Position numbers and translations under genes: made by a program. Positions 1 through 40,831 of a stretch of 40,831 nt of DNA are shown here, piece after piece. The number at the start of each line of letters is the position of its first letter. The first letter of the stretch is position 1. Source of the stretch: Nitrospirota bacterium. GTDB taxonomy: Bacteria > Nitrospirota > Thermodesulfovibrionia > Thermodesulfovibrionales > BMS3Bbin05. The notes beneath the pieces are model-generated. The model worked only from the letters and a program-made list of their open reading frames with translations, was not told the DNA's origin and did no database searches. The stretch spans positions 1,824,450 to 1,865,280 of the forward strand of contig CP070669.1 in the NCBI GenBank assembly GCA_020351835.1, written 5' to 3'.

Positions 1-2
1 GG

Positions 3-752
3 GAACTGAGTAAATCAGGAGAGGGAATATTCGATAAGATGAACGGCATTGGAGCTCATGAGGTAATAATAGAAACACCTGATCATGCTGAATCACTCTC
101 GACCATGCCTTTAATAGCAGTAGAGGATGTTCTTCTTGCTTATCACATCAGAATGGAGGACCTTAAGAAGGATTCCCGCTTTAAGTACGTTCTGGTCTTC
201 AAGAACGAAGGAGAGGCCGCTGGAGCAAGCCTCGAACACACACATAGTCAGATCATAGCCCTCCCAATTGTTCCTAAGGTCGTTAGAGGAGAGATGATGT
301 CCTCCAGAAGGTATTATGAATACAAAGAGAGGTGTCTGTTCTGCGACATAATCGCACAGGAGAGCAGAGATATGAAAAGAGTGATATACGAGAACTCCTC
401 TTTCCTGGCGGTTGCTCCTTTTGCCCCCAGGGCCCCTTTCGAGACGTGGATCCTTCCAAAAAGACATGAGTCATCTTTCCGACCCGGCGAGGACGGGTTC
501 AGTGAACTGGCCAGTATTCTTCAGCGAATTCTAAAGCAGATCGACAAACTACTGGAAATACCACCTTATAACTTCATATTACATACTTCCCCTTTTAATG
601 AGGCAGACAACGATTATTATCACTGGCACCTTGAGATAATGCCTAAACTGACCAAGATAGCCGGCTTTGAATGGGGTTCAGGATTTTACATTAATCCAAC
701 CCCTCCGGAGGTCGCTGCCGAGTATATGAGAGAGGCTGACATCTCATCATGA
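3..752 (+). CDS. galT: Galactose-1-phosphate uridylyltransferase, 5' truncated by window edge
   Basis: Enzyme of the Leloir pathway: swaps UMP between UDP-glucose and galactose-1-phosphate in the cytoplasm. The reading frame is open from base 3, and the residues just before the first ATG (GEGIFDK then MNGIGAHEVIIETPDH) are a conserved internal block of GalT, so ATG 39 is not the start; roughly 80-100 N-terminal residues lie outside the window. Visible hallmarks are GASLEHTHSQ (active-site His region; in classical GalT this is HPHPQ-like), a CLFC zinc-type cysteine pair, and the late DYYHWHLEIMP histidine block. The stop overlaps the glgA start (ATGA), so the two are translationally coupled. 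Next to a glycogen synthase it probably serves hexose-phosphate or nucleotide-sugar flow into storage glucan. Some members of this family are ADP-glucose or broad NDP-sugar transferases, so the exact substrate is inferred. Confidence 0.9.
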   Translation, partial: ELSKSGEGIFDKMNGIGAHEVIIETPDHAESLSTMPLIAVEDVLLAYHIRMEDLKKDSRFKYVLVFKNEGEAAGASLEHTHSQIIALPIVPKVVRGEMMSSRRYYEYKERCLFCDIIAQESRDMKRVIYENSSFLAVAPFAPRAPFETWILPKRHESSFRPGEDGFSELASILQRILKQIDKLLEIPPYNFILHTSPFNEADNDYYHWHLEIMPKLTKIAGFEWGSGFYINPTPPEVAAEYMREADISS

Positions 753-2173
753 GAATAGCCATGGTCGCTCCTGAGGCCGTTCCGTATGCAAAAACGGGCG
801 GACTTGCTGATGTAGTAGGAGCTCTTCAAAGAGGTATGAACATTAAAGGACATGATTGCTCGATGTTCCTTCCATGTTATGAGCGGATACAGAACAACCA
901 CGATATTAAGCAGATATTAAGCGGGCTCCGTGTTAACGTCGGTGACAGGACCTACTACTATAACGTTTTCTCCCTGGACGGAGCGTACTTTATTGCTAAC
1001 GACTTTTTTTTTAACAGAAGCGGCCTTTATGGTGATTCGCGCGGTGACTTCCCTGATAATGCTGAAAGGTTCGCTTTTTTCTGCAAAGCAGTGCTCCAGA
1101 CCCAATCTACTCTTGGTATAGTCCCTGAGATCTACCATGTCCATGACTGGCAAACAGGTCTTCTCCCTTTTTATCTTGACCAGGATAGTTCCTATGGACA
1201 TGATACAAGGTCTGTGCTCACGATACATAATGCCGGATATCAGGGGGTATTCCCACCATCTGCGATGACATCAATAGGTGCGTCAAAGGAACACTTCAGG
1301 ATCGATTCGCTCGAGTTCAATGGGAATATCAGCCTTCTGAAAGCCGGGATAGTTTACTCGGACAGTGTAACAACTGTCAGTCCTACCTATGCCAGGGAGA
1401 TAACTGAAACCTCTCTTGGTTACGGTCTGGAGGGCCTTCTTTCGGCAAAAGGGGTAAAAGGAATACTTAACGGTATAGACTACGACCTCTGGGATCCCTC
1501 TACCGACACATCTATTCATATTAACTATGATGTAGGAAAAAGGAGCAAAGGTAAGTCAGCTTGCAAGAAACACCTGTGTAAGATCCTTGATATGAACGAC
1601 CCTGCCCTCCCGGTGATAGGAGTAATAGGCAGATTCAGCTGGCAAAAGGGTTATGACATTATTGCGGGGTCCCTTACAAAGATCATATCAATGGGATTCA
1701 ATGTGGTAATTCTCGGCAGCGGGGACCTTGAGATCGAGAGGTCTTTAAGGGACATAGCCGTTAAGTTCCCGGGGCGAGTCAGTGTTAATATCGGGTTCAA
1801 TGACGCTCTCGCGAGGAACATCTATGCGGGATCGGATCTTTTCCTTATGCCTTCAAGGTATGAACCATGCGGATTAGCGCAGATGATAGCTATGAGCTAC
1901 GGCAGTATTCCGGTGGTTCGTCATACAGGAGGCCTTGCAGATACGATAAAGGATCACAGGCCTTCACGATCATCCGGAACAGGCTTTATCTTCAGAAAGG
2001 ATGACAGCATAAGCCTCCTGAGATGTCTTGGGCGTGCTCTAAAAGCATATAATGACAGGACCGTCTGGCAAAGACTTACAAAGAATTCGATGATGAAACG
2101 CTTCACCTGGGATTACGCTATCGATCAGTATATTGATGTCTATTCATCTGAGAACAGAGTATCAATGAACTAG
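749..2173 (+). CDS. glgA: Glycogen synthase, ADP-glucose type
   Basis: Cytoplasmic GT5 glucosyltransferase that extends alpha-1,4-glucan, usually from ADP-glucose. The 474-residue length matches bacterial GlgA (about 475). The N-terminal MRIAMVAPEAVPYAKTGGLADV carries the KTGGL donor-binding loop at residues 15-19. The C-terminal Rossmann half shows GVIGRFSWQKGYD, the catalytic-region SRYEPCGLAQMIAMSYG, and VVRHTGGLADTI. ATG 749 overlaps the galT stop by four bases. The next gene, a giant sensor kinase, starts two bases after the stop, so carbon storage genes and a sensory system share a transcript. No glgB, glgC or glgP is present in the window. A plant-type sucrose synthase or MalQ alternative is excluded by the KTGGL and EPCGL motifs. 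Confidence 0.95.
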   Translation: MRIAMVAPEAVPYAKTGGLADVVGALQRGMNIKGHDCSMFLPCYERIQNNHDIKQILSGLRVNVGDRTYYYNVFSLDGAYFIANDFFFNRSGLYGDSRGDFPDNAERFAFFCKAVLQTQSTLGIVPEIYHVHDWQTGLLPFYLDQDSSYGHDTRSVLTIHNAGYQGVFPPSAMTSIGASKEHFRIDSLEFNGNISLLKAGIVYSDSVTTVSPTYAREITETSLGYGLEGLLSAKGVKGILNGIDYDLWDPSTDTSIHINYDVGKRSKGKSACKKHLCKILDMNDPALPVIGVIGRFSWQKGYDIIAGSLTKIISMGFNVVILGSGDLEIERSLRDIAVKFPGRVSVNIGFNDALARNIYAGSDLFLMPSRYEPCGLAQMIAMSYGSIPVVRHTGGLADTIKDHRPSRSSGTGFIFRKDDSISLLRCLGRALKAYNDRTVWQRLTKNSMMKRFTWDYAIDQYIDVYSSENRVSMN

Positions 2174-2175
2174 CC

Positions 2176-5100
2176 ATGCTGATAAAGGACAAACTCATAT
2201 TATTCACTGCGGGTTTCCTGGTCATCATATTGTTCCTTTCTCTGGGAAGTATATATATATTCGGTAAGGTAAGTAACAATATCGAACTGTTACAGAGCGT
2301 CTCCGAAGAACATTCGGTACACGAGGACCTGAAGCGAGCGGTTCGTGAGTACATCGAGGTAGTTCAACAGTGGGCGCTTACCAGTAATCCGAAGTACAAA
2401 CGTATGTTCCAAGTTAAAAGAGAAGCTGCGCTGAAATCTTTCGGTGCTCTGGATAGATATGTGATCAATGAAGAAAAGCTGAATGAGATAGGAAGAGAGT
2501 TCGAGGAAGTAGACATCATCGCAAGGTCGATACTTAAAGCAAAGCCTGGGTCAGAGAGCTCCTTTAAAAAGAACCTGCCGCAGTTATCAGAGTATGACCT
2601 CAAGATCGATGCATTAATATCCCAAATGGATGAGATGTCCATTCAGCATCTGAAAGCTGTCGCAAGGAGAACGGATGTATCCAAAGACACGGTTACGACT
2701 TTTCTGCTGATCATGATAGTCCTTGGCGGCATAGCCGCTCTATCACTTATCACGATCTTAAAGCGGTCTATCAGCGACCCGATAACAAGCATAATAGAAG
2801 CAACCGACAGGATCTCCAATGGAGATCTTTCATATAAGGTGCCGGTAACGAGCTCTGATGAACTTGGCCTGTTATCTGAAAGGTTCAATGTCATGGTGGA
2901 CAAAGTATCCTCGTCGGATTCAGCATTAAAATACAGGCTTAGCGAGACCGAGCTGCTTCTTGATATCGCGAAGATAGCAGGGACTGCGACCGATATTAAG
3001 GCAGGATTCAATATTATTGTTCAGATCATATCAGAGCGCCTTAACAAAGATGGTTGTGCTATCTATGTTCTTGATGAGGACAGCGGATCCCTTAGAAAAG
3101 AGGCATCTGCAGGTATTTATGAGACTTCGTTCAATGATGAGATAATAGCAGATGACGTTATAGCTAAAGAAGCCCTCACCCATCATCGACCTCTATTTCT
3201 TTCTGGCAGCGACATCTCTAAAACTTCCGGTCTGACCGGAATAAATGGAACTATGCTTAGTATTCCGATCTTAGTGAACGGAAAGATGTTCGGCATCATG
3301 CTTACAATAACCAATATTGAAGAGGACCTTGACCAGGATGAGCTCAACCTATTTATTCTGATATCACACACTATCGGAACCGCCATCCGGAACGTTGAGC
3401 TTTATTCAGGCACAAAGGTCCAGCTTAAGCGAATAAGTGCCTTGTACAAGCTTGCACAGACCCTGACCGATACGATCACTATCAGTGAGCTGTTCAAGAA
3501 GGTAACTGAAGAAATGACAAGGTTACTTGAGGCAAGGGGATGTATTATAAGGCTTCTGGAGGAAAATAAACTTCCGGTGAAGTCCTCTTTCGGCCTTTCG
3601 TTCGAAATGGAAAAGGAAATGGAGCTTGAGATAGGTGACGGCATAGCCGGGTGGGTAGCTGAGAACGGCAAACCTCTTCTCGTTGAAGATGCCTCGCACA
3701 TGCCTGAGAATATGAGGGTTCCTGTAATTGATGTCAAATCGGTCATCTGTGTTCCTATGTTCATAGCTGACAGGATAATAGGTACCATAGGGATCTATGA
3801 CAAGAAAGACCCCCTGGGTAATATCATCAGCTTTGACAACGATGATCTGTCGACCATGGAAGGGTTCGCTTCATTAACATCGGTCGCTATTGACAAGGCC
3901 ATGTCATACGAAAGAGAGAGGGACAGAGAACGAACAGTGCTCGAAGCCAAAAAGAGGATGGAGATACTGTTTGAAAGTGTACGAGGCGGTATAATTACGA
4001 TCAATAGAGATTGGAAGGTCATTCTTGCGAACCGTTATATTGAGAACTGGACAGACAGGAGGCTCGATGACATTATTGGACATAATAGTCTGGAGATCTT
4101 CCATAAGGCCAACAATCCTATTTGTCCCCACTGCGTAGCCAAGGCAACCTTTGAGACCGGTGAGATAAATACCATTACACAGTCCAGAGGTATAAATTAT
4201 GCTGAGCTCAGCTCATATCCCATTAAAGATAATAAGGGCAATGTCTCTGAGGCGGTCGTCTTTATACAGGACATAACTGACAGGGTCTTATACCAGGAGG
4301 AGATCCTCAGTCTATACAAGGAGGTCTCTCAGACCAAAGAATACCTGGAAAGTCTTATAGATAACTCTGCAGATGCCATAGTTACGACCGACATTGAGGG
4401 TAACGTGACGTCGTGGAACAAGGGTGCAGAGAAAATTTACGGCTTTAGAGAAGATGAAGCAATTGGAACATTTCTGCCTTTCCTGCCGGAGTTCCTGGTC
4501 GAAACCGAGAGGAAGTACATTGAGAGACTTACCGAAGGGGAGACAATAAAGGATATCGAGACCGTCAGGTTGAGAAAGGACGGAACAATGTTCGAGGTCA
4601 GCCTGACATTATCACCTATAAAAGACACTTCTGGCGAAGTGATCGGCATAACCGGTATCTCCAGGGATATTTCCGAGAAGAAGAAGGTGGAAAAAGAGCT
4701 TATAAGAAGGAACCAGGAACTATCAAGGCTCTTCTTTATCAGTTCGGCAATGAGGGGCACACTTGAACTTGAGAAACTCCTTAGAATGGTCTTGACGGCT
4801 GTTACAATGAGCGACGGCCTTGGCTTCAACAGGGCAATGCTGTTCATGACCGATGAAGATAAGAACTCCGTGAAGGGGGTCATGGGTGTGGGGCCTGCTT
4901 CACACGAAGAAGCATGGCAGATATGGGATAAGCTCTCTCTGGAGCAAAAAACACTCCCGGAGGTACTTCAGGAGGTTGAAGAAAGTCCCCTCAAAAAGGA
5001 TTCGTTCCTCGATAAGCTAAGCACCGGGATAGAGGTCTCTCTGGATGAGGACACGGCTATCGCAAAGGCAGTAAAGGAAAAGAAGGCTATCAATATAATC

Positions 5101-6360
5101 GATGTCCATCAGGAACCGGGATCTGACAACGTAATAATACAACAAACGGGGACCCAGGCCTATGTCCTGATACCTCTAATATCACGTGACCGGGTTACCG
5201 GGGTATTGTGGGCTGATAATTATTTCAATCGAAAACCGATAACCGATGAGGACATCCGTTTCCTTACAGGCTTTGCAGACCAGGTAGCGGCAGCCATAGA
5301 AAGTGCAAGACTTTTTGAGCAGGTCAAACTGGCTGAAGCGGAACTTGAGAACATATTTGAATCGATATCCGACATGGTCTATTTCAACTCCAAGGATTAT
5401 GAGATAAAGAGCATCAATAAAGCCGTATCCGATAAGATAGGTCTTCCACCCGAGGAGATCATTGGCCAGAAGTGCTATAAGATATTTCACGGTATGGACC
5501 ATCCCTGGGAGAAATGCCCACATCATAAGACCGTTATGAAAAAAGAGGCATTTGTCGAAGAGCTTGAAGACCCTCATCTCGGAGGAACATTCCTTGTATC
5601 GAGTTCTCCAATTTTCAATCAGCAGGATGATTTTCTTGGTACTGTCCATGTAGTAAGGGATATCACTGAACAGAAGCTTATGAGAGAAAAGCTTGCAACA
5701 GCTGATAGAATGGCAGCTCTAGGAGAGGTCGCTGCAAAAGTAGCACATGAGATCAGGAACCCACTTGTTTCGATCGGGGGATTCTCAAGGAGACTGGAAA
5801 AGAAACTTGAAGGTGATCTCAAGGATTATGCTTCAGTGATATCCAAAGAGGTTATACGACTTGAAAGGATACTGAGGGAGATACTTGGATATGTCAGAGA
5901 GGTAAGGTTGACCCATGAACCGGCTTTCATTAATGATATTATTAAGGATGTTCTTCCTCTTTTTATGGAGGAGGCTAGGAAAAGGAAGATATCCATATCG
6001 ACAACTTATGGAAAGAAAATGTCAGAGATAGACGTTGATATTAACAAAATCAAGGAAGGTCTGATAAATTTAATAGGTAATGCATTAGAAGCCGTTCCTG
6101 ATAATGGCAAGATCAAGATAAAGACCTATGTTAAGGACAACTTCTCTGTAACCGAGATATCTGATACCGGCCACGGGATCGATAAGAAAGATATGCCATA
6201 CCTTTTCGATCCTTTCTACACTACAAAGGTTGCAGGTACTGGACTGGGTCTTTCGATCACGCACAGAATAGTAGAACAGCATAAAGGCAAGATAGAGGTA
6301 GAGAGCGAAGAAGGTAAAGGTACAAAATTCATAATTTATCTGCCATCAAAGGAGGTGTAG
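2176..6360 (+). CDS. Multi-sensor histidine kinase (TM-TM-HAMP-GAF-GAF-PAS-PAS-GAF-PAS-HisKA-HATPase)
   Basis: Membrane sensor kinase of 1394 residues. Visible order: TM1 about 7-30; a helical periplasmic region to about 170; TM2 about 172-195; HAMP about 193-248; GAF about 259-408 and 415-572; PAS about 594-705; PAS about 726-835; GAF about 848-1045 (GLGFNRAMLF subtype); PAS about 1055-1165; HisKA with AHEIRNPL, phospho-acceptor His1191; HATPase with N-box Asn1302 in LIGNALEAVP, DTGHGI at 1330 and GTGLGLS at 1354. There is no receiver domain, so it is not a hybrid kinase; the separate receiver three bases downstream is the obvious partner. The first and third PAS domains share IFH...P...CPH with cysteines at 650/653 and 1100/1114, suggesting redox or metal sensing (inference). 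The ligand is unknown. All catalytic boxes are intact. Confidence 0.93.
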   Translation: MLIKDKLILFTAGFLVIILFLSLGSIYIFGKVSNNIELLQSVSEEHSVHEDLKRAVREYIEVVQQWALTSNPKYKRMFQVKREAALKSFGALDRYVINEEKLNEIGREFEEVDIIARSILKAKPGSESSFKKNLPQLSEYDLKIDALISQMDEMSIQHLKAVARRTDVSKDTVTTFLLIMIVLGGIAALSLITILKRSISDPITSIIEATDRISNGDLSYKVPVTSSDELGLLSERFNVMVDKVSSSDSALKYRLSETELLLDIAKIAGTATDIKAGFNIIVQIISERLNKDGCAIYVLDEDSGSLRKEASAGIYETSFNDEIIADDVIAKEALTHHRPLFLSGSDISKTSGLTGINGTMLSIPILVNGKMFGIMLTITNIEEDLDQDELNLFILISHTIGTAIRNVELYSGTKVQLKRISALYKLAQTLTDTITISELFKKVTEEMTRLLEARGCIIRLLEENKLPVKSSFGLSFEMEKEMELEIGDGIAGWVAENGKPLLVEDASHMPENMRVPVIDVKSVICVPMFIADRIIGTIGIYDKKDPLGNIISFDNDDLSTMEGFASLTSVAIDKAMSYERERDRERTVLEAKKRMEILFESVRGGIITINRDWKVILANRYIENWTDRRLDDIIGHNSLEIFHKANNPICPHCVAKATFETGEINTITQSRGINYAELSSYPIKDNKGNVSEAVVFIQDITDRVLYQEEILSLYKEVSQTKEYLESLIDNSADAIVTTDIEGNVTSWNKGAEKIYGFREDEAIGTFLPFLPEFLVETERKYIERLTEGETIKDIETVRLRKDGTMFEVSLTLSPIKDTSGEVIGITGISRDISEKKKVEKELIRRNQELSRLFFISSAMRGTLELEKLLRMVLTAVTMSDGLGFNRAMLFMTDEDKNSVKGVMGVGPASHEEAWQIWDKLSLEQKTLPEVLQEVEESPLKKDSFLDKLSTGIEVSLDEDTAIAKAVKEKKAINIIDVHQEPGSDNVIIQQTGTQAYVLIPLISRDRVTGVLWADNYFNRKPITDEDIRFLTGFADQVAAAIESARLFEQVKLAEAELENIFESISDMVYFNSKDYEIKSINKAVSDKIGLPPEEIIGQKCYKIFHGMDHPWEKCPHHKTVMKKEAFVEELEDPHLGGTFLVSSSPIFNQQDDFLGTVHVVRDITEQKLMREKLATADRMAALGEVAAKVAHEIRNPLVSIGGFSRRLEKKLEGDLKDYASVISKEVIRLERILREILGYVREVRLTHEPAFINDIIKDVLPLFMEEARKRKISISTTYGKKMSEIDVDINKIKEGLINLIGNALEAVPDNGKIKIKTYVKDNFSVTEISDTGHGIDKKDMPYLFDPFYTTKVAGTGLGLSITHRIVEQHKGKIEVESEEGKGTKFIIYLPSKEV

Positions 6361-6363
6361 GTC

Positions 6364-6714
6364 ATGAAAATTCTTATCGTTGACGATGATCCCGCAATAA
6401 GGATGCTCTACAAGGAAGAGCTCGAAGACGAGGGATACTCTGTCATAGTTGCCAGTACTGGTGAAGAGGCTCTAAAGCTCTTCGATAATGAGAATCCCGA
6501 CATCGTAACACTGGATATTCTAATGCCAGGAATGGACGGGATCCAGGTATTAAGGCATATGAAGGATAAAAACCCTAAACTTCCGGTAATCATGTCTACA
6601 GCCTACGATTACAGGGATGATTTCGCTGTTTGGGCATCAGAGGCATATATTGTGAAGTCAGCCGACCTGACACAGCTTAAAGAGACGATAAAGCAACTGG
6701 CAGGTGATAAGTAG
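6364..6714 (+). CDS. Single-domain response regulator (CheY-like)
   Basis: A 116-residue stand-alone receiver domain, with no DNA-binding or enzymatic output. The acidic pair is in VDDDPAIR (residues 6-9), the phospho-acceptor Asp51 is in LDILMPGMDG, the switch Thr is in MSTAYD, and the conserved Lys is in YIVKSADL. A strong Shine-Dalgarno, GGAGGTG at 6350-6356, lies within the end of the kinase gene. With a three-base gap it is almost certainly co-translated with the multi-sensor histidine kinase and receives its phosphate (inference). The next gene, an RNA methyltransferase, also follows after three bases. Without an output domain the signal must pass by protein-protein contact or through a further phosphorelay. 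Receivers of this subtype, with YDYRDDF...WASEAYIVKS, are common beside multi-PAS/GAF kinases. Confidence 0.93.
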   Translation: MKILIVDDDPAIRMLYKEELEDEGYSVIVASTGEEALKLFDNENPDIVTLDILMPGMDGIQVLRHMKDKNPKLPVIMSTAYDYRDDFAVWASEAYIVKSADLTQLKETIKQLAGDK

Positions 6715-6717
6715 AGC

Positions 6718-7971
6718 ATGGAACTTAAAATATTAAATCCTTTATACGGCGGCATGGGCCTTGCGAGGGATGACCAGGTCTTCTTTGTAAAAGGGGCTAT
6801 CCCTCATGAAACCGTCGAAGCAGAGATAATAGAAAAGAAAAGAGATTACTCAATAACAAGAGTTACCGATATAATCGAACCCTCCCCTTACAGGCAAGAC
6901 CCTCCGTGTCCTGTATACGGCAAGTGCGGAGGTTGTCATTATCAGCACATTATATATGAAAGACAGCTAAGCATGAAACAGGAGATAATATGTGATTGCC
7001 TTAAGCGAATAGGCAAGCTGGAAACAGTTAACTTCGAAGAGCCAGTTCACGGCGACCAGTTCAGGTACAGATACAGGGCTCAATTCAAGATACAGAATGG
7101 TGTAACAGGGTTCTTTAAGGAGAACAGCCATGAAATAGTGCCTTTCCAGGAGTGTCTTCTCCTGGATGATACTTTGAACGAAGCACTTATAAGATTAAAG
7201 CGTATCGATATACATCCTTCGATATCAGAGGTCACAGTTACCTCAGGTGATAATTTAATAGCTTATTTGCCGTCGAAGAACGTTCCACGTGAGTTCCTTC
7301 TGAAGCTGATAGAAATGAACGTATTCGATGGGGTAATAGCGGGTAATGGCGAAACGGCAGGAAAGACCAGTACAGAGCTCTCGCTGGGAGCCTACAGGTA
7401 TGTGATTTCCGCTAACAGCTTCCTCCAGAGCAACTGGGCACTTAATGACAGGCTTTCGGACCTGATAACGGACCTTTTATCTGCTAGTATTGGCGATGAT
7501 CTAACAGTGGAAAACAGACAGAGACCGTTCAAGTACGGTTCTCTGCTGGATGTCTATGGAGGATCTGGTAATTTCTCTATCGCTCTCTCACACCTTTTCA
7601 AAAAGATCAGTGTTATAGAGGAAAACCCATGTTCAATAGCAGATGGCAAGACCAATATAGAACTAAATGATATCCAGAACATAAAGTTCATACACGCAAC
7701 TGCAGAAGATATGAAGGTCCGAGGTAATTTTGACGTCACATTAGTGGATCCGCCAAGGATAGGACTTACAAAAAAAGCAATTAAGAAGATCCTGGAACTT
7801 GCCCCACAGCAACTCATATATGTTTCGTGTAATCCTGCAACGCTTGCAAGGGATGCATCAAAGCTGGGAAATCTTTATGAAATAGACTCGGTAAGGCTGG
7901 TCGATATGTTCCCTCAGACGTACCATTGCGAGATCCTTTGCCACTTTAAAATAAGGGAGCATGACAATTAA
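6718..7971 (+). CDS. rlmD: RNA (uracil-5-)-methyltransferase, RlmD/RumA-TrmA family
   Basis: SAM-dependent enzyme that methylates C5 of a uridine in 23S rRNA or tRNA. The N-terminus resembles a TRAM RNA-binding domain (NPLYGGMGLARDD). A cluster-type cysteine set, CPVYGKCGGCHYQ, with a later Cys in FQECLL, is typical of the [4Fe-4S] RumA group. The catalytic half has the SAM motif LDVYGGSGNFSIAL, the DPPRIGLTKKA block, the catalytic Cys in YVSCNPATLARD, and the closing DMFPQTYHCE with the base Glu. Its 417 residues are normal for the family. The target base cannot be told from sequence alone (RlmD U1939, RlmC U747 or TrmA U54), so the symbol is provisional. It sits in the galT-to-ubiX operon, three bases after the response regulator. 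Confidence 0.88.
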   Translation: MELKILNPLYGGMGLARDDQVFFVKGAIPHETVEAEIIEKKRDYSITRVTDIIEPSPYRQDPPCPVYGKCGGCHYQHIIYERQLSMKQEIICDCLKRIGKLETVNFEEPVHGDQFRYRYRAQFKIQNGVTGFFKENSHEIVPFQECLLLDDTLNEALIRLKRIDIHPSISEVTVTSGDNLIAYLPSKNVPREFLLKLIEMNVFDGVIAGNGETAGKTSTELSLGAYRYVISANSFLQSNWALNDRLSDLITDLLSASIGDDLTVENRQRPFKYGSLLDVYGGSGNFSIALSHLFKKISVIEENPCSIADGKTNIELNDIQNIKFIHATAEDMKVRGNFDVTLVDPPRIGLTKKAIKKILELAPQQLIYVSCNPATLARDASKLGNLYEIDSVRLVDMFPQTYHCEILCHFKIREHDN

Positions 7972-7992
7972 GCTGATGTACAATAGTTAATC

Positions 7993-8487
7993 ATGAAAGG
8001 AAATATTGACGTGATCTCCGGGAATAGTGCTGGAATAGTCTCAGAAATAGTGGTCTGCGACAGGCAGTTCACTATGCAGGCACATAAGGACCTGTTCAAA
8101 TATGATGAAGACAGGTACATTGTCGAGAGGTCTCAACTTGTAGGTATTTTATCCGGATTGGCGGGTCAGGCAAGAAAGATCCATTTATCACTTTCATGGC
8201 ATGGTATGCTCAAGGTATCACTTTGGAGCGAGAACATAAGCTTAAGTTCTGTACTTTTTCTGCTGAAAGAGAACGGTATGAAGGAAGAGGATACCCTGCC
8301 CTTTAAGGAGGCAGATATAGAGGACATATTTCATGTTCTTTATTACGGTAAGAACTACGATATCTTAAGAAGGATATGCAATACTGCAAAGAGGTCGGCT
8401 GAAAATAACATTGGCGGGGACTTGACGTCAGTGGCATGCCATCTTGTCGGAGGACCTGATTCAGGGATCGTAGCAAGTAGCTTGTGA
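7993..8487 (+). CDS. Conserved-looking protein of unknown function between rlmD and ubiX
   Basis: A 164-residue soluble protein I do not recognise. No transmembrane segment, signal peptide or known active-site motif is visible. The N-terminal third reads GNSAGIVSEIVVCDRQFTM; the middle has SLSWHGMLKVSLW; near the C-terminus is a Gly-rich DLTSVACHLVGGPDSGIVAS. There are three cysteines, but not spaced as a metal site. It is co-directional with rlmD (21-base gap) and ubiX (36-base gap), so it probably belongs to the same transcript. No clear Shine-Dalgarno precedes ATG 7993; GTG 8011, preceded by AAAGGA, is an alternative start. Its place before ubiX makes a role in quinone or prenyl-flavin metabolism conceivable, but nothing in the sequence proves it. 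Confidence 0.7.
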   Translation: MKGNIDVISGNSAGIVSEIVVCDRQFTMQAHKDLFKYDEDRYIVERSQLVGILSGLAGQARKIHLSLSWHGMLKVSLWSENISLSSVLFLLKENGMKEEDTLPFKEADIEDIFHVLYYGKNYDILRRICNTAKRSAENNIGGDLTSVACHLVGGPDSGIVASSL

Positions 8488-8523
8488 AGATGCAAATGAT
8501 CTCCGTGTGAGGTCTTAATCACT

Positions 8524-9108
8524 ATGAAGAGATATATACTTGCCATAACGGGTGCATCAGGGTCTATCTTTGGTATAAGGCTGTTGAAAGAGATAGCTTC
8601 ATCGAACCATGTATATCTGGTGGTATCCAGGAGCGCTCTGCCAATAATAAGGGATGAGACCGGCCTTGACCTGAGATCTGATCCATTATCTGTCATTAAG
8701 GAGCATACCTCTTCGGATAATATTGATGTATTTGATGATGATAACCTTTATGCGCCCATAGCTAGCGGCTCATTTGAGAACGATGGGATGTTCATCGCAC
8801 CATGCACTATGAAGACATTATCGGCAGTCGCCGCAGGGGGATCATCCAACTTGATAGAAAGGGCTGCAGACGTGATCATAAAGGAATCGAGGAAACTTGT
8901 CCTTTGTCCAAGAGAAATGCCCTTTAGCCCAATTCACCTTGAGAATATGCTTAAGCTTTCCAGGATCGGTGTGTCGATTGCCCCACCTGTTCCCGCGTTC
9001 TATAACAGGCCCGGATCGATAGATGATATGATAGATTTTGTAGTAGGTAAGCTGCTTGACTGCATGAATATAAAGAACGATCTTTACAACAGGTGGGGTG
9101 GGGATTAA
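8524..9108 (+). CDS. ubiX: Flavin prenyltransferase UbiX
   Basis: Makes prenylated FMN, the cofactor of UbiD-type decarboxylases, from FMN and dimethylallyl phosphate. The 194-residue length is standard. Diagnostic blocks are the N-terminal AITGASGSIFGIRLL (FMN phosphate loop), the SRSALPIIRDE region, APIASGSF, FIAPCTMKTLSAVAAG, NLIERAADVIIKE, LVLCPREMPFSPIHLENML, and FYNRPGSIDDMIDFVVGK. GAGGT lies ten bases before ATG 8524. No ubiD is in the window, but a UbiA-family prenyltransferase is at 29008-29859, so both probably serve menaquinone or ubiquinone synthesis. In anaerobes without ubiquinone this pairing usually belongs to the futalosine menaquinone route (established for the families; applied here by inference). 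The stop codon overlaps the convergent zinc-ribbon gene by four bases. Confidence 0.93.
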   Translation: MKRYILAITGASGSIFGIRLLKEIASSNHVYLVVSRSALPIIRDETGLDLRSDPLSVIKEHTSSDNIDVFDDDNLYAPIASGSFENDGMFIAPCTMKTLSAVAAGGSSNLIERAADVIIKESRKLVLCPREMPFSPIHLENMLKLSRIGVSIAPPVPAFYNRPGSIDDMIDFVVGKLLDCMNIKNDLYNRWGGD

Positions 9109-9353
9109 CTGTTCTGCTCCGCCAGTTTTTTCATTATTTTTTCATATTTTTCAAGACCAACACACTCTTTTGCAGCCGGGCACCATTCGAGGCACGTGTT
9201 CTTCATGTCCCTTGTCACAGCTCTTCCGCAGTTCTTACATGCCGTTTCAGTTTCATCCGACCATATCTCGACCCCTGACCCGCAGAACACACACAGGATC
9301 TCCTCAGGGTAAGGATTCCTTATTTCGCGGCTTCCTGGACAGCTTTCTTTCAT
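9105..9353 (-). CDS. Small zinc-ribbon protein (two CxxC-type pairs plus Cys-rich tail)
   Basis: An 82-residue protein beginning MKESCPGSREIRNP. It has the pairs CVFC and CKNC of a zinc ribbon around the acidic EIWSDETE, then a tail with CLEWCPAAKEC. Small proteins with this SCPGS...CPxC...EIWSDE...CxxC...WCxxAKEC pattern recur in anaerobic bacteria, sometimes annotated loosely as phosphohydrolase; I know of no established function. The frame stays open to 9596, but this upstream part overlaps gph and looks non-coding. ATG 9353 is chosen because a perfect TATAAT lies six bases before it and a dyad operator sits just upstream; ATG 9359 and ATG 9401 are alternatives. It is convergent with ubiX (stops overlap by four bases) and divergent from gph. 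Confidence 0.75.
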   Translation of the reverse strand: MKESCPGSREIRNPYPEEILCVFCGSGVEIWSDETETACKNCGRAVTRDMKNTCLEWCPAAKECVGLEKYEKIMKKLAEQNS

Positions 9354-9359
9354 GATCAT

Positions 9360-9365
9360 ATTATA
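9360..9365 (-). promoter_or_regulatory. Candidate -10 box for the zinc-ribbon gene
   Basis: On the minus strand the sequence reads TATAAT, then six bases, then ATG 9353. Transcription would begin at or one base before the start codon, giving a leaderless mRNA. No good -35 is seen at 16-18 bases; the dyad at 9385-9404 occupies that region, as expected for an activator-dependent promoter. Confidence 0.45.
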
Positions 9366-9384
9366 GCCGATAAGTGACCCCCAT

Positions 9385-9404
9385 TTTATGATATACATCA
9401 TAAA
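9385..9404. promoter_or_regulatory. Perfect dyad, Crp/Fnr-like operator candidate
   Basis: Two 8-base arms, TTTATGAT and ATCATAAA, form a perfect inverted repeat around the 4-base spacer ATAC. The core ATGAT-N4-ATCAT differs by one base per half site from the FNR consensus TTGAT-N4-ATCAA. The centre (9394.5) is about 41.5 bases upstream of the predicted zinc-ribbon mRNA start (9353) and about 55 upstream of the predicted gph start (9450). It lies in the divergent intergenic region, so one regulator could control both genes. Confidence 0.5.
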
Positions 9405-9436
9405 GGGTTTTGCCGCCAAATACCCGGTTTCTTTAT

Positions 9437-9442
9437 TATAAT
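9437..9442 (+). promoter_or_regulatory. Candidate -10 box for gph
   Basis: A perfect TATAAT lies seven bases before ATG 9450 and four before ATG 9447. There is no Shine-Dalgarno, so a leaderless transcript starting near ATG 9450 is plausible. The -35 region 17 bases upstream (CGCCAA) is poor. Confidence 0.4.
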
Positions 9443-9446
9443 TATC

Positions 9447-10082
9447 ATGATGGAACTTATTATATTCGACCTTGACGGCACGATAATAGATTCGGCTAAG
9501 GACATATGCAATGCGCTGAACCATTCGCTCCGTGGCATCAGGACCGGTGCTCTGACTGTAAAGCAAACGACCCGGCTGATAGGTGAAGGTGTTCATAGAC
9601 TTATCGAAAAGGTCGTACCCGACGAGCTAAGTGACCACAGGGGTAGAGTATTATCTGAATTTCTGTCCTATTATACTGATCATCTTCTTGACAATACTAA
9701 ATTATACCCACACGTCAAAGAGACACTGCAAAAGCTTGACCGTATCAGGAAGGCCATTGTATCCAATAAAAGGGAGACACTTTCAAGGAAAATACTGGAA
9801 GGTCTTGAGATATCTGATCTGTTCGACGATATACTGGGAAGTGACTCCGTAAGTGAGAAAAAGCCGTCCCCCATGCCAATCCTACATTTACTTGAGAAGT
9901 ATTCTTTATTAAGCTCACAATGCTTGATCATTGGAGATAGTAAATATGACATTCTCGCAGGAAGATCTGCCGGAATAGTGACCGTGGGAGTAACATATGG
10001 ATATGGAGACCGTTCAGCCCTGAAAGAGGCTGACCATATAATTGATGATATTAGAGAATTACCACCATTAATGGACAGGTGA
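9447..10082 (+). CDS. gph: HAD-family phosphatase, phosphoglycolate phosphatase type
   Basis: Cytoplasmic haloacid-dehalogenase hydrolase of 211 residues with a helical cap inserted after motif I. Motif I is IIFDLDGTIIDS with the nucleophile and acid aspartates; motif II is the Ser in KAIVSNKRE; the motif III Lys is in SEKKPSPMP; motif IV is IIGDSKYDILAGRSAG. Length and cap type match phosphoglycolate phosphatase Gph, which clears 2-phosphoglycolate, although PPase-like PpaX or other small phosphatases share this layout. Two adjacent in-frame ATGs occur (9447, 9450), with no Shine-Dalgarno and a TATAAT just upstream; the second ATG is attractive for a leaderless mRNA. It diverges from the zinc-ribbon gene and is followed after about 40 bases by a zinc exporter with its own promoter-like sequence. 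Confidence 0.85.
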   Translation: MMELIIFDLDGTIIDSAKDICNALNHSLRGIRTGALTVKQTTRLIGEGVHRLIEKVVPDELSDHRGRVLSEFLSYYTDHLLDNTKLYPHVKETLQKLDRIRKAIVSNKRETLSRKILEGLEISDLFDDILGSDSVSEKKPSPMPILHLLEKYSLLSSQCLIIGDSKYDILAGRSAGIVTVGVTYGYGDRSALKEADHIIDDIRELPPLMDR

Positions 10083-10088
10083 TATAAT
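10059..10088 (+). promoter_or_regulatory. Candidate promoter for the CDF exporter
   Basis: TTACCA (10059-10064), an 18-base spacer and a perfect TATAAT (10083-10088) overlap the end of gph. Predicted transcription would begin near 10095, about 29 bases before ATG 10124. That favours the ATG over the upstream TTG at 10103. Confidence 0.45.
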
Positions 10089-10123
10089 ATTCAAGTAGAC
10101 ACTTGCCCGAAGAGATTAAGACA

Positions 10124-10987
10124 ATGAAACCCGAAAAAAGACTTATACTGACACTTTTGATATCTCTTGCAATACTTGTTGCTGAAATTATTGGTGGAAT
10201 GATCAGTAATAGCCTGGCCCTGTTAAGTGACGCCGGACATGTTTTCACAGATTCACTTGCGCTTTCTTTAAGTCTAATAGCGTCCGTTATATCGAGAAAG
10301 GCGCCGGACGAAAAGGCAACGTTCGGGTACCAGAGAATAGGTCTTTTAGCTGCTATTATTAACGGGCTCAGTTTGCTCGGGATATCTGTCTATATCTTCC
10401 ACGAGAGCTATAACCGGTTCATGTCACCCCCTGAGATAAGGTCCTCGCTCATGCTCGTAGTAGCTTCTGCCGGACTGATAGGTAATATCGTTATGGCGTA
10501 TGTGCTCAGTGAGGGCCACAGTGACCTGAACATAAAGAGCGCCTGGCTTCATATAATAGGTGACCTTCTTGCTTCTATCGGAGTAATAGTCGCGGCTGTC
10601 ATAATCTATTTTACGGGATTCGTCATGGCGGATCCTATTGCAAGTATTGCTGTAGGGGGCCTGATCCTCATTGGAGGGCTCAGGGTTGTGAAAGAAGCCC
10701 TGGGGATATTTCTCGAAATGGTCCCGAAGGGCTATGATCTCAGGGAGATCCGGCGCTCTATCCTGGACATTAACGGTGTGATCGACATTCATGATGTTCA
10801 CCTTTGGTCGATATCTCATGGCAAACCTTCCTTTTCTGCTCATGTCTTAACCTCAGATCTTAGCCTGAGCGAGGTTGATACGATCAGAGGACGCATAGAG
10901 GGGCTCTTATCAGAGTTTGGGATAGACCACACCGTGCTACAGCTTGAATGCGGCAGATGCGAGAACGATCAAAACGCTCACCTGTGA
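10124..10987 (+). CDS. Cation diffusion facilitator, CzcD/ZitB-type zinc exporter
   Basis: Inner-membrane proton/divalent-metal antiporter, 287 residues from ATG 10124, with six hydrophobic segments. The transport site is the tetrahedral HxxxD pair of zinc-type CDFs: His39 and Asp43 in SDAGHVFTDS (with Asp36), and His143 and Asp147 in WLHIIGDLLAS. The TFGYQR block between segments is typical of CzcD. The C-terminal cytoplasmic domain (about 200-280) has the ferredoxin-like DIHDVHLWSIS with metal-binding His residues, and ends in a short Cys/His tail, LECGRCENDQNAHL, that may add metal sites. The reading frame also offers TTG 10103, but the ATG has better start context and lies downstream of a good TATAAT. 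Zinc is the most likely substrate; cadmium or cobalt are possible. Confidence 0.9.
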   Translation: MKPEKRLILTLLISLAILVAEIIGGMISNSLALLSDAGHVFTDSLALSLSLIASVISRKAPDEKATFGYQRIGLLAAIINGLSLLGISVYIFHESYNRFMSPPEIRSSLMLVVASAGLIGNIVMAYVLSEGHSDLNIKSAWLHIIGDLLASIGVIVAAVIIYFTGFVMADPIASIAVGGLILIGGLRVVKEALGIFLEMVPKGYDLREIRRSILDINGVIDIHDVHLWSISHGKPSFSAHVLTSDLSLSEVDTIRGRIEGLLSEFGIDHTVLQLECGRCENDQNAHL

Positions 10988-11115
10988 TAACATGCAGGAT
11001 CAGTCAGTCATATACGCGCTGCTTTATCAATATCCCGACTAGTCCATGTATCCATTTGTAATACATAATTTATTTTTTTATCAAATAGTTATATACTATC
11101 TAAACTTATAATTAC

Positions 11116-11127
11116 GAGGAGGCCTCC
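11116..11127 (+). promoter_or_regulatory. Strong Shine-Dalgarno of the MCP gene inside a 10-base palindrome
   Basis: GAGGAGG (11116-11122) precedes ATG 11135 and fixes the start. It is part of GGAGGCCTCC (11118-11127), a perfect palindrome, so the ribosome site could pair between two RNA molecules or bind a dimeric protein. A TATACT box at 11092-11097 is a weak promoter candidate in the otherwise AT-rich 147-base gap after the CDF gene. Confidence 0.5.
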
Positions 11128-11134
11128 ATATCAT

Positions 11135-13201
11135 ATGAAGAAGAGAAGGTTCGGGGTTAAGTTCAAGTTCACAGTGGTTTTTAGTGCTTTTATAGCCGTT
11201 GTTATGTTATTTGGCGCTTCCTATATGAATAAAAAGCAGAAGGACCTTATAACTTCTTTATCCTCGAAGAAAGGAAATAGCATTACTAATCTCATTGCCA
11301 GTGCAGCTCATTCGCATATTGAAATGGATGACATACGCTCGATAGACCTTCTTATTAAAAATGTCTTGTCTGATGATGATATTGCGTTCGTCTTTGTTAC
11401 AGGTCCTAATAATGAGTTGATCAGCTCTTTCAGGTCGGGCATGAACATCATTTCTGACGAGTTCCAGGCTTGGGGTATATCAGCTGACGATCCTAAGAGA
11501 TCCGTGAACAGCCTTATGAACGATGAAAGGATATTTTCATACGAACAACCTGTCAGTAGCTTTGTGAATGCAGGAAAGATAAAAATAGGGCTATTCAGAG
11601 ATAGAATGGGAAAAGAGGCAAGCGGACTTCTGTCATTAATGCTCATCATAACCGCAATAGTTGTCGTCACATTAGCCCTTATCTCACATTTCATGTTCAA
11701 AAAAATGGTATCTAACCCTATCGACAAGATCATTTTGGTGTCTAATTCCCTCGCAAACGGCAACCTTAAGGATGTAGTAGATATAAAGAACTCTGATGAG
11801 ATAGGGGATGTAGCCGGAGGCATCAACCTTCTGTCAACCAGCCTTAAGGATATCGTAACAGAAATGCGCCAGCTGATCGATGAACTTCAAGAGGCCGGTC
11901 ATACAGTTAACGGGCGGGCCAATGACGTTACGAACAGATGCAACGATCAGTTGTCTATGATAACAAAGATGATATCAATAATTGACAACAATACATCTTC
12001 TCTCAGGGAGCTTGCAGGCCAGACAAACGAGCTCAAGCAGTCATCTGAGGACACATCAGCTTCGATCATGGAGCTTGTATCCAGTTCATCAGAAATATCC
12101 CTTAATATGGATACTCTTGCGGGTGAGATAGATGAGATAAGCGGTGCCTTGCAGCAGATATCTAATGCCATCAATACACTGGTAGAAGTTGTCGAAATGG
12201 TCTCCGAGTCTACTGATGAGACGTCCTCATCAGCCCACGAGATCGATGCCAGCATTAAACAGATAGAGAACCTAACAAACGAATCCAGAGAGATAATTGA
12301 GGATATTAAGCGGAAGACCGAAAAAGAGGGTCTTGGCGCCATCGAGGAGACCATTGAAGGTATGAAGAAGATAAAGGATTCAGTGGAGATCACAGATGAG
12401 ATCATCTCGATCCTGGACTCTAAATCACTCGAAATAGACAAGATACTCCAGGTCATAGATGAGGTAACTGACAGGACCACGTTACTGTCACTTAATGCCG
12501 CCATCCTTGCTGCGCAGGCGGGTCAACACGGAAAATCCTTCTCTGTGGTCGCATCAGAGATAAAGACCCTTGCATCCGATACCTCTTCATCTACACAGGA
12601 AATTGGAGGGATCATAACGATGATACAGAAGGAGATAAAGACGGCGGTAAATAGCATAAGCCAGGGGATCGGCATGGTATCGAACGGTCTGAAGCTTGCC
12701 GAACAGGCAGGGGATATTTTTAACGGCATATCAGCAGGAACCAATGAAGCGTCGGAATACTCAGAGAGGATACATAGCGCCTTACAGGAACAGGCCAGTG
12801 GCATCAGCCTGGTCACAAAAACAGCTGAAAGCATAGCAGAAAGGGTCGGAGGTCTTTTTGTCTTCGTTAAAGAACAGAAGGATGCTATCGACAGGATGAT
12901 GTTATCAGTTGCCAATATACGTGAGGTTGCCCATCGCGTAAAGAGCTCAACGGACGAACAAAAGAGAGCAAGCACAGAGATTAGTGTAGCATCAGAAGAT
13001 GTTTCGTCCATGTCATCCGCCATAGCGATCGCCCTGAACGTTCTAAGCGATAAAAGCTCTGAACTTGTTGAAATGGTGGACAAAATAAGGTCTAGCGCTG
13101 AAGATAGCGTTAATGTTGCCGGAGACGTTTCATCCTCTATGGAACAGTTGTCTGGAAAAGCATCGTCATTGAGTGATGCTATCAGTAAGTTCAACATATA
13201 G
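11135..13201 (+). CDS. Methyl-accepting chemotaxis protein with non-canonical hairpin tip
   Basis: Membrane chemoreceptor, 688 residues. TM1 is about 10-30; a small periplasmic sensor domain follows to about 165; TM2 is about 165-190; a HAMP domain with NPIDKIILVSNSLANGNL follows; the rest is a long cytoplasmic coiled coil. The kinase-control tip around residue 454 reads LLSLNAAILAAQAGQHGKSF followed by SVVASEI. In canonical receptors this is NAAIEAARAGE(Q/H)GRGFAVVA, so the usual Glu and Arg are replaced by Leu and Gln, and AGE by AGQ. It should still bind CheA/CheW-type partners, but perhaps a separate array (inference). No che genes are nearby. A diguanylate cyclase follows downstream with its own promoter candidate. 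The ligand is unknown. Confidence 0.9.
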   Translation: MKKRRFGVKFKFTVVFSAFIAVVMLFGASYMNKKQKDLITSLSSKKGNSITNLIASAAHSHIEMDDIRSIDLLIKNVLSDDDIAFVFVTGPNNELISSFRSGMNIISDEFQAWGISADDPKRSVNSLMNDERIFSYEQPVSSFVNAGKIKIGLFRDRMGKEASGLLSLMLIITAIVVVTLALISHFMFKKMVSNPIDKIILVSNSLANGNLKDVVDIKNSDEIGDVAGGINLLSTSLKDIVTEMRQLIDELQEAGHTVNGRANDVTNRCNDQLSMITKMISIIDNNTSSLRELAGQTNELKQSSEDTSASIMELVSSSSEISLNMDTLAGEIDEISGALQQISNAINTLVEVVEMVSESTDETSSSAHEIDASIKQIENLTNESREIIEDIKRKTEKEGLGAIEETIEGMKKIKDSVEITDEIISILDSKSLEIDKILQVIDEVTDRTTLLSLNAAILAAQAGQHGKSFSVVASEIKTLASDTSSSTQEIGGIITMIQKEIKTAVNSISQGIGMVSNGLKLAEQAGDIFNGISAGTNEASEYSERIHSALQEQASGISLVTKTAESIAERVGGLFVFVKEQKDAIDRMMLSVANIREVAHRVKSSTDEQKRASTEISVASEDVSSMSSAIAIALNVLSDKSSELVEMVDKIRSSAEDSVNVAGDVSSSMEQLSGKASSLSDAISKFNI

Positions 13202-13269
13202 CATTTCATCACCTCTTTACCATTATCCTGTCCAGCAGTAACGAAAATATCTACCGATAATCTTGCTTT

Positions 13270-13298
13270 TTCCCATCACTAAGCTAGTATTATATAAT
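13270..13298 (+). promoter_or_regulatory. Candidate promoter for the PAS-GAF-GGDEF gene
   Basis: TTCCCA (13270-13275), a 17-base spacer and a perfect TATAAT (13293-13298) lie in the 123-base gap after the MCP gene. Transcription would begin near 13305, 20 bases before ATG 13325. Confidence 0.5.
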
Positions 13299-13324
13299 GA
13301 TAATCGTGGATCGAAGAAGATAAA

Positions 13325-14698
13325 ATGTTTTTTGGCAAAAAGACCACTGTCACTATCCCAAACCTGATCAGCTCCCCTTTGCTGATCATTGAGAATACGG
13401 GTGCGATCCATTCGGTCAACGCGGTGTTCTGTGAAATATTTTCTATAGATAAGGATGAGGTATTAAATAAGAACTATCACGAGATCAGGCAGCTAAAGCC
13501 GATCGAGAAGAATATTAATACATCCCTTATTCAGAGGCGACCTGAGAATCCGCGCCTAAGTTATCGTGATAAGCATTTTGAAGTATCAATAACTCCGCTC
13601 GAAGTTGACAGGGTTAACTGTGTTTCAGTGCATTTTTATGAGATAACACCTTTCCTCGAGATCGAAAGAGAGCTTCTTAAGAGAAACCGCGAACTGATGA
13701 TAATCAACACCCTGTCAGGTGCATTTATATCTTCTGAGAACATAGAGGAGGTCTTCAGTGCACTCCTGGAGAAGGTCCTGCTTATAACCGATTTTACCAC
13801 TGGGTGGATAATGCTTCGTGACGAAGCTGATTTCGAGGTCAAAAGCAGCCACGGCATATCGAAAGTGTTTCTCAAGGAGATGAATGAAGGGAAGATAGTC
13901 GATCTTTGTGACAATATTGCGAAGATAAATGATCCCCTGTACATATTCGAGGAAGATGAGATCGATGCTATCCCGGTCATAAAACGCGAGGGTATTGTCA
14001 TACTATCGGCAATACCAATTAAAGTAGGCAACAAGCTCAGGGGGATAATGTTCCTTGCAAGCCGCGTGAACAGGGAATTCGACTTCAATCTTGCCTCTAT
14101 ATTGTCACTTATCGGAAGTCAGTTCACACTGATAGTAGAGAAGATAGAGCTATTTGAGGAAACTCGCAGGTTGTCCATAACCGACAGCCTTACTGGATTG
14201 TTCAATTCCCGCCATTTCTATGAAGCCCTTGATAAGGAGGTAGCAAGAGCGGGAAGATACAGACAGATATTCTCCCTTGCTATTTTTGATATAGACGACT
14301 TTAAGGTAATGAACGATACTTACGGACACCAGGTAGGTGATGAGATACTGAGAAAGATCGCTGGTGTCATACTGAAGGAGTCCAGAGAGACGGATATTGT
14401 AGCCAGATATGGAGGGGAAGAGTTCGTTGTTATATTCCCGAATACCCCGAAGCATGACGCGCTTGCAGTTGCTGAAAGGATACTAAGGGGTGTAGAAAGT
14501 AGCTCACTGGTCCCTGATATAGATCCTCATATAAGAATAACAATAAGTGGTGGCATTGCTTCTTATCCTGAGGACGGAAGTTTTCCAAAAGACCTTCTCT
14601 ATAGGGCTGACATGGCAATGTATAAAGCTAAAAGCGCAGGAAAAAAACAGGTGGTATGTTATAATGTCACGCATGAAAAAGGTATTCAAAAGACCTGA
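13325..14698 (+). CDS. PAS-GAF diguanylate cyclase
   Basis: Soluble cyclic-di-GMP synthase of 457 residues. An N-terminal PAS-like domain (about 10-115, NLISSPLLIIENTGAIHSVN) leads through a helix (ERELLKRNREL) into a GAF domain (about 130-275). The C-terminal GGDEF domain (about 285-450) begins DSLTGLFNSRHFYEAL. The active-site motif is the functional variant GGEEF in ARYGGEEFVVIFP. RETD lies exactly five residues before it and is a standard RxxD inhibitory site, so product feedback is expected. No EAL or HD-GYP domain and no transmembrane segment are present. The 3' end overlaps the oxidoreductase beta-subunit gene by 35 bases, so the cyclase and that enzyme share a message. What the PAS and GAF domains sense is unknown. 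Confidence 0.93.
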   Translation: MFFGKKTTVTIPNLISSPLLIIENTGAIHSVNAVFCEIFSIDKDEVLNKNYHEIRQLKPIEKNINTSLIQRRPENPRLSYRDKHFEVSITPLEVDRVNCVSVHFYEITPFLEIERELLKRNRELMIINTLSGAFISSENIEEVFSALLEKVLLITDFTTGWIMLRDEADFEVKSSHGISKVFLKEMNEGKIVDLCDNIAKINDPLYIFEEDEIDAIPVIKREGIVILSAIPIKVGNKLRGIMFLASRVNREFDFNLASILSLIGSQFTLIVEKIELFEETRRLSITDSLTGLFNSRHFYEALDKEVARAGRYRQIFSLAIFDIDDFKVMNDTYGHQVGDEILRKIAGVILKESRETDIVARYGGEEFVVIFPNTPKHDALAVAERILRGVESSSLVPDIDPHIRITISGGIASYPEDGSFPKDLLYRADMAMYKAKSAGKKQVVCYNVTHEKGIQKT

Positions 14699-15410
14699 AA
14701 GCCTGAAAAACACTCCTTTCAGATTCTGCCCTGGATGCGGCCATAGCATAATTCATAGAATAATTGCTGAGAGCATAGACGAGCTAGGGATCAGAGAAAG
14801 AACCATAGGCATAGCTCCGGTAGGATGCGCGGTCTTCGCCTATGATTATTTCAATTTCGATATTATTGAGTGCCCCCATGGAAGGCCTCCTGCTGTAGCT
14901 ACTGCGCTGAAAAGGACTCAACCCGACAGGATAGTCTTCTCTTACCAGGGTGATGGCGACCTTGCAGCTATTGGTACAGCCGAGATAATCCATGCTGCTA
15001 ACCGGGGTGAGGACCTCTCCGTATTCTTTGTTAACAACGCAACATACGGAATGACCGGGGGTCAGATGGCTCCCACAACTGTCATTAACCAAAGGACCAC
15101 TACTACTCAGAAAGGCAGGGATGCTAAGACGCATGGATATCCTCTTCCGGTGGCTGAGCTTATTGCATCACTTCCATCCGTACCTTTCGTTGCACGAACC
15201 TCAGTAACAAGTTCAAAGAACATACTGCAGACAAAAAAAATGATACTACGTGCACTTCAAAATCAGATCGAAGGTAAAGGTTTCAGCTTTGTTGAGATCC
15301 TTTCCCCCTGTCCGACAGACTGGGAAATGTCATCTCTTGACTCACTAAAGTGGATAGACGGCGAGATGGTAAGTTATTTCAAGCCTGGCATATTAAAAGA
15401 TAACGAATGA
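14664..15410 (+). CDS. korB: 2-oxoacid:ferredoxin-type oxidoreductase, beta (ThDP-binding) subunit
   Basis: Catalytic thiamine-diphosphate subunit of an oxidoreductase that oxidises a 2-oxoacid plus CoA to acyl-CoA and CO2, passing electrons to ferredoxin. The family opening FRFCPGCGHSIIHRII is present, followed by PVGCAVFAYDYF and the ThDP/Mg motif YQGDGDLAAIGTAEI...NNATYGMTGGQMAPTT. At 248 residues it matches the short beta subunits of KorB/VorB. The start ATG 14664 follows AGGTGG (14649-14654) and lies inside the end of the cyclase gene; ATG 14673 is an alternative. The gamma subunit overlaps the stop by four bases. The alpha subunit (KorA/VorA) and the small ferredoxin subunit are absent nearby, which is odd. 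2-oxoglutarate is the common substrate of this subtype, but branched-chain 2-oxoacids are equally possible. Confidence 0.88.
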   Translation: MSRMKKVFKRPESLKNTPFRFCPGCGHSIIHRIIAESIDELGIRERTIGIAPVGCAVFAYDYFNFDIIECPHGRPPAVATALKRTQPDRIVFSYQGDGDLAAIGTAEIIHAANRGEDLSVFFVNNATYGMTGGQMAPTTVINQRTTTTQKGRDAKTHGYPLPVAELIASLPSVPFVARTSVTSSKNILQTKKMILRALQNQIEGKGFSFVEILSPCPTDWEMSSLDSLKWIDGEMVSYFKPGILKDNE

Positions 15411-15970
15411 TCGGAGGCGTTTTGGGAAGTAAGATCATGATAGCAGGTTCGGGCGGACAGGGCATCCTTTTTCTCGGAAAGATCATCTGCCAGGCAGCTA
15501 TGCTCGAGGGGAAGAACGTAACATGGTTTCCGTCATATGGTGCTGAGATGAGAGGCGGAACGGCCAGTTGTACGGTAGTAGTATCTCCTGATATGATCGG
15601 CTCTCCCATAGTCAAGAACCCGGATACAATGATAATCCTTAACTCGGCATCGCTCTCCAGATATCAGTCACGAATAGTGGATAAAGGATACCTCTTTTAT
15701 GATTCTTCTCTCATCTCTAACGGCTTTGAGAGAAAGGACCTGAACGTCTCTGCAGTACCTTCAAGCAAGATAGCTGAAGAACTTGGTAACCCAAGACTTT
15801 CCAATATGGTCCTTTTAGGAGCTTTTACAGGGATCACTAATGTGATCTCAGCTGACAGTGTAAGATCTGCAATAGACCTGACAGTTCCATCAAGCAGGGC
15901 GGAGATCAAGCAAAAGAACATAGATGCCATAGAAAGAGGATTAGAGTTTGTCTCAGGTCAGAAAGGCTAG
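15407..15970 (+). CDS. korC: 2-oxoacid:acceptor oxidoreductase, gamma subunit
   Basis: Partner of the ThDP subunit; the gamma domain helps bind CoA and completes the 2-oxoacid:ferredoxin oxidoreductase. The hallmark MIAGSGGQGILFLGKIICQAA is the family glycine-rich start. It is followed by VTWFPSYGAEMRGGTASCTVVVS, which is highly conserved in KorC/VorC, and the later NMVLLGAFTG. The 187-residue length is normal. ATG 15407 overlaps the beta stop by four bases, but TTG 15422, just after GGAGG (15413-15417), or ATG 15437 fit homologues' N-termini as well or better, so the first ten residues are uncertain. The following acetyltransferase begins 23 bases before its stop, so a beta-gamma-argA translational chain is likely. 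Confidence 0.88.
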   Translation: MIGGVLGSKIMIAGSGGQGILFLGKIICQAAMLEGKNVTWFPSYGAEMRGGTASCTVVVSPDMIGSPIVKNPDTMIILNSASLSRYQSRIVDKGYLFYDSSLISNGFERKDLNVSAVPSSKIAEELGNPRLSNMVLLGAFTGITNVISADSVRSAIDLTVPSSRAEIKQKNIDAIERGLEFVSGQKG

Positions 15971-16403
15971 AATTAGTGATATAAAATATATCCACAGTTC
16001 TCTTAACAATTTTGCAAAAAAGGGCCTTACCCTGCCTCGCTCTCTTAATGAACTGTATGAGCATCTCAGAGATTTCTATATCTTTGAGGATGACGACAGC
16101 ATCCTGGGCTATAGCGCCCTACACCTGATCTGGGAAGATATTGGTGAGATAAGGTCTCTGTTCGTCAGTGACGAGGCAAGAGGTCACGGAATAGGAAAGA
16201 AATTGGTCAAGAGATGCCTTAAAGAGGCCAAGCATCTGGGCTTAAAGAAGGTTTTTGCATTAACATACGTTCCTGACTTTTTTAAGAAAATAGGGTTTAA
16301 CGACATTGAAAAATCGGAACTTCCCCATAAAATATGGTCGGATTGTCTTAATTGCCCTAAATTCCCTGATTGCGATGAAGTTGCAGTAATTATCGGGCTC
16401 TAA
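15948..16403 (+). CDS. argA: Short ArgA-type amino-acid N-acetyltransferase (GNAT)
   Basis: GNAT-fold acetyltransferase of 151 residues resembling the short, stand-alone N-acetylglutamate synthases of anaerobic bacteria (first step of arginine synthesis). Visible blocks: VRKARISDIKYIH start, LPRSLNELYEHLRDF, the acetyl-CoA loop EARGHGIGKKLV, LTYVPDFFKKIGF, and the diagnostic ending LPHKIWSDCLNCPKFPDCDE with three cysteines that could bind metal. There is no amino-acid-kinase domain, unlike the long E. coli ArgA. The start is taken as TTG 15948, preceded by AGAGGA at 15934-15939; no ATG is available near the conserved N-terminus. It overlaps korC by 23 bases, and its stop overlaps the convergent SurA-like gene by four bases. 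The symbol rests on family resemblance; other GNAT substrates are possible. Confidence 0.78.
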   Translation: MSQVRKARISDIKYIHSSLNNFAKKGLTLPRSLNELYEHLRDFYIFEDDDSILGYSALHLIWEDIGEIRSLFVSDEARGHGIGKKLVKRCLKEAKHLGLKKVFALTYVPDFFKKIGFNDIEKSELPHKIWSDCLNCPKFPDCDEVAVIIGL

Positions 16404-16939
16404 CTGCTGTCAAGGGGCAGCTCCTTGATCACCTTTATCCGGGACTCCCGCTTTAGCTCTTCTATATGATTTGACAATGTCTTATTAACTTCGACCTCTA
16501 TTAGATACGACCTTATAGAGCTATATACTTCTCTGATCTCCGAGCCCTTGAACTCTCTGATATTGTGATTATAATACTCTCTGACCTGCTTGTCATCCAC
16601 CCTTATCAAAGCCCTGATCCTGATTTCAATATACTGTTCCAGTATCTCATCATCATTCCCCTCCATCCTGTACCTGGAAGCATCTTTCAACAGAACGACC
16701 CTGTTGATCATTCCATTAAGAACATCTTGCAGTGATATTCTACTTCCGCCCTCTCTCATCCTTCTGTGCTCCTCCAAGAGCTCTGACCTTGTTATAGCAA
16801 TATCATCAACATTAGCTATAATCTCATCTATCACTTCAGCGTCTACAGACACACCCAAGACTATCAATAGTACCCCAAGGACCAATTTCACTGGCACAGT
16901 TGTTCTAAAAAGCATGACCAATACTGAAGTGTATCTCAT
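16400..16939 (-). CDS. SurA-like periplasmic chaperone without a PPIase domain
   Basis: A 179-residue secreted or membrane-anchored protein. The N-terminus has a hydrophobic segment (about 17-32) ending VDAEVIDEIIANVD, a likely signal-peptide cleavage at VDA. The mature part begins with the SurA/PpiD N-domain pattern (IIANVDDIAITRSELLEE...VLNGMINRVVLLKDASR), in which a helical region cradles unfolded outer-membrane proteins. A helical C-part holds VDDKQVREYYNHNI. The parvulin domain normally inserted here is missing, so it is a chaperone-only form. ATG 16939 is chosen because GGGAG stands nine bases upstream; it overlaps the Omp85 gene by 35 bases. ATG 16915 would give a shorter signal peptide. 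It is the last gene of the glnD-tamB-Omp85 operon, fitting a role in outer-membrane protein delivery. Confidence 0.78.
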   Translation of the reverse strand: MRYTSVLVMLFRTTVPVKLVLGVLLIVLGVSVDAEVIDEIIANVDDIAITRSELLEEHRRMREGGSRISLQDVLNGMINRVVLLKDASRYRMEGNDDEILEQYIEIRIRALIRVDDKQVREYYNHNIREFKGSEIREVYSSIRSYLIEVEVNKTLSNHIEELKRESRIKVIKELPLDSS

Positions 16940-19628
16940 AGTCGCTTTCTCCCACTTCCTTATTTAGCTTATACCCATAGTCTAACCTGACGGGACCTAC
17001 AGGTGTATTGTACCGCAAACCGCCACCAGTAGAATATTTTATCTCTTCTAGATCTATATCACTTTTTTTATCCCATACATTACCACCATCAAGAAACACT
17101 ACTATCCCTACGCTTCTCCAAATATTTATCCTTAACTCTATATTACCTACAACAAAGGCACTACCTCCTACAGGATTACCATTAACACCAATCGGACCCA
17201 GAGAGTCCTGTGTATAGCCCCTTACTGTGCTCCTGCCACCAAGAAAGAACCTCTCAATAACTGGAAGGTCACTTGTATCACCAAACGTCTGTGCCAAACC
17301 TCCTCTTAAGGATAATGCAGCAACTACTTTTCTATGAAGTCTCTTATATGTGTTCCCGTTAATAACCAGCTTATTGAACTCAGTTTCAGAGCCAATATTC
17401 CTGGACGCTATCTCATAATAAAGTCCGCCGAATATCCCCGAAGAAGGATTGAAAGGATCATTCCTCGTATCATATATCAAACCCGGCCCTATCTTTGATA
17501 TCGCAAGCGTGCCAGTATCCTCCTTTGAAAGGACAACATCCGACTGGATCTCGTAAGTATCAACTATAGAATAGGAATATAATATTCTACCCTTGATATT
17601 CTCAGAAAAACTCATTTCTATATTACTGTTAAGTGAATGCTTCCTCACTTTGTACCTGACCTCTCCTGTATCTATATTCTTCTCGGTTCTTCTTTCTGTC
17701 ATCAGGTTCATACCTAGTGATACAGGACTATAAGCATTTTTGAACCTGTATAGCCATGGCTCAAACGCACCTAATATCAGTTTTTCTGATAATGTATCTA
17801 TCTCCATTCTGACCTTACCGTACCTGTTCATTCCAAAGAAGTTTCGGTAACTTATATCCAGGTAACCTCTATACTTCTCGTAATCACCATAACCAGCACC
17901 AATTTCAATCGCACCTGCGTTAGACTCCTTAACATCCACAAGGACGTCTTTGTATCCTAGCTCGTCATCTATAATTTCAGATCTGACGTCAGAAAATAGG
18001 CCAAGTCTATATAATCTCTGAGTATTAGATCTCAATGACACAAGATCAAGTGGCTCTTCCCTTTCAAGCATAAGTTGTCGGGTTATTACTCTTGAGTTAA
18101 CGTTTCTGTTGCCCCTGACTATTGTAAATCCATACCTATGCTGCACGCCTTCATTTATTACGAACTTCAAGTACACCTTTCCTTCACGGAACCTTCGCTC
18201 CACATCGACAGCTATATCCAGATACCCCCGGGTCTTATATTGTGTTGATATTGCCAGCCTTGAGTCCGATATTGATATCTCGTTATAAGGTGATGTCCTT
18301 CTTACTTGTACTATTTCCTTAAGCTCATCACTATCGAATTCTTTATTGCCTTTGAAGAAGACCCCCCCGACCACGGTCTGGTCTCCCTCCAGAATATCAA
18401 TATTAATATCTACAATACCTTTTTCCTCGTTGATCTCATAATTGAAATCATTTACCTTAACTTCTCTGTATCCAAGGGCATAATATAACTCCTCTATCAA
18501 CAGACTGTCCCTTGGCACATTATCGGGATCGAAAATACCTCCCTCTTTTAATGACAATGCTTTTTTTAATCGCTTGGCAGGTATACTTATTCCGCTTATC
18601 CTTATATCCCCTATGAATAGCTTCGACCCCTCAAAGATGAAATGGTCTACCACATATGCGTCGTCAGTCTCAGTAATTACAGGTGCTAATTGTGCAAATG
18701 CATATCCTTCTTCGTGATATAACCTGACGATCCTTTCTGAGGATTCTTCGATGATCTCATCCTCTATGCTTGCTGAACTGAAATAAATGGTCTCATCAAG
18801 CAATCTCTTATTACTTATTGCTTCATTCCCGCTGAACTTGATATCAAATCTCTTTCCTTTATTTACAAATACTGTAAGTACCCCGCCAGTATAGTTGAAA
18901 GGCCCAACAGTTGCTTTATAGTATCTCTCATTCCTGTAGATATCCTCCATGATCTTCATACGTTCGGTTACGTAGAAAATATCATAAACGTCGCCAGGAA
19001 ATACTCTAAGAACACCGATCGCTCGACTAACTTCCTCCTTCTCGACCAGACCTCCTATAACAACCTCATCAACAGTTGATGGCTCTCCTTCATCAATATT
19101 AAGTTCAATGATCACCGATCTTGCGTCCTCATTAAATGTAACCTTGCCTTCAATGTTTACATTTTGATATCCACTCCCCTTAAGTTTTTCTTCAAGGATT
19201 GCTAAATGCTCGCCAAACAGTTCCTCGTCAAAATAATCATAGAGCTTAATTTCGAACTGATCAATAATGGTCTTTCTCCTTAGCCCTTCATTACCAAAAA
19301 CCAGGATCTGCTCTACTACATACCTCTCTTTAACCTGAATGATCATGCTCGAACTATCGCTGTCGGAGATGCTTATAATCAGATCATTGAACTTTCCACT
19401 CCTGAATGCCCTCTTTATCCCCGCCCGAACAACGCTCTTCTTAAGAATATCTCCTTTCTTTATACCTATAAGGCCCAGGAACTCCTTCTCTTCCATATTA
19501 CTAAGGCCTTCGATATTGATCGACTCGATAATTTCATCTTCATTCACGGCAAATGACCTATGAACGATAACATGAGAGATCATTACCATGATGACCGCAA
19601 TAAGACATATTCTTTCTAATATTCTCAT
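16905..19628 (-). CDS. Omp85-family outer-membrane protein with seven POTRA-like repeats (TamA/BamA-like)
   Basis: Outer-membrane insertase or translocase of 907 residues. A signal peptide (about 1-27, ending RSFA) precedes seven consecutive POTRA-like units at about 32-103, 104-182, 185-258, 259-335, 337-416, 417-496 and 497-570, each starting near a beta strand and the G(N)-type turn (SINIEGLSN, ILVFGNEGL, VVIGGL, IKFSGNEAI, IRISGI, VFFKGNKEF, FTIVRGNRN). The barrel (571-907) has LIYDTRNDPFNPSSG, the VRGY form of the VRGF motif in FFLGGRSTVRGY, and a terminal Phe. BamA has five POTRAs and TamA three, so seven is unusual. It starts four bases inside tamB (ATGA), so a TamA-like partner role is likely. 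It may also double as the cell's BamA. Confidence 0.9.
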   Translation of the reverse strand: MRILERICLIAVIMVMISHVIVHRSFAVNEDEIIESINIEGLSNMEEKEFLGLIGIKKGDILKKSVVRAGIKRAFRSGKFNDLIISISDSDSSSMIIQVKERYVVEQILVFGNEGLRRKTIIDQFEIKLYDYFDEELFGEHLAILEEKLKGSGYQNVNIEGKVTFNEDARSVIIELNIDEGEPSTVDEVVIGGLVEKEEVSRAIGVLRVFPGDVYDIFYVTERMKIMEDIYRNERYYKATVGPFNYTGGVLTVFVNKGKRFDIKFSGNEAISNKRLLDETIYFSSASIEDEIIEESSERIVRLYHEEGYAFAQLAPVITETDDAYVVDHFIFEGSKLFIGDIRISGISIPAKRLKKALSLKEGGIFDPDNVPRDSLLIEELYYALGYREVKVNDFNYEINEEKGIVDINIDILEGDQTVVGGVFFKGNKEFDSDELKEIVQVRRTSPYNEISISDSRLAISTQYKTRGYLDIAVDVERRFREGKVYLKFVINEGVQHRYGFTIVRGNRNVNSRVITRQLMLEREEPLDLVSLRSNTQRLYRLGLFSDVRSEIIDDELGYKDVLVDVKESNAGAIEIGAGYGDYEKYRGYLDISYRNFFGMNRYGKVRMEIDTLSEKLILGAFEPWLYRFKNAYSPVSLGMNLMTERRTEKNIDTGEVRYKVRKHSLNSNIEMSFSENIKGRILYSYSIVDTYEIQSDVVLSKEDTGTLAISKIGPGLIYDTRNDPFNPSSGIFGGLYYEIASRNIGSETEFNKLVINGNTYKRLHRKVVAALSLRGGLAQTFGDTSDLPVIERFFLGGRSTVRGYTQDSLGPIGVNGNPVGGSAFVVGNIELRINIWRSVGIVVFLDGGNVWDKKSDIDLEEIKYSTGGGLRYNTPVGPVRLDYGYKLNKEVGESDYEIHFSIGHAF

Positions 19629-22600
19629 TTGAACTCAAATCTTATCTTAAGGTCACCGCTCAAAGAACCGTCTTCATCACTTTCGCCAACGATCGAAACA
19701 TACTTGTTCACCTTGTATTCAAGCTTTATGACATCTTCCTCCGATATTCCTACTGTCGATGAATATGTAACAAATAGTTTGTCTTCTATAATTCTCTTCG
19801 ATGCAGTGACTCGTGGGCTTATCTCACCTGTTTCAGCCGATACATAAGGTTCTACGTTCAACCTGTCCAGGCCTGTAATAAGTGTCAATCTTTCCTCCAG
19901 CGCATCCCTGTACTTTCCTGTAAGGAATGATGTTGCCTCAGCTGTGCCTATCCCGGCCTCAAGACCTCCCAGCTGACTTCCCAACTCGCCCACCGCCAAC
20001 AATCCAAGTATATCTGCCTCTTCCAATGGAGGATTAGAAGTAAGCGTGAGATTCAGCTGCGGCATCTGACCTTCAATTACGGCATGAATATCATAACCCT
20101 TTACGACGGTCTTTGCGGATATATCAAAGAACGGGTTCATTATCTTATTCTCTACAAAATCAGCGCTGGCGTGTACTATTTCGAACTCATTGTTCCTGAA
20201 ATACAACACACCTTTTTCAGCAACGATCCTTCCGAACAATAAAGGATCAGATACAGTGCCCCTTAATAGCAGGTCAATAATGAGATCCGACCTTGCTACA
20301 TTATTGTTTACTACGATGTTCTCATTCCCGCTTATCTTAATGTTTAGCTTCGTCCTGTCAAACTGGCTCAGGTCCTCCTTTTTGATCAACACTGCCCCTG
20401 GTCCAGTGTACTTCGATCTCCAATCTACACTCCTCGATAGCAATGCCTTTTTCACGTCAATCTGGCCTACTATAAATGAGTCGTCTCTCTCTCTGTTCAT
20501 AATTAGCCCACCATCAACAGTTATTACCATTCCTCTTCCAAGGCTTATTGTGGACCCACTAAGCTTAACATCAAGATAGAACTCATCGATCAGATAAGAC
20601 CGGATCCGGCCGTATCCACTTATGTCAACTCTGCCACCTCCTATATCACCGTAGATCGACTCTATGATTACCCTGTTATTATCAACATAAAGATAGCCTG
20701 ATATATCATTTATCCTGAACGGCATACCAGTAATGCCGATAACTCCGTCCTTTAATGATATTCCTCCATTGATCTCAGGAGATCGCCACGGGCCTGATAC
20801 GGCAAAAGACATGGAACCATAGCCTCTCACATAATCGATGGAATTAAAAATGCTCGACAGAGCCGATAATGAAGAGTCACCATATATAAACAGATCGATG
20901 CTCTTTAGGGGTTCCATCCTTCCCTCAATAGCAAATAGAGCATTGCCGCTCCTCAATCTTACCTTGTCAAATCCGATAACGTTCTTCTTAAGAGTTATAC
21001 TGATGTCTGAATCATTAACAAAGCTCATTCCGTAAATGTTCATTATCATACTGCTCATTAATAGTTGACCATCATATGACCGTTTATTGCCTGATAAACG
21101 CAGATCCCCTTCCATGCTAAGCATAAGGCCCTCCGGGGCTTCGCCCAGTATGTAAGCCGGGATAAAATCATATACCTTACGATCGAACGATACATCGAGA
21201 CTCCAATCATAACCGTCCTTTAGATAAATATATCCCTTCATTGCTGCTTTACTGTCAAATAGTTCACCCGTTGCAGATAACTTCTTCTTATCCAGGATAA
21301 CTTTAATCACACTATCACCAATCGGAACTCCAGCTGTAGTTGCATCTGTTATAGTGAGCTTTGCTTTTACAAAAGGATCATTCAACGTACCCCTACCGGT
21401 CAGATCAACATCCATAGTACCGCCATCGATATTAAGATCAAAGGGTAGCTGGCTCAGTTCGATCTTTGCTGATTCAGTCTTGAACCTATAATTACCGCGT
21501 TCATCGATCGAAAGCTTCCCGGATATTACGGATCCTCCCGTTTCGATCCTGATGTCGTCTAGTTCAACTTTATGTCCGGAATATTTAATTCTTGTTCTTA
21601 CCGTACCTACAGAATAATTAAGGACATTTGTATCATTAATAACAACATCAGAAATAATGCTCATATCATTACGGGGACCTCTGATGGAAGCTCTACCACT
21701 TAGATTACCATCGACAGGAATGTCAAGACCGAACTCTTTTATGCCGTTCTTAAGACCAATATTACTTAACTCTGCATTTAACTCGAGCTCCGGATCGGAA
21801 AAATCAAATATTTTTTCTGCACCCTTAAATCTTATAGCTCCTCTAAGTCTGTATTCCTCCTCGAGGAGAGAAGCTCTGAAGTCCATTAGCCTAAGTTTCT
21901 CTTTACGATAAATGAGCCTTGCTGAAAGCTCCTTATAGAACATGCTTCGATGAGATACATCGGTCATACTTACATCGGCTGAAATTATCGGCGAACTTGC
22001 ATAACCATTTACAGAATATGAGATAATTCCTGGTCCTGATATAACATCATAATATGGATGAACAAGGTCCCCCAGGTTTTCTGATATGATCTTTCCATCT
22101 AGATCTATAGATTTGCTCTTAATACCGTACTCCCCGCTAAAATTCATCGCTGAATCCTTAGACAGGACCTTAATATTGTTAAGCCTGATGGTTTCATCCA
22201 TACTTTTGAAAGATCCCTCGGCCCTGACCACTCTCTTCATAATATCGCCCTCAACAGGAACGAATGTAGATATGAACCTTCCCTCTGGCCTGAACTTTTT
22301 GCCTTCACTGCGTATTTCACCCTGTACCCTGCCTTCAGCAAGTCCGAGATCGAGCCTGATAAGACTAAGTAAGTCACCGGACCTGGCACCATCTACCTTG
22401 ACGTCGACCATGAACTTCTTGATCTTTGGCAGCATAAGATAGACCTCGGCTCTGGCCTTACCACCATAGAGCTGTCCTGTCCCATTCCTGAAGTAGAGAA
22501 TATTATCTTCATATGAAGCGTCGCAGGATACTCTGTCAATATCAACACCATATACGTGGCCTTTTATCAGTTCAGCGTCCGCTGAACCTGTTATCTTTCC

Positions 22601-23533
22601 ATTCTTTATCGCCATTTTTCCATCAAACACGGTCAGCCCTCTAACAGGCACTTCTTTACGGAAAATGCTCATCAGTGTTTCGAGGTAAAATTGACCGGAC
22701 AGATCTGAATCAAGGAATAGCTCCTTCTTTTTATATTCTATCCTTCCCCTGCCGGATATCCTTCCAGGAAGTTTTACTTTCAACTTTAATATCTCATTAA
22801 TATCATCAACATCGAGGTCCATAGTGACCTCACCAGCGATATCAGTCCTTCCCGGCTTATACTTGCCTTTTGCTATTAAACTTGACAATGACTTATTCAA
22901 AGATACAGATCTGATATCTATAACATCTGGCCTTACGACAAAGTGCCCATTTGATCCAAAGTTCTTTATATCAATTCCCTTCCATTGCATATCAGAACTA
23001 TTAAAGTTATACTTTATCTCTGGTGCTCCCTTTAGGAATGAAGATAAATTGAAATTCTTAAGCAATAAGGACAGATCGCCGTTACTGAACGAAATAGATG
23101 AATGCCTAATATCTATCAGACTGACTAATGGTTGACCGCCCTTCGCTCCTTTGTCTCTAAGTAGACTTACAGCTCCGACCTTATCAGTCGTTAGTTCTAT
23201 ATCAGCCTTGTCGACCAATATCCTTCTGATTTTTGAGGTCCCGCTAAAAACACTGAATATATCCAGATATATCTTTACCTTCTTTGCTTCAAGCCATTTA
23301 CCATTATTATCATTGACCCTTATCCCTCTTGCTTCAAAGAAGAATGGAAGAGGATTGATAACTATCTCATCCATTGTTACCCTCTGATCCGTATATGAGG
23401 GGACCATTTCCATAGCCTTACCTTTTAGGTAATCAGATACATATGCGTTATGACCTGCGGCATATGCTATCGACCATAATATCAATATTGCTATTAGTAT
23501 CAGATATCTTCTTGATACTTTACTTTTTCCCAT
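19625..23533 (-). CDS. tamB: TamB-family (DUF490) envelope-spanning protein
   Basis: A 1302-residue AsmA/TamB-superfamily protein. An N-terminal inner-membrane anchor (about 9-27, YLILIAILILWSIAYAAG) is followed by a very long beta-rich repeat region that in TamB and relatives forms a hydrophobic groove across the periplasm for lipid or protein movement. The conserved C-terminal TamB domain (about 950-1302) contains TLTSNPPLEEADILGLLAVG and GLDRLNVEPYVSAETG, and ends in the strand DLKIRFEFK. The length is close to E. coli TamB (1259). GGAGAG precedes ATG 23533, which lies 34 bases inside the end of glnD. The stop is shared with the Omp85 start. It pairs with the seven-POTRA Omp85 protein as a TamAB-like complex (inference from family and adjacency). 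Confidence 0.9.
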   Translation of the reverse strand: MGKSKVSRRYLILIAILILWSIAYAAGHNAYVSDYLKGKAMEMVPSYTDQRVTMDEIVINPLPFFFEARGIRVNDNNGKWLEAKKVKIYLDIFSVFSGTSKIRRILVDKADIELTTDKVGAVSLLRDKGAKGGQPLVSLIDIRHSSISFSNGDLSLLLKNFNLSSFLKGAPEIKYNFNSSDMQWKGIDIKNFGSNGHFVVRPDVIDIRSVSLNKSLSSLIAKGKYKPGRTDIAGEVTMDLDVDDINEILKLKVKLPGRISGRGRIEYKKKELFLDSDLSGQFYLETLMSIFRKEVPVRGLTVFDGKMAIKNGKITGSADAELIKGHVYGVDIDRVSCDASYEDNILYFRNGTGQLYGGKARAEVYLMLPKIKKFMVDVKVDGARSGDLLSLIRLDLGLAEGRVQGEIRSEGKKFRPEGRFISTFVPVEGDIMKRVVRAEGSFKSMDETIRLNNIKVLSKDSAMNFSGEYGIKSKSIDLDGKIISENLGDLVHPYYDVISGPGIISYSVNGYASSPIISADVSMTDVSHRSMFYKELSARLIYRKEKLRLMDFRASLLEEEYRLRGAIRFKGAEKIFDFSDPELELNAELSNIGLKNGIKEFGLDIPVDGNLSGRASIRGPRNDMSIISDVVINDTNVLNYSVGTVRTRIKYSGHKVELDDIRIETGGSVISGKLSIDERGNYRFKTESAKIELSQLPFDLNIDGGTMDVDLTGRGTLNDPFVKAKLTITDATTAGVPIGDSVIKVILDKKKLSATGELFDSKAAMKGYIYLKDGYDWSLDVSFDRKVYDFIPAYILGEAPEGLMLSMEGDLRLSGNKRSYDGQLLMSSMIMNIYGMSFVNDSDISITLKKNVIGFDKVRLRSGNALFAIEGRMEPLKSIDLFIYGDSSLSALSSIFNSIDYVRGYGSMSFAVSGPWRSPEINGGISLKDGVIGITGMPFRINDISGYLYVDNNRVIIESIYGDIGGGRVDISGYGRIRSYLIDEFYLDVKLSGSTISLGRGMVITVDGGLIMNRERDDSFIVGQIDVKKALLSRSVDWRSKYTGPGAVLIKKEDLSQFDRTKLNIKISGNENIVVNNNVARSDLIIDLLLRGTVSDPLLFGRIVAEKGVLYFRNNEFEIVHASADFVENKIMNPFFDISAKTVVKGYDIHAVIEGQMPQLNLTLTSNPPLEEADILGLLAVGELGSQLGGLEAGIGTAEATSFLTGKYRDALEERLTLITGLDRLNVEPYVSAETGEISPRVTASKRIIEDKLFVTYSSTVGISEEDVIKLEYKVNKYVSIVGESDEDGSLSGDLKIRFEFK

Positions 23534-25980
23534 AACTCTCCGATCATCTTGTAGAGTACATGTGAATGTACACTCTGACCATTCACGTCAAGATAAAATA
23601 CATCATTAGCGACATCCTGTTCCGTATATATCTTTCCTCCTGAAATATTCATTCCGTTCTTACTGAATGCTACAGATATGTCATAGAGAAGACCATCCCT
23701 GTCAGGAGCCATTATTTCTACAACTGTCCTGTTCTCCATTACTTCATTGTCAACCTCTATGAAAGTCTCTATCCCTCTCTTTTTTCTGGGCCGATCTCCG
23801 AAAGTATATATCTTCCTTCTTTCTATCGCCTCCTTCAGGTCAGACATTAAAAGCTCGTCCATTCCTTCCCACCACAACTCCTTCCAGTTCGACATCCTGA
23901 TCCTGTCAACAACATAGCCATCTTTTGAAGTAAATAGTCGGGCTTCAATGATATTGAGCTTCCTGACTACAAGCACGCTGACAATGCTCGAAAAAACACC
24001 TTCCTTGTCATGAGTTATGATCGTAAGATCTGTAGTTCCGTCATCTCTGTTTTCAATGGATATGTCCAACCCGCTCTCTTTAGCCTTTGCATACATCATA
24101 CTTTCTCTCTTTCTTAATGTCTCCGGAGTAGATATGAAATACTGCTCGTTCATATTCAACTCGAATTCCCCAACACTACCAAAACCCTCGGACCTTGCCC
24201 TTATCAGCTTATCTTGATCACTGCCCTCTTTTCTTATTCCCCTGAGATGGTCTTTCGTCTTCATATACAGTTCATGCAATAGCAATGCTCTCCAGTTGGT
24301 CCAGTAGCTTTTGCTGACAGATGCCATATCCGAATATGTCATTAAATATATAGAATCAAGCATATCTTCATTACTTATCCTTTCAGCGAACTGCGAAATT
24401 ACGTAAGGCGACTCGATATCATACTTAAAAGCAACCTTTGACATAAATACATGGTTCTTTACCAGTTGTTCAATAAAGTCCCTTGATTTGACATCGAGGT
24501 CCATCCTGTCAGAGACCTTTTTGATCAACTTATATCCCTCGGTCTCATGATATCTACCTTTAGATTTGCCTATATCATGAAGCAGGATAGCTAAATACAG
24601 CAGCTCTTTTTTCTTTAAGCCGGCATGGATCTCCTTTATTCGATTAACATTATGTCCTCCCTGTCCGGCTATATCCTCAAGATTCTCGATACACTTCAAC
24701 GAATGCTCATCGACAGGGAACTCATGATAGTAACTGTTAACAAGTAAGTACCTTACAGCGCCGAACTCAGGAATGAACTTTCCCAATACTCCTGTTTCGT
24801 GCAAATATCTAAGCGTGTCTGAAACTCTCTTAGAACTGAGTATCTTAAAGAATTCATATATAACCTTTTTGTTTTTCCTGAAGTGATCATTTATGTATAT
24901 TATATTGCGCTTTACCAGCTCCGTAAGGTGCTCACTTAGAGGATAACCGTTCTCAGCATAAAGAGAGAAAAGTTCCATGATCCGATCTGGACTCTCCCTG
25001 AACACATCATCTGAACTCGCTATCAGCAGGTTCTTCGATACTGAGAAGTTATCGCTTAAACGCTTTGTTCTCAGATTAAATCTTCTCCTCGCATATTTAC
25101 TCCCGATCATGCTGAATATCCTGTCACTGATAGAACTAATTGTCCCTGCTTTCAAGAAATAATATCTCATCATCCTTTCAACAGATGTAAACTTCTTTGA
25201 GCCCTTTATTCCCAGGAGCTCTGCCACATGGTCCTGGACCTCAAAAAGAAGCCTGTCATTCTTTCTTCGGCTGATCACGTGAATGGCAAATCTTAACCTA
25301 AGTAGAAAATCATATGCTCTTAGATATTTCTTAAGATCTTCTTTGCCTATCAGTTCGCTAAGCCCCTCTATATTATCCTTCTTGAAGACTACCGATGATA
25401 GCCACAAAACTCCATTTATATCGCGCAACCCTCCTCTGGACTCCTTTACATCAGGCTGGAGAAGAAAAGGTGAATTGCCATGTTTCTTATGGCGCAACCT
25501 TATCTCCTTAAGCTTTCCGGCAACATAATCTCTGCTTCTTTTTGCGCGCAACTTCTGCAATACTTCGGAAGAGTATGTGTTTGCGATATCCATGCTCCCA
25601 CAGATGAATCTCGCCTCTATCAGGGAGGTTCTTATCTGCATATCCTGCAGTGCATCCCTGATACAATCTTGAGGGGTCCTGAAAGCATGACTTATATCCA
25701 GTCCTGTATCCCATAACCTGTATAGAAGTTCCTTAACTCTCTCTCCAACGCTTTCCTTATTCGAATAGATCATGATATCGACATCTGAATACGGGCAGAG
25801 TTCTCCCCTTCCATAGCTACCAGTGGCAAAGATCGCATAAGGTGGTTCTTTCCCAATTTGACTTAACACCTCTTTTATTACTTTATCGACCTCAGCTGTA
25901 CAGTAGGATGCCAGCTCTCTGCCCTTCCATCCATCATAAATATGTCTTCTTAATGTTTCTAAATGCAGGTTACCCAACAA
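23500..25980 (-). CDS. glnD: Bifunctional PII uridylyltransferase / uridylyl-removing enzyme
   Basis: Nitrogen sensor that uridylylates PII proteins when glutamine is low and removes UMP when it is high. The 826 residues show the whole domain order: nucleotidyltransferase with GSYGRGELCPYSDVD (Gly54-Asp68, catalytic Asp66/68), a helical region, an HD hydrolase domain with LLHDIGKSKGRYH (His468-Asp469), and two ACT domains (about 650 and 750, the latter MAPDRDGLLYDISVAFSKNG) that bind glutamine. The start is TTG 25980, preceded by AGAGGA; no ATG fits better. Unusually it heads an operon with tamB, an Omp85 gene and a surA-like gene, while no glnB, glnK, glnA or amtB is in the window. A perfect TATAAT about 112 bases upstream may drive the operon. 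Confidence 0.93.
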   Translation of the reverse strand: MLGNLHLETLRRHIYDGWKGRELASYCTAEVDKVIKEVLSQIGKEPPYAIFATGSYGRGELCPYSDVDIMIYSNKESVGERVKELLYRLWDTGLDISHAFRTPQDCIRDALQDMQIRTSLIEARFICGSMDIANTYSSEVLQKLRAKRSRDYVAGKLKEIRLRHKKHGNSPFLLQPDVKESRGGLRDINGVLWLSSVVFKKDNIEGLSELIGKEDLKKYLRAYDFLLRLRFAIHVISRRKNDRLLFEVQDHVAELLGIKGSKKFTSVERMMRYYFLKAGTISSISDRIFSMIGSKYARRRFNLRTKRLSDNFSVSKNLLIASSDDVFRESPDRIMELFSLYAENGYPLSEHLTELVKRNIIYINDHFRKNKKVIYEFFKILSSKRVSDTLRYLHETGVLGKFIPEFGAVRYLLVNSYYHEFPVDEHSLKCIENLEDIAGQGGHNVNRIKEIHAGLKKKELLYLAILLHDIGKSKGRYHETEGYKLIKKVSDRMDLDVKSRDFIEQLVKNHVFMSKVAFKYDIESPYVISQFAERISNEDMLDSIYLMTYSDMASVSKSYWTNWRALLLHELYMKTKDHLRGIRKEGSDQDKLIRARSEGFGSVGEFELNMNEQYFISTPETLRKRESMMYAKAKESGLDISIENRDDGTTDLTIITHDKEGVFSSIVSVLVVRKLNIIEARLFTSKDGYVVDRIRMSNWKELWWEGMDELLMSDLKEAIERRKIYTFGDRPRKKRGIETFIEVDNEVMENRTVVEIMAPDRDGLLYDISVAFSKNGMNISGGKIYTEQDVANDVFYLDVNGQSVHSHVLYKMIGELWEKVKYQEDI

Positions 25981-26091
25981 GATAAATGTCCTCTCTCAAT
26001 ATATATATATTCATCATATCGAATGATAACCGCCCTTTTCCCAGGGAATACAGAAAATTATCCAGAATATATATTCCATGATCAACTTAAT

Positions 26092-26097
26092 ATTATA
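26092..26097 (-). promoter_or_regulatory. Candidate -10 box for the glnD-tamB operon
   Basis: On the minus strand a perfect TATAAT lies about 112 bases before TTG 25980, with a weak TTCTGA 17 bases upstream. It falls in the 199-base AT-rich gap 25981-26179 between trkH and glnD, which holds no gene that I can support and no clear terminator. Confidence 0.35.
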
Positions 26098-26179
26098 ACA
26101 GATTGGAGAAATGGTCAGAACAGACTAATATGTTGATATTAAATGTTTTTTAGAGAGGCATGCCAAGATAATAATATAT

Positions 26180-27628
26180 CTATTTCTTCCAGAAGTTAGG
26201 GACAAGGATTATGATGACTGTATAGACCTCCAGTCGCCCGGTGAGCATGCAGAACAGTAGCACCCATTTTGCGGCAACCGGAAGTGATGCATAGTTATCG
26301 GCCGGCCCTGCATCGCCGAGAGCGGGACCAACATTACATATTGAAGATATCGTTGTACTAAGTGACGTGACCATATCGACACCAGTGGCGGTTATAGCAA
26401 CGGCTGCCACAACCGAGATCAGTATAAAGAGAAAGAGAAAGCCCCATATGCTTCCCAGTATCTCCTTTGTCATGTTCTTGCCATCCACTTTTAGAGATCT
26501 CACCGCGTGAGGATGTATCAACTGATATATTTCACGGTAGATCTGTTTAATCATTACAAGAACTCTTATCTGCTTCATTCCGCCAGCAGTTGAACCTATC
26601 ATACCGCCAAAGAACATTATGGTAATAATGAGTGATTGTGCAAATGGTGACCACATCTCATAGTCAGCGGTTGCATATCCAGTTGTCGTCATAATCGAAA
26701 CGGTCTGGAAAATAGAATACCTAAACGCTTCTAATATCGATCCATATTCCGAACCCACTATGTCAAAAGTGATAAGCAATCCGATACCAAGTGCCATGTA
26801 AAGGTAAAAGCGAAACTCAGAGCTGTGTCTGATCCTGCCAAGGTTCCCCCTGAACGCAAAGAAATATAGAGTATAGTTCACGCCAGCCATGAACATGAAG
26901 ACAGTCGCCACGTAATGTATAAACGCGCTATCATAAAATGCAAGGCTTTGGTTCTTGGTTGAAAAACCCCCAGTCGCAAGAGTTGTGAAAGCATGACAGA
27001 CGGCATCGAACGCATCCATTCCACCTATCATATACATTGCTGCAGCTAGCCCTGTTAGAAGGGCATAAATATACCAGAGAGCCTTTGCAGTATCTATGAT
27101 TCGTGGTCTAAGCTTATCGATAGTTATTTCAGGCACCTCCGCCTTGAAAAGCTGCATACCGCCGGAACCCAGCATGGGGAGTATTGCAAGAGAGAACAGG
27201 ACTATACCCATACCACCTAGCCACTGAGTAAGGCTTCTCCAGAAAAGTATTCCGTGAGGTTGTGCCTCTATATCAGTAAGGACGGATGAACCGGTCGTAG
27301 TAAACCCGGCCATCGATTCGAAATAAGCTTCTGTGAATCCTCCAAAAGTACCATTGATCAAATAAGGCATAGCCCCGAATAGAGCTATGACAAGCCATAT
27401 TAGCGTTACCGACATGAACCCGTCTCTATGACGCAGGTCTTCCCTTCTATGCTTTCTGTTAAAAAGAGCCAGAGAGAACCCTGCAGTGATGGTAATTATA
27501 AAGGATATCATGAATCCCCAGGCATCTCCATCTCCATAAACAATGGAGACGATCAATGGAAGAAGCATAAATGCTCCGATGATCATTAACACCATACCAA
27601 GCAAATAAAGGATTATTTTCCAGTTCAT
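26180..27628 (-). CDS. trkH: Trk potassium uptake system, membrane subunit TrkH
   Basis: Inner-membrane potassium channel or transporter of 482 residues, built from four M1-P-M2 repeats. The four selectivity-filter loops can be read in order: GFTTTGSSVL, TTLATGGFSTK, SIMTTTGYATAD and SSICNVGPALG. These match TrkH/TrkG/KtrB proteins, in which each repeat supplies a filter Gly. The N-terminus begins with a hydrophobic hairpin (about 5-55), and the C-terminus ends VPNFWKK as in many TrkH proteins. It follows trkA after 27 bases in the purC-ubiA-trkA-trkH operon, so the channel and its gating subunit are made together. Potassium uptake supports osmotic balance and cytoplasmic pH. Na+-coupled Ktr function cannot be excluded from sequence. 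Confidence 0.95.
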   Translation of the reverse strand: MNWKIILYLLGMVLMIIGAFMLLPLIVSIVYGDGDAWGFMISFIITITAGFSLALFNRKHRREDLRHRDGFMSVTLIWLVIALFGAMPYLINGTFGGFTEAYFESMAGFTTTGSSVLTDIEAQPHGILFWRSLTQWLGGMGIVLFSLAILPMLGSGGMQLFKAEVPEITIDKLRPRIIDTAKALWYIYALLTGLAAAMYMIGGMDAFDAVCHAFTTLATGGFSTKNQSLAFYDSAFIHYVATVFMFMAGVNYTLYFFAFRGNLGRIRHSSEFRFYLYMALGIGLLITFDIVGSEYGSILEAFRYSIFQTVSIMTTTGYATADYEMWSPFAQSLIITIMFFGGMIGSTAGGMKQIRVLVMIKQIYREIYQLIHPHAVRSLKVDGKNMTKEILGSIWGFLFLFILISVVAAVAITATGVDMVTSLSTTISSICNVGPALGDAGPADNYASLPVAAKWVLLFCMLTGRLEVYTVIIILVPNFWKK

Positions 27629-27655
27629 CTTTAGATAAGGTCCCCGGGAAAGCTA

Positions 27656-28999
27656 TTAAATTATCTTCTCGACGTCTTTTATTGATTCTCCGGTCGCGAA
27701 GACTATGATCCTGTCACCCTCTTCGATCCTGTCCTCTCCTGAAGGAATAATCGCTTCTTCTCCCCGAATGATCGCACCGATAAGAGAATCCTTCGGCATG
27801 GCAGCATCTTTAAGTTTTGAGCCCCCGATCTTAGCACCTACTTTTACTCCTGCCTCCATTATCTCGGCTTTGTCCTCCACTATCTTGGTCAATGAAAGAA
27901 CCTCCCCTATCCGGACATATCTCAGTATAGAGCTTGCGGTAATTATCCTTGGGCTTAGAACTGATTCGATCCCAAGACCATGGGCAACGGTCAGGTAATC
28001 AGTCCTGTTAACAATAGTTATGACCTTTTTTGCACCCATCCTCTTGGCAAGAAGTGACGACATTATATTTAGCTCCTCATTATTTGATATTGCTGCAAAA
28101 ACATCCATGTCCCTTATGTTCTCCTCGTCAAGCAGCGAGCGATCAGAGCCATCTCCGTGAAGCACCACTACATTTTCAAGGCTTTTGCTCAGAAACTTAC
28201 ATCTCTCAGCTTCATGTTCTATTATTTTTATGTTCAGGTCACTGTTCTCTAGTAACTTTGCAACGTTATAACCTATCCGACCGCCGCCTGCTATCATAAC
28301 GTTCTTAACAGGTTTTATTTTCTCACCGCTTACAAAAGCAAGGCTCTTCTCTATCTCGTCTTTAACTACCGGGAAATACACTATATCGTTCTCTATTAGC
28401 TTATCCCTACCGGAAGGTATTATGATCTCATGATCCCTCTGAACTATACCAACAAGAAATCTCCCCTCATATGTACTTCTAATGTCCTCTAGTTTTTTTT
28501 CGACCAGTGGTGAACTAGCGGTCACTTTATATCCAACGACCTTTATCGCACCGTCTTCGAAGTCCTCGACACTGGAAGCAAGTGGTATCTCTATGAGGCT
28601 CGCGATAGCTTTTGCTGATTCAAGCTCGGGACTTATCGCAGGGTCTATATCAAGATTGTATTTATTAAGTAATACACTGTTGTTCAGATACTCCTCGTTC
28701 CTGATGCGAGCGATCCTTCTTTTTATATTGAACATGGCCTTGGCAATAAGACATGAGATCATATTTGTCTCATCACTGTCCGTTACCGCAAGCAGTATGT
28801 CAGCACCCTCAGCCGCAGCCTCTTCATATACCGAAGGAGCACCTCCATGTCCTTCAAGAACCGCAACATCAAGTTCTTCGCTTACCTTCCTGAGACTCTC
28901 TTTATTGCTGTCAATAATCGTAACGTCTACTTTTTCCTGAGCAAGGAACTTGGCAACATGATATCCCACCTCTCCAGCCCCCACAACAATTACTTTCAT
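27656..28999 (-). CDS. trkA: Trk potassium uptake system, NAD-binding regulatory subunit TrkA
   Basis: Peripheral cytoplasmic gating ring subunit for TrkH, 447 residues. Two tandem RCK units are visible. The first Rossmann N-domain has VVGAGEVGYHVAKFLAQ with the dinucleotide GxGxxG. A C-domain follows, with SPLVEKKLEDI and IIPSGRDKLIENDIVYF. The second unit opens with IAGGGRIGYNVAKLLE and closes with IIPSGEDRIEEGDRIIVF. This duplicated layout is that of E. coli TrkA (458 residues), not the single-unit KtrA. GAGGTG just before ATG 28999 fixes the start. It lies eight bases after the ubiA stop and 27 before trkH. NAD(H) and nucleotide control of gating is established for the family. Confidence 0.95.
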   Translation of the reverse strand: MKVIVVGAGEVGYHVAKFLAQEKVDVTIIDSNKESLRKVSEELDVAVLEGHGGAPSVYEEAAAEGADILLAVTDSDETNMISCLIAKAMFNIKRRIARIRNEEYLNNSVLLNKYNLDIDPAISPELESAKAIASLIEIPLASSVEDFEDGAIKVVGYKVTASSPLVEKKLEDIRSTYEGRFLVGIVQRDHEIIIPSGRDKLIENDIVYFPVVKDEIEKSLAFVSGEKIKPVKNVMIAGGGRIGYNVAKLLENSDLNIKIIEHEAERCKFLSKSLENVVVLHGDGSDRSLLDEENIRDMDVFAAISNNEELNIMSSLLAKRMGAKKVITIVNRTDYLTVAHGLGIESVLSPRIITASSILRYVRIGEVLSLTKIVEDKAEIMEAGVKVGAKIGGSKLKDAAMPKDSLIGAIIRGEEAIIPSGEDRIEEGDRIIVFATGESIKDVEKII

Positions 29000-29007
29000 T
29001 GGTCACC

Positions 29008-29859
29008 TCAAAAGACTGTCTCAATCAACGTAAATACAAAGACGGTCATACTTATATACCCGTTCATATTAAAAAAAGCTATATCCAGCTTGCTAAGGTC
29101 GTCCTTTCTGACCAGAGCATGTTCATAGAACAGTATAACGCCTACTACAGCTATTCCTGCAAAGTATATTACACCTGTATTGAAAATACAACCTGTTATT
29201 AATAGCAACAACCATGTAAATAAATGGGCTATTCTTGATATGATCAACGAGTTCTCTGTTCCAAATCTTTGCGGGACAGAATATAACCCGTGGCTCCTGT
29301 CGAATTCCATATCCTGAAGAGCGTAAAGAATATCAAAACCTGCCAGCCAGAATACAACAGCAAATACAAGAGGCATTATCTGGACGTCTATGCTTCCCGT
29401 TATGGCTATCCAGGCACCAAGTGGTGCGCCGGCAATTGCGATCCCAAGTACAAGGTGTGATAAGAACGTGAACCTTTTAGTATACGAATAGAAAACCAGA
29501 ACAGCTATAGCCACAGGCGACAGATAGAAACTTAGCGTATTCAGCATATATGCGCTGAAGACCATGATCCCAAAAGATATTACTACGAAAGTAATGGCAT
29601 CGTGCAACTGAACCTTGCCGGACGGTATCTCGCGGTCCATTGTCCTTGGATTGACTGCATCGATTTCCCTGTCGATGACCCTGTTCATACCCATAGCAGC
29701 CGACCTAGCACTTATCATTGCGACCACTATCCAGAAAACCTGCCACAGGGTCGGACTCCCATTAGCTGCTAAAAAGGCGGCTGTTAACGCGAACGGAAGC
29801 GCAAATACGGAATGAGAGAACTTTATCATACTAAGATAAGTAAGGATTCTGCCGTACAT
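29008..29859 (-). CDS. ubiA: UbiA-family polyprenyltransferase (4-hydroxybenzoate or futalosine-route MqnP type)
   Basis: Integral-membrane prenyltransferase, 283 residues, seven to nine hydrophobic segments. It attaches a polyprenyl chain to an aromatic ring in quinone synthesis. Both Asp-rich Mg-diphosphate motifs are intact: NRVIDREIDAVNPRT (first) and YALQDMEFDRSHGLYS (second), followed by VPQRFG typical of UbiA. Members from anaerobes that use the futalosine menaquinone route are often named MqnP; with ubiX in the same window that is a reasonable reading, but 4-hydroxybenzoate prenylation cannot be ruled out. It lies 13 bases after purC and eight before trkA, inside one operon. No obvious missing residue. 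Confidence 0.88.
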   Translation of the reverse strand: MYGRILTYLSMIKFSHSVFALPFALTAAFLAANGSPTLWQVFWIVVAMISARSAAMGMNRVIDREIDAVNPRTMDREIPSGKVQLHDAITFVVISFGIMVFSAYMLNTLSFYLSPVAIAVLVFYSYTKRFTFLSHLVLGIAIAGAPLGAWIAITGSIDVQIMPLVFAVVFWLAGFDILYALQDMEFDRSHGLYSVPQRFGTENSLIISRIAHLFTWLLLLITGCIFNTGVIYFAGIAVVGVILFYEHALVRKDDLSKLDIAFFNMNGYISMTVFVFTLIETVF

Positions 29860-29872
29860 TTGTCAGGCCCCT

Positions 29873-30748
29873 TTAGGAAGTGAGAATATTCAGTATCTCA
29901 TCATATCTGCCAGCTGTTTTGGACACTATGTCATCAGGCAGTTCAGGCCCGGGATGGGTCTTGTCCCAATCGAGAGTCAGGAGATAATCTCGTACTATTT
30001 GTTTATCGAAGCTGTCCTGACTCTTTCCAGGGGCATAGTCCTTCATAGACCAGAACCTTGAAGAGTCAGGCGTCAGAGCTTCGTCTATGATTATCAGCTC
30101 ATCATCATAAATACCAAACTCGAACTTAGTATCCGCAATAATTATACCCTTTTTCTCTGCTATCTCAGATGCTTTCCGGTAAATATGCAGACTGTAGTTC
30201 CTTACACGGTCCGCAACATCATCACCCAGTAATTTGACCGCTTCTTCATAGGATATGTTAATATCGTGCCCTTCATCCGCTTTCGTACTTGGCGTGAAAA
30301 TAGGTTCAGGAAGCCTGTCAGACTCCTTAAGGCCCGCAGGGAGCTCGATTCCGCACACTTTTCCATCCTCCTGATATGCCTTCCAGCCTGACCCTGAGAT
30401 ATACCCTCTTACAATGCACTCAACCGGCAGAGGCTTGGCCTTCCTTACAAGCATACTCCTCCCCTCCAGCTGAGACCTGTACGGGACACATTCATCAGGA
30501 TAGTCATCGACATTCACAGAGACGATGTGATTCTCTATTATATCCCTGATCTGATCGAACCAGAAAGTAGAAATTGCCGTAAGCACCCTTCCCTTTCCCG
30601 GAATACCATTTGGCAGTATTACATCAAAAGCAGACACCCTGTCGGTTATGACCATTAACAGGTAATCGCCCAGGTCGTAAATATCCCTAACCTTTCCACG
30701 CCTCACCAGATCCAGATCGTTGAACTCAGTCTTCAGAACTACATCCAT
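29873..30748 (-). CDS. purC: SAICAR synthase (phosphoribosylaminoimidazole-succinocarboxamide synthase)
   Basis: Purine-synthesis enzyme joining CAIR and aspartate with ATP. The 291-residue length is that of the long bacterial/yeast-like form. Diagnostic parts are the start [25 protein letters not shown], the [12 protein letters not shown] block, the [16 protein letters not shown] motif, [21 protein letters not shown], and LTPDSSRFW; the end block [11 protein letters not shown] is also present. A strong GGGAGGA precedes ATG 30748. It heads the purC-ubiA-trkA-trkH operon and diverges from the CHASE2 kinase across a 228-base gap. No other pur gene is nearby, so purine genes are dispersed in this genome. 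Function is secure. Confidence 0.95.
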
Positions 30749-30841
30749 ATCTATCCTCCCTTACAATTCCTGTTAAATGGTCCTCTTAAAGTGGTTATTT
30801 TATCAAATATCACATCGGATTTTGTAAAAAAAGTTCATGGA

Positions 30842-30858
30842 TCTGCTTTAAAAGCAGA
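30842..30858. promoter_or_regulatory. 17-base palindrome between purC and the CHASE2 kinase
   Basis: TCTGCTTT, a central A, and AAAGCAGA form a perfect inverted repeat. It lies 94 bases upstream of purC and 119-135 bases upstream of ATG 30977 in the divergent gap 30749-30976. It is followed by TTGTTTCACG rather than a U-run, so it looks more like an operator than a terminator. The remainder of the gap holds no gene that I can support. Confidence 0.35.
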
Positions 30859-30940
30859 ATTGTTTCACGTGTTCGATTCTACAGGCCTGTTTAAACGCCA
30901 ATATAATGCATTAGAGACCTGCCGGATACCTGCATCATTC

Positions 30941-30969
30941 TTGCCTAAAAATCACTGCATTGATATAAT
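30941..30969 (+). promoter_or_regulatory. Candidate promoter for the CHASE2 kinase, implying a leaderless mRNA
   Basis: TTGCCT (30941-30946), a 17-base spacer and a perfect TATAAT (30964-30969) stand seven bases before ATG 30977. No Shine-Dalgarno precedes that ATG. Transcription would begin at about the start codon. This also argues against the upstream in-frame GTG 30791. Confidence 0.55.
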
Positions 30970-30976
30970 CACCAAT

Positions 30977-33535
30977 ATGAGATTACCGCGATTCGTTTCA
31001 ACGAACTGGTTCATAGGTTCTACGATAACGTCGATATTTCTTATTGCATATCTGATAGGCCTCTACCCGTTGGTTCTGGCCGAAAATAAAATGTATGACC
31101 TCATGTCCAGACTGGACTCCGGGAAGGGCTCATCACACGTCGTCCTGGTAGAGATAGATGAAAAGAGCATTGAGGACCTTGGTCCGTGGCCATGGCCCAG
31201 AAAGTACTTTTCGGATGCACTTGGCAACCTTTCGGACAAAGGGTCTAAGGTAATATCACTTCATGTTCCTTTTACATCACCTGACATAAATCCCGGACTT
31301 GATAAGATTCGTGAGGTCAGGAAGGATATCGCAAAAAAAAGGAAGCGTTCAAAAAACAATATCTATTCTGCTATATATGCTGACATCAGGAAGGCTGAGA
31401 GGGAGTCTGATCATGACACAATGCTAACCAGGGCTGCAAAAGCCGCCGGCAATGTGCTTCTATCGCTAAATGTTCGTATCGGCGAGCCCTCCGGGAGCAA
31501 TGATAAAAAGATTCCTGTATATTTAATCAGGAACTCAACTATATTTGATAACGGGCAGCTTTCAGGCTCAGATAATAAGATTACTGTAAAAAATCCATTT
31601 GCTTTCAATAGGGATCGCTACATATTTGCGTCCACCATATCTCCACCTTTTCAGGATCTTGCTTCGAATGCAAAAGGCATGGGGCACATTTCGTATCCGG
31701 AGGACAAGGATAATGTGATAAGGAATGCAGCGTTGTTCATATCATACAAAGGAAGACTTTACCCTTCGCTTGCTTTACAGTCCGCAGTAAGGTATCTCGG
31801 TCAGGATGAGAAGCATGTAAAGCAAATCATCGGGAAAAGAGGTTTCAGTGGGATCCAGATAAAGAACCTTAGGGTCCCGACCAGTGAAAGGTTCGAAATG
31901 CTAATTTCGTTCCAGTCCAGCAGGGATGTACACCAAAGATACTCTTTCAGCGATCTGGTAAATGATGTGATCCCTCCGGATATTTTTAAAGGGAAAATAG
32001 TTATTATTGGTCCGTCTTCACCTGACTTAGGCTCACTCCACATTACCTCCGTGGGAGAGGAAATGTCCGAGATTAGCATAGCGGCAAACATAATTGATAA
32101 TATCCTGAACGAAACGGCCATTATGCGACCGTTATGGGCCTATATTATTGAAGCTTCAGTACTATTGGCCCTGGGATTGTTCGTTGCTTTAATGATACCT
32201 CGCCTCAGGAAAAGGAACGGGTCCATTCTCCTTGGTATTTTCGTTTTGACGTGGTCTGCGATCTGCCTGTTCCTGTTTGTAGGGTTCGGCATATGGCTAA
32301 AGCCAGTCACTGTCATTATGCTTTCCATAGTTGCATTTGCAGCAGTTACAATTAACAGGATGATTTCGTCAGGTGTTCTGTCTGATGCTGAAAGCATTGA
32401 GTCCTACAAGATGCTGGGGTTATCTTTGCAAGGACAGGGAATGCTGGATATGGCCCTTGAAAAGTTCATGAAATGCCCTGTAAAGGATGATTCCGTTAAG
32501 AGCTTGCTCTATAATCTTGGACTTGATTTTGAACGAAAGAGGATGTTCAATAAGGCTGTTGCTGTATATGAGCATATTCTTAAGGGAGGGAAATACAAGG
32601 ACTCACAGGAAAGGATAGTCAGATTGAGGCCGGCAGAGGAAGTAACTGCTATAGGCACACAATTCCTGTCTGATGAGCGAACCATGATACTTGAGGATAC
32701 GGTCACCAGGCCTACACTGGGCAGATATGAGGTAGTTGAAGAACTGGGACGGGGAGCGATGGGGACTGTTTACCTTGGAAAGGACCCGAAGATCAACAGG
32801 GATGTTGCGATCAAGACCCTCAAGTTCGATCATTCAAATGAAGAGGAGCTGAGCGATTTCAAGGAACGCTTTTTTCGCGAAGCGGAGGCAGCCGGCAATC
32901 TGGCCCATCCCAATATTATGACCATTTACGATATTGGCGAAGAACATGATATGGCTTATATTGCCATGGAACTTCTAAAGGGCCGTGAGTTAAGTGAATT
33001 TACAAGTCATGAGAATTTGCTTCCGATAGAAGAAGTACTTAATATTATATCGTCAGTGGCTGAAGCTCTTGATTATGCTCACTCTAACGGTGTTGTCCAT
33101 AGGGACATAAAGCCGGCCAACATAATGATATTAGGGGACGGTACTGTTAAAGTAGCGGACTTTGGTATCGCCGCTCTGTCTGCTGCTGCTGAAACGCATA
33201 CTGGAACCCAAACCGTTGTTGGGACCCCCAACTATATGTCTCCCGAGCAGATATCGGGTAAAAAGGTCGACGGACGATCCGATCTGTTCTCCCTAGGATG
33301 TGTACTATACGAGATGTTGACCGGTGAGAAACCTTTCAAAGGGGATAACCTTGGGGAACTTCTTCGTAATATTCAGAAAGGCGATTACCATTCACCTGAG
33401 GATGTAAGACCGGACCTTCCAAAATGCTGCGTTGAAATAACGAACAAGCTATTGTCAAAAGCTCTTAAGAAGAGATATAAGAACGGAAAAGAGATCGCAG
33501 ATGACATCAGGAAGTGCATCCAGAAGGTAAACTGA
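30977..33535 (+). CDS. CHASE2-domain transmembrane Ser/Thr protein kinase with TPR linker
   Basis: Eukaryotic-type kinase of 852 residues from ATG 30977. TM1 is near 12-34; a periplasmic CHASE2 sensor follows (VVLVEIDEKSIEDLGPWPWPR is its typical opening); three hydrophobic segments lie about 385-460; TPR-like repeats occupy about 470-535 (LDMALEKFMK...FNKAVAVYEHIL); a Thr-rich linker and the kinase domain (about 580-850) complete it. Catalytic features are intact: GRGAMGTVYLG loop, Lys613 in VAIK, HRDIKPAN with Asp710, DFG Asp728, and GTPNYMSPEQ. The topology places the sensor outside and the kinase inside. The frame continues upstream to GTG 30791, but that part lacks coding character. It is convergent with an FHA-domain gene, a likely substrate or reader. 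A second CHASE2 protein, an adenylate cyclase, lies 4 kb away. Confidence 0.92.
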   Translation: MRLPRFVSTNWFIGSTITSIFLIAYLIGLYPLVLAENKMYDLMSRLDSGKGSSHVVLVEIDEKSIEDLGPWPWPRKYFSDALGNLSDKGSKVISLHVPFTSPDINPGLDKIREVRKDIAKKRKRSKNNIYSAIYADIRKAERESDHDTMLTRAAKAAGNVLLSLNVRIGEPSGSNDKKIPVYLIRNSTIFDNGQLSGSDNKITVKNPFAFNRDRYIFASTISPPFQDLASNAKGMGHISYPEDKDNVIRNAALFISYKGRLYPSLALQSAVRYLGQDEKHVKQIIGKRGFSGIQIKNLRVPTSERFEMLISFQSSRDVHQRYSFSDLVNDVIPPDIFKGKIVIIGPSSPDLGSLHITSVGEEMSEISIAANIIDNILNETAIMRPLWAYIIEASVLLALGLFVALMIPRLRKRNGSILLGIFVLTWSAICLFLFVGFGIWLKPVTVIMLSIVAFAAVTINRMISSGVLSDAESIESYKMLGLSLQGQGMLDMALEKFMKCPVKDDSVKSLLYNLGLDFERKRMFNKAVAVYEHILKGGKYKDSQERIVRLRPAEEVTAIGTQFLSDERTMILEDTVTRPTLGRYEVVEELGRGAMGTVYLGKDPKINRDVAIKTLKFDHSNEEELSDFKERFFREAEAAGNLAHPNIMTIYDIGEEHDMAYIAMELLKGRELSEFTSHENLLPIEEVLNIISSVAEALDYAHSNGVVHRDIKPANIMILGDGTVKVADFGIAALSAAAETHTGTQTVVGTPNYMSPEQISGKKVDGRSDLFSLGCVLYEMLTGEKPFKGDNLGELLRNIQKGDYHSPEDVRPDLPKCCVEITNKLLSKALKKRYKNGKEIADDIRKCIQKVN

Positions 33536-33550
33536 CCTGTCAGGTAAGGA

Positions 33551-33916
33551 TTATTTCTTTTTTACCCTTATGGTCTCGTCCATAAACTCTGGCATTAGCT
33601 TTTTAGGCTCTTTCTTCTCGCCCTTCTCTGTCTCTTTGAACACCAGGGTATATTTGCCAACACCTATCTTGTCATTATTATTAAGGCCGGAACGCCAATT
33701 GACCATTGCACCATTAACAAAGGTTCCGTTAGTGCTCTTTATGTCTTCTACAAAAAAGACTGAACCATGCTTAATAATCTTAGCATGCTCACGGGAAACA
33801 GACGGGTTCTTCAAATAGATATCACATTTTGATTCACGTCCGATGACCGTTATCTTCTTATCAAGAGGAACTTCATCAACAGCCTTTCCACCTATCTGAA
33901 CTATTACTTTCGCCAT
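33551..33916 (-). CDS. FHA-domain protein with C-terminal Thr tail
   Basis: A 121-residue cytoplasmic phosphothreonine-binding protein. The FHA core spans about 20-90 with the conserved ITVIGRESKCDIYLKNPSVSREHAKI (Gly-Arg, Ser and His ligands) and STNGTFVNG loop. A charged linker (EKGEKKEPKK) leads to the tail MPEFMDETIRVKKK, where the Thr after DE could be a kinase site; GarA-like FHA proteins bind their own phosphorylated tail (family knowledge; here inference). The start ATG 33916 follows GGGAGGT; the frame stays open to 33979 but without coding features. It is convergent with the CHASE2 Ser/Thr kinase, 15 bases apart, making kinase-FHA partnership the simplest reading. A perfect TATAAT stands 28 bases upstream. 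Confidence 0.92.
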   Translation of the reverse strand: MAKVIVQIGGKAVDEVPLDKKITVIGRESKCDIYLKNPSVSREHAKIIKHGSVFFVEDIKSTNGTFVNGAMVNWRSGLNNNDKIGVGKYTLVFKETEKGEKKEPKKLMPEFMDETIRVKKK

Positions 33917-33944
33917 AACTACCTCCCGGTGATATTTGATGATA

Positions 33945-33950
33945 TTATAA
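33945..33950 (-). promoter_or_regulatory. Candidate -10 box for the FHA gene
   Basis: On the minus strand a perfect TATAAT lies 28 bases before ATG 33916, leaving a short leader that includes the GGGAGGT ribosome site. The -35 position falls in the terminator U-run of the upstream small gene, so the two elements are packed together. Confidence 0.45.
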
Positions 33951-33963
33951 TGAATGACACTGT

Positions 33964-33990
33964 AAAAAAAAAGGAGCACTAGCTCCTTTT
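33964..33990 (-). terminator. Intrinsic terminator of the small Cys-motif gene
   Basis: Read on the minus strand: AAAAGGAGC, a 4-base loop TAGT, GCTCCTTTT (9-base perfect stem), then an unbroken run of nine T in total. It lies 24 bases after the stop of the 34015-34287 gene. A stem ending in a T-run is a textbook Rho-independent terminator. On the plus strand only four T follow the stem, so termination there is weaker. Confidence 0.85.
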
Positions 33991-34014
33991 AAAATAAATC
34001 CCGGGCAATTTGTA

Positions 34015-34287
34015 TCAGTTATTACACAGGTACTTTATTATGACTTCAGCTTTTTCGATATCATCCGGGAAAATTTCTCTCATCTGCTGATCGACCTCGG
34101 CCATTCCACTTTCATCCACTGGGTGGTAACCTTGCCTGATCTTCTTATTGACCATGTACCTCGCACACCTTTCCTTGTCCTTTACACAGTACTCGACCTT
34201 ATACTGCATCCTCTCCTGAGCAGTGGGCAATCTGTTCATTCTGTTCGTGAAAAATACGCATACATCTGTTTTTTCACATATACTCAT
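34015..34287 (-). CDS. Small cytoplasmic protein with two Cys pairs, function unknown
   Basis: A 90-residue protein with no signal peptide or membrane segment. Cysteines are arranged as CEKTDVC near the N-terminus and YCVKDKERCARYMV in the middle, plus one near the C-terminus. Short proteins with this C...CxFF...YC...CARYMV pattern are scattered in anaerobic bacteria as hypothetical proteins; four Cys in two pairs suggest a metal or Fe-S site, but I cannot name a function. It has its own promoter (TTGACA-17-TAATTT) and its own terminator, so it is a single-gene unit. A weak AGGGGG precedes ATG 34287. It lies between the FHA gene and the envelope operon, all on the minus strand. Confidence 0.75.
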   Translation of the reverse strand: MSICEKTDVCVFFTNRMNRLPTAQERMQYKVEYCVKDKERCARYMVNKKIRQGYHPVDESGMAEVDQQMREIFPDDIEKAEVIIKYLCNN

Positions 34288-34347
34288 TTCGGCCCCCTTT
34301 TATTTGATGTTTACACTGACATCCTGCTTTTCCCTTTCCCTGGCTAC

Positions 34348-34376
34348 AAATTAACACTTTTTAGTTGCATTGTCAA
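34348..34376 (-). promoter_or_regulatory. Promoter of the small Cys-motif gene
   Basis: On the minus strand: perfect -35 TTGACA (34376-34371), a 17-base spacer, and an extended -10, TG-T-TAATTT (TAATTT at 34353-34348). Predicted mRNA start is near 34341, about 54 bases before ATG 34287. The rest of the gap 34288-34557 is AT-rich, contains the stem-loop at 34463-34500, and has no gene that I can support. Confidence 0.65.
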
Positions 34377-34462
34377 GTAATTTATTAATTATTTAATTTA
34401 TGTATTACATATCTATATGCAGAATAATTCGAACTATGCCTACCTTATTGTTATTTCAGGCT

Positions 34463-34500
34463 TTTTAGCCAAAGGTGTGCGAGCACACCTCGGGCTAAAA
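34463..34500. repeat. Long two-part stem-loop, not a standard terminator
   Basis: Outer arms TTTTAGCC and GGCTAAAA (8 bases) enclose inner arms AGGTGTG and CACACCT (7 bases) around a CGAG tetraloop, with two-base internal loops AA and CG. The order is T-run, stem, A-run, the reverse of a bidirectional terminator. It sits 58 bases downstream of the stop of the envelope operon's last gene. It could be a transcript-end stabiliser, a REP-like unit or a protein-binding site. Confidence 0.6.
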
Positions 34501-34557
34501 TATTATTGCTGGGATCCGGCCAATCAAGTTTGGGATGAACGGGTCTATGAAATTTTC

Positions 34558-35688
34558 TTACTTCACCTTCAAATTAAGTTTGCCGGGTGATACTCCCTGG
34601 ACCTCAAGGTCGAAGCCCTTAAACTTCATTTCATCTAGTATCTCCGCAAGCCTGATCGAATCACCGTTATAAGTGATATTGAGAACAGCTGTAGGAGCAT
34701 CAAAGCTTCTCTGAAATACTTCCGACACACCTCTCAGTGCCCCTATCTCGTCCTTAACGCTCCTGAGGACGGTGAAATTGACCCCGCTAAGCACTATCTC
34801 TATTTCATTGCCCCGTATCTTTTCTTTGTTCCATTTCTTTACGATCTTCCAGAAAATATCGCTTGCTGCGCTCTTACTCGTTCTTTCCAGTGCCTTTCTC
34901 TGGGCCGAGTCTGCAACCGCATCCGTAGCTGCTTTGGACTGACTGGATATGGCATAAAGTGACGCATTATCGGTCTTAAGGGCCCTGAGCGATATGCTAG
35001 CCTTACTTGCATAAAGCTGCCCTCTGATGCTTTCGACATCACCGATCGAAGCCGTTCCAACAACCACTACCTCAGCACCTGACCTCAGGCCAATTTTGGC
35101 TGCCGCTAGCTCATCTCCCTCGGCAATCTTCCTAAGCTCGTCCTTCCTTATATTTTCAATGGCCATGGCCTGGTCGATAAGCGAGAACTCCTTTTCTACA
35201 AATATACTGCTTACGGCATGTTCTGCATGCTTAGTAGGTATTACATCCTTGCCTCTTACTTCAAGTACTATTACCATAAGACGCGGCTTATCCATTTCAT
35301 GGTATATTAGCGTGGCATCGTCTATCAAACTGCTCTTTGACACATCCGCCTCTATATCTATCAGATAATTGTTACCGCTTTGCTTCTCGCTTATTATTTC
35401 ATACCTGTGCACATAACCGTCCGCTTTAGATATTATCCTGTCCCTGACGAGATCATAGTTCTCAACGACTGATTCTGATAGCACGTGAGAACCTACCTGG
35501 TCTACTGCATTTCTTTTCGCGTCCTCAAGAGCTTCTTTCTTTGCCGCTCCCACGTCAGCCGAGTAGATCACAGCACTCCCCGAAGCCATCACCGTCTTTA
35601 TTTCGCTCTTCTTTGCCTCTGCCTGCAACACCATCACAGGAATAAGCACAAATAAGAACATAATTATAAATACTCTCTTAAACTCCAT
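34558..35688 (-). CDS. FlgT/CsgG-like secreted periplasmic protein
   Basis: A 376-residue exported protein. A signal peptide (about 1-25, hydrophobic VFIIMFLFVLIPVMVLQAEA) is followed by a LPP20/FlgT-N-like alpha-beta domain (about 30-115, VMASGSAVIYSADVGAAKKEALEDAKRNAVDQ). A CsgG/FlgT-middle-like domain (about 140-280) has SGAEVVVVGTASIG then LYASKASISLRALKTDN, and a C-terminal alpha-beta domain (about 300-376) has the pattern LSGVNFTVLRSVKDEI. FlgT stabilises flagellar outer rings in Vibrio, but no flagellar gene is here, so a flagellar role is not implied. GGAGGTGG precedes ATG 35688. It is the last gene of the envelope operon, 25 bases after the CHASE2 adenylate cyclase. Family assignment is by visual pattern only. 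Confidence 0.8.
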   Translation of the reverse strand: MEFKRVFIIMFLFVLIPVMVLQAEAKKSEIKTVMASGSAVIYSADVGAAKKEALEDAKRNAVDQVGSHVLSESVVENYDLVRDRIISKADGYVHRYEIISEKQSGNNYLIDIEADVSKSSLIDDATLIYHEMDKPRLMVIVLEVRGKDVIPTKHAEHAVSSIFVEKEFSLIDQAMAIENIRKDELRKIAEGDELAAAKIGLRSGAEVVVVGTASIGDVESIRGQLYASKASISLRALKTDNASLYAISSQSKAATDAVADSAQRKALERTSKSAASDIFWKIVKKWNKEKIRGNEIEIVLSGVNFTVLRSVKDEIGALRGVSEVFQRSFDAPTAVLNITYNGDSIRLAEILDEMKFKGFDLEVQGVSPGKLNLKVK

Positions 35689-35713
35689 CTTCCACCTCCA
35701 TTACATATATTGG

Positions 35714-37819
35714 TTATTTGGTAGTCATCTCAAAAACGCCATCCCACTTATCTGTTGGCGGTGATTCAATAAGCTCCCGGCATCGTCTCACGTACAGAGC
35801 GGATGGTCCGTCATCAGGTTCAATTAAAAGAACATCTTGGAACAGGTCCAGAGCATTCACCCAGTCCCTTTCTCTATATGCTTTAATAGCTTCGCCATAT
35901 TTTTCAAGGAATACCGGTCTTTCTTCAGATGATTTAGATATAAGCTCATATATCCTTACTGGCTGGTGTTTCCCTATTACCCTGACAAGGTCAAGCTCTC
36001 TGAAATTGAAATCACTACTTGCGGCTTCCATAGTGTACTCACTAACGATGATCTTAGTGCTATAGATCTTGTTAAGGGACTCGAGCCTTGAACCAAGATT
36101 TACGCCATCTCCCATCACCGTATAATCAAATATCATTTCCGAACCCATATTGCCTACTACCATAGTACCTGTATTGATGCCGATACCAACTTCTATTATC
36201 GGTTTACCTTCTTTTCGCCATTTCCCATGAAGAGATACCAGCTGACGTATCATATCGAGGGCTGTCGCGCAAGCCATGGACGCATGACGGGTCATCTCTA
36301 CCGGGGCACCGTAGAATGCCATTATGGCATCTCCCATATATTTATCCAGCACCCCATTATGCTCGAATATTACCTTTGTCATTGCTGTGTGAAATTCGTT
36401 CAGCAGTTCTACAACATCGGAAGGGTCCATTTTTTCAGATATTGCCGTAAAATCCCTCGCATCAATAAAAAGAACGGAGATATCCTCCTTGTTACCACCC
36501 AGTTTCATTAGTGCCGGGTCCTCGAGAAGCTTCTCAATTACCTGAGGTGAAACATAATGTCCAAAGGCCTGGCGGATCCTAACCTTATCTCTAAGAGCTT
36601 GCATCCTGTGATAAGCCACACCTCCGAAATAGGTGAGCAGTACTATCCCCTCATATGACACTATCTCAATAAAATAGTCGAACTTAATGAAAACAAGATA
36701 TGATATCATCCCTGTAGCAGTGAACAGGACCACGCATAGCAGGAACGCTACAACAGGCCTTATGTTAAGGACCACAAACAGAACGGTCGTGATAATGCTT
36801 ATCACTATCATAAACCCGACTATTCTGGCCCTGCCCGGCGTCCTTATATAGTTCTGCTCAAGTATAGTGTTAATTGCATGAGCATATACCTCTACTCCGG
36901 GCATACCCATCCCGGACTGTTTTATGATCTCCTTCGTTTCGAACTTAACTACTTCAGAGCTCTTTGTCCTGAACGGGGTCAGAAATGAGTCATGATATGC
37001 CGGATGAACATTCCCTATCAGTATCACTTTATCTTTTACCTTCTTATTATCGAAATTGCCGGTCATCACATCACTGAACGAGACCTGATCGAAAGCGCCT
37101 GGCGGCCCCACATAGTTCACAAGCATCTTTCCCTCAGGATAAGGTATCTCTATGCTGCCCATTTTAAAGACATCCGTGGCACCAAGGTCTATTTCAGGGA
37201 TCTCGTCAGGATATATGATCAGTCTCGCTGTCTCTACAGCAAGGGAGAGGACAGGTTCAAGATGACCTGTTACCTCGTCCACTTCAAGGCTCACAAGAGG
37301 TATCCTGCGCAATATGTTATCCTTGTCAACAAGATGGTTTATAAATCCCTCCCCTACCTCTCCATCTCTGAACTTCTCTAGCGGAACTACCTGATGTCCC
37401 TGGGTTATATACCTCGAAAGTACGACGTTTCCGGAATCATAAATAGCCCTTGCCAGAACATTATCTTCTCCATCAGCATTAAATCCCGGCTTTGACAGGT
37501 CCATGTCCATAACGATAAGGTCAGCACCGGCAGCTGTTAGGTTCTGCAGTGCTTTAGCATAATAGGTGCGAGGCCACTGACTTATTTTTCGGTTAAGGTA
37601 TCTAACGCTCTTTTCATCTATGGTTACTATCAGGATGGAATCATTAGTGACCAGCTCGCCTCTCAAACTAAACCTGAGGTCACGTGACATTAGCTCCAGG
37701 CGTTCAAGGGTACCTGACTGATTCAGGACCAGCACAAACGTTAACACGACCGCACCAATGATAAGGCCGGCAATGTATCTCTTCTCTAGCAATGCTACTA
37801 ACCTTTCAGTGATAATCAT
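35714..37819 (-). CDS. CHASE2-domain adenylate cyclase (class III)
   Basis: Membrane cyclase of 701 residues. TM1 is about 15-33; a periplasmic CHASE2 sensor covers about 40-330 (SILIVTIDEKSVRYL opening, KDKVILIGN closing); three hydrophobic segments lie about 338-410; the cyclase domain is about 440-610; a TPR-like tail (YGEAIKAYRERDWVNALDLF) follows. Catalytic residues are complete: metal Asp453 in FIDARDFTAISE and Asp497 in DKYMGDAIMAF, exactly 44 apart; Lys493 and the Asp of FDYTVMGDG specify ATP; NLGSRLE holds the transition-state Asn/Arg. The product should be cyclic AMP. ATG 37819 overlaps the LPP20-like gene (ATGA), so sensor and periplasmic protein are coupled. The same CHASE2 layout is found in the Ser/Thr kinase at 30977. 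Confidence 0.95.
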   Translation of the reverse strand: MIITERLVALLEKRYIAGLIIGAVVLTFVLVLNQSGTLERLELMSRDLRFSLRGELVTNDSILIVTIDEKSVRYLNRKISQWPRTYYAKALQNLTAAGADLIVMDMDLSKPGFNADGEDNVLARAIYDSGNVVLSRYITQGHQVVPLEKFRDGEVGEGFINHLVDKDNILRRIPLVSLEVDEVTGHLEPVLSLAVETARLIIYPDEIPEIDLGATDVFKMGSIEIPYPEGKMLVNYVGPPGAFDQVSFSDVMTGNFDNKKVKDKVILIGNVHPAYHDSFLTPFRTKSSEVVKFETKEIIKQSGMGMPGVEVYAHAINTILEQNYIRTPGRARIVGFMIVISIITTVLFVVLNIRPVVAFLLCVVLFTATGMISYLVFIKFDYFIEIVSYEGIVLLTYFGGVAYHRMQALRDKVRIRQAFGHYVSPQVIEKLLEDPALMKLGGNKEDISVLFIDARDFTAISEKMDPSDVVELLNEFHTAMTKVIFEHNGVLDKYMGDAIMAFYGAPVEMTRHASMACATALDMIRQLVSLHGKWRKEGKPIIEVGIGINTGTMVVGNMGSEMIFDYTVMGDGVNLGSRLESLNKIYSTKIIVSEYTMEAASSDFNFRELDLVRVIGKHQPVRIYELISKSSEERPVFLEKYGEAIKAYRERDWVNALDLFQDVLLIEPDDGPSALYVRRCRELIESPPTDKWDGVFEMTTK

Positions 37820-39183
37820 CTTAAGCGTTCGTAATGCGCTATCAGAGGATTGAGCGGGCTATCTATACTTCCCTCAGTACCACCTATGGATGAGTCAGTA
37901 ATAATTATAACCCTGCTCTCCTTGAACAGTTTTGACAGATCTTTGTCCGATTCGATCTTTTTTGCATCAGAACCGCTTATTACTACATTAGCCTTTAATG
38001 GTCCGTCACTCCTTACACCTTTGACCTTCAGCGGATTGTTTCCCTGGCGTCTTTTTCGCCTCTTCTTATTTTCATGGTTTTCAGCAACTAATGGACCGCC
38101 TGATGGCATGAAGGTCTCATCGCTGGACGCAAGAAGAGCGTACTCTGTAGATATCGCGTTTATATACAATGGATTAAGACCGACCCTTTCCGTATTCGTT
38201 TCAGGAACACCGGTGGTATAACCGACGACCCCTCGTTTTATAAATGATGCCTCATCCACCATCTCGACCGAATAAATCTGCCTTCCTGTATTATCCAAAA
38301 CCATTGGGAACAGGGCTGTTCTCAGGCCCGTGCCCCTTGCATCTATCACGATTCCGGTTATCCCTTCATCAGCTTTGTCACTCCCTCTCCCGGGCATAAC
38401 CTTTTTCTTCTTTACAACCTTGCTATATATCTCTACCCCCAGTCCCTTGATACCTGTAAGCGGGACCTTTATATTTACCCTGTATGGCCTATTGGCTTCC
38501 TCGCTTTCGATAGATGCCGACCTGACAATGCCCTCTATTCTGTAGAACAGCTCCTTATCTTTACTGAGAAGCCCCTTCAACTGTTCCTCTGCATCCACTC
38601 TTATGCCATTTATCATTTCCAGGGCATTAGCCTGTGCGTCAATTACGGCCGCCCTCCTGGCCAATAGTTCAGCTTCCTTCCCTTCCTTGTCCGAGGGCCA
38701 CTCTCCAACCCCGTATGATATCAAGAACCCGTCCTGCCAGTTGATGGTTCCATTGGGAAATTCCTCAACAAGCGGCTTTAATCCGGTATATACCTCTCTA
38801 TCATCCTCTGTAAGAGAATATTTTTCTATCAGCTCAGAAGGGATCTCAACGAATGAACGTATGTATACAAAGTACGCCCCATCCTTTTCTCCTTCGCTCA
38901 ATATATCATAAGAAAGTGTTCCTTCAAGATCTGACCTGACCTCTCTTATATTGGGTATCATCTTTACTGATACGGAAGCTCCCAGGCCTTTCTCTATTGC
39001 ATCTCTTTTAGCCAATATCAGAGCCACTCTTTTTGCCACTGAAACGGTAGTCTTCACAGGAGCTATCCCCTCCCCCACTATCTCGACACGCACGGTCTCC
39101 TCAGCTGATCCAATAGACGGTGTTTGAAAAAAGGCAAAGAACATTAAAAGCAAGCTTGCCACAAAAGAGTTATTAAGTTTCAT
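37816..39183 (-). CDS. LPP20/FlgT-like secreted protein with basic linker
   Basis: A 455-residue exported protein starting at ATG 39183, preceded by GGAGGG. Signal peptide about 1-28 (SFVASLLLMFFAFFQTPSIGSA). Two related alpha-beta domains are suggested: an N-terminal one (VEIVGEGIAPVKTTVSVAKR...AKRDAIEKGLG) and a second (about 150-250) with LARRAAVIDAQANALEMING, the helix pattern of LPP20-type domains. The next part, GITGIVIDARGTGLRTALFP, resembles the domain that follows LPP20 in large uncharacterised envelope proteins. A strikingly basic stretch, NKKRRKRRQG, lies near residue 370. The C-terminus (KANVVISGSDAKKIESD) may be another small domain. The frame continues 15 codons upstream of ATG 39183, but without signal character. 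It is coupled to the CHASE2 cyclase by a four-base overlap. Confidence 0.8.
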   Translation of the reverse strand: MKLNNSFVASLLLMFFAFFQTPSIGSAEETVRVEIVGEGIAPVKTTVSVAKRVALILAKRDAIEKGLGASVSVKMIPNIREVRSDLEGTLSYDILSEGEKDGAYFVYIRSFVEIPSELIEKYSLTEDDREVYTGLKPLVEEFPNGTINWQDGFLISYGVGEWPSDKEGKEAELLARRAAVIDAQANALEMINGIRVDAEEQLKGLLSKDKELFYRIEGIVRSASIESEEANRPYRVNIKVPLTGIKGLGVEIYSKVVKKKKVMPGRGSDKADEGITGIVIDARGTGLRTALFPMVLDNTGRQIYSVEMVDEASFIKRGVVGYTTGVPETNTERVGLNPLYINAISTEYALLASSDETFMPSGGPLVAENHENKKRRKRRQGNNPLKVKGVRSDGPLKANVVISGSDAKKIESDKDLSKLFKESRVIIITDSSIGGTEGSIDSPLNPLIAHYERLR

Positions 39184-39205
39184 AAAGAACCCTCCAGAAC
39201 AGGTC

Positions 39206-40039
39206 TTAGAACGTATAAAAAACGGCAAGTGTAACGCCGTGAGTAATATCCCTCGAGGTTATAGCCTCTGTCCGTCCCGGTGCACGACCCGTGAACTCGA
39301 ACATCTGATACCGGTAGCCTAGCTGTACAAGCACGTTCTCGATAGCCTGGTACGTAACATTAATCTCTGTATTGAAACCCAGCTGACCCTGCGGAAGGAT
39401 ATCCTCCGTAACACCGTTCTCATTGGTTATTTTCATATCCATCATAGGGTATGATATGCCGGCCTGTCCGCTAAGAACGACCTTATCCATGACGGGATAT
39501 GCTGCTCCAACACCAAACGTCGGAACATGTGCATGGGCATCAACTATATACCTGTCCACCTGAGTCCCCATCAGCGTATATGTCATATCAAGTTTCAGCT
39601 CCATCTGCTGATATTTATATCCGAAAAATGCCTTGAACATCCCGTTCAAAGCATAGCTGACAGCAAGGTCATAGTCTTGTCGGTCAAGTCTGGCGGTCCC
39701 TCTGGGGTTCATGGCCCCGGCTGTCCCCGCCCAGTCCTGATCAAAGCTGCTCAATACCATAGGGGCGAAACTCACCGATAGTTTTCCGTCATCAGTTCTG
39801 TATCCTAACAGGGGGCCAACCATATATCCACTGCCGATGTCTCTTTTTGCCTCGAATTGCACCCTGTTAACCAGGAATGCAACAGCAATGTCCTTTTCAA
39901 GCCAGTCCAGAATACCCGAATCCCAGAAAGAGTAATATCCCTTTACCCCGACAAAATAGTCACCGGCATCTGAATTCAACGGGAGGACAATGATAAGCGC
40001 AATAAGAACAATGAATAACACAAGTATGAACCTTCTCAT
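39206..40039 (-). CDS. Small outer-membrane beta-barrel protein
   Basis: A 277-residue exported protein. Signal peptide about 1-25 (MRRFILVLFIVLIALIIVLP...SDAGD). The mature part has alternating hydrophobic/polar strands ending in aromatic residues (YFVGVKGYYSFW, GYMVGPLLGYR, MFKAFFGYKYQQM, VLVQLGYRYQMFEF), closing with GVTLAVFYTF, whose terminal Phe is the usual outer-membrane insertion signal. Eight to twelve strands are likely; no OmpA peptidoglycan domain follows. AAGGAG precedes ATG 40039; a GTG at 40054 contains that ribosome site and is less likely. It lies 52 bases after the CsgG-like lipoprotein and 22 before the LPP20-like gene. Function unknown; a structural or porin role is possible. 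Confidence 0.8.
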   Translation of the reverse strand: MRRFILVLFIVLIALIIVLPLNSDAGDYFVGVKGYYSFWDSGILDWLEKDIAVAFLVNRVQFEAKRDIGSGYMVGPLLGYRTDDGKLSVSFAPMVLSSFDQDWAGTAGAMNPRGTARLDRQDYDLAVSYALNGMFKAFFGYKYQQMELKLDMTYTLMGTQVDRYIVDAHAHVPTFGVGAAYPVMDKVVLSGQAGISYPMMDMKITNENGVTEDILPQGQLGFNTEINVTYQAIENVLVQLGYRYQMFEFTGRAPGRTEAITSRDITHGVTLAVFYTF

Positions 40040-40091
40040 AGACTGCTCCTTCACGATCTTGTATTTATATCAATACTATGCAACTCCATTA

Positions 40092-40831
40092 CTACAGGGT
40101 CATAGGCAAAGCCATAGCAAGGCTCGCAAGGTTATTCCTGGCCCTCTCATACCCCGGATCATAATTTAGTGCCGCTTCAAAATTTGACCTTGCTTTATCT
40201 ATCAGGTCCTTTGCGAGATCCTTCTTCCCCTTGGCCTTAAGGTCTTCAGCCTCATGAAGTACCATCTCACCGGCATAATTGCTTAGGGAAGCATAAAGTG
40301 ATGTTGTCTCGATATTCTTTTCTATTTCATCTCTCTCTGAATCCGTAAGAGTTGCCCCCAGGTACTCTGTCATCTTTATGACGAGTTGCTTTTCCAGTTC
40401 AAAGAACCGGTCAAGCCTTCCGGTGACGGATGATGCACCAAGAAGTGCACCGCTTTCAACGGAGTATATTTTAGCTTCCATAACAAGTTTACCGTTCATG
40501 ACCATATAAGCGCCTGCAAGCGTGAAGCGTGCAGCTACGATCTTTCCCATCTCTACGGCATCGTCCTCTTCTACAAGTCCTAGATGTTGTATCTTCTGTT
40601 GCTCCAGGATATCCTCGAGCCTTTCCCAGCTTATGATATTGAACAACCCGATGGATTCGAGATCGGTCATTATCATCGATGGTATCCCGAACTGCCATGG
40701 GTCGTATTCTGATGCGACCGATTTGGCAGTGGTATTTTTAAAGTTAAGGACCATAAGAGCGACTCGCTCTTCCCGAGGAATATCCCTGAGAACCTTTCCG
40801 CTGGAAGTCGTACCTGTGCTCTTACAACCTG
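40092..40831 (-). CDS. CsgG-like lipoprotein with C-terminal TPR, N-terminus beyond window
   Basis: The frame is open to the window edge. Its first visible residues, GCKSTGTTSSGK, are a lipobox-type GC (Cys codon at 40824-40826), so only the signal peptide is missing and the ATG at 40754 is internal. The CsgG-type core follows: VALMVLNFKNTT, PSMIMTDLES, ISWERLEDILEQQK and VEMGKIVAARFTLAGAYMV, matching proteins whose fold resembles the curli secretion pore subunit. A linker leads to a TPR-like helix pair (ARSNFEAALNYDPGYERARNNLA) at the C-terminus. CsgG relatives without curli genes are common and mostly uncharacterised; whether this one forms a pore is unknown. It is the first visible gene of the operon with the barrel, LPP20-like, cyclase and FlgT-like genes. 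Confidence 0.82.
   Translation of the reverse strand, partial: GCKSTGTTSSGKVLRDIPREERVALMVLNFKNTTAKSVASEYDPWQFGIPSMIMTDLESIGLFNIISWERLEDILEQQKIQHLGLVEEDDAVEMGKIVAARFTLAGAYMVMNGKLVMEAKIYSVESGALLGASSVTGRLDRFFELEKQLVIKMTEYLGATLTDSERDEIEKNIETTSLYASLSNYAGEMVLHEAEDLKAKGKKDLAKDLIDKARSNFEAALNYDPGYERARNNLASLAMALPMTL

Follow-up and report, generated by a model that had tools for sequence, protein, structure and literature searches.

A CHASE2 Ser/Thr kinase and a CHASE2 adenylate cyclase side by side in a Nitrospirota genome: a case for two separate sensor modules

Introduction

CHASE2 proteins typically have one N-terminal transmembrane helix, an ectodomain, three further transmembrane helices and a cytoplasmic output domain, and Zhulin et al. 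are said to have reported in 2003 that the domain occurs on kinases and on cyclases. CHASE2-bearing kinases and cyclases have long been known, as the accessible part of PMC2176072 indicates. The cyanobacterial Ser/Thr kinases treated there join CHASE2 to a Ser/Thr kinase domain, as does one of the two proteins studied here; a link to PP2C, FHA or a cyclase is not described for them in that part of the paper. In Sinorhizobium meliloti, the CHASE2 cyclases CyaK and CyaD1/CyaD2 require the outer-membrane barrel NsrA, according to the available sections of PMC7529298 and PMC13001267. Our locus would likewise set an inner-membrane CHASE2 cyclase beside an outer-membrane barrel, the tie between them being a common operon. 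The partners differ, however: they are FlgP/FlgT-like proteins, a CsgG-like protein and a small OmpA-like barrel. A Magnetospirillum operon resembles this arrangement in that a non-enzyme gene, mtxA, precedes a CHASE2 cyclase gene (PMC4439547, in the excerpt at hand).

Two proteins of our locus, here called FlgTb and FlgTa, also recall the FlgP basal disk and the FlgT ring of flagella. In that family an insertion in the SHS2-type region goes with ring formation, as far as the available text of PMC12222027 tells; FlgTb and FlgTa share the SHS2-type domain, and FlgTb has the ring-insert region. Unlike their flagellar counterparts, these genes are tied to a CHASE2 cyclase in a genome without FlhA. 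Finally, the TOMM kinase/cyclase fusion (TIGR03903) also brings a Ser/Thr kinase and a nucleotide cyclase into one system, but as a single fused protein, and the window (the whole stretch of 40,831 nucleotides analysed here) scores far below the TIGR03903 curated cut-off. The open-licence literature that we searched yielded neither a kinase–PP2C–FHA–cyclase neighbourhood nor a FlgP/FlgT-like cyclase operon. The domains of the locus are ordinary; their arrangement is new.

Results

Two CHASE2 proteins of different output

The genome is a single contig of 2.29 Mb, 96.9% complete, and holds four CHASE2 genes: the kinase and the cyclase of the window and two further cyclases (C1:674 and C1:587783). 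The coordinates originally given were confirmed, the kinase and cyclase genes lying less than 7 kb apart on opposite strands with an FHA gene between them:

30977..33535, + strand: CHASE2–TPR-like–Ser/Thr kinase, 852 aa (Pfam, alignment, model)
33551..33979, - strand: FHA protein (Pfam FHA 2e-19), likely ATG start at 33916
35714..37819, - strand: CHASE2–class III adenylate cyclase, 701 aa (Pfam, alignment, model)

CHASE2 (PF05226) scored 171.8 and 165.2 bits in the two proteins against a Pfam cut-off of 26.3. Structure models bore out in both the claimed membrane plan of one transmembrane helix, a CHASE2 ectodomain, three transmembrane helices and a cytoplasmic enzyme, and residue alignment upheld the claim that the catalytic residues are intact in each. 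The TPR-like repeats ascribed to both fared less evenly: they are weakly visible in the kinase, as two Pfam hits below cut-off between the membrane and the kinase domain, whereas Pfam gave no hit in the cyclase, where TPR-like helices appear in the structure model only.

The kinase ORF can be read as 30791-33535 from a GTG or from the ATG at 30977; we preferred the latter because it agrees with the relatives. Pfam matched CHASE2 (2.6e-50) and Pkinase (4.8e-60), and K613, E635, D710, N715 and D728 are all present. With its VAIK lysine, HRD aspartate and DFG aspartate the protein is predicted to be an active Hanks-type Ser/Thr kinase. We assumed the customary roles for these positions, as for the catalytic positions of the cyclase. 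The model of the kinase ectodomain has the same membrane plan as that of the cyclase.

In the cyclase, Pfam matched CHASE2 (2.7e-48) and Guanylate_cyc (1.3e-25). Its model (mean pLDDT 88.9) shows a helix at 8-35, the ectodomain at about 60-325, three helices at 330-350, 355-380 and 386-419, the cyclase domain at 440-629 and C-terminal helices at 637-685. All class III residues are present, namely the metal aspartates D453 and D497, the K493/T567 pair, from which we take the enzyme to prefer ATP, and the N574/R578 pair. Residue 456 (36452-36454, - strand), next to the first metal aspartate, is Asp, as in one of the 33 other rows; 32 of the 34 aligned CHASE2 cyclases have Gly. Judged from the alignment, this exchange might reduce activity.

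Other cyclases showed peculiarities of their own. One of the same clade (L220:7496-9424, G149) differs in the alignment at each of the six catalytic positions, yet its CHASE2 domain and its FlgTb neighbours are still there; this would suit retention of the sensor by itself, or a slipped alignment. At L223:1753-5932 (G337), a tandem pair of CHASE2 cyclases of different clades stands behind an FlgTb gene, and at L211:5388-8816 and L036:7315-10805 a different CHASE2 cyclase clade adjoins an M48 peptidase gene.

Elsewhere in the window (2176-14698), the other signalling genes code for a 1394-aa GAF/PAS histidine kinase, a methyl-accepting chemotaxis protein and a GGDEF protein. Rfam families and tRNAs were sought across the window, and none was found.

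The cyclase operon and its ring-type proteins

The cyclase gene is the fourth of five on one strand, in the order CsgG-like, OmpA-like barrel, FlgTb, cyclase, FlgTa:

40092..40831, - strand: CsgG-like protein with a lipobox-like Cys; its start lies beyond the window end
39206..40054, - strand: OmpA-like outer-membrane barrel (OmpA_membrane 3.1e-05, above cut-off)
37816..39228, - strand: FlgTb, periplasmic, with an FlgP-type (SHS2) domain and a Tp0624-like domain (profile matches)
34558..35688, - strand: FlgTa, with a signal-peptide-like start and an FlgT_N domain, LipL46-like; last gene of the operon (Pfam, NCBIfam)

The last 4 bp of the FlgTb gene are also the first 4 of the cyclase gene, and FlgTa follows the cyclase after 25 bp. 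FlgTa matched FlgT_N at 7.6e-11 in Pfam, its resemblance to LipL46 being below cut-off. By profile, FlgTb matched the FlgP ring lipoproteins 8z5n and 9yds and the closely similar 9yfg and 9yec (best 2.3e-06), the unnamed lipoprotein 9hmf (3.7e-15) and Treponema Tp0624 (5jir, 1.2e-14). Its alignment with FlgP runs without a large gap across the region of the hairpin insert, and its domain is of the SHS2 type. FHIPEP/FlhA was sought in this 96.9% complete genome without a match, the four control genomes being positive; since FlhA is absent, FlgTb and FlgTa are not part of a flagellum. A gene for a methyl-accepting chemotaxis protein is nevertheless present.

The clade of the window cyclase comprises 8 distinct loci; every one has FlgTb-like neighbours and 6 have FlgTa too, while the sister cyclase clade had FlgTb/FlgTa-like neighbours in none of the three loci read. 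On this evidence of gene neighbourhoods, the cyclase operon is kept across Nitrospirota families. In G307 a TPR protein and one of GNA1162-like/beta-helix type are also encoded in the cluster. Four genomes (G307, G225, G337 and G149) have the cyclase operon and no kinase match; the other species of the genus (G001) has neither kinase nor cyclase. The window cyclase matched 360 plasmid records, and in the three examined the neighbour was an FecR protein (two) or a ShlB-type barrel (one). Taken with the barrel-dependent cyclases of S. meliloti, these neighbours make the operon fit a known theme with a different partner. The genome has seven cNMP-binding domains.

Just beyond the window end, upstream of the operon, lie a C_GCAxxG_C_C redox protein gene and a multiheme-cytochrome-like gene (L034:17578-19998).

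The kinase, the FHA gene and their relatives

A full-length kinase orthologue was found in 29 of 395 genomes of the phylum, at 31 loci. The window kinase is 39-48% identical to these and qualifies as a full-length CHASE2–TPR–kinase orthologue. We collected 46 CHASE2-kinase loci, from Nitrospirota, from named Elusimicrobiota and Proteobacteria records and from others; L059 and L216 are one record (leaving 45 distinct) and some flanks were short. An FHA gene lay within 5 kb in 27 of the 46 and a PP2C gene in 25 of the 46, the typical order being kinase–PP2C–FHA on one strand. The window FHA gene is a relative of the FHA gene in these operons. Here, by contrast with that order, FHA is convergent with the kinase and PP2C_2 is absent: sought in the whole genome, which is 96.9% complete and has both Ser/Thr kinase and FHA, it gave no match. 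The window thus holds an incomplete form of the module, which may work like a kinase–PP2C–FHA module without being a complete member.

Two segments of the kinase deserve mention:

31286..31414, + strand: helical insert within the ectodomain (residues ~104-146), which the window cyclase lacks (alignment, model)
32396..32626, + strand: TPR-like cytoplasmic segment, residues 474-550 (conservation over 31 rows)

Over the 31 rows, median identity was 61% in the TPR-like segment (77 residues), 58% in the kinase domain and 30% in the ectodomain. The TPR-like segment is thus conserved like the kinase domain and the ectodomain is not, a pattern suggesting that what has stayed the same is a partner in the cytoplasm and not the ligand. 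When plasmids were searched with a kinase ectodomain, a single weak and partial match came up.

Between the cyclase operon and the kinase we noted the following:

34015..34287, - strand: ORF of 90 aa containing several Cys, placed after the cyclase operon and before FHA
33969..33990, - strand: hairpin and T run resembling an intrinsic terminator, immediately before the site listed next
33966-33939, - strand: promoter-like site of FHA (prediction)

Downstream of FlgTa come, in this order, a long inverted repeat at about 34500-34460 (read by eye), the 90-aa ORF, the terminator-like hairpin, the promoter-like site and FHA. The ORF, which is flanked by promoter-like and terminator-like sites, matched no family in an NCBIfam search. 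An SD-like GGGAGGT stands immediately 5' of the likely FHA start, and the kinase and FHA genes meet tail to tail, 15 bp apart. As counts, the sites of the region are not striking in themselves (7 terminator-like sites against 7.9 in shuffles, 31 promoter-like against 19.6). Because the hairpin, the terminator and the promoter-like site precede FHA and the kinase faces it tail to tail, FHA is probably a separate transcription unit on the cyclase's strand, as far as such predicted sites tell.

Comparison of the two CHASE2 domains

The ectodomains of the window pair are 25% identical, the other CHASE2 pairs of the genome 21-27%, so none stands higher. A quick tree of 109 CHASE2 domains sorted by output enzyme: the label changed 8 times, compared with 39.6 times in shuffles. 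For a careful tree we kept 47 of the 109 domains, leaving out L064, L066, L067 and the rows whose output has no name; it placed the window kinase in a 12-row kinase set (support 99/98) and the window cyclase in a 6-row cyclase set (97/90). A tree uniting the two was rejected (delta lnL 99.6, p-AU 6e-16). Monophyly of all kinase CHASE2s was weakly supported in the careful tree (78/60), and in the larger quick tree the long-branch kinases L064 and L066 fell among cyclases; the window kinase falls outside every starred set of the quick tree but inside one of the careful tree.

The insert of the window kinase measures about 41 residues, with predicted long helices, against 4 in the window cyclase. 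Inserts of at least 29 residues occur in 42 of 44 kinase CHASE2s and 5 of 59 cyclase CHASE2s; 54 of the 59 cyclases have at most 4. We considered the insert as a mark of kinase-paired cyclases and rejected it: two of the five carriers (L058 and L205) are in kinase operons and the other three (L245, L247 and L249) have no kinase, FHA or PP2C nearby in the stretches read. With three of five away from kinases, the insert is a lead only. The L269 stretch is a 3.7-kb contig.

As for the fold of CHASE2, a profile search of solved structures found none related (one chance-level hit at 0.64), Foldseek gave no match with E <0.001, and the best VIA-align Z was 3.9; these results argue neither for a novel fold nor for a familiar one.

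Cyclases near CHASE2 kinases

A cyclase lay within 5 kb of the CHASE2 kinase in 3 of the 30 other Nitrospirota loci, against 0.5 expected (P 0.013), and in 4 of 31 with the window included, against 0.53 expected (P 0.0017). Without the window, P was 0.038 at 3 kb, 0.040 at 8 kb, 0.064 at 10 kb, 0.0037 at 12 kb and 0.016 at 20 kb; this statistic uses rounded genome sizes, assumes uniform placement and was computed at six distances. The cyclases found near CHASE2 kinases elsewhere are of other clades and non-orthologous to that of the window; in G381:C86, for instance, a CHASE2 cyclase of another clade lies within 5 kb of the kinase on the opposite strand. This kinase together with this cyclase clade occurred within 10 kb in no other locus examined. 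In G241:C12 some 10 kb separates the two, which stand in a different order, a case counted only from 12 kb.

The original prediction had reckoned that distant clades, combined with an adjacency found in this genome only, would speak against it. The clades proved distant; the adjacency is not confined to this genome, inasmuch as a CHASE2 kinase beside a cyclase recurs, but with different, non-orthologous cyclases. Recurrence in three of 30 Nitrospirota loci and in a betaproteobacterial operon lends some support to an association of kinase, FHA and cyclase. The kinase/FHA module and cyclases are fairly read as being in loose, repeated association, realised differently each time.

Discussion

The account that we favour, with moderate confidence, is that two separate CHASE2 modules stand side by side, one a kinase/FHA sensor and the other a sensor linking an envelope ring to cAMP. 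In the first, the kinase ectodomain would sense the periplasmic state, the TPR-like segment would dock partners, and the kinase would phosphorylate threonines bound by the convergent FHA protein. In the second, the FlgP/FlgT-like proteins FlgTb and FlgTa, to judge from their sequences, would build or monitor a non-flagellar structure at the outer membrane, to which the CsgG-like protein and the barrel would also belong; the CHASE2 domain of the cyclase would read this structure, and cAMP would act on CRP-type receptors, which may be some of the seven cNMP-binding proteins. The cues of the two modules probably differ. Any coupling would be cytoplasmic, from kinase through FHA to cyclase, without a shared ligand, and such cross-talk through FHA is plausible. 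Against this account, the FHA gene shares the cyclase's strand, cyclases near kinases exceed expectation, and the kinase module lacks a PP2C_2 match here and so is incomplete.

The same core of two modules is compatible with plain chance, that is, with unrelated sensors adjacent without a functional link, and to this we give a substantial minority share of our belief. We saw the layout in none of the other genomes examined, the neighbouring cyclases elsewhere come from other clades, and by hand arithmetic the chance that one of the genome's five cyclases falls within 5 kb of a given locus is about 2%. The recurrence of cyclases near CHASE2 kinases speaks the other way; as it is above expectation, the neighbourhood is possibly not neutral.

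That recurrence counts in favour of a single relay, a proposal that we hold to be unlikely: either the cyclase or a partner would be phosphorylated by the kinase and then bound by FHA, which would set the cAMP output. Besides the proximity at 5 kb, it draws on same-strand operons in G241:C71 (L205; kinase, PP2C, FHA–kinase, FHA, CHASE2 cyclase) and in a betaproteobacterial contig (L058; kinase–PP2C–FHA–CHASE2 cyclase), and on FHA–cyclase fusions that lie upstream of the kinase, at 188 bp and on the same strand in G163:C56 (L213) and, with a PP2C gene, at 5.3 kb in a deltaproteobacterial contig (L060). Yet a cyclase is missing from the 5-kb surroundings of the kinase at 40 of the 45 distinct loci, the cyclases concerned are non-orthologous, the proximity gives P 0.064 at 10 kb, and in the window FHA and cyclase are predicted to be in separate transcription units.

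More speculative, and in our view improbable, is the idea that the ring is the receiver of the CHASE2 cyclase, that kinase and FHA tune it, and that the kinase-like insert of cyclases in related operons lets the sensors pair. Least of all do we credit the original proposal that both domains read one extracytoplasmic cue, into phosphorylation and into cAMP: divergent CHASE2 domains could in principle bind the same ligand, and the two share a domain family, a membrane plan and close genes, but their distant clades, the AU rejection, the insert in the kinase ectodomain only and the independent distribution of kinase and cyclase among genomes leave it without support, and as far as ancestry tells we reject it.

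CHASE2 ligands are known in very few cases, and with two separate modules as the preferred account the locus offers two leads. One is a cyclase whose gene is linked, in a non-flagellar setting, to those of ring-type proteins of the outer membrane; were the ring its receiver and the kinase and FHA to tune it, this would be a two-input envelope checkpoint. The other is the recurring kinase–PP2C–FHA(–cyclase) neighbourhood, which would connect protein phosphorylation with cAMP.

Follow-up and report, generated by a model that had tools for sequence, protein, structure and literature searches.

The analysed window is a stretch of 40,831 nucleotides, corresponding to positions 1824450–1865280 of a single 2.29-Mb contig. 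Near its end lie five tandem minus-strand genes, at the place and in the order (C-B-L-Y-F) that a sequence-only reading had given, and the ATGA overlap between L and Y described in that reading was confirmed at 37816–37819 (Table 1). The start of B is either a GTG at 40054 or an ATG at 40039. L was called from a TTG at 39228, and an ATG at 39183, which comes after GGAGGG and is followed by a signal peptide, is the likelier start. A strong terminator-like site (consensus match only) stands just 5′ of C and, together with the one 3′ of the sixth open reading frame (ORF), would fit a single transcription unit. The G+C content of the operon (45.6%, versus 43.0% in the rest of the window) is uninformative on recent transfer.

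Table 1 Genes and features of the operon.
Feature	Position in window	Strand	Description
C	40092..40831, 5′ end beyond window (L005:7542-8414, partly masked)	-	CsgG/LpoB-fold lipoprotein with C-terminal TPR-like region
B	39206..40054	-	OmpA-like outer-membrane β-barrel with signal peptide
L	37816..39183	-	Exported; FlgT_N-like N-terminal stretch, FlgP/LPP20 (SHS2) domain and Tp0624-like C-terminal domain
Y	35714..37819	-	CHASE2 sensor (aa 26-335) and class III nucleotide cyclase (aa 444-619)
F	34558..35688	-	FlgT-like, exported; FlgT_N (aa 32-117) and CsgG-like middle domain
90-aa ORF	34015..34287	-	No Pfam/NCBIfam match; possibly last gene of the transcript
Intrinsic-terminator-like hairpin	33969..33990 (L005:1440-1419)	-	Consensus match only; may end the operon

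Domain composition of the five proteins

In class III cyclases, an Asp pair serves metal binding, a Lys/Thr pair serves specificity and Asn/Arg residues serve the transition state. All of these are present in Y, with the Lys/Thr pair as in CyaB-type cyclases, and the catalytic motifs (FIDARDF, DKYMGDAIMAF and DYTVMGDGVNLGSRLE) are intact in alignment with CyaB (3r5g). Both the CHASE2 domain (2.7e-48) and the Guanylate_cyc domain (1.3e-25) score above the Pfam cut-off. The predicted product of Y is cAMP. Of the four CHASE2 proteins encoded in the genome, three are cyclases, Y among them, and the fourth is a kinase (K) beside the operon; the genome also encodes seven proteins with cNMP-binding domains.

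The L protein by itself has no Pfam match above cut-off, and its FlgP-like identity is visible through family profiles only. Searched against the Protein Data Bank (PDB), the L family profile matches FlgP (9hmf_C, 1.2e-17), and a narrower profile matches both FlgP (9hmf_C, 3.9e-12) and Treponema Tp0624 (5jir_B, 1.3e-10). At the sequence level, the profile aligns to FlgP 9hmf without gaps over the β-hairpin insert, and it covers 5jir, which we take to be Tp0624 (the database record names an OOP family OmpA-OmpF porin), in two stretches. The N-terminal part of Treponema pallidum Tp0624 matches the FlgP-like and C-terminal domains of L; Tp0624, however, ends in an OmpA-like domain that L does not have. 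The AlphaFold model of L is poor (pLDDT 49). FlgP, Lpp20 and FlgT have an SHS2-like fold in common, and the hairpin insert correlates with ring formation (PMC12222027).

F contains a FlgT_N domain (7.6e-11, above the Pfam cut-off); a further match, to LipL46, falls far under the cut-off of that model. An AlphaFold model of F built from 16 sequences (pLDDT 78) ranks FlgT (3w1e, 1.6e-10) and FlgT within the Vibrio LPHT ring (8z5n) ahead of Cj1090c, CsgG and PelC in the PDB. Since the whole-length TM-score is only about 0.3, the domain types of F are supported and their arrangement is not.

The match of C to CsgG (8e-7, 29 bits against a Pfam cut-off of 20.8) is partial, covering positions 8–97 of 210, and C also gives Pfam matches to LpoB (0.003) and TPR_19 (0.005); a phmmer search of C against the PDB returned no match. 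Its first residues within the window read GCKSTG, of which the GC pair fits a putative lipobox cysteine, the nucleotides ahead of it being masked. B matches OmpA_membrane (3.1e-5, 24.2 bits against a Pfam cut-off of 21). The proposal that three of the exported proteins are related in fold was borne out, with SHS2/FlgP-like domains in L and F and a CsgG-like domain both in C and centrally in F.

Distribution of the module and its relatives

Loci were collected from 396 genomes of the phylum by similarity to L only. Seven matches, none of them within the order, stood out above the others (L231–L237), and in 7/7 of these loci a CHASE2 cyclase gene lies downstream on the same strand. A search of 175 family genomes with the L profile, taking 450 bits or more as full-length L, identified L in 11, the next score being 219 bits. 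Five of these genomes were new to this search: Y shares a run with L in four, and the contig of the remaining one stops before any Y would be reached; linkage thus held in 4/4 informative held-out genomes. Overall, L and Y occur on one strand in all 11 informative genomes, and L-Y-F in 8 of them. A lack of conserved co-occurrence had been named in advance as evidence against a connection among these genes, and what was found is L–Y linkage throughout the informative genomes. The five families do not all recur together: L-Y, usually L-Y-F, recurs with orthologous cyclases, no counterpart of B was found, and C recurs by fold class only.

The carriers belong to another family of the phylum, plus one genome of a third family, so the conserved cases share common ancestry and are not independent events. 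Their arrangement varies. In L231 and L254, L-Y-F is contiguous, exactly as in the window. Six carriers (L232–L236 and L252) have a gene for a 913–941-aa protein between L and Y; the one such protein scanned is GNA1162-like with a β-helix. F does not adjoin Y in 3 of the 11 carriers; among the 8 counted as L-Y-F, it lies 1.3 kb after Y in L236 and is a DUF4384-type member in L234. At the two loci examined for what comes after F (L231 and L233), GNA1162-like or CsgG-like genes are found.

The cyclases themselves agree with this pattern. Among the module loci, the best blastp matches of the window Y are their Y proteins (37% over 613 aa, 1e-140), and it scores 419 bits to module cyclases against 349 bits for the best order-level match, the two values coming from different programs. 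Likewise, the L genes closest to the window L are those just upstream of Y. Phylogenetic trees place the window Y with the module cyclases at an SH-aLRT of 100 and, in a second tree, at 100/100, with long branches for both the window Y and the module cyclase group. The seven first carriers hold between one and six CHASE2 genes each, and two have just one; chance adjacency is therefore unlikely. L-Y-F is thus a conserved module that is apparently undescribed: in open-licence papers, we found no combination of CHASE2 with CsgG or of FlgT with LPP20 and CsgG, although such absence is no proof.

Beyond the module, a narrow F alignment searched against genome contigs found nothing beyond F clusters in Nitrospirota, weak relatives elsewhere and one Syntrophaceae locus (L147), where an F-C-C run and a cyclase gene are convergent and form no operon. 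A plasmid search with L gave no match.

The sequence-only reading had also stated that no curli or flagellar genes are present, and this holds genome-wide, as judged by one family each (PF07012 for curlin and PF06429, Flg_bbr_C, for the flagellar rod and hook). Of eight carriers, counting the window's genome, five have no PF06429 match and none has curlin. The L-Y-F module accordingly occurs in flagellated and non-flagellated carriers alike. An origin of F and L as remnants of a lost flagellum is disfavoured by the non-flagellar neighbourhoods of both across the order.

A neighbourhood search of 149 relatives within the order did not find the operon in the order-mates examined, and L and F are both missing from a genome of the same genus that is 93% complete. 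Order-mates instead contain conserved L-L-L-F-L-x-C or F-C-x-L-C clusters with no internal cyclase, which indicates that L/F/C assemblies can exist without this cyclase. Their nearest cyclase genes usually come after a FecR gene. Runs in which FecR and a cyclase enclose a DUF4384 protein, itself a member of the F/L superfamily, and then a WD40-caspase protein occur in L116, L118 and L163, and L114 has the FecR/DUF4384/cyclase run without the caspase in between; these runs resemble a module for stress or cell death that includes a cyclase. The L113 run reads C-SLH-L-C-transglutaminase-x-FecR-cyclase. With the window set aside, F, L or C genes lie within 8 kb of 14/36 cyclases of the FecR-linked clade, a fraction biased upward because some regions were picked for proximity to F, and of 0/46 cyclases in other clades.

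Several further observations concern these relatives. CHAT proteins are encoded near the FecR-DUF4384-WD40/caspase-CHASE2 cyclase runs of L114, L116 and L118. One protein (L098:13818-14798) fuses FecR with LPP20, tying the usual partner of CHASE2 cyclases to the LPP20 family. The family f25 (L243, L244, L246, L247 and L250) has a conserved run of L, a TPR/SLH-type gene, transglutaminase, L, in some cases CsgG, and FecR, with no cyclase.

A candidate envelope sensor and its alternatives

We propose, with a probability of about 0.55, that the operon encodes a non-flagellar outer-membrane assembly of FlgP/FlgT/CsgG type together with a dedicated CHASE2 cyclase that monitors it and signals via cAMP. 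L and F, with the domain types of the flagellar FlgP/FlgT rings, would join the CsgG-type C and the barrel B in an outer-membrane and periplasmic assembly, in which L and F would most likely form, or sit on, a ring or disk associated with the outer membrane. The assembly state of this ring or disk, or the load on it, would act on the periplasmic CHASE2 domain of Y and alter the activity of the cyclase dimer, and one CRP-like protein would read the resulting cAMP. For this scheme we infer co-transcription, ring formation, physical contact and the direction of signalling. Distantly related genomes keep the core trio (L, Y and F) in an unchanged order, so a genuine connection between cAMP signalling and envelope structure is probable. 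The most specific version is one that we put forward tentatively, as somewhat short of an even chance. In it, a non-flagellar FlgP/FlgT ring or disk would supply the receptor half in a one-component cAMP pathway, with a dedicated CHASE2 cyclase gated directly by the state of assembly of the ring or disk, and two or more lineages of the phylum would have kept this arrangement.

The nearest functional precedent is in Sinorhizobium meliloti, where, according to the accessible part of the report, the outer-membrane barrel NsrA acts upstream of the CHASE2 cyclases CyaD1, CyaD2 and CyaK, which need the barrel and act via the CRP-family regulator Clr (PMC13001267). FlgP/FlgT/CsgG-type partners are not described in that part of the report (PMC13001267), the barrel gene B lies in the operon here and is likened to NsrA by barrel type alone, and the host is a relative of Nitrospirota/Thermodesulfovibrio rather than a plant symbiont. 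By analogy, it is plausible that, as originally suggested, periplasmic proteins feed the CHASE2 domain and cAMP reports the state of the envelope or of secretion. Alphaproteobacterial CHASE2 cyclase genes adjoin FecR and NHLP export genes or a gene for an FhaC-type barrel, and such outer-membrane-barrel and export neighbours would likewise favour envelope sensing.

In domain types, the operon resembles the flagellar outer-membrane rings of Vibrio and Campylobacter (FlgO, FlgP and FlgT; 8z5n, 9hmf; PMC12222027), with which it shares the FlgP SHS2 domain and hairpin insert in L, the FlgT fold in F and an outer-membrane lipoprotein in C. In contrast to those systems, rod and hook genes are absent here, an adenylate cyclase is encoded in the operon and L has the extra Tp0624-like domain. 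The parts are already known, as is the general scheme of CHASE2 cAMP signalling that involves a partner in the outer membrane; what appears to be new is this combination of parts.

The main rival holds that the cyclase senses another cue, such as a lipid, LPS, redox state or a small ligand, and that the envelope genes are a co-expressed or cAMP-controlled output; it takes a shared operon as a sign of shared regulation rather than of physical sensing. The many order-mates whose L/F/C clusters have no cyclase agree with it, as does the pairing of other CHASE2 cyclases with FecR, with SH3-like proteins and an M48 peptidase, with an FhaC-type barrel or with NHLP genes. However, the L-Y pairing is kept across families at about 36% identity, with the cyclases in one supported group, and a specific partnership of L and Y fits this better than casual co-regulation does; we regard the output reading as rather unlikely. 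The CsgG domain of C and the CsgG/PelC-like middle domain of F, CsgG being the curli export lipoprotein, raise the alternative of a secretion apparatus, in which C would be a CsgG-like channel, L and F periplasmic adaptors, and the cyclase a gate or reporter of secretion; some alphaproteobacterial CHASE2 cyclases do adjoin FhaC or NHLP export genes. The match of C to CsgG is only partial, though, and C may be LpoB-like, no curlin gene was found in any carrier and no substrate gene is seen in the operon, leaving this alternative improbable.

The locus might also derive from the FecR-CHASE2 cyclase system typical of the order through loss or replacement of FecR. The order's nearest cyclases usually have FecR beside them, the FecR-LPP20 fusion exists, and FecR-CHASE2 operons of the order and of rhizobial plasmids likewise pair a class III CHASE2 cyclase with an adjacent periplasmic partner. 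That partner is FecR there and L here, however, and in the tree the window Y joins the L-Y-F cyclases and not the FecR-linked clade; the gene neighbourhood of Y yielded no FecR gene, and such an origin is very improbable. Least credible of all is that unrelated envelope genes came to lie beside a cyclase by chance: the same-genus genome without L and F and the failure to find the operon in the order-mates examined would fit this, whereas the L-Y(-F) order is kept in 11 informative genomes, held-out ones included.

If the assembly state of a FlgP/FlgT-type ring or disk does gate Y directly, the operon would represent a new kind of envelope-state sensor. The operon also supplies named periplasmic candidates for the input to one group of CHASE2 cyclases. 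FlgP/FlgT-type ring proteins without a flagellum also bear on the origin of the flagellar outer-membrane rings.

Flanking genes and other CHASE2 loci

A gene for a CHASE2-TPR-Ser/Thr kinase (30791–33535, plus strand) and one for an FHA protein (33551–33979, minus strand) adjoin the operon. In two genera of another family (g115 and g109), L homologues adjoin genes for a Ser/Thr kinase and an FHA (+SLT) protein (L238–L241, L245 and L249); the kinase of L241, the sole one scanned from these loci, has no CHASE2 match. On the 5′ side of the operon (L005:8579-9364) lies a gene for a redox protein of the C_GCAxxG_C_C type whose leader contains RR, followed by small genes, one of which has CxxCH motifs.

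At most of the loci with CHASE2 cyclases of a different clade (L006:2736-6806, L137, L160, L162, L165, L168, L184, L195–L197 and L237), two genes come after the cyclase, the first of about 155 aa and the second of about 285 aa. The second of these genes in L006 encodes an M48 peptidase, as does a 295-aa gene in L237, which lies behind the second of the cyclases there. In the window's genome, a small lipoprotein comes next.
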